48,287 bases of DNA from a virus. A model generated the notes under the pieces. The model saw only the letters and a list, made by a program, of their open reading frames with translations, was not told the DNA's origin and searched no databases. Shown here piece after piece: positions 1-48,287 of the stretch (position 1 is its first letter; every line of letters begins with the position of its first letter). Both the position numbers and the translations under genes were made by a program. The stretch lies in the IMG/VR virus record IMGVR_UViG_3300032235_000614, positions 1 through 48,287 of that record, one strand, 5' to 3'.

Positions 1-603
1 AGATGCTGATGATGTTGTAGAAATTGATACTGTTCCTGTGACTGGTAGTGGATTACTGGAACTTACGGGAGCACTATTGAGATTGAGTGATACTTGCCCT
101 GTTGTTCCAATTCCTACTGTTCCTTGAACTGTAACAGTAGAACCAATACTTGATACTGCGACTGTTGTGACTGGATTGGTTATATAAAAACTTGTATTTG
201 AGATTGATACTGTATTGGCAATAGAAACAGTTCCACCTACGGTTACAGAAGTAACAGGATTTAGAATATAAAAACTTGTATTGGAGATTGATACTGTATT
301 TCCAATTGATACAGTGTTCAGTAATGTAGAAATACCGACTGGAAGATATGGAGTTGTTAATGTTCCACCTGTCCCAACTTCAACTATGTGATTGTGAATT
401 GGATTATCCGCAGAACTTGTAACGGTTACTATTCCCGGAATTGTAATATCTCCATTAATAGTAATATTGGAACTTCCAAGAGATACTGGAAATGGATTAT
501 CAATAGTAACTACTTCGCCATTCTTATTGGCAATCATATTGACTTCAAAAAGGGTCCTTTCTTGATTCAGAAAGTCCTGTTCATTTTTATTAAATTGTGC
601 CAT
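1..603 (-). CDS. virion structural protein, N-terminal 201 residues (truncated by window edge)
   Basis: The minus strand is open from an ATG at 603 to base 1 with no stop, so 201 N-terminal residues are visible and the C-terminus lies outside. The protein begins MAQFNKNEQDFLNQERTLFE and then becomes a Ser/Thr/Val/Gly-rich beta-type repeat: units such as NTVSISNTSFYI and NPVT recur at about residues 103-150. This is the composition of phage fibre or decoration proteins, and I recall similar N-termini annotated as virion structural proteins in cyanomyoviruses. It starts 3 bases after the stop of the 102-residue gene, so it is the last visible gene of the late block. The exact role (fibre, sheath accessory, capsid decoration) cannot be told from this fragment. 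Confidence 0.75.
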   Translation of the reverse strand, partial: MAQFNKNEQDFLNQERTLFEVNMIANKNGEVVTIDNPFPVSLGSSNITINGDITIPGIVTVTSSADNPIHNHIVEVGTGGTLTTPYLPVGISTLLNTVSIGNTVSISNTSFYILNPVTSVTVGGTVSIANTVSISNTSFYITNPVTTVAVSSIGSTVTVQGTVGIGTTGQVSLNLNSAPVSSSNPLPVTGTVSISTTSSAS

Positions 604-606
604 AAA

Positions 607-915
607 TCAATCACTCCAAGTCAATCTTTCTGGTCTGTATCGTTGTGCGTTTTTAATTCTTGAAGTATTTAACTGACTTGGATAAACGTTATGAACGATT
701 GCTCCGGGATATTCTCCCTGAAGTTGTTCAGCAAGTTCATTTTTATCCAGCATTTTACCTTCAACTTCCATACGATAAAGTCTTCCTTGCCAAACTACAT
801 CAGCAAGAAAAGACTCTTTAGTAGTTTCTGGTTGCGATGCATTCATATAAAGATTTCCATTGAAATCTCCAGAAATATTAATGCTTTCTGAAAGGAATTG
901 TTGAAATGATTTCAT
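607..915 (-). CDS. conserved cyanophage hypothetical protein, 102 aa
   Basis: I use the ATG at 915, giving MKSFQQFLSESINISGDFNG. A longer in-frame reading upstream would overlap the end of the 575-residue gene, whereas this ATG begins 1 base after that gene's stop, the usual spacing here. The middle (TKESFLADVVWQGRLYRMEV) looks like a small beta-strand domain, and the C-terminal half is Arg/Asn/Gln-rich (NAQRYRPERL). The N-terminal KSFxQFLxES motif is common at the start of small T4-like cyanophage head or virion proteins. Its position between virion genes suggests a minor structural or assembly role. That is inference from context only. Confidence 0.7.
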   Translation of the reverse strand: MKSFQQFLSESINISGDFNGNLYMNASQPETTKESFLADVVWQGRLYRMEVEGKMLDKNELAEQLQGEYPGAIVHNVYPSQLNTSRIKNAQRYRPERLTWSD

Positions 916-916
916 T

Positions 917-2644
917 TTAGTTACAGTTCCAACGACGACGTGCTGCTTTTCCTCTTTCCCCATTCCAAGACTGAGAACGACTACAAAAGTTTTTACGTCG
1001 TTTCCAGTCCTTAGATCCTACTTTCAATTTTGATGGATCAGTAGTAACCGCAGTTTGAAGTTTTGATCCTGGATTTTCACGACGATATGCTTTAACTGCA
1101 TCAGGACTTAATCCATCAGTTTTATCTTTACGATTTACTGATTGCCAGTCTTCAGATAAACCAAAGTCTGCTCTCCAATTCGAATACTCAATTAACTCAG
1201 ATTCAAATTCATAATGTGCAACTTGTAGTTCAGATTTTTTCTTTGCTAAAGGTAATTGGGGACCGGTTCTCTTTAAAAACTGTTCTTTTTCATATGGATT
1301 ATCAGTTCTTGCTCCTTTATTATAAAGTTTTTGAGTCCTTTGCATCTCTTTGTGCTTTGAAGGATCGATAGGAGGTAACATTTGCTCATCAACTCCTTGA
1401 AGTTTTCCTGCTTGTTTAAGAGCAATAATTCTTTGTCTAGGAGTCATTTTGTCCTTCCTATTCATAATTTTTTTAACAGCAACATCAAATGGTTTTTTAT
1501 CAGACATTGTATCTGTGTCTGAAACTTGCTCTGCCATTTCTCCACTGTCAACATAGTCTGCTGCAGAATCAAGATAATCTGCAGCTTTAGTAATCTTTGA
1601 TTGTACCCATGCTTCAATATTCCCTTCACCTTTCATTTTTTTACGAAGTCTTTTTGCTGCAGAAATAATAGTTGATATTTCAGAACGAGCCATTGATTTC
1701 TCATGATCATATGATTCTGGAAAATTACCAGGATGTGGAGTATTTGGAGTATAATCTTTCAATTTAATAGGCATTGAAAACATATCCCAATATTTTGGTC
1801 CATATTTACATTCGGTTCTAGTTTCTTCTTTTTTACATTTTGGACAATATCTTGCCATTCCAGTTTCTTCTTTAACGGGAACACAATTTGGAACCATTTT
1901 TTTACCTTTCTTTTTCATACCTTCTTCCTTATAACCATCCCAGCAATCTTCTGATTTTGTTCCCCAATTAGCAGCACCAACTTTACGACATTTTACAAGA
2001 GCACCAGAAGCATATGCACTTGGCCAAACATCATATCTTGATTTTACTTTATTATAGCAAGCATCTTTTTTACCACTGCCTTTGCCTGCTTTATCCTTTA
2101 CTTCTTGGAGATCCATTTCTTCTGTTCTTACATTTGTTGGTTTTGAAGCACCAGTTTTTTCTGGTTGATTTGGGTCTAAACGATTTTTTCTTCTTCTCGC
2201 AGATTCTTCTTCATCTTTAGAAAGTGTTCTTTTCATTTTAGAACTTCCACACTTTGGTGTAGAAGTTTGACCAGGTTGACGAGCACATGGTTTACCTGAA
2301 AACTTTCCACCAAGTTGAACCCATCCCATTTTTCCATCAGATGATTTGGATTTATTGAACCAATCGTGAAGACCTTCATCTCCAGACTTGGTTTCTTCCT
2401 TTACATCTTTAAATTTTTTATGATGCTTTTTAGCATCTGCCTCCATTTTTTTCAAACGAGTATAATAGTCTGGAATTTCGTCTAAATGTTGAAGAGCAAT
2501 TTCTGTTGCCAACTTCTGATTCTTGGTATGTTCGTGTTCAATTGGAGCACCCATATCAAGTTGCTTCTGAATAAACGAAACTTCAAGACGATGCTTTTTG
2601 GCAATCTCTTCCACCGTTTTATATGGTTTCAATTGCTCATTCAT
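917..2644 (-). CDS. 575-aa mosaic basic protein with DUF5661-like N-terminus and Cys/Lys-rich short domains
   Basis: No enzyme fold is recognised. Several short conserved phage modules occur in series. Residues about 10-68 (IEHEHT, then IALQHLDEIPDYYTRLKKME) match my memory of the DUF5661 family. Residues 94-135 hold a Gly/Lys/Cys module (GGKFSGKPCARQP). Residues 190-230 hold DACYNKVKSRYDVWPSAYA. A CPKC pair at 267-270 suggests zinc binding. A helical stretch follows at 320-366 (IEAWVQSKITKAADYLDSA), then MLPPIDPSKHKEMQRTQKLY near 422-441. The C-terminus from about 510 is AYRRENPGSKLQTAV followed by an Arg/Cys-rich tail ending RRRWNCN. In other cyanophages these modules usually occur in separate or differently combined proteins. 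It sits between the gp16 homolog and small virion genes, so it may be a head, core or DNA-packaging accessory. Confidence 0.8.
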   Translation of the reverse strand: MNEQLKPYKTVEEIAKKHRLEVSFIQKQLDMGAPIEHEHTKNQKLATEIALQHLDEIPDYYTRLKKMEADAKKHHKKFKDVKEETKSGDEGLHDWFNKSKSSDGKMGWVQLGGKFSGKPCARQPGQTSTPKCGSSKMKRTLSKDEEESARRRKNRLDPNQPEKTGASKPTNVRTEEMDLQEVKDKAGKGSGKKDACYNKVKSRYDVWPSAYASGALVKCRKVGAANWGTKSEDCWDGYKEEGMKKKGKKMVPNCVPVKEETGMARYCPKCKKEETRTECKYGPKYWDMFSMPIKLKDYTPNTPHPGNFPESYDHEKSMARSEISTIISAAKRLRKKMKGEGNIEAWVQSKITKAADYLDSAADYVDSGEMAEQVSDTDTMSDKKPFDVAVKKIMNRKDKMTPRQRIIALKQAGKLQGVDEQMLPPIDPSKHKEMQRTQKLYNKGARTDNPYEKEQFLKRTGPQLPLAKKKSELQVAHYEFESELIEYSNWRADFGLSEDWQSVNRKDKTDGLSPDAVKAYRRENPGSKLQTAVTTDPSKLKVGSKDWKRRKNFCSRSQSWNGERGKAARRRWNCN

Positions 2645-2657
2645 TGGTTAAAACTTA

Positions 2658-3086
2658 TTACTCTTTATTATTTAGAAAACCTTGTTTTAACAATTTTGAA
2701 AGGTCTGATGTTGATCCAACAAATACAGCATTATTAGTTACATTATTTGTTGTTTTTACTGTTTCCTCTTCAACTTCCTTAAGTTTTTTCTGAAGATCTA
2801 TGAGTTTATCAGTAACATCTCCGACACTTTTAATTAATTGTCCTGCAACTTCATATGCTCTTGGTTGGTCACTTTCGGAAGCAAGTTCCATAATTCCATT
2901 AATTGCTTCTTGTCCCTTTTCAATTAAAGAATAAAGATTAGCCCTTGTATATTCATAATCTTTTTTAATGTCCCCAATAGATGATGTGGACAATTGGGTT
3001 GGGATTTCATTTTTATCATTTTCAACTTCAATGATAGAACTTTCAATGTTCAACACTTTATCGATAGAATCATAGTTGTTTTTCAT
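2658..3086 (-). CDS. 16: terminase small subunit, T4 gp16-like
   Basis: The small terminase subunit forms a ring that recognises phage DNA and regulates the gp17 motor during headful packaging. The 142-residue product (T4 gp16 is 164) has the expected helical layout: an acidic N-terminus, then DYEYTRANLYSLIEKGQEAI, the SDQPRAYEVAGQLI segment typical of T4-like small terminases, and a heptad-rich stretch (VTDKLIDLQKKLKEVEEE) that would form the oligomerising coiled coil. The C-terminus is FVGSTSDLSKLLKQGF. It follows the gp15 homolog by 5 bases, as in T4. Unusually, no gp17 follows directly; the next genes are the mosaic 575-residue protein and small virion genes. Confidence 0.85.
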   Translation of the reverse strand: MKNNYDSIDKVLNIESSIIEVENDKNEIPTQLSTSSIGDIKKDYEYTRANLYSLIEKGQEAINGIMELASESDQPRAYEVAGQLIKSVGDVTDKLIDLQKKLKEVEEETVKTTNNVTNNAVFVGSTSDLSKLLKQGFLNNKE

Positions 3087-3091
3087 AATAC

Positions 3092-3889
3092 TTAAATATC
3101 TTTTTGTTGAATTGCACTATATGATTTTGAATCTGAAAATTGCTCCCACGTTTCATTAAAACCAAAATCATCATCTGGATTGGCATCTATTGGATCTGGT
3201 ACAACTGTATATCTTACCTCTCGCTTTGTATTTTGAACATCTGTATTCGAATACAAGTCAACCTGAACTTTTCTAATAAGACCATCTGTACTAGTAGAAA
3301 TTGGACCAAACATATATGATTTGGCAGTAAATTGTAGAGTATAAATTAATATTCTTCTTGTTGAAAAGTCACCCTCATATTCATCTTTCATTCCTATACT
3401 ATCTAAAACTATAGGAATATCTCTTTTTTCTCCTATAGAATTGACTAAATCTACGGTAATATTGAATGCAGGTTGAAAAAATGGTAAAATTTGTTCTATA
3501 ATTTGCAACATGTCATCATTTAACTTTGTCATTATATTAAGTTGAAAACCAATATTATAAGGAACTGGTAAATAAACTTTTTTTAAATTTTCACCATCAA
3601 TTGCTTTAAAAGTTTGCGTAATATTTGCTTTTCTGGATGAGTCATATTGTATTGATGTTATTTCAAATGACATCCTAGGTAAAGTCATTGCAACAGGTTT
3701 ATTTAACTCTGCTTGCTGTTCTAACCTAGCAAGAAATTTTTGCATAGGACCATATGATAATGGCACTCTCATCTCACTATATGTACTATCATTTTCATCT
3801 TTATGCTTTATATAAATCTGGTTAAATAAAGTACCAAATGAAATAATAGTTTTTCTGATGATTTCGTGATAAAAATAAGTTCCTAACAT
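3092..3889 (-). CDS. 15: tail completion/sheath stabiliser protein, T4 gp15-like
   Basis: gp15 caps the finished tail tube and sheath and forms the docking surface for the neck. The 265-residue product is close to the 272 of T4 gp15. It begins MLGTYFYHEIIRKTIISFGT and contains RVPLSYGPMQKFLARLEQ, PRMSFEITSIQYDSSRK and PYNIGFQLNIMTK, all conserved in T4-type gp15. The central part (IIEQILPFFQPAFNIT) is also characteristic. Its ATG shares a base with the TAA of gp14 (TAATG), indicating translational coupling within the 13-14-15-16 cluster. Confidence 0.9.
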   Translation of the reverse strand: MLGTYFYHEIIRKTIISFGTLFNQIYIKHKDENDSTYSEMRVPLSYGPMQKFLARLEQQAELNKPVAMTLPRMSFEITSIQYDSSRKANITQTFKAIDGENLKKVYLPVPYNIGFQLNIMTKLNDDMLQIIEQILPFFQPAFNITVDLVNSIGEKRDIPIVLDSIGMKDEYEGDFSTRRILIYTLQFTAKSYMFGPISTSTDGLIRKVQVDLYSNTDVQNTKREVRYTVVPDPIDANPDDDFGFNETWEQFSDSKSYSAIQQKDI

Positions 3890-5289
3890 TAGTAATTTCC
3901 AAATGGATTTGATTCTGAGAAATCTAAAATCTGATCTGCAGCTTCTTCAATTTCATCGTTTTGTTCATATTTATCAGAGAATTCTGAATTTGATATAACT
4001 TTTATACTGTAAATTGCAGAAGAAGCAGATCCAACTAAAGTTTCACCAGCAACAAAGTTACCATCAATAACACCAACTTTAAGAATATTTGTATCTTTAT
4101 CCCAAGATTTAACTCTTGCTCTTGTTCCTGATGTTGAACCAGTAACTATTTCATTGAATGAATATGTACCAATTCCTGTTAGTAACGGAGGAGGAGCAAT
4201 TGTAATAATAGGAGCAGAAGTATATCCTATCCCAGCATCTTCTATTAAAATTTGAGTAATAGTTCCCGAAGTACTGACAACAGATCTTCCTCTTGCCGTA
4301 ATTGCAAGTCCAGTAGTAGGAGAACTAAAAGTTACTAATGGTGGAATAACATATCCTGCACCATTAGTTTGTATTCCAATATTTCGTATTCCATAATATC
4401 CATTCACAATTTCGCAAGTAGCAGCTGCACCTACACCAGATCCATTAGCATATATCGTTACTATCGGTGGTGTTGTATATCCAGATCCAGTATTAGTTAA
4501 TAATATTTCTTTTATAGAATAAACACCAGAAATTGAAGTAGTTATTGCCACTGCAGAGGCATTTATTCCTCCAGAAGGTGCTGTAGAAATTCCAACAGTA
4601 GGTATTCCCACATAATCGTAACCATCTTGATTTAATATTACTCTTCTAACATATCCACTAGATATTCCTGCAGATGCTGTTGATCTTTGTCCGAAAGAAA
4701 AAAGTTCAATAGAAGTAATATATCCTTGACCCTCTAAAACAGTATCTATTTCTTCAACTGTAGTATTGAGATTATTCCAACCACCAACTTCATCTTCATA
4801 TTCAAATAATTCACATCTCAATTCATAAACATATGTTTTTCCTAATTGGTAAAATGGTTGCTCATGCTCAACAAATTTTACTTCGAATAACCTTTTACCT
4901 AGTGGGAAGTAAATAATGTCACCTTCTCTTGGTCTAGAGGATAAAATAATTTCATTATCGTCCATACCATCTAAAAAAGGTGCTATAAAGTCTTCAAACC
5001 TTTCTTTTGAAATTATCAATGTAACTTCATCCTTTAAACTCATTCCAAATTTTGTTAATATATCACCAGCACCAGTATATCCATCATATGTGTTCACATA
5101 AGCCTCTATTGAGAAATTATCATCAAATTTGGATGAAGTAACTTCTCTAATAATAGTTTCTTTTCTTACAAACTTTCTTGGAATGTATGAAACTTCAACT
5201 CCATACATTCTTAGTTGTTCATTAATTAATTCTTGAATGAGTCTTTGCTCACTCGGAGATCCTTGCTGAAAAAATGGATTTAATGCCAT
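3889..5289 (-). CDS. 14: neck protein, T4 gp14-like, with inserted Gly-Tyr-Pro repeats
   Basis: The N-terminal ~190 residues are gp14-like: MALNPFFQQGSPSEQRLIQE, YGVEVSYIPRKFV, and the beta segments around FEDFIAPFLDG and FYQLGKTYVYELRCELFEYE. gp14 sits with gp13 in the neck that closes the filled head and receives the tail. At 466 residues it is nearly twice T4 gp14 (256). The extra mass is at about residues 190-420, where a repeat recurs with the shape I.I...G.GYt..P.vti followed by a Gly/Ala-rich arm (for example GSGYTTPPIVTIY, GAGYVIPPLVTF, GIGYTSAPIITIA). The same module is in gp7, gp8 and the DUF4815 protein of this phage. The C-terminus returns to a gp14-like acidic tail (DQILDFSESNPFG). 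Start and stop both overlap neighbours through TAATG. Confidence 0.88.
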   Translation of the reverse strand: MALNPFFQQGSPSEQRLIQELINEQLRMYGVEVSYIPRKFVRKETIIREVTSSKFDDNFSIEAYVNTYDGYTGAGDILTKFGMSLKDEVTLIISKERFEDFIAPFLDGMDDNEIILSSRPREGDIIYFPLGKRLFEVKFVEHEQPFYQLGKTYVYELRCELFEYEDEVGGWNNLNTTVEEIDTVLEGQGYITSIELFSFGQRSTASAGISSGYVRRVILNQDGYDYVGIPTVGISTAPSGGINASAVAITTSISGVYSIKEILLTNTGSGYTTPPIVTIYANGSGVGAAATCEIVNGYYGIRNIGIQTNGAGYVIPPLVTFSSPTTGLAITARGRSVVSTSGTITQILIEDAGIGYTSAPIITIAPPPLLTGIGTYSFNEIVTGSTSGTRARVKSWDKDTNILKVGVIDGNFVAGETLVGSASSAIYSIKVISNSEFSDKYEQNDEIEEAADQILDFSESNPFGNY

Positions 5290-6128
5290 TATCCGATAAA
5301 ATCGTATGGTGGAAGTTCATATTCTAAGGCCATTATTTGTTTGAGATCTTGTAATTCTTTTTCTGCATCTTCGTATATTTCTCTACCATTTAACTCAATA
5401 CCACCAGGCAATTTAACACCTCTAAATTTAATTAAATTTTGACCCCACTGTTTTTTAATTAATGATGTAAGATATTTTTTTAGAAAACTATCATTATAAA
5501 CTTTGGTAAAATCATTTGGATCTAAAATTCTATAACAATCTATAACTAAAAATGATTCTGGTTTTTGAGAAGACCAGTCAATATCAAGATACATTCTATT
5601 CTGTCTTTTATTAAATCTTATTTGCTTATCAGTGCTTAAAAGAAAATCTATATCTTCCAAATACGATTTAACCATAGCATATTGTAATAATTCAACTGAA
5701 TTAAAATAATAAAGATCATTTAAAAACAATTGGTATTTGATACTAAACATTCCTCCCGAAATTGAACTAGTATCAAATTTAAAAACCTTTTCAATTCCTA
5801 TAACAGAATCTGGTACTTGTATATAATTAGAGGTTTCGTAAAAATTAAATGTTTTAGAAACACCATCTATAGTTGAAGTTCCCGTAGTCGTAACAATTCC
5901 TGGTCCTGATGTATTTCTTGCTCTTCCTCTATCAATATCATCTTGAGTTATTTTGTACTTTAAATACATTCTTTCTACACCATCAAAATGCCTCTCATGG
6001 AAGTATTGTAAGGCATCATCTACCAAATCATCTATTTGATCATCATCTACGTTAATCTCTAACACAGGAGCACCTAGACGCCTTAAACAGTAATCAATGA
6101 GTTCTTGTCGTGATGATGGTTTTGACAT
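5289..6128 (-). CDS. 13: neck protein, T4 gp13-like
   Basis: Head completion/neck protein that binds the portal after packaging. The product is 279 residues (T4 gp13: 309). It starts MSKPSSRQELIDYCLRRLGA and continues with INVDDDQIDDLVDDALQYFH, the hallmark acidic helix of this family, followed by HFDGVERMYLKYKIT. Later conserved parts are the YFNSVELLQYAM segment and VIDCYRILDPNDF. The C-terminus ends with the YELPPYDFIG type motif seen in cyanophage gp13. It is the first gene of a coupled 13-14-15-16 unit and lies 40 bases downstream of a late promoter-like CATAAATA. Confidence 0.92.
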   Translation of the reverse strand: MSKPSSRQELIDYCLRRLGAPVLEINVDDDQIDDLVDDALQYFHERHFDGVERMYLKYKITQDDIDRGRARNTSGPGIVTTTGTSTIDGVSKTFNFYETSNYIQVPDSVIGIEKVFKFDTSSISGGMFSIKYQLFLNDLYYFNSVELLQYAMVKSYLEDIDFLLSTDKQIRFNKRQNRMYLDIDWSSQKPESFLVIDCYRILDPNDFTKVYNDSFLKKYLTSLIKKQWGQNLIKFRGVKLPGGIELNGREIYEDAEKELQDLKQIMALEYELPPYDFIG

Positions 6129-6167
6129 TTATTTGCTCGCTGTGTAGATTAACCAATCTTCAAAATA

Positions 6168-6175
6168 TATTTATG
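6168..6175 (-). promoter_or_regulatory. late promoter-like site CATAAATA upstream of gp13
   Basis: The minus strand reads CATAAATA, one base from the T4 late promoter TATAAATA and matching the NATAAATA form reported for T4-like cyanophages. It sits 40 bases before the gp13 ATG and overlaps the TAA stop of the 58-residue gene (TCA TAA ATA). Confidence 0.6.
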
Positions 6176-6347
6176 ACCAAGTGGTTTCAAACATAGACAT
6201 TACTTCTTGTTGCTTCAAATACATTTTACAATATAATTTTGAAAATTTTCTTAACTCTTCAATTGATAATGAATCTATTACCCTAGCATGTTTTTCATAT
6301 TCAAATAATTTATCAATACTTTCAATTTTTATGTCTTCTGGATTCAT
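6171..6347 (-). CDS. conserved small cyanophage protein, 58 aa
   Basis: Read directly from the minus strand: it begins MNPEDIKIESIDKLFEYEKH and ends SMFETTWS. The ATG at 6347 lies inside the end of the 70-residue gene (26-base overlap). The middle (IDSLSIEELRKFSKLYCKMY) is a predicted two-helix structure. I recall similar 50-60-residue proteins at this site, between the tail-fibre-like gene and gp13, in other cyanomyoviruses. Function is unknown; synteny suggests a small virion or chaperone component. Confidence 0.75.
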   Translation of the reverse strand: MNPEDIKIESIDKLFEYEKHARVIDSLSIEELRKFSKLYCKMYLKQQEVMSMFETTWS

Positions 6348-6534
6348 TAATTAACTCCCGAATTAAGGATTTTATTTCAGATACTTCATTCTTTAGATTT
6401 TCAATCTCTTTTTTATGTGAAGATCTTGAACTAATACTATTTACATATTGATCATATGATGTAGTATCAGTATTAATAATAGCACCACTTTTCTCATCAC
6501 GATATAAATTTGGATGTCCTTGTACTGGTATCAT
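6322..6534 (-). CDS. conserved small cyanophage protein with C-terminal coiled coil, 70 aa
   Basis: It begins MIPVQGHPNLYRDEKSGAII, a start widely shared in cyanophages next to gp13. The first ~35 residues look like a small globular or peptide-docking segment (NLYRDEKSGAIINTDT). The second half (KKEIENLKNEVSEIKSLIRE) has clear heptads and should form a coiled coil. It starts 4 bases after the stop of the 2497-residue protein, so it is co-transcribed with it. A role as a small trimeric or dimeric connector on the virion is plausible but unproven. Confidence 0.78.
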   Translation of the reverse strand: MIPVQGHPNLYRDEKSGAIINTDTTSYDQYVNSISSRSSHKKEIENLKNEVSEIKSLIRELINESRRHKN

Positions 6535-6538
6535 GATA

Positions 6539-9500
6539 TTATGCTAATGCAATTGATCTTAAATCTTTAAATCTTGGATAATATGCTTGGTTTGTACCAT
6601 ACATTACAATTTTAATTGTATATCCAGTAAATGGTCCTATTCCAGAAGCAGTATACTGATATTCTAGGAATTGATTTTCTAAACTAGGTTGTACATATCT
6701 ATCAGGAAGTCCACTATTTTTTGAAACATCAACGATATCAGGATAACCATCTAAATTATTATCTGTTGTTAAATTATCATAACCAGGGAAAAATTCAAAA
6801 ACTTGATCATTGTCTGGTTTATCTGGTTTAATCAAACTATACATAACTCTAAAGTTTGATGTTGAATGGCGATATGCTGATAAAATAACCTTTAATGATG
6901 AAGAAGGTTGAGATAATCTAACTGTATTTGATATATAAACCGCAGCATGAGGATCTGCTAATATAGAATTAACTCTATTATCAGAAATAAAATCATCTAT
7001 TGGATTATTTAATCTAGCAACTGCAAATTCTGTAAAAGTACTATCCAAAAATATCATTGGTGATAAATTATAATTATTTGTGGATAAAGTAATTGCTGTA
7101 GTAAATGATTTATTTTGTGGCATAGAATCTAAATATTCCAATTCATTTACTTCAGAGCAAACAATGCGTACAGATGAAAGTTTATTTTCTCTTCCAATTT
7201 GAACATCTTCATACCCCAAATCTATAAATGAAGTTTCATTTCCATTTACGCTAGTTCCTCTTACAGTTCTTATCTGTGCAGAAACATTTGTTGCTGCGCC
7301 AGGAGAAATTACCTCATAAAATGGTATGACAGTATCATATTGAATATTTTCTGTAGCATAAGATTCTGATCCACCAACTGAAGATTCTAAATTAAATCCT
7401 AATCTAGGTGCATTGGAGGCAAAACCATCAACTGAACCATCAGAACTTCTATCTGGTCCATTTGGACTTGAATCTATATCCAATTCTACATAATAACTGT
7501 CTATGTCAATATTAGAGTCACGAATATCATGAGTTGTATTTATCCTTCTCAAGGAAACGCCATTTACTTCATATTTGTAAATTAATGAAGAAAATGGATG
7601 ATTTATTGCAACAGTAGAATCTTGACCTCTTGTTATATTTGTTATGGATCCAGAATTAACAGATTCATATTTGATAATTTCATTATTAATCTTCAAATAA
7701 CCTGGGTTCAATGAACTTACTGGAATACCTTCAAATGATGCAAAATCTGTTGTGTCTGCTATAGAAACATTGATTAAAGAATCTGCAATTAATAATGGTG
7801 CCGCAAGAGACACTGGTTTAACATTAGATGCAACATTACTAATTTTAAGTTTATTATTGGCAGCGTACATGCCATGTCCAAAATGATCAACTTTTATGAT
7901 GTTTCCAGTATAAATGTCACCATAAGGAAGTGAATTTCCTCTAAAATATGTTGTAGCTAAAGAAACAACAGATCCACTATTATTATAATATGTTAATCTA
8001 GCACCATCAGTAAATGAATTTCCCTGTACATTTGTTAGATATAGGGTATCAATTGAAGAATTATTTCCAGTAATTGCAATTTTTGCATTTTCTCCAGTAT
8101 TAGAAGAAATTGTAGATGTAACAATTCCAACTATATCTCCGACAGCATAACCATTTCCGGGATTTAGTACTGAAACTGAACTAACAGAACCATTTGTAGC
8201 AGTTATGTTTAGAGTTAATCCAGATCCATTTCCAACTATATTGTATGTTGATACTGAACTATCTGTAACATAGTTTCTTCCCCCAGTTGTAATTCCTAAA
8301 CTAGAAACTGAACTACCAGTACCAACGATATATCCATAATTATAAGATTTTAAATCTTCACTTATTTTTCTACCTGGTGTTAAAACATCTATTAATGATG
8401 AATTGGTAATAGTAGTAACACCAACTGTTAATCTTCTTGGATATGATGTAATTGGATTATTGATTAATCTTCTCTCATACCCATTACTCTTTTCAAGAAC
8501 TGGATTATAAAAGAATGCAACACCAGAAGAATTAACAAACTGTGCTTTATATAATTTAAATTTAAGATCTTGATATTGGTTTGAAGACCATATAGATCCA
8601 TTTTGAGATTTAAATAAACTTCCTATAGCAAATTGCTTAGAATAAACTACGCTTTCACTATCTGGTAATATTGCAGTGCTTACAGTTTTTTCACCCATTT
8701 CACCAATCCAAACTTCATAATCGACACTTTCTGGTGCAAGAATAACAACTGCATATTCTAGATTTGGTGGTAAGAAAATTGGATAATCAAAAGTAAATCT
8801 AGTGGATACTGAAGCATCAGTAGAAATATTGACTTGATCTGGTCTTAATGTTACTGGATTTCCAATAATAGTTAAAGTTGGAGTACCTAACTCAACTGTT
8901 CTTATTTGAACAGTAACTGGACTATTTCCACTATCTTTCTTAGCAAAATAAAGATCAACTGCCGTTAAGAATACGCCATTTGAATCTTCAGTAAAGTTGC
9001 TAACTGAAGGAGCGTCAACATTCCCACCAACAACAAATGTTTGTGCTAAAGGATCAAGTCTTTCTGCTTGTTGTTGTATGATATTAGTTACATTAGTTAC
9101 TCTTGTAATATTTTGAGTAATATTAGTAATATTGTTAATTTGTTCTGGTGGTAAATTAACTTGTGAAGTTGAAGATTGGCGGGTTGCGGAAATTTGTCTA
9201 GTTCTTACAGTATTTGTAGTTGTTAGAGTAGCACTTACATTAACTCTTCTGACAATTTCTTGATAAAGTTGAACTGTTCCTTCAGAAAGATAGTTTGATT
9301 GAGCTGAAGAAATATCAGCACTACCTAGAGTTGGAGGTTCATTTGTTTGACTTGATGTTATTTTAAAAGTTTTATTTCCAGTTTCAATTCTAACACTTGG
9401 TGGTGGTGTAGTATTTGGATCTCTAACAAAGAAAGTTCCTATTAAATCACCATAATTATCTGATACTAATCTCAAATCCTTTACATATGCTATTGCACCA

Positions 9501-12500
9501 CTTGTTTGTCCAATTAATACTGTTCCGACTTGTAAATAACCCGAAAATCTACCTTGAGCTTCTTCTGCCAATGAAAATGTGTCAATATTTAATACTTTTG
9601 ATGACGGACTGTATGCTTCTGATAAAGATTCATTTTTAAAATATGGATTAACATTATAAGTTGCTGATGGATCTGAAAATGATCCAAATTTATGATTGGG
9701 GGCAGCAACTCTAAAAGTTATGATATTTTGTAAATTAAAAAATCCAAAAACAGTTTCTCCAACTATAAATGCAGAAGATGAACCATAATTTATTAAGTCA
9801 AGATCATTAGAAATTTCAACTAGTTTTGGAACAAAATCTACAGCACTATTTCCATCAAAAAATTGATAGAATCTAGTAAATGGTTTTAAATTAGTAACAG
9901 AGAATTCTGTGTTTCTAGATCTCATAAAGGTATCAAAAGATTCTGAAACAAAGGCGGTCTCTGTTGTTTCGGAAGTACTTGATGAAGATGATGTAAAAAC
10001 TTCATCGAAGGTATTGATAACTCTATCACTTAAAGTAGTAAATGTATCAGTTACTGATAAAGTTCTAGAACCATTTGAATTTGGTGTTAATGAAGTTCCT
10101 GTACTTCCTGTATTATCAATATTATTTGTAGTTACTCTTTCTGTAGTAATTCTACTTTCTAAATTAAGTGCATTATTATGTGTAAGAACTCTAGATGGTA
10201 ATTGAACTGTTCTAATCCATGTGTCTCTACTTGGATTTAATGCAACTTGTCCAACATATTCTACAACGTGGAATGGATTGACATTTTCAACACGTGTAGC
10301 AAAAGGTTGCTCAATCCAGTCTACCTGATTATACTTTAACGTTACAACTGGACCAGTTTTTTGAACTCTGGAATCTAATAATGGATAATTTGTCGATAAA
10401 TCTAAACTTGAAATAGATGTTTGTGAACTAGGGGCAAGTAAGTTCTTAATACTATTTCTTGAAATAAGAGGAGTTAATTGATTATTTGTGGGATTAACTT
10501 CACATAATGATGCATTTAAGTTAATTAAATTGCTATCTTTAAAGTCATCTACAAAGAATCCAGTTTTAAATCTATTAAATCCATCTGCATCTTGAATTTG
10601 TAAAGTCTGAGTGTTTAGTTCTAATAAAGAAAGTGATGTTACTCTTTCTAAATTCTCAACTCTATTTTCAATAGATCCAATATCTCTCATAGTATATCTT
10701 CTATTATCCGATAACTCTATTTGAGCATCTTTAGGATTATAAAGATATGGTGGTAAATAGATGGTTGCAATTTCCATCAAGTCATCAATTTTAACTGGAT
10801 CTTTTGGACTTACTGACGAAACTCCTTTTTCTAAAATAAATCCACCAAACTTATCAATATATAATTTATCTGTTCTTCCTAGATAATAATCATATCCCAT
10901 AATGAATCCTTCATTTGGTTTTATCATCACCTTTGGTGATGAACCAAAAGATCTAGAGGAAAAATCAAAAGGAGATGAAGTATTTCCAGTAAATGGTAAT
11001 ACTCTTGGTCTAAAATCTAGAGTATCCGATGCTCTAACTCTACCAAATCCAATTCTTGGTACATCTTTAGTGAATCGATCTTCACTATAACTAAGTGCAG
11101 TAAATACATCACCGTTATCATCTTGAGGTAGTGAATAGTAATCAAATACAACTAGTATTCTTCTTGATGGTTCACTTTCTCCTTTATTTCTAATTAATCT
11201 AGAATAGTCATAGTATTCTTCTCTTTGTCCCTTATCAATTCTAAAACTATTAGTAATATTTTTATAACTTCCTGGTGTTATACCTCTAATATTTGTAGAA
11301 ATATTAGATTCAGAAAAAGATACAACTTCATTATCTAAAAACTTATTAGAATTTAAATATACTATTTCTAAGTTATTAGAAGATCCTACAGGTTTTCTTA
11401 CGATCCTTGCAACGGATTTGCTAGTACTACCAGTTATATTTTCTCCAACAATAGCGTTTGAAAAAACATCAACACTGGAACTAAAAGTTAATTGATCAAA
11501 TGTCGGATCCGAAGTATTTAAAGATTCATATACTGAGATTATCTTTACTACATCTGGATAATTTAAAGATATTTCTTCGTCCTGAACGCGCAATCCATAA
11601 TATTGATTATAGTCTAATCCATCATTAATTGATGTACTAATACCAGTACCAGAAGTTTGATATTTTGAATATGGTACTGATATAATTTTACTACGCTCAT
11701 AAGTCTTTATTTTACTTTGTACTCCAGATTTAACAAAAGTTGCATTAATTAAACTAACTTGTTTATTGGAGATTCCATAAAAAGTAACTTGATTTGAAGA
11801 AACTCTAACTTCATCTGGAGAAAGAGGTTCAATCGTTCCATCAGAATAATGTATTGAATAGCGTTCTTCATCATATGCCTGAAAAACTGCTGTTGTCATT
11901 CCTGATGGTAAATTAAAATTAGCGGGAGATATTGTTAGTGTATTTCCCGTAACAGTTGGAGTGGTATTTGTTTGAGCATTAAATACTAAATTTGAACCAT
12001 CAAAATTTACACTTTTAACGTTTGAATTTGGAATCCTTGAGTATAGATATGATCTTTCTTGATTTCTAATTCTTGGTGTAATAATAGAGAATTTTGATGT
12101 AACTTGTGAAGTTGGTAATCCACCGTCACAAACATTAGAAATTGTGGTTATACCAGTTACTGTCATTGACAGACCATCTGAAGAAACTGAACTTACTCTA
12201 TTAAAAGTTTCAGTAGCAAATCCAGGTCTTGTATAACTTACAATTGAATTGGTAGTTATACCAGTGAATAACTTTCTTGCGGAAGTAACTTGACCGGTTG
12301 TAGATACTGTAATCTCATCAAAAGGACCAAATCCATAAGAATAATCTGGTTCTAATACTGTATCTGCATTAAATGCAGTTGAAAGACCTGTTTGATATAC
12401 TGATTTAATATCTCTTGGAGTATAGTTTTTAACGCTAGAAATTGTCCTTGTTAGAGATTCTGATCCATTTATTATAATTTGTTCACCAACAAAGAAAGAT

Positions 12501-14032
12501 CCCGAAACTTGTCTAAGTGTTATTTCTGATGTGCCACTTCCAGCAAAAACTACGTATCCAAAAGCACCACTACTCTTACCCTTAATGTAAGAAGTTGCTG
12601 GTAATTGGGCAGAAGATACTGTATTGTTTAGAGTTAGTTTGACATATGTTTGAATGTCAAAAACATATAAATCCCACTTACTTTCATTATTGCTATATGC
12701 CGCATCAGTTAAATTGAAAGTATATACTCTTGCATCTCCTATTTTTTCTCCACTAGGTGAATCATTTACATCCTTTCTTCTATTGTAAAAAGAGATTGAA
12801 TTTTTTTGAATTGGGCAACCACTTACGTTATTTACTCTTATCAAATTACCCATTTCAAATGGTATATTTTCATTAGAAATTGACTGAAAACTTCTTGGTT
12901 TTTCTACATCAATGATAGTTGTTCCAGTTTTTTCTACATCATATCCCCTTACATATGCTTTTCCTGGGGAAATTTTAACGCACATTAAATCTTCACTAGG
13001 AACATTTCCTTGATCCGTTTTTTCATTTGAAAAATATAGTCCATTATTTCCTATATTATCATTTAAACAATCATTTATATTAACATTAAAAGGATTTACT
13101 GAATAATTACCAGACTCATCATATGTTCGTTGTGCCAAATAATCCTTTATAATATTATAATCTGTTTTTGTCTCTAACTTTTGGACTGTTCCAAATCTTA
13201 CTCGCAACAGTTCAATGAAATTAGTGTCTGTATCATAGTCAGTTAAAAGTTTTTTAGTTAATGAAAGGTTAATTTTGAATCTATCAGCTCCAGGAGCTGC
13301 ATAATTTGTAAAACCTTTAGCATTATCATATAAACTAGAATCATCTTTAGATGTAATTATTTCCTCACTTACCTTTAGACCTACCCTATATGATGGTGTA
13401 TTTGTATAATAATCTAAAATAATAGTTTCTTTAGATATATTAACAAATGTTCCCCTTACAAAGTAAACACCATCGCCTATGGAAGCTGCAGAACCAATAG
13501 ATGTTGCATTAGAAGAAATTAAAGATGCAAATGCAGTTCCAGAATTTATTGTTGTATTACCATAAGTTATATTTTCGGTGCATGTTAATGATTCAGCATC
13601 CAAAAATGAAGTTGAAGTAAAGTCATCATTGGAATCCAAATACTTTACATATAATGTAACATATTCAACTTCATTATTATCAGGAAAAATTACTTTTTGG
13701 ACAATAGCGGTTACTCCAGATGCTTGTCCTGTAATTTTTTTACCAATAAATTTTTCAATATAATCAGAAATACTAATATTAAATGTTGTTGGATTTAATT
13801 TTACGGCATGGAATTGTGAATCATATACTATATTACCAGGTATTACAACAGATCCTTCTTTGAATATATGACTGCCAAAAGATTCAAGTTGATTTTGTAA
13901 TATTGATTGTATAGTATTTAATTCTCTAGCTTGAACTGGTCGTCCTGGGTTAAATAAGACTTTATAATAGTTTTTATTCGAATCAAAGTCATCAAAATAT
14001 GGACTTACATTAAGATTAGTTTTTTGTGCCAT
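6539..14032 (-). CDS. giant DUF4815-type structural protein in gp9/gp10 position (2497 aa)
   Basis: It starts MAQKTNLNVSPYFDDFDSNK followed by VLFNPGRPVQARELNTIQSI and LESFGSHIFKEGSVV, the N-terminal signature of DUF4815 tail/baseplate proteins. It lies where T4 has gp9 and gp10, so I infer a baseplate-periphery or fibre-attachment protein. From about residue 1630 an Asn/Ile/Thr repeat (INNITNITQNITRVTNVTN) looks like a trimeric coiled-coil linker and leads into DPLAQTFVVGGNVDAP and an adhesin-like beta domain. Around residues 1900-1970 there is a Gly-Tyr module (NPGNGYAVGDIVGIV), and near 2100 an IDNEI-type module (YLKINNEIIKYESV). It ends YYPRFKDLRSIALA. It is 3-4 times longer than T4 gp10 (602 aa). 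The neighbouring genes on both sides are only 3-6 bases away. Confidence 0.85.
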   Translation of the reverse strand: MAQKTNLNVSPYFDDFDSNKNYYKVLFNPGRPVQARELNTIQSILQNQLESFGSHIFKEGSVVIPGNIVYDSQFHAVKLNPTTFNISISDYIEKFIGKKITGQASGVTAIVQKVIFPDNNEVEYVTLYVKYLDSNDDFTSTSFLDAESLTCTENITYGNTTINSGTAFASLISSNATSIGSAASIGDGVYFVRGTFVNISKETIILDYYTNTPSYRVGLKVSEEIITSKDDSSLYDNAKGFTNYAAPGADRFKINLSLTKKLLTDYDTDTNFIELLRVRFGTVQKLETKTDYNIIKDYLAQRTYDESGNYSVNPFNVNINDCLNDNIGNNGLYFSNEKTDQGNVPSEDLMCVKISPGKAYVRGYDVEKTGTTIIDVEKPRSFQSISNENIPFEMGNLIRVNNVSGCPIQKNSISFYNRRKDVNDSPSGEKIGDARVYTFNLTDAAYSNNESKWDLYVFDIQTYVKLTLNNTVSSAQLPATSYIKGKSSGAFGYVVFAGSGTSEITLRQVSGSFFVGEQIIINGSESLTRTISSVKNYTPRDIKSVYQTGLSTAFNADTVLEPDYSYGFGPFDEITVSTTGQVTSARKLFTGITTNSIVSYTRPGFATETFNRVSSVSSDGLSMTVTGITTISNVCDGGLPTSQVTSKFSIITPRIRNQERSYLYSRIPNSNVKSVNFDGSNLVFNAQTNTTPTVTGNTLTISPANFNLPSGMTTAVFQAYDEERYSIHYSDGTIEPLSPDEVRVSSNQVTFYGISNKQVSLINATFVKSGVQSKIKTYERSKIISVPYSKYQTSGTGISTSINDGLDYNQYYGLRVQDEEISLNYPDVVKIISVYESLNTSDPTFDQLTFSSSVDVFSNAIVGENITGSTSKSVARIVRKPVGSSNNLEIVYLNSNKFLDNEVVSFSESNISTNIRGITPGSYKNITNSFRIDKGQREEYYDYSRLIRNKGESEPSRRILVVFDYYSLPQDDNGDVFTALSYSEDRFTKDVPRIGFGRVRASDTLDFRPRVLPFTGNTSSPFDFSSRSFGSSPKVMIKPNEGFIMGYDYYLGRTDKLYIDKFGGFILEKGVSSVSPKDPVKIDDLMEIATIYLPPYLYNPKDAQIELSDNRRYTMRDIGSIENRVENLERVTSLSLLELNTQTLQIQDADGFNRFKTGFFVDDFKDSNLINLNASLCEVNPTNNQLTPLISRNSIKNLLAPSSQTSISSLDLSTNYPLLDSRVQKTGPVVTLKYNQVDWIEQPFATRVENVNPFHVVEYVGQVALNPSRDTWIRTVQLPSRVLTHNNALNLESRITTERVTTNNIDNTGSTGTSLTPNSNGSRTLSVTDTFTTLSDRVINTFDEVFTSSSSSTSETTETAFVSESFDTFMRSRNTEFSVTNLKPFTRFYQFFDGNSAVDFVPKLVEISNDLDLINYGSSSAFIVGETVFGFFNLQNIITFRVAAPNHKFGSFSDPSATYNVNPYFKNESLSEAYSPSSKVLNIDTFSLAEEAQGRFSGYLQVGTVLIGQTSGAIAYVKDLRLVSDNYGDLIGTFFVRDPNTTPPPSVRIETGNKTFKITSSQTNEPPTLGSADISSAQSNYLSEGTVQLYQEIVRRVNVSATLTTTNTVRTRQISATRQSSTSQVNLPPEQINNITNITQNITRVTNVTNIIQQQAERLDPLAQTFVVGGNVDAPSVSNFTEDSNGVFLTAVDLYFAKKDSGNSPVTVQIRTVELGTPTLTIIGNPVTLRPDQVNISTDASVSTRFTFDYPIFLPPNLEYAVVILAPESVDYEVWIGEMGEKTVSTAILPDSESVVYSKQFAIGSLFKSQNGSIWSSNQYQDLKFKLYKAQFVNSSGVAFFYNPVLEKSNGYERRLINNPITSYPRRLTVGVTTITNSSLIDVLTPGRKISEDLKSYNYGYIVGTGSSVSSLGITTGGRNYVTDSSVSTYNIVGNGSGLTLNITATNGSVSSVSVLNPGNGYAVGDIVGIVTSTISSNTGENAKIAITGNNSSIDTLYLTNVQGNSFTDGARLTYYNNSGSVVSLATTYFRGNSLPYGDIYTGNIIKVDHFGHGMYAANNKLKISNVASNVKPVSLAAPLLIADSLINVSIADTTDFASFEGIPVSSLNPGYLKINNEIIKYESVNSGSITNITRGQDSTVAINHPFSSLIYKYEVNGVSLRRINTTHDIRDSNIDIDSYYVELDIDSSPNGPDRSSDGSVDGFASNAPRLGFNLESSVGGSESYATENIQYDTVIPFYEVISPGAATNVSAQIRTVRGTSVNGNETSFIDLGYEDVQIGRENKLSSVRIVCSEVNELEYLDSMPQNKSFTTAITLSTNNYNLSPMIFLDSTFTEFAVARLNNPIDDFISDNRVNSILADPHAAVYISNTVRLSQPSSSLKVILSAYRHSTSNFRVMYSLIKPDKPDNDQVFEFFPGYDNLTTDNNLDGYPDIVDVSKNSGLPDRYVQPSLENQFLEYQYTASGIGPFTGYTIKIVMYGTNQAYYPRFKDLRSIALA

Positions 14033-14035
14033 TTT

Positions 14036-15616
14036 TTAAAATTCCAGGATGATTTTAATGTCTTCTTTTTGCCTAAGATTTCTTGAAACTAAAGGTCTAT
14101 TATCGATGTAAATAATATCCCCTGATTCTTTATTTATCTCTGGATTTGCTAGTCCATTTGTAAATTCTACACCAAGGTTAATAATTTTATTGTTAACTAC
14201 AGTACTTACACCACTAAATCCAGAATCAACTGTTCCGTTAAATCCACTAGTAGTTGCTACTATAGTTCCACCGGTAGATGAAAATTCAATATTTGCATTT
14301 GCTTTTTGACTAATTGATATATAGTCAGTTTGATCATATAAGGAAGGATTAAAATATAAAGATCTATCTTTAAAGTACTTTAATACTTTTGTATCTGTAT
14401 CGTATGAAGCAACATAAGCAGTTGCTGCACTTGTTCCTACTGATTGTGTTATTTTTTCACCAACTGTTGGTAGAGTATCTGTATTTGATATTATTTTTGC
14501 AGAATACAGTCCAGAGTATTGATTATCTGAAAATATTTCTGTTGATATAAAGCGAGTTGGATTTTTAACTATACCAATTTGAGCAAATTTCGTATCTACT
14601 GGATAATCTTTAGTTGAATCATCAAACCTAGCATAAACTAGGATTTTATCTGCTCCTAATTCTCTATATAAATCAAATCCATGACCTCTAGAAGGTGGAA
14701 TTATGGGAATAAGTTTTGCTGGATATGGTATTGTATTTGCTGGTTGTAATGGACCTAAATCTACAATACCATAGGTGTAATTTTTTCCACCAGATGTAAC
14801 AATGGTATCTGTAATTTCTCCATTTTCATTAACATCGATGAATACTCTTCCACCACTTCCATTTCCTAAAATATCAACTTCACCAGAAATATAATTTTTT
14901 CCTGGATTTTCTATATAAATTTTCTTTATTTGATTTTCATTTATTGTAGAATCACCATTCTCTCTGACCGCAACTATTTGTGGGTTTGTTGATGTTTCCC
15001 AACTATTTGGTAAAGATATGTATTCTGTAGAATCAAATTTTACAATATCACTTGGTGCAATAGTAAAAAGATATTTCCATAGATATCCATCATCACTTTC
15101 ACCAGCTTTAGATGGTTCTAAATCTGTAAAAAGTGGTTCATCTTTTGATTGATTTCCACTAGTGTTAATTCCAGAAGAACCATTATCTATACAAATATAA
15201 ACTTGATACTGACTATTCATTACATAATAATTACTATCATATAGTCTGGATCTGTTTGTTATTGGGGTTTGATTTTGTATGCTATAATCATGGCGATACA
15301 TATCATATCTTGTACCTGCAGACCAATCTACCCTTTTAACAACTCTTCTAACATTTGATGTTGTTATTTTTTTACCAAATAAAGAAGTATCACCATAATG
15401 AGGTAAATAATTTAAATTATCTGTTGGGTTTGGAATAATAGCATCATTAGGATTTGGAATATCTAAACGATCCCAATTAGGATCCCTACCAAATCCGTTT
15501 ACTTGTGGATTTGGTAGTCCAACAAAAACATAATAAGAGTTTTCATTATTTTCTATAGAATTTATAAAGTTTGTGGCATTTAAAATTCTAAATTGATCTG
15601 TTACAAGAGCAGACAT
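14036..15616 (-). CDS. 8: baseplate wedge subunit, T4 gp8-like
   Basis: gp8 is a structural dimer of the baseplate wedge. The N-terminal region (MSALVTDQFRILNATNFINS, YYVFVGLPNP, LYDSNYYVMNSQYQVYICID, DDGYLWKYLFTIAPSDIVKF) is the conserved gp8 pattern. The product is 526 residues against 334 in T4. About residues 220-300 carry inserted repeat modules (IYIENPGKNYISGEVDI and TSGGKNYTYGIVDLGP) of the same kind as in gp14 and gp7. The C-terminus (SRNLRQKEDIKIILEF) closes as in other gp8 proteins. It has its own perfect late promoter 22 bases upstream and is separated from the DUF4815 gene by 3 bases. Confidence 0.9.
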   Translation of the reverse strand: MSALVTDQFRILNATNFINSIENNENSYYVFVGLPNPQVNGFGRDPNWDRLDIPNPNDAIIPNPTDNLNYLPHYGDTSLFGKKITTSNVRRVVKRVDWSAGTRYDMYRHDYSIQNQTPITNRSRLYDSNYYVMNSQYQVYICIDNGSSGINTSGNQSKDEPLFTDLEPSKAGESDDGYLWKYLFTIAPSDIVKFDSTEYISLPNSWETSTNPQIVAVRENGDSTINENQIKKIYIENPGKNYISGEVDILGNGSGGRVFIDVNENGEITDTIVTSGGKNYTYGIVDLGPLQPANTIPYPAKLIPIIPPSRGHGFDLYRELGADKILVYARFDDSTKDYPVDTKFAQIGIVKNPTRFISTEIFSDNQYSGLYSAKIISNTDTLPTVGEKITQSVGTSAATAYVASYDTDTKVLKYFKDRSLYFNPSLYDQTDYISISQKANANIEFSSTGGTIVATTSGFNGTVDSGFSGVSTVVNNKIINLGVEFTNGLANPEINKESGDIIYIDNRPLVSRNLRQKEDIKIILEF

Positions 15617-15637
15617 ATATCTACACGTTTTTTTCTC

Positions 15638-15645
15638 TATTTATA
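15638..15645 (-). promoter_or_regulatory. late promoter TATAAATA upstream of gp8
   Basis: Perfect match to the T4 late promoter consensus TATAAATA on the minus strand, with an ATG 22 bases downstream at 15616. The TAA inside it is the stop codon of the 4015-residue gene (TTA TAA ATA). Confidence 0.75.
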
Positions 15646-18600
15646 ATCCCTTAACACGCTTTTTAAGAGCACCTGTTTTTCTTAATCCATATCCCCTTCT
15701 TTCAATACTTGCAAAAGTAGTCAGACCAACATCCAAAGTTTTTCCAGTTACTGCTATAGAGATTGGTGATAATCCTCTAGAGAAAGATGAAAGTCTTCCC
15801 CATGAGAATTTACCTACAGGATAAGAATAAGAACCTGTAGTTGCAATCCCAACCAATGATGAAAATGATGAGACATTACATGTAATTATACCAAGAGCAG
15901 TGTCTATAGCATTAATATAGTAGATATTATCTAAGCATGTAGTTCCAATTCCAATAATTTGTGAATTAGTATTTCCAATAGAAATTATTCCATTACCAAC
16001 AGTTGTATTTGAAATATAAATTGGATATCCAACCTTTAGATCTGAATAAATTGATGGTGTTCTGTAAATTGTAAATCTAATCGCTTGAGAAGCACTTCCA
16101 ATTCCAGATGTTGCTGCAATTCCAGTAATTACTCCATCAAAACCTTCAACATCACCTACATTTGTAATAGTTTCAATATTTAATGGTGGAGATTTAACTA
16201 ATACCTGTGGGGGTGCAGTATATGTGTATCCAGATCCTGGATTTGTAATTGTATATCCTGCATAAGAAATTGATGTGTTTTCAATTAGCATAACTGCAGT
16301 AGCAGTAGATCCAATTCCTGATGAAATGGCAGAAGGTGGAGCAATTTTTACCAAAATAGATGATCCTGTATATCCATATCCTGGATTTGTAACAGTTAAG
16401 GCAGAAATTGTTCCCGCAGCAGAAACAGTAGCAGTTACTCCTGCAGAAATTGGTTCATAATCTTTATTTACAATTAAACAATCAAAAGTTTGTGTAGGAG
16501 ATTCATCTTCATAATTAAAGAAGTTTGCATTATCTAAGAAAATTTCAGAATCACTTGCTGAGAAATCCTTTATAATTCTTGCAAATGGATACACTTGCGA
16601 TTCTATAGAATCTCTAGATTTAGAAACTACAGTTTCATTAATAATTAAATCAGTTTTTTGTTTAGTCCAATATAGTGGTTTATAGTTAATTGGATCAATA
16701 CCTTCATCTGTGTAAATATTAGTTTCTAGTCTATCAGATCCAGTTATTTGATATATTACTCTAGTATTTTGATCATCTGTTAAATTTAAGTAATTATTAT
16801 TTTTAAATATCTGAACATCATCACCAATTTTAAGAGTTTCATCTACCTCAACTCTAATACTATCTTCATCTCTGGTTCCGACATAGAAGAAAATAGAAAT
16901 ATTATCATTTTCTTTTGGTGCAGTTGTAAATGCAAATGTTGTTCCTCCTGTAAATTCATAAGCAACTTTAGGTTCTTGTAAAATACCATTGATAAAAATC
17001 ATTAATAATGAGTCAAAATCAATTAATTGTGAATCTGGATCATCTGGATTAGATTCAAAACTCAATAATTCTGAATTGTAGAATAATGGGAAAGTTCTTC
17101 TATTTCCATCCTGGAATGGTTTGATAGAATCTATGTAATTCATCTCACCAAATAACCAAGAACCAAATGAATCATTAAATGTTTCTACAACGGTTAATTC
17201 AAATTTACTAATTGGTTGAGATAAACCAGAACCAGTCACTAATCCAACAGGAGTAATAACATCACCTCTTCTAAAATTATAACCATTTCTTGTTACTTTG
17301 AAAGAAGTTACTTCAAATAAAGTAGATCCAATTCCAGTTGTAGAACTTGCTCCAACTTCAACGTTTACTAAAAGACCAGTTCCACAATCAGTAGTTGCAC
17401 CAACACTCAATCTAGAAACTCCAACTACTGATAGATCTTCATAAGATGGTGAGGGTACAATTAAGGAAGGATTTACATATCCAGATCCTCCACCAACAAT
17501 GTTAAATGCTAAAGTTCCTCCTGCTCCAACTGTTGCAGTTATAGTTGCCGCAGTTCCTGTGTGATTTGGATCATAAACTCCAATTGTATTTCCTGTGGAT
17601 ATTGGATTTCTGTATCCAGATCCATAAGTACCTGTTGTACCAAATCCAACTATTGAACCACCTGGACCAACTATAACACTAACTGCAGCGCCAACAAGGG
17701 GTGCATAACCAAGACCAGGAGTAGAACCTAAAGAAACAATAATACCACCCCTTGGAAGTTGATTTTGATTATTATCACTCTGAGAAATAAACAGAGATCC
17801 ATTATTACTTGTGATACCAGTAAATACAATACTTGTAATTCCAACTGTAAAGTTTTCAACAAGTCTATAATTGCTGGTTGTTGGATTTTCTGTTGTTGGT
17901 GTTTGGAATATTCCATTAATAAACACTAATCCATTGCCAGCTGTTGTACCTAATCCAACAGTATTAATACCTTGAGAGGTCAGTATAAATGTTTGACCAA
18001 TTCCAGTAAATTCATCAGATATATCATCAAATACGGTATTTGATGTATAGTTTTTCCTTAAAAATACCCTACCAGAGAATGATGATCTTTCTCTTTTTAA
18101 GTTACTTTCATCCAAATCAACCAAATCAAATATATTTCCTCTTGGTGGATCTGTAAAGAAAATTTCATTTCCTTCAATATTATAAGATCCCTTATAAACT
18201 CTTACAGTAGTCAATCCAGTATGTGTAGTTGCAGAAGAACCAACAAATCCACGTGTAACTTGAACTAATGGTACATTTCCAGAAAAAGTTATTTTTCCAG
18301 TTGATGTTGTTCCCAATCCAACATTGGTAATTTTCATAAATTCATTATCTGCTTTTATGACATCTCCTGGATTTATTGAACTAATTCCACTTAGAGCAAA
18401 TATTGTTTGAGCAGCACCAACTTGATAACTTAAAGAATGATAAATTTTTGTCCATGCCAATGGATGTTGAGCAAGATTATTAACAGTAATGAAAGATCTT
18501 TCATTTTTCTTAGTCATCTCAAGTTCATGAGCATTTCCCTCTCCCACTGAAGTGAAAGTAACACCAACACCAGAAAGAGCATATTCTTTTCTAGTTGCTA

Positions 18601-21600
18601 GTTTAAATTGAGAATTGCTAATTTTTATTGGATAAACTATTGGTGGTAAAGTATTTGTAGTTATTCCCAAGTAATTTAAAGTACTTCCAATCCCTACTGA
18701 AATTTCATTTAATTCTAAAAATGTTGCTTTAGGTCTATAAGATAATTCTTCACCGGTGCTAAAGAAATGGTTTTCTATTGTAAAAATTCCCGTTTGTAAA
18801 TCTAAAACTTCAGTATCACCTGGATCAAATACTTTTTTGAATATTGGATAACCTTGATAATTTAAATCAAAATTAAGACGATTAGATCTTTCTGAATTTT
18901 GACCAAAATATCTGGCAATATTGTAAGATTCTGTAATAGGGGAATAGAATAATTTAAGAGGTATATTGAGTTGATCAAAATATGAATAGAAACTTTCATT
19001 AAATGCCAAAATCTGAATATTTCCAGTTATATTATTATCTGGATAAAATTTTAGAGCAAAAGTATTGCCTAGTAGAGCACCACCAAATGTTCCGATACCA
19101 GTTGTACTTCCTATTGAAAGGAATGGATATTGGGTAACATATACATCAGAGTTGTCTTGAAGTAATAAAACTTGGTGTATTGCGCTGGTTTGTCCATATG
19201 AAACTTTTACTAATGACTTCAAACTAGAAAATTTATTTCTTTCTAATGAAATAATTTCCGTACTACCTACAGACACTTTATAAGTTGATTCATATCTAGC
19301 AGTTCTTTCACTATTGTCTCTTTGATTTCTTGACTTAAATCTATATGTCCCTATACCTATTGCAGTTGTTCCAAAACCAACTACTTTGCTAGTAATATTA
19401 ACTCTAGATCCTACATTGTTAGTATAGTTTAAACTAAAAATACCATTAGATAAATTTGTTCCAAAAGATCCTATAAAATTACCACTACTACCATCACCAT
19501 CATCAAAATACATTTCAGTCATGTAACTATCTGTGCCATCATGAGAAGCATAGATTTCAACATAATTCATGCTATCTCTAACAGAATCAATTACTTCAAT
19601 GTTTGCATATAAACCACTGTATTTGTTTTGATTTAATGAAATAATTGATGTTGTAAGACCAGAACTTACATTTCTTCCATTTGCAATTAAATCAATAAAT
19701 CCAACACTTTGAGTGCTTATTCCAGTTAAATTAGTCGTATACTCACTTCTTAGTATTTTAATATTATAATCTGAATTGTATGGATCTATGGGATCAAATT
19801 TTAAATAAAATACATCAAATGAATCGATATATCCAGAAAAATCTCCAATTGTACCAACAACATCACTACTTAAACCAACTTTGTTAGATATTAAACCTTT
19901 TTGAAGGGTATAAGTATTTTTATCATCATTTATTACAACTACTTCAGATAATTGGAATTCAGTATTATCTGTTTTGTTTACTTGTATTAAAAATCTATTA
20001 TATCTTCTTTTAAGATTTAATGGTAAAATTATACTAGAAGTTTCCTGATTTTCATCATCTACACTAGAAAATAGTGGACTAATATCATCAATTTGTAAAA
20101 CTCTATTTGTTCTACATTCAACATAATCACTTAATTTTATATTTTTGAACTTAAGGACTTTAGTTTTTCCAGATACTGAATCAATGTCAATAACATTATC
20201 AAAATTATTGATAGTATCAACTCTCTTTTGTTCAATAAAATCACGAACAATTTCAACATTTGATGTCTGTGTAGATCCTATTCCAGATACTGCACTTTTC
20301 ACTATTTCGATATCTGCAAAATTCTTAAGACCAGTTGGGTGAATAATAGAATTTACATTTGTTGAAATTGTATCCCATTCTTTAGTGCTCTTAATAGTAT
20401 AAGATAAATTCTGGTAATAGTCGTTATCAGGTATTACTTGATTATCTTCATTTAACTTTCCAGTATCATTTGCCCAACCAATATCTTGCTCTTTTGAAAA
20501 ATCTATTTTAAATACACCATTAATATTTTTTGAGTTAATAATAGTAGCAATGTTGAATGAAGAAGATCCCCTTATTTTTTCACTAGGAGAAAGCTCATAA
20601 TTTCCAATTAACCTAATAATGTTTTCATTAGAATCAACAACAGTTAAATCTCTTTTCTCATAACCAGTTCCAATATCAGAATAAATTGTTTCTCCAACAA
20701 AGAATGGAATAAATTCTTGCTCTACTTCAAATTCTGGGTAGTTTGTCTTATTTACAAGAGTTGCATATGAATCTTGTGTAGTTTTTGCTACCCCGGTAGA
20801 TCCATATAGTGTGGGAATTTTAAATTCCAATTTAACTGGAATTAAATTTCTATTATAAGATATAATTTTGAAAAATTGATATCCATGATTTTCAGAATTA
20901 AAACCTAATCCCTCAGATAATGCATTAGTAATACCTTCTACAAAAACTTCATCTCCTACAGAAAATGGATCAGTTCCAAAACCAACAATTGGTGTAGTTA
21001 TAAAACATGTTACAACACCAGAAGATGAAGATTGTACTGTCTCAATATTAATTCCATTTGAGTTATTAATTGCTCTCAAAATAACATTTTTATTTGGAAG
21101 ACCCTTTGGTTTATTGCCTATTCTTACATAATTTATAGAAGAACCAAGTAAATTTGCTTCTAAGTAACCTGAATCTATCTTTTCACCAGTATCCGCATTT
21201 ACGATTACAATATCTGGTGATGAAAGATAATTTTTACCACCAGAAATAACATTAATATTTTTAATAGTATAAGAAGAATCAATTGAAGATTTTGATGAAA
21301 TTTTTGCAGTGGGTCTTAAAGTTTTATCTGAAGAATATTCATAACCCTCATTTAAAATTCTAATCTTATTTAATTTTCCTATAGAATTTGATTTTGGTAA
21401 GATATAAGCACCATTACCATTAGAAGAATTTATGTTTTTAAAAATTGGTAATTTTTTATACCCAGAACCAGATGAAATAGTTCTAACTTTAGAAATTCCA
21501 CCAGTTGCAGTTAATGAATTTGTTGTATAATTTAATGTATTACATTCATTTTGAGTATAAGTAAGTTTTTCTGGTATTTTGTTTAAAGAAATTTTAAAGG

Positions 21601-24600
21601 TTGTAGAACCGATACCATATATTGAATATGATCCAGAATAAATACTATCTAAAAATTTTATTTCCGAATATTGATTAACATCTATATCTGGTTTTAATAC
21701 AGATCCAGATTCTTCTAAAGAATAATAAATTTTTTCTGGTAAATTATCAGAAAAAGATAATGTTCTTGTTGAAGATGTTCCTATACCTACGGTTCCTACA
21801 CCAGAAATAGAGAATGTATTTGTTGATCCAGTTGATACAAATTCTTTTTTGAATGTACTATCGTAATAGAATTTTAAATTTTTTCCAAGTAGAGATGAAT
21901 CAGATACATTAAAAACTAAATTATTATTTTTATATACATTTAATGGTGGATTTAGTAAACTTAATGTCTGTAATTCTCCTCCTTTATCATAAATTGTTAC
22001 TATATTTGGAGTATTAAGTAGAGAATCCTCGTATGTGTCTGATAACTTGATAATGTTATCATCTACTTTTATAACAAAATATGGACCTGTTGATAATCCA
22101 GATGCAATAACATCATCAGAATTATAGAAAACTTTATCTCCGTTATTAAAATTATGAGATTCTATTGTTATTGAATTATTTGTAGTATTAATTCCCGATG
22201 AAGAAATTCCTATAGAATTAACTAATAGATTTCTAAAATTTGAATTATATTTTAATGATACTTCGGATGTTGTACCAATACCTACAGAACGATTAGGTTT
22301 AACTGTCAGTATAATATTATCTGAGTTATTTAATTCGTGATATGTAGAAACTGATACTAATGTTTCAATTTTTTGAACATTACCGACTATTTGTGTATTA
22401 TTAGATTTTAAATTATAAAGTTCACTATTTGTTCCAGTCACTGTTGGGAAATAAAGACCATATGTGCTAGTAGTTAATCCTACAGATGTTACAATACCTA
22501 TGTGATCTTTAGATCTCTTAATTGCATATACTTTTTCTGAAGTTGATGATAGTAAAGCAAAAACACCGGAAGTTGGAGTATCGGATACCAATAAAGATGT
22601 TACTGAAGAAGGTCTACGTAAAATTAACTCTTGACCTGTTTTAAATTCATGATTTGGTAAGTATATACTCTGTGTTGGTATAAAGTCTGTGTAATCTACA
22701 CCATCAATATTATAAGTTTTTGTAATTCCTGATCCTGGGGTTGTTCCAATTCCAATATCAGATCTTGGATTAAAATACGAAATTGTATTTAATTCCGATT
22801 TAAGATAATCAAATTTCTTATCAATTGTAAAAACACTTGGTAAAAATTGAACTGGTGTTGTTTGCGTGTGAGCAACCCCAGATGATGACCTTAAAACTTT
22901 TAGTGCTTTTTGCTTAGGATAAAAATTAAGAATCGAAAGAACTTCATTATCAATTTTTATACTATTTCCTACAGATATATTTTCTGGAATAGTATTTAAG
23001 ATAATATTAGTTACGATACCTGTTAAAGAATAATTCCCTACGTCTTTTGCAAGTGAAGAATTATATGTTGTTACTCCTATAGTATAAGAACCATTAATTA
23101 AAAAGTTAGTAGTACTTATCCCTGATATTTTTATACTATCACCATCTAAAAATGTATGATATGGTTCTATGTTTACATTCAATTTATCTCCATTTTTCCA
23201 AGTAATGACTGAGTTATCATATTCTGAAATTGTAGTAACTAAACTAGTAATGTCTTTACCACTTAAATATGATACTGTTGCATCTACTCCTGAACCAGAT
23301 GTTCCAGAATTATCAAATTCTAATCTATCATTAACTTTATAACCAATTCCTGGAAGAACAACCTCAAATGAGTCTACTTTTCCTTTACTTACAGATTCAA
23401 CTATAGATTTTTGATCAATTATCTCATTAGATTCTATTATAAAATCATTATCTGCATATAAATCTGAAACTTTATATGGTAAAGTATTTCTTATTAAATT
23501 TGAATTATTAAAATCAAAATCTTGATCTAAAAATTGATTTTCTGAAATATATGATGATCTGTATTCATCTCCAATAAAATATGGAAATTTTCCACTAATT
23601 AATCCAGAAAGTGGATCAAGATATGCTGTAGTGAAGTAAGCATAAACACCATTTGGAAATTCTGGAGTTTTACTAAATCTACCATTGTAAATATCTAAAT
23701 CACCCGAATTATCAAATTCATAATCTTCCACAAAAAATCCAATATCAAATCCAGAAGGTCTATTTGATACAGTAGATTCTACATAACTAGATTCTACTAG
23801 TTTTACTTGTGAATTTTGATTATTTGGATCTGAATACCCATAAGGTCCGTATATTGGATTTCCATCATATGCCCATCCTATAATTTTTGAATGTACCTGA
23901 TCACTTTCGTCAAATTTTTTCATTAATGATGTAGAAAAACCACAAATGTAATATTGTAAATTATCTACAGAATTGACTAAAATCTCATTAGCGGGATTTC
24001 TAAATGATGGGTATTGTTTTCCATATCTAAAAGAATTATTTACGGTTAATGATCTTACCTTAGCGTCAAAAACACAATTTTTTCCGGAAGAAATTGCTTT
24101 GACTATAGTTTTATCTTTTTCATATCCGCTTCCACCATTTATAACAATAACATCAGTAACTTTATTGTTTACAACTATTGGTCTTAATATTGCACCTGAT
24201 CCAGTACCAGAAACTTCCAAATCTGGCATGGAGTAATAATCTGCACCACCATATAGCACAAGCACATCATTTATTCTTCCATTTAGAATAATTGGTTTAA
24301 ATTGTGCTTCTGAACCATTTTTAATTTTTATAGTTGGTTTTTTATGTAAATTTAAAACCTTTGATCCATAATCTGATCCTTCCTCATAAACATATGCATC
24401 TATAATTGAACCTTTTACTACTGGTGTTGAATTAATTTGACCTCTAACTTGTGTACTACCAATACCGATAGAAGAATAAGTAACCGAAACAGAAATTTCT
24501 GGATAATTAAAAATTTGATATCCAGATCCTGTACTTTCAAATTTAGCATATTTTTTTCTATCATAAAACTGAGTAGTTGTTCCACCAATTCCAGCATCAC

Positions 24601-27600
24601 AAATTCTAAAAGAATCATCATCTACTTTAAGAACATAATAATTTTTGGATGAGGATAGACCTACTATTGGACTAGTTTGATAGTTGTATGTTATTAATTC
24701 TCCATCTAAAAATCCATGCTTTTTGAAATTAATTGTGTGATTATATGTTGATATGCCAGATTGTTTTACTTGTAGTTTTCTATTGGTATAATTAGATCCA
24801 CCATTATCAACATTAATACCAATAAGTGTATTTCTTATTTCAGTTTTAAACTTTTGAATACCTGAAGTACCTACTGTAGTAAATCCAACAGTATTAATAC
24901 CAGAAATACAATCACCAAAATTATTATAAAGTTGAATAGTTTTATCGTTTATAACTTGAGCATAGTATACTGCATTAGTTCTTAAATATTTTTGCTGATC
25001 CGCATTCGATCCTCTAAAAGAACCAATTCCTATATTTGGACTTCTACCAGAATCGTATACTATTGGTTGTCCAGTTTTTAAATTATGAGTCGTTAAAAAG
25101 GTAATTCTATCAGAATTAATATCTAAACCACCGCCAAACAAAGATTGTCTAGCATCAAATTCTATCTCTCTTCTACTCTTTTGTATTACAGGTGTAAAGG
25201 ATGCTCCAGAACCATTTCCACCAGTTACAGCAATAGATACTCTGACATCAATTTCAAATTCTTGGGGATCTATGTATATTTTTTCAAAAGACCCACTAAC
25301 TACTGGTTGTATAAGAGCATTGCCAGAAAGAACTTTTAATTTTGGTGGATGAATTACATCATAACCTTCTCCACTATTTAAAATATTTACAGAATCTAAT
25401 GCTCCATAATAAATTTTATCATTTGATTTATAATTAAAAATCTCAACACCATTTATTAACATTCCAGTAGGACCTGGAATAGTTTTGTCTGCGGTATTAT
25501 TTTCTGTCGATTGATTTAATATAAATTTTCTTAATAATTTTTGTGGTGAAATTTTACTAGTATTTTGTGTGTAAAGAACGAAATTATGATTTCCTGATGG
25601 TAAATTTGGATTTTCTTGACTAAATTCAATATATTGTTCTTGCTCACCGATAAAGGTTCTTGAATTATATAATCTTATTTTTTTATATCCACTAAGTACC
25701 TCAACAAAATAAACCCCTTCAGAAAGACCTGATATTGGATTATTTGATGGAGTATAGTAAATTCTATCACCAGTAATAAAGGAAATTACATCATTAAATT
25801 CTAAAACAGAATATTTTTTTGTATCTTGATTGTAACTGCTTAAATCAATATTTTTTACATTATAATTGAAAATATCAGTATCAAGTAAATATGAAGGTAA
25901 AGAATTTGAAGTTACATATAAATTATTTTCTCCTTCAGAATAAACATTCTGAACATCTGCATGAACTAAATTATTTAAATTTGTAATATCTGTACCTACT
26001 CCAACAGGTACAATTGAACTGAATACTTTTTTAATCTTTCTTCTTACATCATATTTTTTTCCAGAATTTAATGATGAAAGATTACTATCTAAAAATACCT
26101 CTTGCCCAATAATATTAACTACTCTGACATTAGATAGAATAGAATTTCTTATCTCAGTATTTCTTTCTAAAAATTCAAGATAATCACCAATTTTTAGAGA
26201 AGATTTTTCAATTTTACTTGTTAATATGATCGATGATTCAGTAAATGATTCTACTTGATATCTAGAACTTACATTATAGATCCATGAATTTGCAAATACT
26301 TCTTTTTTGGTTTTATTTTTATCTGGATTTTTAATTACCTCTCCAAGATTTTTAACAAATATTTCACTACCTTCTAAGAAGTCATTATAATTATCCTCTA
26401 GAAAATTATTTGAATTATTATATTCATCAATAACTAAATCTTTTAAAACTCCGGTAATTCTAAATTCTACTTTTTTGGAAGTATCTCCATTTTCAAATCC
26501 ATAATAAATTTGATCAGATCTGATAATACCAGCAGTAGAAATACCAATGTTTATATAATCGCTTCCTTCACTATAACATCCAAAAAATTGATTTAATGTT
26601 TTGTCCGTATAACTTATTTTATTGTCATCATAATAAATTACACCAGTTTTCGCAAATCCAACTGTAGAATCTACAGTTATTACTGAAGATCCAATAGAAA
26701 CATACTCACAACTCTTGGATGTTGGTGTTATGTCAAAGTTTCCAGTAATTGTAGGGAATGAATCATCATAACCAACAAATAATTGCAATCTATAATATGT
26801 TTTTCCACCTCTTTGTATAATTTCTACTTCTGATACCGAGGCACTTGTAGTATCATCTTCACTTTTTTTAATAATTGGTTGACCAATTAATAGATATGGA
26901 TCACCAGAAATAACATCAGCAATTACAATTTCTCTTCTAATGTAATCCGCATCTGAAGACTTAATTAAATATTTTTCTAAATCAATTATTTTGGGAGTTT
27001 CACCATAAAGAACATTAAAAAGAATTCTAAATGATTCTTCTGTACCTTTTGATTGATATAACGATGTAGATTCTTTTATAAAATTACCTACATTAAGATC
27101 TGGCGTGAAATCTAAACTTTCTAAGCCAGGTGTTATAGAATACTTAAGTTTTTTATAAAATTCTTGTAAAAATAATACACTTAAATTTTCAACTTTAGTT
27201 CCAGATGTGTGGTTTTCTGATGTTGAAGATTGGTAAGTTGTATCAGGAGAATCTGGCCAAGAAAATACTAATTCTTCATCCTCAAGTTCTCTATGATAAT
27301 CTGTTATTCCACTAAATCCACGAGCACATTTAAGAAAAGAAGTTGCGGTTTTTTCTTCATATGTAATAATTTCATTATCTATTTTTAATAGACCATATTT
27401 ATTAGGAAATCCTTTGGTAGATAAAACATTTATAGTTATATCGCTAGAAGATACTGAAGAAGTTAAAGTAGTATAACCCTGTATTACTTCAGGTGTTAAA
27501 TTATCAAGTTTCAAATATTGGTCTAGATTTTCTGCAATATCTATTGGACCACCTTGAAATTCTTGTGAAATATAGTACTGCTTTAAAAATTCAGAAGTTT

Positions 27601-27688
27601 TTGGATTTTCATCCAATATAAATTCTGGAATTTGATTTTGTATTATTTGCTGTACTTTTACTCTACTCTCAAAACCCGTTTGTATCAT
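15641..27688 (-). CDS. giant baseplate structural protein in gp7 position (4015 aa), with YHYP-like motif
   Basis: It lies between gp6 and gp8, where T4 has gp7 (1032 aa), so I infer a baseplate wedge role; at 12 kb it is a quarter of the window. The N-terminus (MIQTGFESRVKVQQIIQNQI, then FILDENPKTSEFLKQYYIS) is the form I recall for cyanophage gp7-position proteins. At residues ~30-150 an IDNEI module (YGLLKIDNEIITYEE, CARGFSG) occurs, followed by a helical LFLQEFYKKLKYSI segment. Near residue 1270, IGWAYDGNPIYGPYGYSD matches the YHYP-domain pattern. Gly-Tyr-Pro modules recur throughout (GGADYYSMPDLEVSG, GGSGYVNPSLIV, NPGYGYTGSSILVKI, NPGSGYTYTAPPQVLV). It ends in a basic tail, GYGLRKTGALKKRVKGL. 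The ATG overlaps the gp6 stop (ATGA). The frame is uninterrupted, so this is not an assembly fusion visible from sequence. Confidence 0.85.
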   Translation of the reverse strand: MIQTGFESRVKVQQIIQNQIPEFILDENPKTSEFLKQYYISQEFQGGPIDIAENLDQYLKLDNLTPEVIQGYTTLTSSVSSSDITINVLSTKGFPNKYGLLKIDNEIITYEEKTATSFLKCARGFSGITDYHRELEDEELVFSWPDSPDTTYQSSTSENHTSGTKVENLSVLFLQEFYKKLKYSITPGLESLDFTPDLNVGNFIKESTSLYQSKGTEESFRILFNVLYGETPKIIDLEKYLIKSSDADYIRREIVIADVISGDPYLLIGQPIIKKSEDDTTSASVSEVEIIQRGGKTYYRLQLFVGYDDSFPTITGNFDITPTSKSCEYVSIGSSVITVDSTVGFAKTGVIYYDDNKISYTDKTLNQFFGCYSEGSDYINIGISTAGIIRSDQIYYGFENGDTSKKVEFRITGVLKDLVIDEYNNSNNFLEDNYNDFLEGSEIFVKNLGEVIKNPDKNKTKKEVFANSWIYNVSSRYQVESFTESSIILTSKIEKSSLKIGDYLEFLERNTEIRNSILSNVRVVNIIGQEVFLDSNLSSLNSGKKYDVRRKIKKVFSSIVPVGVGTDITNLNNLVHADVQNVYSEGENNLYVTSNSLPSYLLDTDIFNYNVKNIDLSSYNQDTKKYSVLEFNDVISFITGDRIYYTPSNNPISGLSEGVYFVEVLSGYKKIRLYNSRTFIGEQEQYIEFSQENPNLPSGNHNFVLYTQNTSKISPQKLLRKFILNQSTENNTADKTIPGPTGMLINGVEIFNYKSNDKIYYGALDSVNILNSGEGYDVIHPPKLKVLSGNALIQPVVSGSFEKIYIDPQEFEIDVRVSIAVTGGNGSGASFTPVIQKSRREIEFDARQSLFGGGLDINSDRITFLTTHNLKTGQPIVYDSGRSPNIGIGSFRGSNADQQKYLRTNAVYYAQVINDKTIQLYNNFGDCISGINTVGFTTVGTSGIQKFKTEIRNTLIGINVDNGGSNYTNRKLQVKQSGISTYNHTINFKKHGFLDGELITYNYQTSPIVGLSSSKNYYVLKVDDDSFRICDAGIGGTTTQFYDRKKYAKFESTGSGYQIFNYPEISVSVTYSSIGIGSTQVRGQINSTPVVKGSIIDAYVYEEGSDYGSKVLNLHKKPTIKIKNGSEAQFKPIILNGRINDVLVLYGGADYYSMPDLEVSGTGSGAILRPIVVNNKVTDVIVINGGSGYEKDKTIVKAISSGKNCVFDAKVRSLTVNNSFRYGKQYPSFRNPANEILVNSVDNLQYYICGFSTSLMKKFDESDQVHSKIIGWAYDGNPIYGPYGYSDPNNQNSQVKLVESSYVESTVSNRPSGFDIGFFVEDYEFDNSGDLDIYNGRFSKTPEFPNGVYAYFTTAYLDPLSGLISGKFPYFIGDEYRSSYISENQFLDQDFDFNNSNLIRNTLPYKVSDLYADNDFIIESNEIIDQKSIVESVSKGKVDSFEVVLPGIGYKVNDRLEFDNSGTSGSGVDATVSYLSGKDITSLVTTISEYDNSVITWKNGDKLNVNIEPYHTFLDGDSIKISGISTTNFLINGSYTIGVTTYNSSLAKDVGNYSLTGIVTNIILNTIPENISVGNSIKIDNEVLSILNFYPKQKALKVLRSSSGVAHTQTTPVQFLPSVFTIDKKFDYLKSELNTISYFNPRSDIGIGTTPGSGITKTYNIDGVDYTDFIPTQSIYLPNHEFKTGQELILRRPSSVTSLLVSDTPTSGVFALLSSTSEKVYAIKRSKDHIGIVTSVGLTTSTYGLYFPTVTGTNSELYNLKSNNTQIVGNVQKIETLVSVSTYHELNNSDNIILTVKPNRSVGIGTTSEVSLKYNSNFRNLLVNSIGISSSGINTTNNSITIESHNFNNGDKVFYNSDDVIASGLSTGPYFVIKVDDNIIKLSDTYEDSLLNTPNIVTIYDKGGELQTLSLLNPPLNVYKNNNLVFNVSDSSLLGKNLKFYYDSTFKKEFVSTGSTNTFSISGVGTVGIGTSSTRTLSFSDNLPEKIYYSLEESGSVLKPDIDVNQYSEIKFLDSIYSGSYSIYGIGSTTFKISLNKIPEKLTYTQNECNTLNYTTNSLTATGGISKVRTISSGSGYKKLPIFKNINSSNGNGAYILPKSNSIGKLNKIRILNEGYEYSSDKTLRPTAKISSKSSIDSSYTIKNINVISGGKNYLSSPDIVIVNADTGEKIDSGYLEANLLGSSINYVRIGNKPKGLPNKNVILRAINNSNGINIETVQSSSSGVVTCFITTPIVGFGTDPFSVGDEVFVEGITNALSEGLGFNSENHGYQFFKIISYNRNLIPVKLEFKIPTLYGSTGVAKTTQDSYATLVNKTNYPEFEVEQEFIPFFVGETIYSDIGTGYEKRDLTVVDSNENIIRLIGNYELSPSEKIRGSSSFNIATIINSKNINGVFKIDFSKEQDIGWANDTGKLNEDNQVIPDNDYYQNLSYTIKSTKEWDTISTNVNSIIHPTGLKNFADIEIVKSAVSGIGSTQTSNVEIVRDFIEQKRVDTINNFDNVIDIDSVSGKTKVLKFKNIKLSDYVECRTNRVLQIDDISPLFSSVDDENQETSSIILPLNLKRRYNRFLIQVNKTDNTEFQLSEVVVINDDKNTYTLQKGLISNKVGLSSDVVGTIGDFSGYIDSFDVFYLKFDPIDPYNSDYNIKILRSEYTTNLTGISTQSVGFIDLIANGRNVSSGLTTSIISLNQNKYSGLYANIEVIDSVRDSMNYVEIYASHDGTDSYMTEMYFDDGDGSSGNFIGSFGTNLSNGIFSLNYTNNVGSRVNITSKVVGFGTTAIGIGTYRFKSRNQRDNSERTARYESTYKVSVGSTEIISLERNKFSSLKSLVKVSYGQTSAIHQVLLLQDNSDVYVTQYPFLSIGSTTGIGTFGGALLGNTFALKFYPDNNITGNIQILAFNESFYSYFDQLNIPLKLFYSPITESYNIARYFGQNSERSNRLNFDLNYQGYPIFKKVFDPGDTEVLDLQTGIFTIENHFFSTGEELSYRPKATFLELNEISVGIGSTLNYLGITTNTLPPIVYPIKISNSQFKLATRKEYALSGVGVTFTSVGEGNAHELEMTKKNERSFITVNNLAQHPLAWTKIYHSLSYQVGAAQTIFALSGISSINPGDVIKADNEFMKITNVGLGTTSTGKITFSGNVPLVQVTRGFVGSSATTHTGLTTVRVYKGSYNIEGNEIFFTDPPRGNIFDLVDLDESNLKRERSSFSGRVFLRKNYTSNTVFDDISDEFTGIGQTFILTSQGINTVGLGTTAGNGLVFINGIFQTPTTENPTTSNYRLVENFTVGITSIVFTGITSNNGSLFISQSDNNQNQLPRGGIIVSLGSTPGLGYAPLVGAAVSVIVGPGGSIVGFGTTGTYGSGYRNPISTGNTIGVYDPNHTGTAATITATVGAGGTLAFNIVGGGSGYVNPSLIVPSPSYEDLSVVGVSRLSVGATTDCGTGLLVNVEVGASSTTGIGSTLFEVTSFKVTRNGYNFRRGDVITPVGLVTGSGLSQPISKFELTVVETFNDSFGSWLFGEMNYIDSIKPFQDGNRRTFPLFYNSELLSFESNPDDPDSQLIDFDSLLMIFINGILQEPKVAYEFTGGTTFAFTTAPKENDNISIFFYVGTRDEDSIRVEVDETLKIGDDVQIFKNNNYLNLTDDQNTRVIYQITGSDRLETNIYTDEGIDPINYKPLYWTKQKTDLIINETVVSKSRDSIESQVYPFARIIKDFSASDSEIFLDNANFFNYEDESPTQTFDCLIVNKDYEPISAGVTATVSAAGTISALTVTNPGYGYTGSSILVKIAPPSAISSGIGSTATAVMLIENTSISYAGYTITNPGSGYTYTAPPQVLVKSPPLNIETITNVGDVEGFDGVITGIAATSGIGSASQAIRFTIYRTPSIYSDLKVGYPIYISNTTVGNGIISIGNTNSQIIGIGTTCLDNIYYINAIDTALGIITCNVSSFSSLVGIATTGSYSYPVGKFSWGRLSSFSRGLSPISIAVTGKTLDVGLTTFASIERRGYGLRKTGALKKRVKGL

Positions 27689-29613
27689 TTTATGACCTTC
27701 CTAATAAGTTCTCCATTAGAATAACTTGATCTATAAGAATCTCTTGAAAATACTACTCCAGAAATATCTTCTCCAGAGGAAATTACATCCTTTACCATAT
27801 TTATTTGACTTTTTGAAACATCAAAAGAAACATATAAGTCTTTAAGACCAATAATATCATTAGATTCTGGAAATGCTTGAATTTCTATAATATCATTAGA
27901 TATTTCTGTAGAAATTATTGTTATTGTATTTAAAAGAATTTCTCCAGTTTCATAGTTAACAGTACCTGCAGATTTGATAACTACCTCTGGTTTAGTTAAT
28001 GAAGTTGTAACTCCAATAGTTGACGAAGGCAATCTCACCACTGAAATAGTACCAGTTTTATTGTCAGAATTTGGTATATCAGTAAGATATACTGTGTTAG
28101 GATCATTTATAACTCTAAATCCAGTAGATTTTATATTATAACCTCCTGGTTTAGCATGAAATTTATTACCAAAACAAATTTCATATTGTGCTTGTCTATT
28201 GATTAATACTTTTAAATCTCTCCTCATTCTAACTTTCGTTATGTTTGAAACGATTGAGGTGTCTGTATTGTCAATAATTTGTTGAACCTTACTATATTTA
28301 AATCTACCTCCAAATTTATTTAAATCTACAGATCCTGCATATTTTGTAAGCGAGGAAGAAATTTTTTCTTTAATAGACTCAACACTTGATAATTTTGAAC
28401 TATTATAATAAACTGCAGAATCAATTTCAACATAAAGAATTTTGAGATCTACAATTCTTTGATTAATTCCAGAAAGAGTATATTGCTTTAATTTTGATAG
28501 TATTTGTGCCTTATCAAAGTCTGAAACATAAGTTCCATTTTTTGGTTTAATGCTTATAACTACTGTTCCATATTCTGGAGGATCTAATTCTTCTCCACCA
28601 ACTACAGATATTGATTCTGTATTTGGGTAAATTTTATTTTGAATAATTGCTTCATAATCACGTGCCGTAACTGCTCTATACTGTGCAGAATACAATCTAG
28701 GTGCAAAGTATTTGATAGAATTAATTGGTTCTATATCTGAACCATTTGCTGATGATGATAATGTAGTTACTGTAATGGTATTTTGTGGAATAATAGGAAC
28801 CCCACTGGCGTTATTAAAAGTTCCAGCAAAAGAAAAACTTCTAGACCCGTTCCCATCTTTACCATCAGTTACAATATAATGTACTGTAATTACTGCATTA
28901 TTTTCTAATTTTTTACCAAAATATCCATCCCCAAAAATAATTTCATATTTCTCATCTTTAATTTCTTGAATTAGATAAATTTCTGATTCAGAATCTACTT
29001 TGATAATATTATCAACAACTGAATACTTAACCCCTAATCCAGTATCAGATATTCCTTTTACATAAACACTAATCGTACTTGTGTCTATAAATGGATTATC
29101 TAGAATAAATCTTTGATCTAAAGATCCATCTACTACAAATTGTTTTGTTAAAAATGTTCCTTGATAAATTGTTAAGTCTGAAAATGTTGCTACGCCATTG
29201 ACAACATTTTCAGATACATTAGAAGGAACTGAAAAAATATAAGATGTATTATCTGATGAACCAACACAAACTAGTCCGGCTTGTAAAGATACTGTTGGTG
29301 TGTTTGATTCTGTTTCTATACTAAAACTTATTCTTGCCTGAGAACACTGCCTTGATCTAGGTACATAACCAATATTTCTTGCTAAGGAAACAACATTTTC
29401 CCTGAGAGTTGCAGAGTCTAAAAAAGACTCATTAACAATCATGTTTGAATTGAAAGCGGTAATGTAGGTATTATACGCTAGAGTGTCAATTAAAATTGAA
29501 AAATTAGACCCCTCAAAGTCAAAATCTGTGAAATTTGAATTTGCACGAAGATAATCTTTGATAGAGGTCTTTATTTGATCAAAGTCTAGGTTTGTAAACT
29601 TAGTAAAAGGCAT
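27685..29613 (-). CDS. 6: baseplate wedge subunit, T4 gp6-like (baseplate J family)
   Basis: gp6 forms the ring that joins baseplate wedges and drives the structural change at infection. At 642 residues it is close to T4 gp6 (660). The N-terminus MPFTKFTNLDFDQIKTSIKD and the segment FSILIDTLAYNTYITAFNSN, ESFLDSATLRENVVSLARNI, GYVPRSRQ are diagnostic for gp6/J proteins. The middle has YRAVTARDYEAIIQNKIYPN, the conserved J-family core. It ends one coupled overlap before the gp7-position gene and begins 1 base after gp25, so gp25-gp6-gp7 is a single translational unit. Confidence 0.93.
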   Translation of the reverse strand: MPFTKFTNLDFDQIKTSIKDYLRANSNFTDFDFEGSNFSILIDTLAYNTYITAFNSNMIVNESFLDSATLRENVVSLARNIGYVPRSRQCSQARISFSIETESNTPTVSLQAGLVCVGSSDNTSYIFSVPSNVSENVVNGVATFSDLTIYQGTFLTKQFVVDGSLDQRFILDNPFIDTSTISVYVKGISDTGLGVKYSVVDNIIKVDSESEIYLIQEIKDEKYEIIFGDGYFGKKLENNAVITVHYIVTDGKDGNGSRSFSFAGTFNNASGVPIIPQNTITVTTLSSSANGSDIEPINSIKYFAPRLYSAQYRAVTARDYEAIIQNKIYPNTESISVVGGEELDPPEYGTVVISIKPKNGTYVSDFDKAQILSKLKQYTLSGINQRIVDLKILYVEIDSAVYYNSSKLSSVESIKEKISSSLTKYAGSVDLNKFGGRFKYSKVQQIIDNTDTSIVSNITKVRMRRDLKVLINRQAQYEICFGNKFHAKPGGYNIKSTGFRVINDPNTVYLTDIPNSDNKTGTISVVRLPSSTIGVTTSLTKPEVVIKSAGTVNYETGEILLNTITIISTEISNDIIEIQAFPESNDIIGLKDLYVSFDVSKSQINMVKDVISSGEDISGVVFSRDSYRSSYSNGELIRKVIK

Positions 29614-29614
29614 T

Positions 29615-30016
29615 TTACCTTGTTGCCTCTAAAATAAAGGAAAATTGTTGGGATGGAAATTCTTGCCCAATAATATCAAATGCTACACTAATGTCAAATT
29701 GATTTAAATCTGGAATAGGATTTACTAAAACAAATATATTTTCAACTCTTGGTTCATAATTTTGAATAGTAGTCTTAACTTGAGATTCAATAATTGATGC
29801 TGTTGCAAAATCTACAAAATCAAATAGACTAGATCTAACATCAGAACCAAGATTTGGATTAAAAAATCTTTCAGTTGGGATTGTTTCTACTAAATTTCGA
29901 ATGGATCTAATAATCGCATTTTGATTTTTTAGTATTGGTAAATCCTTTGTCACTGGATGTGGTTCAAAGGATAAACTAATATCTTTAAATGATCTAGATA
30001 TCCTTGTGATTGCCAT
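29615..30016 (-). CDS. 25: baseplate wedge subunit, T4 gp25-like
   Basis: A 133-residue member of the GPW/gp25 family (T4: 132 aa), which links the inner baseplate to the first sheath ring. Conserved pieces are AITRISRSFKDISLSFEPHP, KNQNAIIRSIRNLVETIPTE, RFFNPNLGSDVRSSLFD and the C-terminal ISVAFDI segment. It lies directly upstream of gp6 and downstream of a late promoter-like site, so it opens the baseplate operon. Confidence 0.95.
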   Translation of the reverse strand: MAITRISRSFKDISLSFEPHPVTKDLPILKNQNAIIRSIRNLVETIPTERFFNPNLGSDVRSSLFDFVDFATASIIESQVKTTIQNYEPRVENIFVLVNPIPDLNQFDISVAFDIIGQEFPSQQFSFILEATR

Positions 30017-30039
30017 TGGGCTAATAAATTTTCTTCAAT

Positions 30040-30047
30040 TATTTATG
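30040..30047 (-). promoter_or_regulatory. late promoter-like site CATAAATA upstream of gp25
   Basis: CATAAATA on the minus strand, 24 bases before the gp25 ATG and 2 bases after the TAG stop of the 82-residue gene. It is well placed to start the 25-6-7 transcript. Confidence 0.65.
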
Positions 30048-30048
30048 T

Positions 30049-30297
30049 CTATTTCCAAGAATATCCATAACTTGGTTCTGTTCCATACTCCCAATCGTCA
30101 TAGTCTTGATCATTTCTAATAGATTTGTGAAATTCAGTTTGTTCCTTTAAATGATGTTTTTCTGTTGGAAGATCATCATGCATAATTTCTTGAATTACCT
30201 TCTTTTTTTCATGAAGACCATAATCTGTAACTAATTTTGAGGTTCCCCACATTTGATGCATGTAATTTGAATCTCTATCAACTGGTAAATTAGACAT
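30049..30297 (-). CDS. hypothetical protein, 82 aa
   Basis: It begins MSNLPVDRDSNYMHQMWGTS and is rich in Asp, Glu, His and Tyr, with a predicted helix (HEKKKVIQEIMHDDLPTEKH) and an aromatic, acidic C-terminus (YDDWEYGTEPSYGYSWK). No family is recognised. It has a good ribosome-binding site (AGGAGC, 7 bases from the ATG) that directly abuts an 8-bp hairpin. Its position between speD and the late baseplate genes suggests expression with the latter; the function is unknown. Confidence 0.7.
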   Translation of the reverse strand: MSNLPVDRDSNYMHQMWGTSKLVTDYGLHEKKKVIQEIMHDDLPTEKHHLKEQTEFHKSIRNDQDYDDWEYGTEPSYGYSWK

Positions 30298-30305
30298 TTT
30301 AGCTC

Positions 30306-30324
30306 CTGTTTTTATTAAAAACAG
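30306..30324 (-). promoter_or_regulatory. perfect 8-bp hairpin next to the RBS of the 82-aa gene
   Basis: CTGTTTTT-AAT-AAAAACAG on the minus strand is a perfect inverted repeat whose 3' arm runs into the GGAGC ribosome-binding site before the ATG at 30297. It could shield or position the RBS. A second weaker pair of arms (AGGAG/CTCCT and GATAG/CTATC, mutually exclusive) lies just upstream at 30334-30354. No T-run follows on the minus strand, so it is not a standard terminator. Confidence 0.4.
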
Positions 30325-30363
30325 AACTTTTTTGATAGGAGGTTGCTATCTCCTTATTTTTAT

Positions 30364-30690
30364 TTAACGATTTAAATATCTTAATGTATAATTGTCTGAA
30401 TTTAGATATTTAAGTAACTCAATAGCAATTAGTTTTGGATTTTTTTCACCACAAGTGTACACATCTATGGCAAGACACCCATTTTCTGGCCAAGTATGAC
30501 AAGAAACATGACTCTCTGCAAGTGCAATTACTATCGTACACCCCTGAGGAATGAAGCAGTGTGAAAATATGTTTAAAATTGTCATTTCAGCACGATGAAT
30601 ACCTCTTTCCATTACTTTCTGAAGAGATATTACGTCATTTATAAGTTTAAAATCTACATCATACACCTCTAAGAGTAGGTGATTTCCCAT
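30364..30690 (-). CDS. speD: S-adenosylmethionine decarboxylase proenzyme (SpeD)
   Basis: This enzyme decarboxylates S-adenosylmethionine to supply aminopropyl groups for spermidine synthesis. It is made as a proenzyme that cleaves itself to create a pyruvoyl cofactor. With the ATG at 30690 the product is 108 residues, beginning MGNHLLLEVYDVDFKLIND. The conserved core LAESHVSCHTWPENG is present: cleavage is expected between Glu59 and Ser60, with His65 and Cys80 (VYTCGE) as the other family catalytic residues. The length fits the short bacterial class. A TTG 15 bases upstream is in frame but ATG matches the family start better. speD is a known cyanophage auxiliary metabolic gene. It has a late promoter-like site 37 bases upstream. 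Confidence 0.93.
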   Translation of the reverse strand: MGNHLLLEVYDVDFKLINDVISLQKVMERGIHRAEMTILNIFSHCFIPQGCTIVIALAESHVSCHTWPENGCLAIDVYTCGEKNPKLIAIELLKYLNSDNYTLRYLNR

Positions 30691-30726
30691 TGAGAATTTT
30701 TCCAAGGCACAAAATTAATTAACGAT

Positions 30727-30734
30727 TATTTATT
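30727..30734 (-). promoter_or_regulatory. late promoter-like site AATAAATA upstream of speD
   Basis: AATAAATA on the minus strand, 37 bases before the speD ATG. The TAA within it is the stop codon of the 196-residue gene (AAA TAA ATA), the same arrangement as at gp8 and gp13. Confidence 0.55.
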
Positions 30735-31320
30735 TTATGTAGAAACCTTTGCGAAGGTAGTCATTATCTTTTACAAATTTCATATTTTTAATATTTTCAT
30801 CGTCCCAAACGGGTATTGCAACCGAATTACCATATCTAAAATCTGGATTTTGGCGAAAATGTACCTCAATTAACTTATCATCAATAAATTCACAATTAAT
30901 CCATTCATAATTACCCTTTAGTTCTTTTAAAATTTCAGGAAATTCGACGTTTTTTTCTATTTTTTCCCATTTATTCCACTTATAGTAAGGATCATTTTCA
31001 TTTCGAGTACCTAAAACTACAAGGTCTGCCTCTTGATTTTTAAAATCCACACTTAAATGTTCACCAGTAAAAATTTCACACCAAAATTCTGCAGGATGAA
31101 TGTGATCTGTGTATTTTTCGATCCATTCTTGACGAGCAAAGCGCCCCATACCAAGTAAATTGAATGATGGGCGAACAATATAAAAGTCGGGTTTTGGAAC
31201 AGTAGTCCCAATAGGACCACATGTATAACCCAAAACCCGACTTAAAAATAATTTATTGTATATCCAGAGGTCTGATGGATCTATTGAATTCCATTCATCG
31301 TTTCCCTCCAGATGATACAT
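30730..31320 (-). CDS. conserved cyanophage protein of unknown function, 196 aa
   Basis: It begins MYHLEGNDEWNSIDPSDLWI and contains YNKLFLSRVLGYTCGPIGT, PKPDFYIVRPSFNLLGMGRF, HIHPAEFWCEIFTGEHLSVD and NCEFIDDKLIEVHFRQNPDF. The last segment, with an acidic pair and an E-V-H-F strand, recalls the metal site of ATP-grasp-like folds, but the evidence is weak and I make no enzymatic call. Proteins of this type are conserved near the gp25/speD region in cyanomyoviruses. The ATG overlaps the stop of the 51-residue gene (TAATG). Confidence 0.8.
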   Translation of the reverse strand: MYHLEGNDEWNSIDPSDLWIYNKLFLSRVLGYTCGPIGTTVPKPDFYIVRPSFNLLGMGRFARQEWIEKYTDHIHPAEFWCEIFTGEHLSVDFKNQEADLVVLGTRNENDPYYKWNKWEKIEKNVEFPEILKELKGNYEWINCEFIDDKLIEVHFRQNPDFRYGNSVAIPVWDDENIKNMKFVKDNDYLRKGFYIK

Positions 31321-31475
31321 TATCCTTTACCTTGTCCCCTATACTTTTTACGAGCACCATTGCGAGACGTAGCAGAATATTTTGTACCTGCTCCATCACC
31401 TTGAAGAGTTTTTTTAGGTGGTCCAGGAATATAAAGTTTTCCTTTGCTTAAACTGCCAACTTTTGCTTTTGCCAT
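31320..31475 (-). CDS. small basic Gly/Lys-rich protein, 51 aa
   Basis: Translated by hand: MAKAKVGSLSKGKLYIPGPP, then KKTLQGDG and a C-terminal run ending RKKYRGQGKG. It has roughly 15 Lys/Arg residues in 51 and no predicted hydrophobic core, so it is probably disordered and nucleic-acid binding. Very similar short proteins (LSKGK.YIPGPPKK...GQG) recur in cyanophages at this locus. The ATG has a good RBS (GGAG 8 bases upstream). The stop overlaps the next ATG. Confidence 0.78.
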   Translation of the reverse strand: MAKAKVGSLSKGKLYIPGPPKKTLQGDGAGTKYSATSRNGARKKYRGQGKG

Positions 31476-31477
31476 AA

Positions 31478-31645
31478 TTATTCTCCAATAATTTCAGTTA
31501 TGAGGTCTTCAGGAAGTGGAGAACCTGACTGATAATACTCAATTGCCAGGTCCTCCATTGTATTGAAATATTCTTCTTCTGTAAGATTGCAGTAAATTTT
31601 ACGACCTTTACAAAGGATATTGTATAATTCGTTTTTACTTGCCAT
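31478..31645 (-). CDS. conserved small cyanophage protein, 55 aa
   Basis: The chosen ATG at 31645 gives MASKNELYNILCKGRKIYCN, followed by LTEEEYFNTMEDLAIEYYQS and PEDLITEIIGE. Upstream in-frame codons would run back into the glycosyltransferase gene. It is a compact acidic alpha-helical protein with the [NE]LTEEEYF.TMEDL motif I associate with cyanophages. It lies between the glycosyltransferase and the small basic protein with 2-7-base gaps, so it belongs to the same transcript. Function is unknown. Confidence 0.75.
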   Translation of the reverse strand: MASKNELYNILCKGRKIYCNLTEEEYFNTMEDLAIEYYQSGSPLPEDLITEIIGE

Positions 31646-31652
31646 TTTTGTT

Positions 31653-32411
31653 TCAGATAACTCTTGTTTTTTCGTGACCAACTCGTACCCGAGGATCACA
31701 CCAAATTTCAAATCCTGCTTCTTTTGCATCGAGGCAGAAACTTACGTCTTCTCCGCACATATCTTGTACATCTCCAGATTCGAATACTTGCATCTTTGGA
31801 GCAAACCAAGGATACTTCATTTCTGAATGTTCAAATACACCGTGCTTAATGAGAAGCCAACCAAATCCAGTATAATCGACTGTAAATGGTTTACGACGCT
31901 TTGAAATACTTTCAATGGTTTCGTGATTCATGACTCCACCATTATTGCGGAAATCATCTTCTTCTAACCAATGCGCCACAGAAGTTGTATGACCATCTTC
32001 TGTACAATACCAACCTGCAGAAATATCTTTGTCTAAGAGAACAAGTTGATAGAATTTTTCCGTATTAAAGATAATATCGGAGTCAATCCAAAGTTGATAA
32101 TCGTAGGGAAGTTTTCCATCCCATGGTAGTTGATCTGGACCTCTAAGAACATTTGCCCCAAGACATTTGCAACGGGCAAAGTTAACCATGGAAGAATAAT
32201 CTTGAGAAATTTGAATACTTGCTCCGTTTTGAACGAGATCGAAACAGAGTTGTACGAAATTCTTCAAATATGCATAGGAAACTCCTCTACCAGGAAGACA
32301 AAATACAATTGATTTGCCCCTGACCATTTCCCTTGCAAGATCATAGTCCCATTCCTGTTCTGGTTTGGAGGTCACTGGTGATTTTGCTTTTACTGTAAAT
32401 CCTTTAGCCAT
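31653..32411 (-). CDS. glycosyltransferase (GT-A fold)
   Basis: This 252-residue protein resembles family 2-type glycosyltransferases found in cyanophages. The core ...YQLWIDSDIIFN contains the DxD-type metal/nucleotide-sugar motif (Asp-Ser-Asp near residue 113-115). Upstream, KSIVFCLPGRGVSYAYLKNF and DYSSMVNFARCKCL form the first Rossmann-like half. Downstream, YTGFGWLLIKHGVFE and GEDVSFCLDAKEAGFEIWCD supply the acidic ED catalytic-base pair typical of the fold. A target on host lipopolysaccharide, phage DNA or virion protein cannot be decided. It heads a set of small genes after a 47-base gap. Confidence 0.88.
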   Translation of the reverse strand: MAKGFTVKAKSPVTSKPEQEWDYDLAREMVRGKSIVFCLPGRGVSYAYLKNFVQLCFDLVQNGASIQISQDYSSMVNFARCKCLGANVLRGPDQLPWDGKLPYDYQLWIDSDIIFNTEKFYQLVLLDKDISAGWYCTEDGHTTSVAHWLEEDDFRNNGGVMNHETIESISKRRKPFTVDYTGFGWLLIKHGVFEHSEMKYPWFAPKMQVFESGDVQDMCGEDVSFCLDAKEAGFEIWCDPRVRVGHEKTRVI

Positions 32412-32458
32412 AATAGAATGTGTTTACTTCAGTATCATACCTTATTATGTATTGCATG

Positions 32459-32653
32459 TCAATATGACGAGTTTAGGGAAATTTCTTTTGATGTGAGAAC
32501 TTCCTCATAATTAATGTCTTCTATTTGAATATCGCAAGAAACTATACTTAAAAAATTTCGAATTGTGTCTAAGGTGTCTTTAAATTCACTCTCATTTAAT
32601 GAATGGTAGATGCATTTATCTTTTATGTAAATGTGATATAACTTCTCAATCAT
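32459..32653 (-). CDS. conserved small cyanophage protein, 64 aa
   Basis: The ATG at 32653 (MIEKLYHIYIKDKCIYHSLN) overlaps the end of the upstream gene by 8 bases. A longer start at 32680 is possible but less typical. The sequence continues ESEFKDTLDTIRNFLSIVSC and ends SKEISLNSSY. The [KE]LYHIYIKDKC.YHSLNE motif is widely shared in cyanophages. It is probably a small alpha/beta protein of unknown role. Confidence 0.75.
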   Translation of the reverse strand: MIEKLYHIYIKDKCIYHSLNESEFKDTLDTIRNFLSIVSCDIQIEDINYEEVLTSKEISLNSSY

Positions 32654-32834
32654 TTTTATATTCTCTGAGGACGATTTCATTACTTTCTACATCAAATTCT
32701 ATATCAGTATCTTCATACCAAGAAAATTCGTTAATGATCCATTCTGGAATTGTAATGTAATAATTTCCATCAATTGGATTAACTTGTATTTTTTCAATAT
32801 TTTTTCCGGAATTTTTTTTCATATTTCCAATCAT
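32646..32834 (-). CDS. small AbrB/MazE-like protein, up to 62 aa
   Basis: After a short basic N-terminus, the segment IEKIQVNPIDGNYYITIPEW followed by IINEFSWYEDTDIEFDVESN and EIVLREY has the beta-strand layout of swapped-hairpin AbrB/SpoVT/MazE DNA-binding domains (x-V-D-x-x-G-x-Y-x-I-T-I-P). I cannot exclude a merely similar beta fold. Start is ambiguous: ATG at 32834 (62 aa) or ATG at 32822 (58 aa), the latter with GGA 6 bases upstream. It would be the first gene of the 30-33 kb cluster, behind an AT-rich leader with a 31-bp tandem repeat, so a regulatory role is reasonable. Confidence 0.65.
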   Translation of the reverse strand: MIGNMKKNSGKNIEKIQVNPIDGNYYITIPEWIINEFSWYEDTDIEFDVESNEIVLREYKND

Positions 32835-32876
32835 GTTTTCATTTTATATATGACCTTATGAGTTTATTTTTACCCA

Positions 32877-32942
32877 GGGAAATTTTTTTATTTTGAGTCT
32901 TATATTTACTCGGGAAATTTTTTTATTTTGAGTCTTATATTT
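32877..32942. repeat. two direct copies of a 31-bp AT-rich sequence
   Basis: 32877-32907 and 32912-32942 are identical 31-mers (starting GGGAAATTTTTTTATTTTGA) with a 35-base period. They lie in the 253-base gap between the AbrB-like gene and the terminator at 33058. On the minus strand each copy contains ATATAAGACTC and an A-run. They could be duplicated promoter or protein-binding sequence for the 30-33 kb genes. The rest of the gap (32943-33057) is C-rich on the plus strand and shows nothing else I can name. Confidence 0.7.
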
Positions 32943-33057
32943 CTTTCGCTTTCGTAACACTTTGTAGGTTAGGGGAGGTTAGCGTTTTTAAAACGACCCA
33001 TGACCCGCCCCGCCACCGCCAACCGACCCATAAGGACTGCCAAACACGAACGAATAG

Positions 33058-33079
33058 GGGGGAGGATTGCGCCTCCCCC
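33058..33079 (-). terminator. strong GC hairpin after the DUF6011-like gene
   Basis: GGGGGAGG-CGCAAT-CCTCCCCC on the minus strand, 8 bp, starting 9 bases after the stop at 33088. No long T-run follows (CCTATTC), so termination efficiency is uncertain. The CAAT loop core is shared with other terminators of this region. Confidence 0.55.
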
Positions 33080-33087
33080 GATTATAC

Positions 33088-33507
33088 TTAGAGTCCGAAC
33101 TTCTCCCTGCAGATAGGACCGATTCCCAACTCAATTGAGAGGGGATTAGTTAACTCACGAGCGCAACAGGAGCAGGTTCCTGTATTCTGACCGTACAATT
33201 TAGCAGCAGCGTAAGGATCAGCGGCAGCGGATTGCACTGACTGAATGAGTGCCATTTCACCTAAATTGGTTGCGTTAGATGTAATCCAACCGAGGTAAAT
33301 GTTACTCATGGTGCCCCACTGATTCACCTCTTTATCGTGAGAGAAAACGTACACTTTACCCTGATACTTAGAGGGTTTCACGATAAAGTCTGTGAAGCGC
33401 ATTGTGATGCGCTTAAGACCCCTATTCTGTGCTTCCTCAATTGCATTAACGATTCCCGCGAAAGAATAGGCGGGAGCGGCATTGAGGCGGATGATGGGAT
33501 GGCGCAT
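33088..33507 (-). CDS. DUF6011-like protein with C-terminal zinc-ribbon-like motif, 139 aa
   Basis: I start at the ATG at 33507 (MRHPIIRLNAAPAYSFAGIV); the upstream in-frame stretch is leader sequence. The N-terminal ~100 residues include FTDFIVKPSKYQGKVYVFSH and MSNIYLGWITSNAT. The C-terminus TGTCSCCARELTNPLSIELG followed by IGPICREKFGL matches the DUF6011 pattern (C-x2-C ... GIGPxC), a small zinc-binding module seen in phages and actinobacteria. Three to four Cys would hold one metal. It is a single-gene unit: hairpins lie on both sides and the leader has the C/A-rich motif. GC content is higher than in the late genes. Confidence 0.75.
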   Translation of the reverse strand: MRHPIIRLNAAPAYSFAGIVNAIEEAQNRGLKRITMRFTDFIVKPSKYQGKVYVFSHDKEVNQWGTMSNIYLGWITSNATNLGEMALIQSVQSAAADPYAAAKLYGQNTGTCSCCARELTNPLSIELGIGPICREKFGL

Positions 33508-33600
33508 GATGCTGACCGGGTGTGGGTTGACTGCGAGGCGGGATCCCCCCCCCTCGCTTGAATCTATCCTAGGGCATCGGGCAGGATCCCGCAACCCGAA

Positions 33601-33620
33601 ACGGTATCGTAGGATACCAT
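33601..33620 (-). terminator. hairpin downstream of the 69-aa gene
   Basis: GGTATC-CTAC-GATACC on the minus strand, 6-8 bp including flanking A-T and wobble pairs, 16 bases after the stop at 33636 and before the leader of the 139-residue gene. Only TTTCGG follows, so it may be a weak terminator or an RNA-processing stem. Confidence 0.4.
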
Positions 33621-33635
33621 TTCACTAATTAACAT

Positions 33636-33845
33636 TTAACGGGCAGGATTGCGCCTTCTAATTTCATCACCAAACGTACAAGCTTGGTCCGAATAGTATC
33701 CCTCACGGATAGGATTCCACCCCCGCATCGCATACTCTGCCTGCCTGCAATCTGCTGCCGCATAGTATAGTTCGGCGATCGACATTCTCTCTGCCTGTTC
33801 TCTCCAACGGGTGAAATCTGCAGCGGTAGCGTATTCTTGGATCAT
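33636..33845 (-). CDS. conserved small protein, 69 aa
   Basis: It reads MIQEYATAADFTRWREQAER followed by MSIAELYYAAADCRQAEYAM, then RGWNPIREGYYSDQACTFGD. The W.eQaerM...eL..a..DC..Ae.aM.GWNP.reG.Y.Dqa pattern is one I recall from cyanobacterial and cyanophage small proteins. It is probably an all-helical protein with a Trp/Tyr-rich centre. It is transcribed alone between the terminators at 33867 and 33601. Function is unknown. Confidence 0.72.
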   Translation of the reverse strand: MIQEYATAADFTRWREQAERMSIAELYYAAADCRQAEYAMRGWNPIREGYYSDQACTFGDEIRRRNPAR

Positions 33846-33866
33846 GACAATTGTGGGGGGATTGTT

Positions 33867-33894
33867 GAAAGAAAGGGGGAGGATTGTCTCCCCC
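33867..33894 (-). terminator. rho-independent terminator after the 112-aa gene
   Basis: GGGGGAG-ACAATC-CTCCCCC followed by TTTCTTTC on the minus strand; 7-bp perfect stem, starting 10 bases after the stop at 33905. Confidence 0.75.
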
Positions 33895-33904
33895 AGAGTG
33901 TAAC

Positions 33905-34243
33905 TTACTTCGCCCAGGTTACGCGGATAAACTTATCACCCTCTGTAACTTTAGCGATTCCAGTTGCAACCTCTTTATCCTTCTCTGCTTTAAGGTTAAT
34001 TTCAAGGACCTTAATCGCGGGAGAATAGGTAACTTTATCGCGGGAGGTGAGTGATACCAACCCCCAGCAAGTGCGTTCGGAGGTTACATCGGCGGCGATC
34101 ATAATGCAAGCGATCTCATCACGCAGGCGCTTGCATTCTGCCTCTGCTTCTTTACATTTAGCGTCAGCGGTGGCAAGATGCCCCATAAGGGTCTCAAGCG
34201 TGTCCGAAACGATAGCGGCGGGCAGATCGTAGGAGTTTGCCAT
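33905..34243 (-). CDS. hypothetical protein with N-terminal coiled coil, 112 aa
   Basis: The start is the ATG at 34243 (MANSYDLPAAIVSDTLETLM). An apparent extension of the frame to 34480 runs through the AT-rich repeat region and a hydrophobic nonsense peptide and is rejected. Residues about 25-45 (ATADAKCKEAEAECKRLRDE) form a clear heptad coiled coil. The rest (TCWGLVSLTSRDKVTYSPAI, then IAKVTEGDKFIRVTWAK) is beta-rich. It resembles small phage proteins that inspect or bind replication partners, but no family is recognised. Terminator on the 3' side; repeated TTTATACT-containing units on the 5' side. Confidence 0.7.
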   Translation of the reverse strand: MANSYDLPAAIVSDTLETLMGHLATADAKCKEAEAECKRLRDEIACIMIAADVTSERTCWGLVSLTSRDKVTYSPAIKVLEINLKAEKDKEVATGIAKVTEGDKFIRVTWAK

Positions 34244-34366
34244 GGGTCTGGGGCGGATCGGGTGAAAGGTCGTTTCCGATCCGTTGTGCAAACAATACCA
34301 CGGGATCGGGCACCCCAGCAACGGGGCATTGTGACACCTTGCGGATTGGCACAAGAGGGCAGTTTG

Positions 34367-34534
34367 TATAAAGAATAAAGAATGAATCCGGATTGTAGAG
34401 TATAAAGAATCAAACAGAGATTGTAGAGTATAAAGAATTAGACAGGACTGAATGTAAAGAATAAACCACACCACTGACAATAAATTACATTCAATCCTGA
34501 GTAATTCTTTATACTCAATCCCACGTATAAAGAA
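34367..34534 (-). repeat. array of ATTCTTTATAC repeats in the gap before the 112-aa gene
   Basis: Two exact 20-mers (plus-strand GATTGTAGAGTATAAAGAAT) at 34391-34410 and 34419-34438 have a 28-base period. Related shorter copies (GTATAAAGAAT) lie at 34368-34378 and 34525-34535, with an inverted one at about 34503-34513. On the minus strand each carries TTTATACT, which resembles a sigma70 -10 box. The gap is 291 bases (34244-34534). I see no gene in it; it may hold several tandem promoters or binding sites. Confidence 0.65.
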
Positions 34535-34648
34535 TTACTTCTTCTTCTTTCTTTTCTTTGCTCCGTTAGTCTTTGCTTGAGACTTTACGTTCTTAAATCT
34601 TTTATCAGGACGTGATTTACCATCCTTGTGAATCCATCTGCCAAACAT
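34535..34648 (-). CDS. small basic protein, 37 aa
   Basis: Start ATG at 34648, overlapping the stop of the previous gene (TAATG). It begins MFGRWIHKDGKSRPDKRFKN and ends in a Lys/Arg-rich tail (GAKKRKKKK). Charge and length suggest a nucleic-acid-binding peptide. Translational coupling to the 54-residue gene supports its reality. Confidence 0.6.
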   Translation of the reverse strand: MFGRWIHKDGKSRPDKRFKNVKSQAKTNGAKKRKKKK

Positions 34649-34812
34649 TATAGAAACTCCGAACGTGAACCACAAGATTTGTAGAATGCTATCATTCTTT
34701 CTGCCTCTTCTTTTGTTGTGAATGATTGTGTACGCCATTCACATTCATTATATGGTGTCTGATACTTAATTGTGTAACCAATTGAGTTAATCTCGCGGGT
34801 GTTGTTGTGCAT
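34648..34812 (-). CDS. conserved small cyanophage protein, 54 aa
   Basis: The ATG at 34812 (MHNNTREINSIGYTIKYQTP) is preferred over an in-frame ATG at 34872 that lies inside the palindromic sites. The core IGYTIKYQTPYNECEWRTQS plus FTTKEEAERMIAFYKSCGS resembles a small beta-alpha protein (YxIKYQTPY....TQSFTTKEEAxRMIAFY) that I recall from cyanophages and cyanobacteria. Function is unknown. The upstream region carries three palindromes spaced exactly 26 bases apart. Confidence 0.68.
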   Translation of the reverse strand: MHNNTREINSIGYTIKYQTPYNECEWRTQSFTTKEEAERMIAFYKSCGSRSEFL

Positions 34813-34844
34813 GAATCTAGTTGCGATTGTGTGTTGTTGTGTGT

Positions 34845-34910
34845 ATCTCGTCGAGATATGTATGATGCGCATCTCGACGAGATTGATGTGTGCGCAATCT
34901 AGTCTAGATT
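34845..34910. promoter_or_regulatory. three palindromic operator-like sites at 26-bp spacing
   Basis: ATCTCGTCGAGAT (34845-34857), ATCTCGACGAGAT (34871-34883) and AATCTAGTCTAGATT (34896-34910) have centres at 34851, 34877 and 34903. All are near-perfect palindromes around one central base. They fill the 103-base gap upstream of the 54-residue gene. Confidence 0.7.
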
Positions 34911-34915
34911 TTTAC

Positions 34916-35071
34916 CTAATAATGATGGTGTGACATAACATTGTTAGGGTCGTTGTACCAATCAGAATCCTCATAAGATTCTGACATTCTGAGCATAAGA
35001 TCCTCAGTCAATGTAACCATCCCAGTGGTAACTAACTGCAGGATTTCTTCAGCGGTGAGGAATGTTTGCAT
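34916..35071 (-). CDS. small acidic protein, 51 aa
   Basis: Found by direct translation: MQTFLTAEEILQLVTTGMVT followed by LTEDLMLRMSESYEDSDWYN and ending VMSHHHY. It is helical and acidic in the first half and Asp/Asn/His-rich at the C-terminus. The ATG follows the leader ACACCACACC immediately, one of six such leaders here. No Shine-Dalgarno sequence is present. Function is unknown. Confidence 0.62.
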   Translation of the reverse strand: MQTFLTAEEILQLVTTGMVTLTEDLMLRMSESYEDSDWYNDPNNVMSHHHY

Positions 35072-35089
35072 GGTGTGGTGTAATTTAGT

Positions 35090-35108
35090 GGGGAGATTTT
35101 ATCTCCCC
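35090..35108 (-). promoter_or_regulatory. 8-bp hairpin between two single-gene units
   Basis: GGGGAGAT-AAA-ATCTCCCC is perfect over 8 bp. On the minus strand CACTAAA follows, so there is no T-run, whereas the plus strand would give CCCCTTTTG. It is probably the 3' end of the 64-residue gene's transcript, just before the leader of the 51-residue gene. Confidence 0.45.
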
Positions 35109-35120
35109 TTTTGTATTGAA

Positions 35121-35315
35121 TCAGAGGAGATTCAGTACCCAGACATTAAACTCTCCGAGGTCGATTCTCTCCCCTTCCATATGACCATATTCTGTGGAGA
35201 ATGCTTCAGGAATCTTGCAAAGGTCGGCACAAACTTTAGCGTACCAGTAGCACACTGTGCCAGTCTCATTCATGTAAGATTCCAGAGCGTTCAGGTAGTG
35301 AATGGGGGAAAGCAT
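35121..35315 (-). CDS. hypothetical protein, 64 aa
   Basis: Start ATG at 35315 gives MLSPIHYLNALESYMNETGT, then VCYWYAKVCADLCKIPEAFS and ERIDLGEFNVWVLNLL. Three Cys and several aromatics suggest a compact fold. The ATG is preceded by CACCACCGACACCGCATC, with GTCAACC further upstream (the C/A-rich leader), and a GNRA-loop hairpin separates it from the next unit upstream. The frame continues upstream to 35399, but that part is leader and hairpin sequence. No family is recognised. Confidence 0.65.
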   Translation of the reverse strand: MLSPIHYLNALESYMNETGTVCYWYAKVCADLCKIPEAFSTEYGHMEGERIDLGEFNVWVLNLL

Positions 35316-35363
35316 GATGCGGTGTCGGTGGTGTGGTTGACTATGTAAGTCTACAGGATGGGT

Positions 35364-35383
35364 GGGGACCGTTGCCGATCCCC
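35364..35383 (-). terminator. 8-bp hairpin with GCAA tetraloop after the 41-aa gene
   Basis: GGGGATCG-GCAA-CGGTCCCC on the minus strand (one T-G wobble), 20 bases after the stop at 35404. A GNRA tetraloop stem is very stable, but no T-run follows (ACCCATCC). Confidence 0.5.
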
Positions 35384-35403
35384 GTGTGCATCTTAACAAT
35401 CCG

Positions 35404-35529
35404 TCACAATGTGCCTTTGCGACCCATCGTTGCCCATACGTGAGAGGGACCGCTCAGGATCTTAGCACCATTGCGGACCCATACGATCTGGCGGGTTTTG
35501 ATGTTCGATGCGACGTTAAGAGTGTTCAT
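35404..35529 (-). CDS. small basic protein, 41 aa
   Basis: From the ATG at 35529: MNTLNVASNIKTRQIVWVRN, then GAKILSGPSHVWATMGRKGT. The beta-strand/loop pattern and basic charge suggest a small RNA- or DNA-binding fold. It has its own C/A-rich leader (CACCACACCACTCAG before the ATG) and its own hairpin downstream. An apparent extension to 35781 covers several hairpins and is not used. Confidence 0.55.
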   Translation of the reverse strand: MNTLNVASNIKTRQIVWVRNGAKILSGPSHVWATMGRKGTL

Positions 35530-35673
35530 CTGAGTGGTGTGGTGAACTGAGATCACAATACAGGCAGCATGGGGGATCCGTCTACAGGGGATTGTGCCAC
35601 CTTGCGAACTGGCCACCGATGCGGGTTTTGCGGGATCTCCGGTGCTTATAATACGGGGACAATCAGCACCAAC

Positions 35674-35691
35674 ACCGGCAGGGTCGCCGGT
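35674..35691. promoter_or_regulatory. perfect 6-bp GC hairpin in the 35.5-35.8 kb gap
   Basis: ACCGGC-AGGGTC-GCCGGT is a perfect inverted repeat. A second pair of arms, GGTGCT (35641-35646) and AGCACC (35665-35670), flanks a TTATAATAC segment. These lie in the 248-base gap 35530-35777 upstream of the 41-residue gene. No further gene is visible there. Confidence 0.4.
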
Positions 35692-35742
35692 TGACCAACT
35701 ATCGCCACCGAACCTGCGCTGAAATAATAGGGGAAAAAGTAT

Positions 35743-35770
35743 AAAAAAAGGGAGCGATTGCCCCCCCTTA
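35743..35770 (-). terminator. rho-independent terminator after the DUF7227-like gene
   Basis: On the minus strand, AAGGGGG... pairs with CTCCCTT (one G-T wobble) around a GGCAATCG loop and is followed by seven T's. It begins 8 bases after the stop at 35778. Confidence 0.75.
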
Positions 35771-35777
35771 AATATAC

Positions 35778-36446
35778 TCAACTCACAATGGCGTTGACTG
35801 TTTTTTTAGCGGTGCCATGTGCAGGGAATGCTATCACAAACTGGCGGTCCGCTACTTGACACAAACCGCAGGTGGCACAAGTAACATTCTCATGAATTGT
35901 TGCGGGGCAGGTGATCACTTTGCGACCGTTGGATGTTGTATAGAATCGGTCGGTTTTGTCAGAGTGAACAACTGCAACGGCAGGAATGTTATGCTCACTC
36001 ATCACGCGATCAGCATCATCGACAGACTCACAAGATGCGTTGATTGTGAAACCTTTGGAGTTTGCATCTTTGATCACTTCGATGTTATGATCATTCAAAG
36101 GGTGGTGAGTGTAAGTATAACCACGGCGCCCACGGTTAGCGTTAACCAACTGTGAAACCATGTTAGGGTTAATATCTCCCAGAATATGAGGGAGATCTCC
36201 ACTAACATTGTGGCGCCAGATCTGACCGCGCTGAATGTTACGAATCAGGGCAATAAATTCTGCCCAAACTACACCACGCTCGCCAGATGTTACCTTGCGC
36301 CAGTGTAATGCTTGGGGACCGGACTTAGCGTAGCAACCTTTATCATAGAAGGCGCAACCTTCCCAGCAGGAAGAACGCTCAGACGTGGTGGTGGGGATGG
36401 GTCCAGTCTTGGCATTGCTGGAAACCATGGTGAGAGCAACTTGCAT
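35778..36446 (-). CDS. DUF7227-like protein, 222 aa
   Basis: Begins MQVALTMVSSNAKTGPIPTT with a Cys cluster at C27, C31 and C38 (SCWEGCAFYDKGCYA), then LHWRKVTSGERGVVWAEFIA, GQIWRHNVSGDLPHILGDIN, NANRGRRGYTYTHHPLNDHN and a C-terminal Cys set (VTCATCGLCQ). The order ...NAKTGPIP.T...CP..C.....GCYA..G....HWR...G.RG...W..F.......WRHN..GDLP is the pattern I recall for DUF7227, a family of unknown function in bacteria, plasmids and phages. Paired Cys groups suggest a metal or Fe-S site. It has a C/A-rich leader directly before the ATG, a TATACT box about 27 bases upstream and a strong terminator. An in-frame second ATG (M7) is possible. Confidence 0.8.
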   Translation of the reverse strand: MQVALTMVSSNAKTGPIPTTTSERSSCWEGCAFYDKGCYAKSGPQALHWRKVTSGERGVVWAEFIALIRNIQRGQIWRHNVSGDLPHILGDINPNMVSQLVNANRGRRGYTYTHHPLNDHNIEVIKDANSKGFTINASCESVDDADRVMSEHNIPAVAVVHSDKTDRFYTTSNGRKVITCPATIHENVTCATCGLCQVADRQFVIAFPAHGTAKKTVNAIVS

Positions 36447-36488
36447 CGTGGTGTGGTGCGGTTGACTTTCATAGTATAGGGGCAGGAT

Positions 36489-36509
36489 GGGGGGATCCTG
36501 AGACCCCCC
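36489..36509 (-). terminator. 6-bp all-GC hairpin after the 171-aa gene
   Basis: GGGGGG-TCTCAGGAT-CCCCCC on the minus strand, 19 bases after the stop at 36529 and directly before the promoter-like TATACT of the DUF7227 unit. No T-run follows. Confidence 0.5.
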
Positions 36510-36528
36510 TGTGCCACTTGTCAGACTG

Positions 36529-37044
36529 TCACGATGCCCACTTGATTCCCTTAATGTCAAGAAACTCTACCAACTTAGCAGCGTATTCTCCACAATGAGG
36601 GCAGCGGATTTCCTTGCGAACGATGCAACGATCCTTAGACTTGAGGGAAGGATCACTATAAGTTTTAGTCTTCAGGCGATAGATTGCGGCAAGTGTGCGC
36701 AGCATTTCCTCTACCTTAAGATCCTTTCCTGCATACTTAAAGTAAACAGTATTGAAGCGGCGAAAATCATTCTCACGGCGGCACTTATCAAGTTGGGATA
36801 CAATCCAACGTGATTCTTTAATGTCACCCAGAATCTGATTCAAGCAAACCTCAAACGCTGCATTAACTGTCTCAGTCAGAGCAACATTGCGCTCAATTTC
36901 CTTCATTCGATCAGTCATACGCTGCTTTTGAATAACAGCAACCTGATCATCAAACTTAAGGGTTTGAGTCTCAATCTGCTGCTGCAGAGCAACAAACAGT
37001 GCCTTAACTTGATCGGCGGTCAGATTAGAGAGATCGAAGGTCAT
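36529..37044 (-). CDS. hypothetical protein with C-terminal zinc-ribbon-like pair, 171 aa
   Basis: The ATG at 37044 gives MTFDLSNLTADQVKALFVAL. Residues 1-80 are a long helix or coiled coil (IETQTLKFDDQVAVIQKQRM, then ERNVALTETVNAAFEV). The middle is WIVSQLDKCRRENDFRRFNT followed by VYFKYAGKDLKVEEMLRTLA. The C-terminus holds CIVRKEIRCPHCGEYAAKL, a C-x8-C-x2-C group that could bind zinc. The layout (helical N-terminus, zinc C-terminus) would fit a DNA- or RNA polymerase-associated regulator, but no family is recognised. The 5' leader (CACTACCACGGACCC) is a weaker version of the C/A-rich leader. Confidence 0.72.
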   Translation of the reverse strand: MTFDLSNLTADQVKALFVALQQQIETQTLKFDDQVAVIQKQRMTDRMKEIERNVALTETVNAAFEVCLNQILGDIKESRWIVSQLDKCRRENDFRRFNTVYFKYAGKDLKVEEMLRTLAAIYRLKTKTYSDPSLKSKDRCIVRKEIRCPHCGEYAAKLVEFLDIKGIKWAS

Positions 37045-37230
37045 GGGTCCGTGGTAGTGGGCGGCGTTCAGTGGTGCGCCGTTGAGTGAATGATGCCATG
37101 CCAGAACCGACCCACACCAGCGACCTTGTGCCACTGGTTCGATTGTCACACTGACGGGGGTTTTGCACTTATATAGAAGGGGGAAGAGGTTAGCGTCTCA
37201 TGCTAAACTGGATTGAAGTGATTATTCTCA

Positions 37231-37250
37231 TATAACGATACCGTTGTATA
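37231..37250. repeat. imperfect palindrome TATAACG-ATAC-CGTTGTATA
   Basis: Related to the TATAAC..TAAC..TTATA 18-mers at 40400 and 40701. It lies in the 212-base gap 37045-37256 upstream of the 171-residue gene. That gap also has an inverted repeat GTTTAGC/GCTAAC around 37190 and a TATATAAG box near 37172. No gene is seen in the gap. Confidence 0.4.
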
Positions 37251-37256
37251 ATAGAC

Positions 37257-37286
37257 AAAAAAAGAGGGAGGACACCACTCCTCCCC
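37257..37286 (-). terminator. rho-independent terminator
   Basis: GGGAGGA-GTGGTG-TCCTCCC then TCTTTTTTT on the minus strand; perfect 7-bp stem and a 7-T tail. It closes the transcript of the 62-residue gene and precedes the 171-residue gene's upstream region. Confidence 0.88.
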
Positions 37287-37389
37287 AGTTAACCCTACAT
37301 CCACGCACCATATTGTATGATTATATGACTTACTTCGCGCAGGGTGACTTTGATCATAACGCGGGAGGCAAACCCCTTCCTCCCTTATA

Positions 37390-37578
37390 TCATAATTTTA
37401 TCATCCAGTCTGGGTCATTGTCAAGTGTCACCCAGAAGTGGTTTTTACCATTGAGTGATGTAAGAAACAGACGATTACCCACATGTTGTTCGATGATACA
37501 TTGTTCATCGCTGTTCATTAGATTTGCAAAGCGATTCTTTGCTTTTCTAGAGATGGGAGTGACGAATGCTGATTGCAT
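37390..37578 (-). CDS. conserved small protein, 62 aa
   Basis: It reads MQSAFVTPISRKAKNRFANL and continues MNSDEQCIIEQHVGNRLFLT followed by SLNGKNHFWVTLDNDPDWMI. The pattern ISRKA+NRFANLM....C.vEQ......f......HFWV...nDP.W is one I recall from cyanobacteria and cyanophages, so I am fairly confident it is real. It is probably a small beta-barrel-like protein of unknown role. The leader contains TCTCG-W-CGAGA sites and a CATCGAGTTC segment shared with the gene at 40093. Confidence 0.75.
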   Translation of the reverse strand: MQSAFVTPISRKAKNRFANLMNSDEQCIIEQHVGNRLFLTSLNGKNHFWVTLDNDPDWMIKL

Positions 37579-37623
37579 GATGAATCTCGAACTCGATGTG
37601 TGTAATCTAGTTCATGATGCAGG

Positions 37624-37674
37624 TCTCGTCGAGATTGAATGTGCCACTAGATGATGTGGTACATCTCGTCGAGT
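37624..37674. promoter_or_regulatory. palindromic operator-like sites upstream of the 62-aa gene
   Basis: TCTCGTCGAGA at 37624-37634 and TCTCGTCGAGT at 37664-37674, centres 40 bases apart. A third, weaker copy (TCTCGTCTAGG, 37688-37698) falls in the end of the upstream gene. The first two lie in the 98-base gap before the ATG at 37578. Confidence 0.65.
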
Positions 37675-37676
37675 TT

Positions 37677-37823
37677 TTAGAATTGAATCTCGTCTAGGGT
37701 TGGACCATTATCTTGACTAGATTCACAAACGTCCATCCCATCACACAGTGTATCAAGAATCTCCAGGATGCTGTTCCCATTAGTGCCTTGACGAAGTTGA
37801 GAGATTAGAAGTTCTTTAGTCAT
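37677..37823 (-). CDS. small acidic protein, 48 aa
   Basis: Direct translation from the ATG at 37823: MTKELLISQLRQGTNGNSIL, then EILDTLCDGMDVCESSQDNG and PTLDEIQF. The frame begins 2 bases after the stop of the 59-residue gene, so the two are coupled. It is probably helical, acidic and soluble. The pattern ELL.QLR.GtnGneIL.ILD.l resembles short cyanobacterial/cyanophage ORFs; function is unknown. Confidence 0.65.
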   Translation of the reverse strand: MTKELLISQLRQGTNGNSILEILDTLCDGMDVCESSQDNGPTLDEIQF

Positions 37824-37825
37824 AA

Positions 37826-38005
37826 TCAAACACGAAGATAGGGAAAATTAGAATCAACAAGTCCAGGAATTGCAGAACTCGTTACTTTGAGTTGAGTTCC
37901 ATCATCATACCAACCATCAGTAGAAGAATCATAGACGAGAACCTCTCTGTCGAGTTGATTCTTGTCGAGAGTCTGAATCATCTGGAGAAGTTGTTGGTAG
38001 GTCAT
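37826..38005 (-). CDS. small acidic protein, 59 aa
   Basis: The ATG at 38005 gives MTYQQLLQMIQTLDKNQLDR, then EVLVYDSSTDGWYDDGTQLK and a beta-rich end VTSSAIPGLVDSNFPYLRV. It has an N-terminal helix followed by a small beta sheet. Similar MTYQ.LL..I..Ld..QL...V.v......e...... proteins occur in cyanophages. The unit follows a 7-bp hairpin and leads straight into the 48-residue gene. Confidence 0.68.
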   Translation of the reverse strand: MTYQQLLQMIQTLDKNQLDREVLVYDSSTDGWYDDGTQLKVTSSAIPGLVDSNFPYLRV

Positions 38006-38044
38006 GAGGTGTCTCAGGAACAAAGGTAATGTAGAACGGATTGA

Positions 38045-38061
38045 GGGTGCCAGAGGCACCC
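38045..38061 (-). promoter_or_regulatory. perfect 7-bp hairpin GGGTGCC-TCT-GGCACCC
   Basis: Minus-strand stem with a 3-base loop, 11 bases after the stop at 38073. TCAATCC follows, not a T-run. It separates the 54-residue gene from the 59-residue gene and may be a weak terminator or processing site. Confidence 0.5.
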
Positions 38062-38072
38062 GATGTGCCAGT

Positions 38073-38237
38073 TCAGTAACCGTTCAGGAAGTCCGCCAGT
38101 GCCTCCTGATACTGCTCCTCAGTCTCATAGGTACGCAGACCTATGGTAAGAGGAAACACACGCTTTGGAGCGGAAGCAGTGGGCAGATCCCGACCTTTAT
38201 CAAGGATCTGTTGCTTATAAGGATTGGAGTTTTTCAT
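38073..38237 (-). CDS. small basic protein, 54 aa
   Basis: Direct translation: MKNSNPYKQQILDKGRDLPT, then ASAPKRVFPLTIGLRTYETE and EQYQEALADFLNGY. The ATG overlaps the TGA of the 44-residue gene (ATGA), so the two are coupled. The C-terminal half should form one helix. No family is recognised. Confidence 0.6.
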   Translation of the reverse strand: MKNSNPYKQQILDKGRDLPTASAPKRVFPLTIGLRTYETEEQYQEALADFLNGY

Positions 38238-38371
38238 CAGAGGGTCACATTGCCGTTGACAAACTCATTCCAAGACTGCTCATTGTCTTCTTCATCCCTC
38301 ATTTCGGGAATGTCGAAGATCTCACCAGGAGCATCTTGAATCTCAGACCAAAGATCAGTGTCGAAGTCCAT
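38237..38371 (-). CDS. small acidic protein, 44 aa
   Basis: Direct translation: MDFDTDLWSEIQDAPGEIFD, then IPEMRDEEDNEQSWNEFVNG and NVTL. Strongly acidic (about 13 Asp/Glu). The ATG follows the C/A-rich leader (ACAACCACGCCAC), and a terminator lies just upstream, so this is the first gene of a two-gene unit. It resembles small acidic host-shutoff or DNA-mimic peptides in composition only. Confidence 0.6.
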   Translation of the reverse strand: MDFDTDLWSEIQDAPGEIFDIPEMRDEEDNEQSWNEFVNGNVTL

Positions 38372-38407
38372 GTGGCGTGGTTGTGTGAACAATCGAACTA
38401 TAGGACC

Positions 38408-38430
38408 AAAAGGGGGGCACGAAACCCCCC
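38408..38430 (-). terminator. rho-independent terminator after the KTSC-like gene
   Basis: GGGGGG-TTTCGTG-CCCCCC followed by TTTTGG on the minus strand, 12 bases after the stop at 38443. Confidence 0.7.
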
Positions 38431-38442
38431 ATGTACCAGTTG

Positions 38443-38667
38443 TCAGACCTCCACAAGGGTCTTTTCGGTACGGATTGCCTGATTGACAAACCGACCCACA
38501 GAACCCTCAGGATCAGCAATCACCTGCTCCAGAGAAGCAACAAAACCGCTAGGATCTTGTGCACGGTAGGAATACTCTTTACCGTTGCTGGTGTAGGTGA
38601 TGTTCACTTGCTCACCATCAATGTTCAGAGCAGAGATGGCAGAAGAATCGAAGTTGAATTCGCGCAT
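38443..38667 (-). CDS. KTSC-like small protein, 74 aa
   Basis: From the ATG at 38667: MREFNFDSSAISALNIDGEQ, then VNITYTSNGKEYSYRAQDPS and GFVASLEQVIADPEGSVGRF. The layout (SSxI..l.YD......v.f..G..Y.Y..v....F......S.G.f.n) matches the KTSC family, a small beta domain of unknown or RNA-associated function. It lies between tRNA-Leu and a terminator. GC content is close to that of the neighbouring cassettes. Confidence 0.7.
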   Translation of the reverse strand: MREFNFDSSAISALNIDGEQVNITYTSNGKEYSYRAQDPSGFVASLEQVIADPEGSVGRFVNQAIRTEKTLVEV

Positions 38668-38711
38668 TATGATTAAAAAGTAAGTTGACAATTGGCACTG
38701 GATTGTGCCAG

Positions 38712-38795
38712 TAGGGCGAGGGGGACTTGAACCCCCACGGGATTTCTCCCAACAGATTTTAAGTCTGGTGTGTCTACCACTTCCACCACCGCCCC
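38712..38795 (-). tRNA. tRNA-Leu (anticodon TAA)
   Basis: 84-nt cloverleaf on the minus strand: 7-bp acceptor stem (GGGGCGG pairing with TCGCCCT), anticodon stem CAGA/TCTG with loop CTTAAAA (anticodon TAA), a long class II variable arm (TGGGAGAAATCCCG), T-arm GGGGG-TTCAAGT-CCCCC and discriminator A. CCA is not encoded. A phage-borne Leu-UAA tRNA would help decode TTA codons, which are common in this AT-rich genome. Confidence 0.93.
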
Positions 38796-38808
38796 GTGGT
38801 ATGTGACA

Positions 38809-38837
38809 ATCATAGATCAGGAGATCTGGATTGTCAA
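38809..38837 (-). promoter_or_regulatory. sigma70-type promoter upstream of tRNA-Leu
   Basis: TTGACA (38837-38832), 17-base spacer, TATGAT (38814-38809) on the minus strand, with the tRNA 5' end 13 bases further on. The -35 box begins just after the end of the upstream tRNA. Confidence 0.7.
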
Positions 38838-38838
38838 G

Positions 38839-38911
38839 TGCTGGTTGCGAGGATCGAACTCGCCTCCCATCGATTATGAGTCGATTGCATTCGCCAGATT
38901 GCTAAACCAGC
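38839..38911 (-). tRNA. tRNA with anticodon CAT (elongator Met or Ile2)
   Basis: 73-nt cloverleaf: acceptor GCTGGTT/AACCAGC, D-stem GCA/TGC, anticodon stem ATCGA/TCGAT with loop CTCATAA, T-arm GCGAG-TTCGATC-CTCGC, discriminator A, no encoded CCA. CAT can be elongator Met or, if C34 becomes lysidine, Ile (ATA). The loop CTCATAA occurs in both. It lacks initiator features (no three G-C pairs at the end of the anticodon stem). Confidence 0.88.
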
Positions 38912-38920
38912 ATAGAATGA

Positions 38921-38941
38921 GTCTTGATGCTTTGTCAAGAC
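38921..38941 (-). terminator. perfect 7-bp hairpin after the 154-aa gene
   Basis: GTCTTGA-CAAAGCA-TCAAGAC on the minus strand, between the gene ending at 38956 and the CAT tRNA. Only TCATTC follows, so it is either a weak terminator or a stem for processing the downstream tRNA. Confidence 0.5.
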
Positions 38942-38955
38942 CCTTGTGACAATAC

Positions 38956-39420
38956 TTATGCTGTCACATAGTTAGGAATCTCGACGAGTTCTACAGGTTC
39001 CCCGAACCCAATCTTATAGCACTTCCAGTTATCGTCGAGATTGTACAGATAAGCGTACTCTTCTCCACCAAGATTTCCTGATACAAACTCGTCGAAACTT
39101 GTGTGCTCTACTTCCAGATCATCACCACGTTCTGTATGATAAAGTGGTTGAGGTTCACGATCATTCTCATACTTCAGATAACCTGCAGCATCATGAATGT
39201 ATTCTCCCTTCTCATCTCTGAGTGCTTTTGAGTTCCATTCTCCACGAGTGCGAAGTGTTGACATACTACCACCATCGATGAGTTCTTGTACATCTTCACG
39301 GTTCAGATAGTGTTGAACCAAGGTCTTACCATTGCCTTCAGGATAACCATCCCAGTGGCAGTAGACACTAACCACAGAATGATCAGGAAGTTCGATGCCG
39401 ATGCGTGAGCGAGTTCCCAT
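38956..39420 (-). CDS. conserved phage/cyanobacterial protein, 154 aa
   Basis: The ATG at 39420 gives MGTRSRIGIELPDHSVVSVY, then CHWDGYPEGNGKTLVQHYLN and REDVQELIDGGSMSTLR. The C-terminus contains GGEEYAYLYNLDDNWKCYKI followed by PVELVEIPNYVTA. The MGTRSRIGIe......s.YCHWDGYP...G..L..HY pattern is a well-conserved family of unknown function in phages. It is driven by a good sigma70-type promoter. The extension upstream of this ATG is leader. Confidence 0.85.
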   Translation of the reverse strand: MGTRSRIGIELPDHSVVSVYCHWDGYPEGNGKTLVQHYLNREDVQELIDGGSMSTLRTRGEWNSKALRDEKGEYIHDAAGYLKYENDREPQPLYHTERGDDLEVEHTSFDEFVSGNLGGEEYAYLYNLDDNWKCYKIGFGEPVELVEIPNYVTA

Positions 39421-39447
39421 GGTGTTCTTCGGGTGTTGAACGAGTTC

Positions 39448-39477
39448 AGTATAGGACACTCTTCAGTGGTCTGTCAA
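39448..39477 (-). promoter_or_regulatory. sigma70-type promoter for the 154-aa gene
   Basis: TTGACA (39477-39472), 18-base spacer, TATACT (39453-39448) on the minus strand. The ATG is at 39420, leaving a short leader that contains TGAACTCGTTCAACACC, also found before the gene at 39685. Confidence 0.75.
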
Positions 39478-39502
39478 GTGCCCTAGGACAGTCTTCAAAG
39501 TG

Positions 39503-39685
39503 TCACAGGAGGTCTTCGTACTCTCCCGAATCTAAAGCGTCTTCCAGCGCCATTACAAGACCATCGAAGTCCTCAGAGGATGGTAGCACACTGGTGAGGA
39601 TATTCACCAGATCGCCATATTCCTCACGAAGTTCATTCAAATACTCCTTCCGATTTGCATAACCGTTGTCTGTGTAGATCGACAT
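39503..39685 (-). CDS. conserved small acidic protein, 60 aa
   Basis: MSIYTDNGYANRKEYLNELR, then EEYGDLVNILTSVLPSSEDF and DGLVMALEDALDSGEYEDLL. The pattern M-S-I-Y-x-[ED]-N-G-[YF]-x-[NS]-R-x-[ED]-Y-L...L..eYg......L...LG..EDFDGLV.ALED is common in cyanobacteria and cyanophages. It is helical and acidic. Its leader shares TGAACTCGTTCAACACC with the preceding unit at 39420. Confidence 0.78.
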   Translation of the reverse strand: MSIYTDNGYANRKEYLNELREEYGDLVNILTSVLPSSEDFDGLVMALEDALDSGEYEDLL

Positions 39686-39719
39686 GAGTGGTTCAGGTGT
39701 TGAACGAGTTCAATCTATA

Positions 39720-39947
39720 TCAGAACAGGGTCATCTGCAATACGTCTTGTGCCAGTTCAGGTTTTGGCATAAGGAGTTGCTTCAAACGTTCCAGATGGTC
39801 AGTTCTTTGTCTGTCCTCAGATTCTGCACATAGATTTACAGGCACTCCATTATTGGTATTGAAAAACCCATAAGAATCTACAGAAGTCTTATAAAGTTCT
39901 GAGTCTTGTGTATAATAGACCCAATTATCATCAATAAAGTACTTCAA
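39720..39947 (-). CDS. hypothetical protein, 75 aa, TTG start
   Basis: The frame opens with TTG AAG TAC TTT (MKYFIDDNWVYYTQDSELYK), then TSVDSYGFFNTNNGVPVNLC and HLERLKQLLMPKPELAQDVL. The TTG shares TGA with the stop of the previous gene (TTGA), the same coupling that ATGA gives elsewhere; no ATG lies near. The N-terminal half is beta-rich, the C-terminal half a helix. No family is recognised. Confidence 0.68.
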   Translation of the reverse strand: MKYFIDDNWVYYTQDSELYKTSVDSYGFFNTNNGVPVNLCAESEDRQRTDHLERLKQLLMPKPELAQDVLQMTLF

Positions 39948-40093
39948 AATGGATCAAACTCCTTTACAGACACTTGTACGTCCTCATTACCTTCTAATTC
40001 TAGAAGATCTTTCCAGTTAATATCATGTACATCTAGATCATCATAACAATCTATGTCTAGAGTAACAATGATTTTGCGCTTCTGCATTAACAT
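39944..40093 (-). CDS. small acidic protein, 47-49 aa
   Basis: The frame starts ATG TTA ATG CAG at 40093 or the second ATG at 40087: MQKRKIIVTLDIDCYDDLDV, then HDINWKDLLELEGNEDVQVS and VKEFDPF. It is beta-alpha-beta in prediction and acidic. The leader CATCGAGTTC before the ATG resembles that of the gene at 37578. Function is unknown; coupled to the next gene through TTGA. Confidence 0.66.
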   Translation of the reverse strand: MLMQKRKIIVTLDIDCYDDLDVHDINWKDLLELEGNEDVQVSVKEFDPF

Positions 40094-40124
40094 AAGAACT
40101 CGATGCGTTGTGAACTAGATTCTA

Positions 40125-40277
40125 TCATGCGTAGTGGCGATATGCAAGATCTTGATAATCTTGCCCATCTCGTGCATAATCCTCGTCGAGATCTGATGTG
40201 CCATTCTCGGCATATGAATCCTCGTCGAGATTATAATCGTTGCTAAACGTGTAGTCGAGATCGTAGTCGTCGTACAT
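40125..40277 (-). CDS. Asp/Glu/Tyr-rich protein, 50 aa
   Basis: From the ATG at 40277: MYDDYDLDYTFSNDYNLDED, then SYAENGTSDLDEDYARDGQD and YQDLAYRHYA. About 30 percent Asp/Glu and many Tyr, with a repeated DLDED element, so it is probably a disordered, DNA-mimic-like peptide. The codons for LDED (CTCGACGAGGAT) resemble the palindrome half sites nearby. The gene is driven by a sigma70 promoter with embedded operator-like palindromes. Confidence 0.65.
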   Translation of the reverse strand: MYDDYDLDYTFSNDYNLDEDSYAENGTSDLDEDYARDGQDYQDLAYRHYA

Positions 40278-40278
40278 A

Positions 40279-40360
40279 ACTCGTCGAGATTGTGTAACTG
40301 TAAGTATTATAGCATAAATCTCGACTAGATTCAAGCACATGTGCCAGTCTCGTCGAGATT
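40279..40360 (-). promoter_or_regulatory. sigma70 promoter with three palindromic operator-like sites
   Basis: The minus strand has TTGAAT (40334-40329), a 17-base spacer and TATAAT (40311-40306). Palindrome 2 (AATCTAGTCGAGATT, 40317-40331) lies across the -35 edge and spacer. Palindrome 3 (ACTCGTCGAGATT, 40279-40291) lies between the start site and the ATG at 40277. Palindrome 1 (TCTCGTCGAGATT, 40348-40360) lies upstream of -35. This is the classic layout of repressor operators on a promoter. Confidence 0.75.
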
Positions 40361-40399
40361 TTCATAAGATTATATAGGTCTTATAGTATGATAATGTCA

Positions 40400-40417
40400 T
40401 ATAACGCTAACATTATA
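40400..40417. repeat. 18-mer TATAACGCTAACATTATA
   Basis: One of two near-identical 18-mers (the other, TATAACACTAACGTTATA, at 40701-40718, differs at two positions). Both are imperfect palindromes with TATAA/TTATA ends, and they flank the plus-strand promoter and the 10-bp array. Confidence 0.6.
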
Positions 40418-40482
40418 TAATAATATGATGGTCTTATGTGAGTCTTATGGGGGGTGTGCCAGTTTTTGGGCCGTCCTGGGGC

Positions 40483-40511
40483 TTGACAAACTGCGCGTCT
40501 TATGGTATGCT
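40483..40511 (+). promoter_or_regulatory. sigma70-type promoter on the plus strand
   Basis: TTGACA (40483-40488), 17-base spacer, TATGCT (40506-40511). It points into the 10-bp array and onward to the GIY-YIG gene 300 bases downstream, the only plus-strand gene of the window. Confidence 0.7.
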
Positions 40512-40540
40512 CGCTAAACTTGCATAAGAATCAGACATTT

Positions 40541-40670
40541 ATAAGCACTTAAAGGCACTTAAAGGCACTTAAAGGCATTCAAAGGACTTTATAAGCACTT
40601 AAAGGCACTTAAAGACATTCAAAGGACTTTATAAGCACTTAAAGGCACTTATAAGCATTCAAAGAACTTA
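40541..40670. repeat. 13-unit tandem array with an exact 10-bp period
   Basis: Thirteen consecutive 10-mers in strict register. They are built from four variants: A=ATAAGCACTT, B=AAAGGCACTT, C=AAAGGCATTC, D=AAAGGACTTT. The order is A-B-B-C-D, A-B-C'-D, A-B-A'-D', so the array is itself a threefold higher-order repeat. It is noncoding (10 is not a multiple of 3). The AAAGG tract recurs once per DNA turn on one helix face, suggesting bent DNA, cooperative protein binding or iterons of an origin. The rest of the 537-base gap 40278-40814 is AT-rich and holds the promoters and 18-mers listed. Confidence 0.92.
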
Positions 40671-40700
40671 TAAACATAGTTATTAAGAAATATTTAACAA

Positions 40701-40718
40701 TATAACACTAACGTTATA
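40701..40718. repeat. 18-mer TATAACACTAACGTTATA
   Basis: Second copy of the 18-mer, in the same orientation as the copy at 40400, 31 bases after the end of the 10-bp array and about 100 bases before the GIY-YIG start. Confidence 0.6.
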
Positions 40719-40814
40719 AGGTTCTATCAGAATTTTAGCAAATAAAAACAAAAATGATAATCTAAAATATCATATGAGATACATAAGATATTAAAAGTAT
40801 AATATACAATATAA

Positions 40815-41570
40815 ATGTCTCAGGGAATCATCTACCTCATCATCAATAAACAAAATGGTCACAAGTATATTGGACAGACCACACAAGGAATGAACAAAAG
40901 GTGGCAACAGCATATACAAGAATCATTGAGAATGAGTAATACACCATTGCATAAAGCAATGCGTAAATATGGAAATCACAACTTCATGATTAAAGAAATA
41001 GATGAATGTGATGAAAGTTTATTAAATGAAAAAGAACAATATTGGATAGAAAAATACAATACATTCAATAGTACTGATGGATATAATGGTGATCATACTC
41101 ATAATACTGATGATGAAGTAATACAAGAAACATTAAAACCAAAGGAAAAGATCAATCGTAAGACTGAACCTTGGGGATTCTTAATTAGTAAAAACAGAGG
41201 TGATGGTAAACACTCTGGAATAAAAATACAAGGACTGAATATAGAAACTGGTGAAATAAGAGAATGGGATAATGCTCGTGATGCAGCAGAAGAAATTACG
41301 GGAGATAGAAATAAAAACAGTAATATACTACTCAGTGCTAAGAAAGGATATAAGTGCTATGGATATAGATGGAAATTACTTGAGAATAAAAATAAGAAGA
41401 AAGCAATTAAAGCAGTGAATAGAATAACATGGCAAGAGTATCATTTTGAAAGTTGTGCCGATGCTATTAGAAAAGTTTGTGGAAATCAGTGTAAAGGTAC
41501 TGGACTTTATAAAGCATTAAAAAGTAAAGGACGTTATACTTGGAAAAATCACATGTGGTTCTATCTTTAA
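40815..41570 (+). CDS. GIY-YIG homing-type endonuclease, 251 aa
   Basis: The N-terminal nuclease domain has GIIYLI (residues 4-9) and KYIGQT (17-22), the two halves of the GIY-YIG signature, the catalytic Arg in MNKRW (Arg29) and the metal-binding Glu in NEKEQYWIEKY (about 72-74). The C-terminal part has two repeats of the NUMOD/IENR DNA-recognition type: about residues 135-195 (GLNIETGEIREWDNARDAAE, ending YGYRWKLL) and 200-251 (TWQEYHFESCADAIRKVCGN, ending WKNHMWFYL). This is the layout of free-standing phage homing endonucleases. It is the only plus-strand gene and converges with the HNH gene 31 bases away, so the two probably form a mobile insertion. Start ATG at 40815; no strong SD. Confidence 0.93.
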   Translation: MSQGIIYLIINKQNGHKYIGQTTQGMNKRWQQHIQESLRMSNTPLHKAMRKYGNHNFMIKEIDECDESLLNEKEQYWIEKYNTFNSTDGYNGDHTHNTDDEVIQETLKPKEKINRKTEPWGFLISKNRGDGKHSGIKIQGLNIETGEIREWDNARDAAEEITGDRNKNSNILLSAKKGYKCYGYRWKLLENKNKKKAIKAVNRITWQEYHFESCADAIRKVCGNQCKGTGLYKALKSKGRYTWKNHMWFYL

Positions 41571-41601
41571 TGATCAGTTTTATTTGCGATTAGTGAGATG
41601 T

Positions 41602-42207
41602 TCATGATTCTTCTAGTAAAATTTGAAGATATGTTTTTGGTTTTTTGATTTTATTTTGAACTTTTTTGATCTTTGACTTATTTGCATGATTACCACCATA
41701 AAAAATGACTGCTTTTCTTGCATTTTCTTTTGGTGTATCATATTCAAGATTACTGATATGATTATTTCGAGGATTGTGATCTTTATGATTTATAATCACA
41801 GTATCATAAATCCATTCCTTTGCTTCTTGTGGGATTTTATTCCAACACTCTTTTAATCGTTCAGGAGGATTTTGATCAATTGGATTAAACGTTGCCATTA
41901 CCAATTGATGAATTCTTTTTTTAATTACAAAATTAGAATTTGATGGCCTTCCTTTTCGTGTATAATCATATTCATCTCCAATTAAATGTTGAGGAACTGA
42001 AAACTCAAGATACAATGAAGGATAATCTTTTGATTTTTCTCTGGGTTTCATTTTGTGAAACTCATTCGTGATAATTGTTTCAAATCCATATCTTCCTCTT
42101 GAAACTTGACGATAGGAAGTATAGACATCTCCATGATCATTAATGAAATATCCAGGAATAATTGTTCCTTTAAAATCAAAAACTAATGGCTCAAGATCAT
42201 TTCTCAT
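41602..42207 (-). CDS. HNH homing-type endonuclease, 201 aa
   Basis: N-terminal residues about 15-35 (TIIPGYFINDHGDVYTSYRQ) are NUMOD4-like, as in phage HNH endonucleases. The catalytic HNH core at 139-160 reads INHKDHNPRNNHISNLEYDT, with His141, His144, Asn149 and His150. The C-terminus is Lys-rich (KSKIKKVQNKIKKPKTY) and may contact DNA. No intron is evident; it is a free-standing gene placed 5 bases after the end of the secreted-protein gene, likely an insertion into the minus-strand operon. Confidence 0.93.
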   Translation of the reverse strand: MRNDLEPLVFDFKGTIIPGYFINDHGDVYTSYRQVSRGRYGFETIITNEFHKMKPREKSKDYPSLYLEFSVPQHLIGDEYDYTRKGRPSNSNFVIKKRIHQLVMATFNPIDQNPPERLKECWNKIPQEAKEWIYDTVIINHKDHNPRNNHISNLEYDTPKENARKAVIFYGGNHANKSKIKKVQNKIKKPKTYLQILLEES

Positions 42208-42212
42208 TTAAT

Positions 42213-42569
42213 TCAATCCCAACTTACACTTTGTAACATGACTCCTGGCATAACATACGTATATGGTTCAGTAGAATTATAATTACCAAGTTTATAATCC
42301 CATTTATACTCAAATTTATTATGAGAGTCCCATGTCATAAATCCTTTTTCTTTATCAATCCAGGATTTAATTGTTAATTTAAACCGATTTGAATAGATAT
42401 TTCTTGATTTAAGAGCACCTCCTTTTTCACGAGTCTCTACAACTGTACAAATATCTTCTGAAATAGTTCCTGAAGATTCAAGTACACAATTAGTATAATA
42501 CTTGAATGCAGGTGATGCTGAAACAGGAAGGGCACTGAGAATGAGGAGGAAAGAAATAAAACTTTTCAT
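42213..42569 (-). CDS. secreted small protein with signal peptide, 118 aa
   Basis: MKSFISFLLILSALPVSASP is a typical signal peptide with likely cleavage after VSA at residue 18. The mature part has conserved-looking Cys (YTNCVLES, EDICTVVE) that could form a disulfide in the periplasm. Later segments are RNIYSNRFKLTIKSWIDKEK and KGFMTWDSHNKFEYKWDYKL, ending VMPGVMLQSVSWD. I recall this pattern (IETRE.GG.L..RNIY...KGFMTWDS.NKF.YKW....MPG...Q.VSWD) from other cyanophages. It may act on the host envelope or periplasm; function is unknown. Confidence 0.82.
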   Translation of the reverse strand: MKSFISFLLILSALPVSASPAFKYYTNCVLESSGTISEDICTVVETREKGGALKSRNIYSNRFKLTIKSWIDKEKGFMTWDSHNKFEYKWDYKLGNYNSTEPYTYVMPGVMLQSVSWD

Positions 42570-42621
42570 TTTAAATTTTTCGAATAGAGATGGTGATTTG
42601 GTAGTGGTATTCTGAAATTAA

Positions 42622-42954
42622 TCAGTCTTCCCAAGGTGCTTTGCGATTCATGATCTGCCTAAATCTCTCCACTACTTTAGGGTCTGGTGGTTGATTCAAG
42701 CGTTCTACAAGAGCATCAAAATCCTTTTTTGGCAACACAATCCTTTCAGGTTTCGCTCCCTTACCCCAGAACTTTTCAAACTCCCATTGATAGTTCATAT
42801 CCAACCACCCACCATTCAGAGAACTCCAGAATGATTCCCAGATATGGTAGTCATCAAATCTAAATCCTTCGTGAGAAATTAACCGATACCACCACCAGAA
42901 TGGTGTATAACGTAAAAATCTATTTGAGATAATCCATTTGTTAATTAAGACCAT
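42622..42954 (-). CDS. hypothetical Trp-rich protein, 110 aa
   Basis: MVLINKWIISNRFLRYTPFW and the following WYRLISHEGFRFDD are rich in aromatic residues. WESFWSSLNGGWLDMNYQWE is similar to motifs in the neighbouring genes. The C-terminal 40 residues (ERIVLPKKDFDALVERLNQP, then PDPKVVERFRQIMNRKAPW) resemble the C-terminal tail of DUF1778-type antitoxins, but without the N-terminal ribbon-helix-helix. No toxin gene is adjacent, so I call it hypothetical. It overlaps the upstream gene by 10 bases. Confidence 0.7.
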   Translation of the reverse strand: MVLINKWIISNRFLRYTPFWWWYRLISHEGFRFDDYHIWESFWSSLNGGWLDMNYQWEFEKFWGKGAKPERIVLPKKDFDALVERLNQPPDPKVVERFRQIMNRKAPWED

Positions 42955-43172
42955 CTTCCTAATCGTAGTTTGCGTTCTTTTGATATGTATGGATTGTAAG
43001 GATCATCATACGGTGTAATATATTCACTCATCCAACCCCAAGAAAGTGCTTCCCAGAAGTCATCGGGAAAGTGCTCAACAGTCTCATAACAATCCATAAT
43101 ATATGAAATGTTACGAAAACCTTCAATAAACCACTCCCATTTAGTCATCTGCCAGTATTCTTTCCAGGTCAT
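42945..43172 (-). CDS. hypothetical Trp-rich protein, 75 aa
   Basis: MTWKEYWQMTKWEWFIEGFR, then NISYIMDCYETVEHFPDDFW and EALSWGWMSEYITPYDDPYN. Nine Trp in 75 residues. The FPDDFWEALSWGW motif is related to the FWSSLNGGW of the next gene downstream, suggesting duplicated members of one family. The ATG overlaps the preceding stop (ATGA). Confidence 0.7.
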   Translation of the reverse strand: MTWKEYWQMTKWEWFIEGFRNISYIMDCYETVEHFPDDFWEALSWGWMSEYITPYDDPYNPYISKERKLRLGRWS

Positions 43173-43384
43173 TTTTTGCCCTCCAAGATGTCAAGTTGTT
43201 CAGAAGCATAAGCACCAAAGTCAATCTCACAATCATCACTACAATATCCTGGCAGATGATCAATCAAATAATCATCAAATCCCAGAAAGATTTGAATAGC
43301 ACGGCGTTTGTCGTGTTCTGTGATGGCAGTATGAGGAGATGCAACAATCTTGGTTACAATCTCAAAGAGTTCTTTTTTATCCAC
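43169..43384 (-). CDS. small acidic protein, about 71 aa, GTG start
   Basis: I place the start at GTG (43384), 8 bases inside the preceding gene: VDKKELFEIVTKIVASPHTA (first residue Met in the protein), then ITEHDKRRAIQIFLGFDDYL and CSDDCEIDFGAYASEQLDIL. A longer ATG form to 43489 would overlap the neighbour by 113 bases and is less likely. Two Cys near each other (CSDDCE) could bind metal. Function is unknown. Confidence 0.6.
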   Translation of the reverse strand: MDKKELFEIVTKIVASPHTAITEHDKRRAIQIFLGFDDYLIDHLPGYCSDDCEIDFGAYASEQLDILEGKK

Positions 43385-43559
43385 AATTAGGCATCCAGAT
43401 AGTAGAGAGTTTGTTTTTCTTTGCAGTGATGTTAAAATGGTCAATCTGCCCATTCTTATGATAGATTCCGCACCAGAGGAACCCATCATCCATCATCTCA
43501 AAGTGTATCATATCTATGTCCTTGACGACAATCTCATCAGGGTTCTTTTCATCGTTCAT
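43377..43559 (-). CDS. small acidic protein, 60 aa
   Basis: The ATG at 43559 overlaps the preceding stop (ATGA): MNDEKNPDEIVVKDIDMIHF, then EMMDDGFLWCGIYHKNGQID and HFNITAKKNKLSTIWMPNCG. It is a beta-rich, acidic protein. Two earlier in-frame ATGs exist but would overlap the upstream gene. No family is recognised. Confidence 0.62.
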   Translation of the reverse strand: MNDEKNPDEIVVKDIDMIHFEMMDDGFLWCGIYHKNGQIDHFNITAKKNKLSTIWMPNCG

Positions 43560-43726
43560 TTCTTCCATTTCCATTCACTCTTGATGCTCCACTCTTTCCT
43601 AATGTAGGAATAGTTTAAATAATCCCAAAAAATACCTTGATAATCTTCAAAGTCCCATTCAGGGTCACGACCATCATAAGTCATCAGTTGTTTCCACAAC
43701 TCAAAACATATCTTAAATGCTTTCAT
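43556..43726 (-). CDS. small Trp/Tyr-rich protein, 56 aa
   Basis: Direct translation: MKAFKICFELWKQLMTYDGR, then DPEWDFEDYQGIFWDYLNYS and YIRKEWSIKSEWKWKK. Related in style to the 75- and 110-residue proteins (FW..L motif, many Trp). ATGA overlaps link it to genes on both sides. Function is unknown. Confidence 0.65.
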   Translation of the reverse strand: MKAFKICFELWKQLMTYDGRDPEWDFEDYQGIFWDYLNYSYIRKEWSIKSEWKWKK

Positions 43727-43938
43727 TTTGCTTCCCAGAACTTACCATCAGGTCCACAAGAGTAATCAAGTGATTCCCAACATTTAGCACGGAGCATATC
43801 ACAGAACCTACTTTCGTTTCCAGTTACAAGATTTGTGGAAGTATTTGGTGATACACAAGTATCGTGTCGGTTCCCATATCCAAAAAGATGAGACAACCAA
43901 TCTTTACGATAATACTTACAATCTTTACAAAGTTTCAT
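43723..43938 (-). CDS. Cys-rich zinc-binding-like protein, 71 aa
   Basis: The ATG at 43938 gives MKLCKDCKYYRKDWLSHLFG, then YGNRHDTCVSPNTSTNLVTG, ESRFCDMLRAKCWESLDYSC and GPDGKFWEAK. Cys at 4, 7 and 28 plus later Cys and His residues suggest a zinc-binding module. The CxxCxYY.....D.C.......N...V.G......C...R....CG..G..FE pattern is a widespread small phage/bacterial protein. The ATG lies inside the end of the 62-residue gene. Confidence 0.75.
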   Translation of the reverse strand: MKLCKDCKYYRKDWLSHLFGYGNRHDTCVSPNTSTNLVTGNESRFCDMLRAKCWESLDYSCGPDGKFWEAK

Positions 43939-44113
43939 TTTTCTTCTCCCGTCGTTCATCTGCCCTTTTTCTCATCATAGCATTTTCTTGAATAATCTCA
44001 CCAAGTTCCATCAGTTCCTGTTTCATTTCAGGTGTAGATGTCTTTGCAACCTCATCATAAAACACTGTGATAGCAGTAGTCAATAGAATGAGTTGTCTGT
44101 ATGTGAGGTTCAT
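43925..44113 (-). CDS. helical protein, 62 aa
   Basis: MNLTYRQLILLTTAITVFYD, then EVAKTSTPEMKQELMELGEI and IQENAMMRKRADERREKKNE. The N-terminal segment is moderately hydrophobic, followed by a long amphipathic helix and a charged tail. It is probably a short coiled-coil adaptor. Coupled by ATGA to the upstream gene and overlapping the zinc-binding gene downstream. Confidence 0.62.
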   Translation of the reverse strand: MNLTYRQLILLTTAITVFYDEVAKTSTPEMKQELMELGEIIQENAMMRKRADERREKKNETL

Positions 44114-44373
44114 TGATAAGGGTTCTTGAGGTTTTTTAGAATAGCAGTAAAGAAATTTATCCTATCACGACCATACTCTACATCAACACCATGAGAATTG
44201 CAAAAATCTACAATGTCCTTTTCAATGTCGCTGGGATAACAACTATTAAATCGTGAATATGTAATGTGATTTTCAAACTCTTCTCGCATTATCTCAAACA
44301 GTTGGAAGAGTTCTTGTTGCGAGAGTTCTACTTCCCGTTCAGTTTCTTGATGTCCTTTGAATTTGATGTTCAT
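44110..44373 (-). CDS. hypothetical protein, 87 aa
   Basis: MNIKFKGHQETEREVELSQQ, then ELFQLFEIMREEFENHITYS, RFNSCYPSDIEKDIVDFCNS and HGVDVEYGRDRINFFTAILK. Mostly helical with a central acidic segment. No family is recognised. 5 bases separate it from the upstream gene; ATGA links it downstream. Confidence 0.65.
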   Translation of the reverse strand: MNIKFKGHQETEREVELSQQELFQLFEIMREEFENHITYSRFNSCYPSDIEKDIVDFCNSHGVDVEYGRDRINFFTAILKNLKNPYQ

Positions 44374-44378
44374 TTACA

Positions 44379-44633
44379 TTATACTCCGTAAAGTTCAAGA
44401 ATACGACGAGCAACAACAATCGCAAGTTCTTTGTTTGCGATAGACATATCTTCCGTGATGTTTTTGGAACCTTCTTCGTGTCGTTTTTCGCCCGATTTGA
44501 TATAAACTCCTCCGTTGTCTGCTTGGAGTTCTACACGATAAGTTGTTCCTTCTACTTCATCACAAAGTTCATAAACGTCGGTGATGCTGTGAACAATATC
44601 AGTTCCAGGAACTACATTGTAAGGAGAAATCAT
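44379..44633 (-). CDS. hypothetical protein, 84 aa
   Basis: MISPYNVVPGTDIVHSITDV, then YELCDEVEGTTYRVELQADN, GGVYIKSGEKRHEEGSKNIT and IANKELAIVVARRILELYGV. The N-terminal beta region and C-terminal helix suggest a small alpha/beta fold. ATGA overlap with the 53-residue gene. Function is unknown. Confidence 0.65.
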   Translation of the reverse strand: MISPYNVVPGTDIVHSITDVYELCDEVEGTTYRVELQADNGGVYIKSGEKRHEEGSKNITEDMSIANKELAIVVARRILELYGV

Positions 44634-44791
44634 TTGTCAGAAAGTCCTACTGGTGGTTTGATGTCGTTGAGTTCATCATACAGCATTTTTGCGAACCCGT
44701 AGTGGGGTCTTGTGCCAGTTTCAATACTGGTTGAGGTTGCCACTGCCCACATAATATCAAGTTCTTTTTTATCTGGTAATGGTTTAGTCAT
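44630..44791 (-). CDS. small protein, 53 aa
   Basis: Direct translation: MTKPLPDKKELDIMWAVATS, then TSIETGTRPHYGFAKMLYDE and LNDIKPPVGLSDK. Mostly helical with a basic start. Overlaps on both sides (ATGA) show that it belongs to the operon. No family is recognised. Confidence 0.62.
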   Translation of the reverse strand: MTKPLPDKKELDIMWAVATSTSIETGTRPHYGFAKMLYDELNDIKPPVGLSDK

Positions 44792-45081
44792 GATAAGTTA
44801 AAGTGTAGATGAGTTTTCCAAGTGCCAATGGTTTTCTTTTGTAACATATCAGCAATCAGGTTTGGCATAAACCTCGTATACTTGTCAAGAAACTCTCGCT
44901 CTGTAAGTTCATCGCATCCACGCAAATAATAATCATTATTCACAAAATTTGCAAACTTTACAAATTCATAATCCCGCTCTTGATCAAGATTATAACGACA
45001 GATCTGCAACCAAATAGAACGACCTTCACCAGTCGCACAATAATCAATCACAAAGAAACGATAAAATGGTTTATCACTCAT
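44788..45081 (-). CDS. hypothetical protein, 97 aa
   Basis: MSDKPFYRFFVIDYCATGEG, then RSIWLQICRYNLDQERDYEF, VKFANFVNNDYYLRGCDELT and EREFLDKYTRFMPNLIADML. The aromatic, compact composition suggests a folded single domain. It overlaps the upstream gene by 8 bases and the downstream gene by 4. Function is unknown. Confidence 0.66.
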   Translation of the reverse strand: MSDKPFYRFFVIDYCATGEGRSIWLQICRYNLDQERDYEFVKFANFVNNDYYLRGCDELTEREFLDKYTRFMPNLIADMLQKKTIGTWKTHLHFNLS

Positions 45082-45379
45082 TATTCTTTCTCACTCGTTC
45101 AAGAAATGCAGTTGCCTGCTCATCCAATCGTGCAATCAAATCCTCAATATCAGAGATCGCAATAAAGTCATATTGCTGATTTAAGTGTTCGCAACGCAAA
45201 GCATCAATCATAGATTGAAATGCAATCATTTGTTGATGTTCTGGTGTGATTGGTGTGCCGTGAGTAAGTCCAGCACATTCCATATTGTAGTAGTCATTAT
45301 ATCGTTGAAGAACACGATTACTCTTCTCACGACGTTCTGCCTCTTCAAAAAATTCGTCAGGATAAGGTTCACAGTCCAT
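45074..45379 (-). CDS. acidic helical protein, 101 aa
   Basis: MDCEPYPDEFFEEAERREKS, then NRVLQRYNDYYNMECAGLTH, PITPEHQQMIAFQSMIDALR and DIEDLIARLDEQATAFLERV. Helical, rich in Glu and Arg. It has a good Shine-Dalgarno (AAGGA, 9 bases before the ATG) and the strong promoter at 45402, so it is likely the first gene of the 42-45 kb operon. Confidence 0.7.
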   Translation of the reverse strand: MDCEPYPDEFFEEAERREKSNRVLQRYNDYYNMECAGLTHGTPITPEHQQMIAFQSMIDALRCEHLNQQYDFIAISDIEDLIARLDEQATAFLERVRKNNE

Positions 45380-45401
45380 AAGAGTTCCTTTGATTTCTCA
45401 T

Positions 45402-45438
45402 ATTATACAACAAAGGGCACCCGTTTTCAAGTGCCCTT
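45402..45438 (-). promoter_or_regulatory. sigma70 promoter combined with a terminator hairpin
   Basis: The minus strand has TTGAAA (45430-45425), a 17-base spacer and a perfect TATAAT (45407-45402). The same stretch folds as AAGGGCAC-N10-GTGCCCTT (45438-45413), so the -35 box is in the loop of a terminator-like hairpin placed after the 49-residue gene. TTTGTTG follows the stem. One element may end one transcript and start the next. Confidence 0.78.
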
Positions 45439-45449
45439 GTGCCAGTTCT

Positions 45450-45599
45450 TCAAGTGTCCTCTTTCTTCTGCTTTTCAAGAAGTTCTCTCAGTTTCTCTCT
45501 ACCATAATCCGTCAATTCCTTTTTAGCATTTCTCAAATTCTCAATTTCACTTTGAGAAAGAAAGAAACCATCAGGAATGTGCCCGTATTCTTCACTCAT
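45450..45599 (-). CDS. small helical protein, 49 aa
   Basis: Direct translation: MSEEYGHIPDGFFLSQSEIE, then NLRNAKKELTDYGREKLREL and LEKQKKEDT. A strongly amphipathic coiled-coil-like C-terminal half. Coupled to the upstream gene by ATGA; followed by the terminator/promoter element. Confidence 0.65.
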   Translation of the reverse strand: MSEEYGHIPDGFFLSQSEIENLRNAKKELTDYGREKLRELLEKQKKEDT

Positions 45600-45775
45600 T
45601 TCCAACCACCATTAATTGTAGCATAAAACTCATCAAAACAATTTAAACCGTGACATCTTTCATTTAATCTTTCCAAACTATGGGTCATCAAAAATCCCCA
45701 AATAGAAAATGCCTCCTTAACTCTCCAATATCCACCACGAAGTTTGAGATAAAGAATATAAAGTTCTTCATTCAT
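45596..45775 (-). CDS. small aromatic protein, 59 aa
   Basis: Direct translation: MNEELYILYLKLRGGYWRVK, then EAFSIWGFLMTHSLERLNER and CHGLNCFDEFYATINGGWK. The closing FDEFYATINGGWK echoes the FWSSLNGGW motif of the 110-residue protein. ATGA overlaps on the downstream side; the upstream gene overlaps it by 8 bases. Function is unknown. Confidence 0.65.
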   Translation of the reverse strand: MNEELYILYLKLRGGYWRVKEAFSIWGFLMTHSLERLNERCHGLNCFDEFYATINGGWK

Positions 45776-45947
45776 CTCTAATCTTCCTCAACCATAGAGC
45801 AAAGTTATTCCAGTGTCCGTCATTCACTTCTGTTTGGAGGTCAGCAGCACGGTTGTCTTGGTTCATTTTATCAACCAAATAACTTATCTCACAGTGAATA
45901 AGATACCGATGCATTTTTAACATCGTATCAATTTGTTCGTCAGTCAT
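45768..45947 (-). CDS. helical protein, 59 aa
   Basis: The ATG at 45947 overlaps the preceding stop (TAATG): MTDEQIDTMLKMHRYLIHCE, then ISYLVDKMNQDNRAADLQTE and VNDGHWNNFALWLRKIRDE. Helical, with a predicted coiled coil. No family is recognised. Confidence 0.65.
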   Translation of the reverse strand: MTDEQIDTMLKMHRYLIHCEISYLVDKMNQDNRAADLQTEVNDGHWNNFALWLRKIRDE

Positions 45948-46174
45948 TAGAAATAATCCTTCCTCACACATTCTGTTTCAAGGTCTTTTACTCGGTCTTG
46001 TAAATCCATAATAACTTCAAGTATTTTCAAAGCATCCAGATTTCCATTCTCATCAGTAATAATTGAGAGATATGATTGATTTATAATCTCTCGTTGTTCT
46101 TCATATGGTTTATAATACCATTCTTTTCTTTGCTTTGAAGAATAGGTGTCCCAATCTGCTGGATTGTATCTCAT
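45947..46174 (-). CDS. helical protein, 75 aa
   Basis: MRYNPADWDTYSSKQRKEWY, then YKPYEEQREIINQSYLSIIT, DENGNLDALKILEVIMDLQD and RVKDLETECVRKDYF. The C-terminal half is a heptad coiled coil. ATGA overlap with the upstream paralog-family gene. Function is unknown. Confidence 0.66.
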   Translation of the reverse strand: MRYNPADWDTYSSKQRKEWYYKPYEEQREIINQSYLSIITDENGNLDALKILEVIMDLQDRVKDLETECVRKDYF

Positions 46175-46371
46175 CTCAAATCTCTCTCTAAAATATCAAT
46201 ACAATCTGCCCATCCACTGAAATAGTCAAAATCGTATTTGTTGTTGTCTTCTTTATGGTAATTTTTCAACCATTCTTTCACAACATTCACAATCTCATTT
46301 GCGATTACATCACCAGATTGAACGGCATCGTGAGTATAATACCATTCCGTAAGTCGTTCGTGAAGTTTCAT
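46171..46371 (-). CDS. paralog-family protein, short member, 66 aa
   Basis: The ATG at 46371 overlaps the preceding stop (ATGA). MKLHERLTEWYYTHDAVQSG, then DVIANEIVNVVKEWLKNYHK and DYFSGWADCIDILERDLR. The ending (V.eWL........ F..GW.DCI..+...LR) matches that of its four neighbours upstream, so it is the shortest member of a tandem family. The N-terminal extension of other members is missing. Function is unknown. Confidence 0.68.
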   Translation of the reverse strand: MKLHERLTEWYYTHDAVQSGDVIANEIVNVVKEWLKNYHKEDNNKYDFDYFSGWADCIDILERDLR

Positions 46372-46682
46372 CGTAACATCTCCTTGATTTTCTGCAAACA
46401 ATGATTAAATCCATCCACAAGCAATTCAGTATCTACATTCTGACTTCCTGCTGCTGATTGTTCTTTAGGCAACCAATTTCCAATCCTATTCACAAGTTCT
46501 TCACAAGTTAGGTAATCTTCATTATCATTCCACTCAAGAATAATATCATAAAGTGTCTGTGGTTTTGGTTCTTCCACTCTCTTATACTCCACCCCATTAA
46601 TAATAACGAAATCTGCATCAATTGGATGTCCAGAACCAATTGAAATATAAGATGTATTTTTATTTGGATGTTTTTTAGTCAT
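46368..46682 (-). CDS. paralog-family protein, 104 aa
   Basis: MTKKHPNKNTSYISIGSGHP, then IDADFVIINGVEYKRVEEPK, PQTLYDIILEWNDNEDYLTC, EELVNRIGNWLPKEQSAAGS and QNVDTELLVDGFNHCLQKIK. The two modules GVxYxxVxEPK...LYDxI and C-[ED]-E-[LI]...I..WLP......GFN..I..I.E.LR are shared with the next genes upstream. SQNVDTELLV is identical to the neighbour at 46679, so duplication was recent. Confidence 0.72.
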   Translation of the reverse strand: MTKKHPNKNTSYISIGSGHPIDADFVIINGVEYKRVEEPKPQTLYDIILEWNDNEDYLTCEELVNRIGNWLPKEQSAAGSQNVDTELLVDGFNHCLQKIKEMLR

Positions 46683-47251
46683 CGCAACATCTCCTTCATT
46701 TTGCGTATTGCGTCATTAAATCCCTCCACAAGTAGTTCAGTATCTACATTTTGTGAACCAGAAGCACTTTGCGGTTCAGGAATCCAACTCTCCACCAAAT
46801 CTACAATATCATTACAAGTATCAAACTCGAAACCAAGTTCATCATACAGTCTGTTGTAGAGTTTTTGTGCTTGTTGTTCTTTTATCAACTTATCAACTAC
46901 TTCATCAGTGATGCGATAAGGAGGATTATCTTTCTCATCACACTCTACTTCATCATACTTCCCCTTTCGCACCTCATTAAACCAAAGTCCTTCAAGCAGA
47001 CGATGAGTTTCACCATCAGTAATCTGTTTCAGGAGATTACCATCAAGTTTCTCTTTTCTCTTATACCAATAAAATTCACCAGGAAATTCAAGACGATAAT
47101 AATTCTCATTATTATAAGAGACAACCTCAAACTTACCACCAAAATCAAACTCCATTTTGGGTTGAGATTTATGTGTCTCAATCTCTTTGAGGAGTTCCAG
47201 TTTCTTTTGCAATACAGCAATTTCTTTTTCAGTTTTTTCAATGTCAGTCAT
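46679..47251 (-). CDS. paralog-family protein with N-terminal coiled coil, 190 aa
   Basis: Begins MTDIEKTEKEIAVLQKKLEL with clear heptads. A middle unique part (MEFDFGGKFEVVSYNNENYY, then RLEFPGEFYWYKRKEKLDGN) is followed by the shared modules KLYNRLYDELGFEFDTCNDI, VDLVESWIPEPQSASGSQNV and DTELLVEGFNDAIRKMKEML. The C-terminal 30 residues almost repeat those of the 104-residue neighbour. ATGA links it to that neighbour. Confidence 0.75.
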   Translation of the reverse strand: MTDIEKTEKEIAVLQKKLELLKEIETHKSQPKMEFDFGGKFEVVSYNNENYYRLEFPGEFYWYKRKEKLDGNLLKQITDGETHRLLEGLWFNEVRKGKYDEVECDEKDNPPYRITDEVVDKLIKEQQAQKLYNRLYDELGFEFDTCNDIVDLVESWIPEPQSASGSQNVDTELLVEGFNDAIRKMKEMLR

Positions 47252-47790
47252 CGTAGTTTCTCCCGAATTTCTTCAATACAATCGTTCCAACCCTCTTGAT
47301 ATTCACCATAGGATTGAAATGTTTTAGGCAACCAATCTTCAACAATACTACAAATATGCTCCCTATCAACATTAGAGTAGGGGTCAAGATTAGCAAAAAG
47401 AGTAGTAGGTTTTGGTTGATACTCTTTTGCTGAGATGTTTAGATTATGAAGAATACCTTTAGAACCGAATAGTTCAAACCATTCACTCCAAGAAGAACAT
47501 CCATTAGGAGGATTACCTCGTATAATACAGTTAATCATAGATGGTTCTGCTTGGATTTTATTTGCATCATCCACTAACGATTGGTGTGCTTCATAACCTT
47601 TCTGGAAGGCAAACCAAATCTTACCCTCCCAACGACAACAATCATTCTCATCAATCAAAGGATAATGACCATAAACCTCTTTGTATGCTTCTTCTACTGG
47701 TGATTTTGTTTTTTCCAGTTCTTCCAAAAATGAGAGTTTGGATTGGAGCATTTTGATTTCTTGTTTTACCAGTTCAATTTCTTTAGTCAT
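47248..47790 (-). CDS. paralog-family protein with N-terminal coiled coil, 180 aa
   Basis: MTKEIELVKQEIKMLQSKLS, then FLEELEKTKSPVEEAYKEVY and a Cys pair (NDCCRWEG), then IWFAFQKGYEAHQSLVDDAN. The shared C-terminal module is CSIVEDWLPKTFQSYGEYQE followed by GWNDCIEEIREKLR. Same family as its neighbours; the coiled coil suggests oligomers. Good Shine-Dalgarno GGAGAGG 6 bases before the ATG. Confidence 0.75.
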   Translation of the reverse strand: MTKEIELVKQEIKMLQSKLSFLEELEKTKSPVEEAYKEVYGHYPLIDENDCCRWEGKIWFAFQKGYEAHQSLVDDANKIQAEPSMINCIIRGNPPNGCSSWSEWFELFGSKGILHNLNISAKEYQPKPTTLFANLDPYSNVDREHICSIVEDWLPKTFQSYGEYQEGWNDCIEEIREKLR

Positions 47791-48242
47791 CAGAACCTCT
47801 CCTTTACTTCTTTGAGTGCCGTATTATAACCTTGAATGATTTCAGAATAAAACTTGTTCTCCAAAGGTTCTGGAATAGTATCTTTAATCAAATCCATAAC
47901 TTCATCAGTCAGTTCATCACAATCAAGAGTATCATTCAGTTTGGTTTTTAGCAAGTCCCAAAGTTTATTATAAAAACTCTTGGGTTCTACTACTTTCTGA
48001 TACTTTACTCCGTGATAGTAAATACAATCACCAGATTTGAGAATTTGTGAGGGGTCCATTTCAATTTTAGGTGTCATTTGTTTAAGATAAGGAGTAGCAT
48101 CCATCACACCATCTTTGATTGCTTGTCTGAAAGCATTACGCAATCCATCGGCAACTTCTTCGTGTGTCTGCCTCTTTGGTTCCCAGTTTGTTGGTTGACC
48201 TTCGTTGATTTCAGTTGGTTTCCAATCGTTATTATAAGTCAT
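47790..48242 (-). CDS. paralog-family protein, 150 aa
   Basis: MTYNNDWKPTEINEGQPTNW, then EPKRQTHEEVADGLRNAFRQ, AIKDGVMDATPYLKQMTPKI, CIYYHGVKYQKVVEPKSFYN and LDCDELTDEVMDLIKDTIPE. The shared C-terminal module ends FYSEIIQGYNTALKEVKERF. The last ~14 residues and the RBS/start junction of the next gene are nearly identical to the partial paralog at the window edge. Confidence 0.75.
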   Translation of the reverse strand: MTYNNDWKPTEINEGQPTNWEPKRQTHEEVADGLRNAFRQAIKDGVMDATPYLKQMTPKIEMDPSQILKSGDCIYYHGVKYQKVVEPKSFYNKLWDLLKTKLNDTLDCDELTDEVMDLIKDTIPEPLENKFYSEIIQGYNTALKEVKERF

Positions 48243-48287
48243 CAGAACCTCTCCTTTACTTCTTTGATTGCTGTATTATATCCTTGA
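48242..48287 (-). CDS. paralog-family protein, C-terminal fragment at window edge
   Basis: The last 14 residues read QGYNTAIKEVKERF followed by TGA, one residue different from the 150-residue neighbour. The stop and the next ATG overlap (TGATG). It shows that the tandem family continues beyond the window. Confidence 0.7.
   Translation of the reverse strand, partial: QGYNTAIKEVKERF

Follow-up and report, generated by a model that had tools for sequence, protein, structure and literature searches.

A promoter-led, helically phased region of T4-like cyanophages as a candidate replication origin

In phage T4, replication at the origins oriF and oriG is primed by an R-loop at an unwinding element downstream of a promoter, whilst oriE has an early promoter together with 12-nt repeats at even spacing, the role of which is not known (PMC3016281). 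In cyanobacteria the DnaA box is TTTTCCACA (PMC4674748). For the cyanomyovirus Syn9 a single theta origin has been predicted, and according to a review which cites this, it is not known if the same holds for the other cyanomyoviruses (PMC2984593). Here we describe a tandem array which, by sequence comparison, is the leader part of a ca. 600 bp cis region conserved in cyanophages; literature searches found no description of this region. The window, the whole stretch of DNA analysed, is a virus record of 48,287 bases classed as linear and hence possibly partial, and its sequence identifies it as a fragment of a T4-like cyanophage (Kyanoviridae). S-SRM01 aligns to 19% of the local region, with 75% identity, and other parts of the window match P-SSM2, P-SSM5, AG-345-L05 and S-PM2 (Kyanoviridae). 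The features of the region in the window are as follows.

40125-40277, minus strand: tiny acidic ORF of ~50 aa (MYDDYDLDY...), with some of the dyads in its LDE codons
40182-40357: upstream zone of CTCGWCGAG dyads and variants, starting at 40182, 40221, 40251, 40280, 40320 and 40349 (spacings 39, 30, 29, 40 and 29 bp)
40306-40334, minus strand: divergent sigma70-like promoter for the minus-strand ORF, TTGAAT-17 bp-TATAAT (consensus match only)
40399-40417, plus strand: left 19-mer, ATATAACGCTAACATTATA
40483-40511, plus strand: sigma70-type promoter, TTGACA (40483), 17-bp spacer, TATGCT (40506-40511), with TG upstream of the -10 box
40518-40539, plus strand: predicted first transcribed stretch, CTTGCATAAGAATCAGACATT, conserved in many relatives
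40540-40669, plus strand: tandem array of thirteen 10-bp units in exact register
40671-40814: AT-rich stretch, 83% AT, candidate unwinding element
40700-40718, plus strand: right 19-mer, ATATAACACTAACGTTATA
40815-41570, plus strand: GIY-YIG homing endonuclease gene (PF01541, E = 9e-11), an optional passenger of the region

Compared at the sequence level, the region is like oriF/oriG in having a promoter (40483-40511) with an AT peak downstream (+160 to +200 in the family; 40671-40814 in the window, 83%), but the T4 promoter is a MotA middle promoter whereas this one is of sigma70 type, with a consensus -35 box TTGACA, TG and TATGCT, and the cyanophage region has repeats and protein boxes between promoter and AT peak. 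With oriE it shares evenly spaced short direct repeats and an early-type promoter without need for a phage factor; the repeats there are of 12 nt, whereas those of the window recur every 10 bp and those of relatives mostly every 10-11 bp or at multiples of this, the cyanophage promoter is conserved across distant phages, and the cyanophage region has, in addition, phased dyads upstream and boxes of the DnaA or TTCTCAA kind. The region resembles both T4 origin types but formally belongs to neither, given a promoter that is not of the MotA kind and a period other than 12. In ~22% of relatives the TTTTCCACA box of cyanobacterial oriC (PMC4674748) is likewise clustered beside an AT-rich stretch, but the phage region belongs to a lytic phage, does not lie beside dnaA/dnaN, has a predicted transcribed leader, and is without these boxes in the window. 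Syn9, in turn, is a cyanomyovirus with one predicted origin (as cited in PMC2984593), but lacks the promoter.

The array units fall into seven distinct sequences of four types, in the order A-B-B-C-D / A-B-C-D / A-B-A'-D'. Three sequences are present in several copies (TATAAGCACT three times, TAAAGGCACT four times, CAAAGGACTT twice) and four are single-copy variants (TAAAGGCATT, TAAAGACATT, TATAAGCATT and CAAAGAACTT). Self-identity at lag 10 is 88/134, whereas dinucleotide shuffles give 38.7 ± 5.2 (maximum 56 of 500), and at lag 40 it is 83/104 against 30.1 ± 4.4; Tandem Repeats Finder reports a period of 40 with a score of 203, the highest in the window. No ORF of at least 40 aa lies within 40540-40669 and the units contain TTAA; with stops in every frame and no ORF, a coding repeat was rejected. 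A preliminary description of this DNA had thus been right that thirteen 10-bp units stand in perfect register, that the array is noncoding, and that four unit variants form a three-part pattern, the last round of which uses the variants A'-D', although it placed the array one base too far right (40541-40670).

Other claims of that description needed more revision. It had put the array next to a promoter; the promoter exists, but as the array is downstream of the predicted transcription start near 40518, it would itself be transcribed as part of the leader and not just adjoin the promoter. The paired 18-mers which it noted are 19-mers (40399-40417 and 40700-40718), identical at 17 of 19 positions, and a box similar to the right 19-mer follows the array of one relative (L042). 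What it took for the only strand switch of the window is a single plus-strand GIY-YIG gene (40815-41570) with minus-strand genes on either side; an HNH_3 endonuclease gene (41602-42207, minus strand) comes directly after it. The curvature prediction which it proposed gave no bend and does not favour the suggested curved-DNA enhancer: in a wedge model, the end-to-end to contour ratio of the array is 0.956, near that of shuffles (0.935) and far from an A-tract control (0.24). A late promoter was likewise rejected, as the units loosely resemble TATAAATA, yet exact TATAAATA is missing from the plus strand of the family leaders. Elsewhere in the window, positions 33001-40000 have a GC content of 43-50% (ca. 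30% in the left part) and contain tRNA-Leu and tRNA-Met genes and many short ORFs, and further tandem repeats occur at 32859-32942 (35 bp × 2.4) and 34375-34447 (28 bp × 2.7).

No other viral contig matched the exact array units, so relatives were sought via the promoter and a degenerate array pattern. BLAST with the array and its left flank matched the promoter, not the array, in S-SRM01, AG-345-L05, P-SSM2 and P-SSM5, and DSL-LC03 was reached by way of S-SRM01; a search pattern built from those relatives, TTGACA-N11-TNATGNTANGCTCGC, matched at least 120 stretches of viral contigs, and 110 loci among the matches listed were usable, all cyanophage-like, from ocean and lake. Two loci (L026 and L052) were treated as outliers which match the promoter pattern whilst the rest looks different; the last 160 bases of L052 hold two inverted, overlapping promoter copies in a near-perfect palindrome, which could be an assembly artefact. 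The layout of the family across at least ~110 loci is, from left to right, dyads, near-invariant promoter, leader (often with an array), box module and AT-rich peak. Among the matches listed, promoter and first transcribed bases have the consensus TTGACAAACTGCGCGTCTTATGaTACGCTCGCTAAGCTCACAAGAcctgGAggCATTTATAA, in which the hexamers and most fixed bases stem from the search pattern whilst the intervening and downstream bases do not. Since the loci were gathered by promoter pattern, part of the promoter conservation is a product of selection; this does not apply to the periodicity of the leaders, the DnaA boxes, the dyads or the AT profile. With up to 2 mismatches allowed, the promoter element occurs exactly once in each of the 9 matching records (9/9), including P-SSM2 (252 kb) and a 146-kb contig, so that the region is apparently present once per genome. 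It lies at 65.9 kb in P-SSM2, 85.5 kb in S-SRM01 and 80.3 kb in DSL-LC03. The promoter was not found in Syn9, S-PM2, P-SSM4, S-RSM4, S-SKS1 and S-CAM7.

The leaders carry a DNA-helix signature. Pooled over 109 distinct loci, positions +32 to +150 show an excess of identity at lags 10 (z = 13), 11 (z = 16) and 20 (z = 12) and a deficit at lag 5 (z = -11) and at lags 15 and 16 (z about -11), z-scores which are inflated by kinship among the loci. The preliminary description had looked to relatives that keep the flanking genes for the array itself, a check with a mixed outcome; relatives keep the promoter and the helical periodicity, with other units and copy numbers, and tandem arrays were detected in 50 of 99 leaders against 20 of 496 control stretches (4%). 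The best periods of the leader arrays are mostly 10-13, 19-24 and 30-34 bp, and the units vary by phage, for example CATTTACAAG in L010, CATTTATAAGCACCTAAAGG in L048, AGGATTAGGAG in L104 and TATAAGATCGGGCATTAAAT in L039, whilst S-SRM01 has a degenerate array only. In the window the units are made from sequence of the CTTGCATAAGAATCAGACATT kind, and across phages the arrays seem to have been repeatedly rebuilt from the first transcribed sequence, in helical register. Upstream, CTCGWCGAG and close variants occur in 433 copies at 78 loci, all within 600 bp upstream of the promoter, and in P-SSM2, S-SRM01 and the 146-kb contig roughly half or more of the genomic dyad copies lie in the region. Dyad spacings in the family peak at 31-33, 40-42, 50-51 and 60-62 bp; the phase test scores nR2 = 30 at 10.5 bp, a broad peak (9 to 11 bp score too) from related, non-independent sequences, whereas a 3-bp period scores 4.8, and the spacing is therefore not explained by codon structure. 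In the tiny acidic ORF (40125-40277, minus strand) the DNA-level CTCGWCGAG motif is embedded in coding sequence as LDE codons; similar ORFs occur upstream of the promoter in S-SRM01 and AG-345-L05, and the ORF has no match in Pfam or PHROG.

Downstream of the leader, relatives carry alternative box modules, the class boundaries of which differ slightly between analyses because region lengths differ. Among the matches listed, DnaA boxes (TTWTCCACA) are present in 23 of 105 relatives (~22%), including DSL-LC03, with 48 boxes against 1.4 in shuffles (>30-fold) and 3 for the reversed pattern. Their density is 1.95/kb at +38 to +150, 0.90/kb at +150 to +320 and 0.018/kb elsewhere in the same loci, i.e. 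ca. 100-fold higher at +38 to +150 than in the rest. In the 172.8 kb genome of DSL-LC03, 7 of 13 DnaA boxes lie in the region, within 450 bp. There are no DnaA boxes near the element in the window, P-SSM2 or S-SRM01. TTCTCAA/TTGAGAA boxes occupy the DnaA-box position in ca. 30 other loci among the matches listed, and in this module the three box cores are near-invariant whilst the spacers drift. The two modules occur together in just 1 of 102 loci (Fisher P = 0.003), and DSL-LC03 carries both box types; about half of the loci, the window among them, have neither. In L022, L066, L072, L079, L097, L099, L116 and L119, 11-bp box repeats, e.g. GACACTCCCAA and TACAGATTCCA, replace the DnaA/TTCTCAA module. 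AT content across the family is 54% at the promoter, peaks at 75% at +160 to +200 and then falls (60% overall). Two of the promoter-less phages also have DnaA-box clusters: in S-PM2 (NC_006820) 3 of 9 boxes cluster at an intergenic AT-rich site (P = 0.0016), and in Syn9 (NC_008296) 3 of 4 lie at 52.6-54.6 kb (P = 0.03, weak statistics). The S-PM2 site (19231-19620), with three boxes in 35 bp beside an AT-rich stretch, is by its sequence a candidate for a different type of origin; ca. 300 bp beyond the cluster lies the segment of the S-PM2 genome where 10-bp periodicity is strongest. Two of the Syn9 boxes (52565-52597) are in an AT-rich intergenic gap upstream of baseplate wedge genes, with the third at 54597.

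The next ORF after the promoter, at a median distance of 258 bp, is on the minus strand in 44 loci and on the plus strand in 34 among the matches listed, counts which are approximate because ORF calling was mechanical; with 44 minus-strand cases the promoter is often without a gene to drive. Plus-strand next ORFs of at least 150 aa nearly all resemble GIY-YIG or HNH endonucleases (among the matches listed). Such genes lie directly downstream of the promoter region in the window (40815-41570), in L010, L025, L031, L041, L046, L048, L060, L071, L088, L094, L110 and L128, and in other loci. Given this recurrence, homing endonuclease genes seem to use the promoter region as an insertion hot spot, and are possibly aimed at the origins of rival phages. 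In P-SSM2, S-SRM01, DSL-LC03 and AG-345-L05 a minus-strand gene is next and there is no plus-strand endonuclease, yet promoter and region are kept.

We put an even chance on the reading that the region is an origin, or origin-activation region, of phage DNA replication which is activated by transcription and helically phased. Its closest rival is an early-transcription control region or a small RNA, in which a strong host-type promoter drives an untranslated leader or small RNA, the dyads, phased repeats and boxes are sites for regulators of early expression, and no replication starts; we regard this as a real but doubtful alternative. No other element is as well conserved as the promoter, which often lacks a plus-strand gene behind it; DnaA and other box proteins can regulate transcription; and the 304-nt leader of the window (40517-40820) has a more stable predicted fold than shuffles (z = -4.4), so that an RNA function is conceivable. 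The array part of this leader (40517-40680), however, folds unremarkably (z = -1.4), and no compensated pairs were found in 20 sequences of the TTCTCAA module, so a hairpin is unsupported; the compensation test covers this module only, the leader arrays not being alignable across phages. Searches gave no match to an Rfam family and, in the window, no intrinsic terminator, and the periodicity of the leaders (positive at 10-11, negative at 5 and 15) matches the DNA helix and so points to DNA rather than RNA. A structured RNA was rejected given the missing Rfam family, the lack of compensated TTCTCAA pairs and the weak folding of the array, although the longer 304-nt leader does fold well. The array could also be a neutral repeat, expanded by replication slippage of the first transcribed sequence in an unconstrained leader, as units and copy numbers vary between phages and the arrays duplicate bits of that stretch; but the best-scoring periods cluster near 10-13, 20-24 and 30-34 bp, in the pooled leaders the periodicity follows the helix, with negative values at half-period lags, and the spacing of the upstream dyads is likewise helical; we consider this explanation unlikely.

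That promoter and leader are part of a homing endonuclease gene, with the array as its regulatory 5' UTR, would fit the roughly one third of loci among the matches listed, the window included, where a GIY-YIG or HNH gene follows. As the promoter is present in phages without such a gene (P-SSM2, S-SRM01, DSL-LC03 and AG-345-L05) and the downstream endonucleases come from different families, we hold this to be very improbable. A packaging or recombination site, also among the candidates of the preliminary description, has only the one-per-genome occurrence and the repeats in its favour; no terminase gene or end signal was identified adjoining the region, T4-like phages package by the headful mechanism without a specific site, and nothing else points to a packaging site, so that we give this reading hardly any credence.

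DnaA-box clusters, the AT peak, a single copy per genome and a promoter often without a gene make an origin the best supported of the three candidates in the preliminary description, by the anatomy of the relatives and short of proof. The even weight given to the origin reading reflects its resemblance to T4 oriF/oriG and oriE, its DnaA-type form in a fifth of relatives and the DnaA clusters of S-PM2 and Syn9. Counting against it, the leader array is not universal, the promoter is missing in six cyanophages and about half of the loci are boxless. DnaA is a transcription factor in bacteria as well, so DnaA boxes alone do not prove an origin. Cumulative GC skew, proposed earlier as a check, runs monotonically through the site in S-SRM01, P-SSM2, DSL-LC03 and the 146-kb contig with no reversal; as genes are strongly one-sided in these genomes, this neither shows nor excludes an origin and cannot locate one.

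If the region is an origin, host RNA polymerase would transcribe the leader early in infection and, as it passes, might melt the AT-rich stretch together with proteins bound along one face of the helix (host DnaA where there are boxes, otherwise other factors). Either the transcript or the melted DNA would then allow a T4-type replisome to load; the gp59 helicase loader was found in P-SSM2, S-SRM01 and DSL-LC03. In the window, without DnaA boxes, the 10-bp units may be binding sites or a phased spacer, and the origin might later be shut off via a changed transcription programme, as at T4 origins. More tentatively still, and with greater doubt than for the region itself, the sequences may define an origin class of T4-like cyanophages that keeps one early promoter fixed and exchanges the initiator module (host DnaA boxes in some phages, TTCTCAA boxes or repeats phased with the helix in others).

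Cyanophages rank with the most abundant viruses of the ocean. If such a class exists, replication of these lytic phages would begin, unlike that of T4, with the initiator of the host or with substitutes for it, and the exchange of DnaA for TTCTCAA modules would point to phages that switch the protein which marks their origin. The region is defined by sequence, apparently occurs once per genome and is found in isolates such as P-SSM2, S-SRM01 and DSL-LC03, which makes the origin question directly testable.
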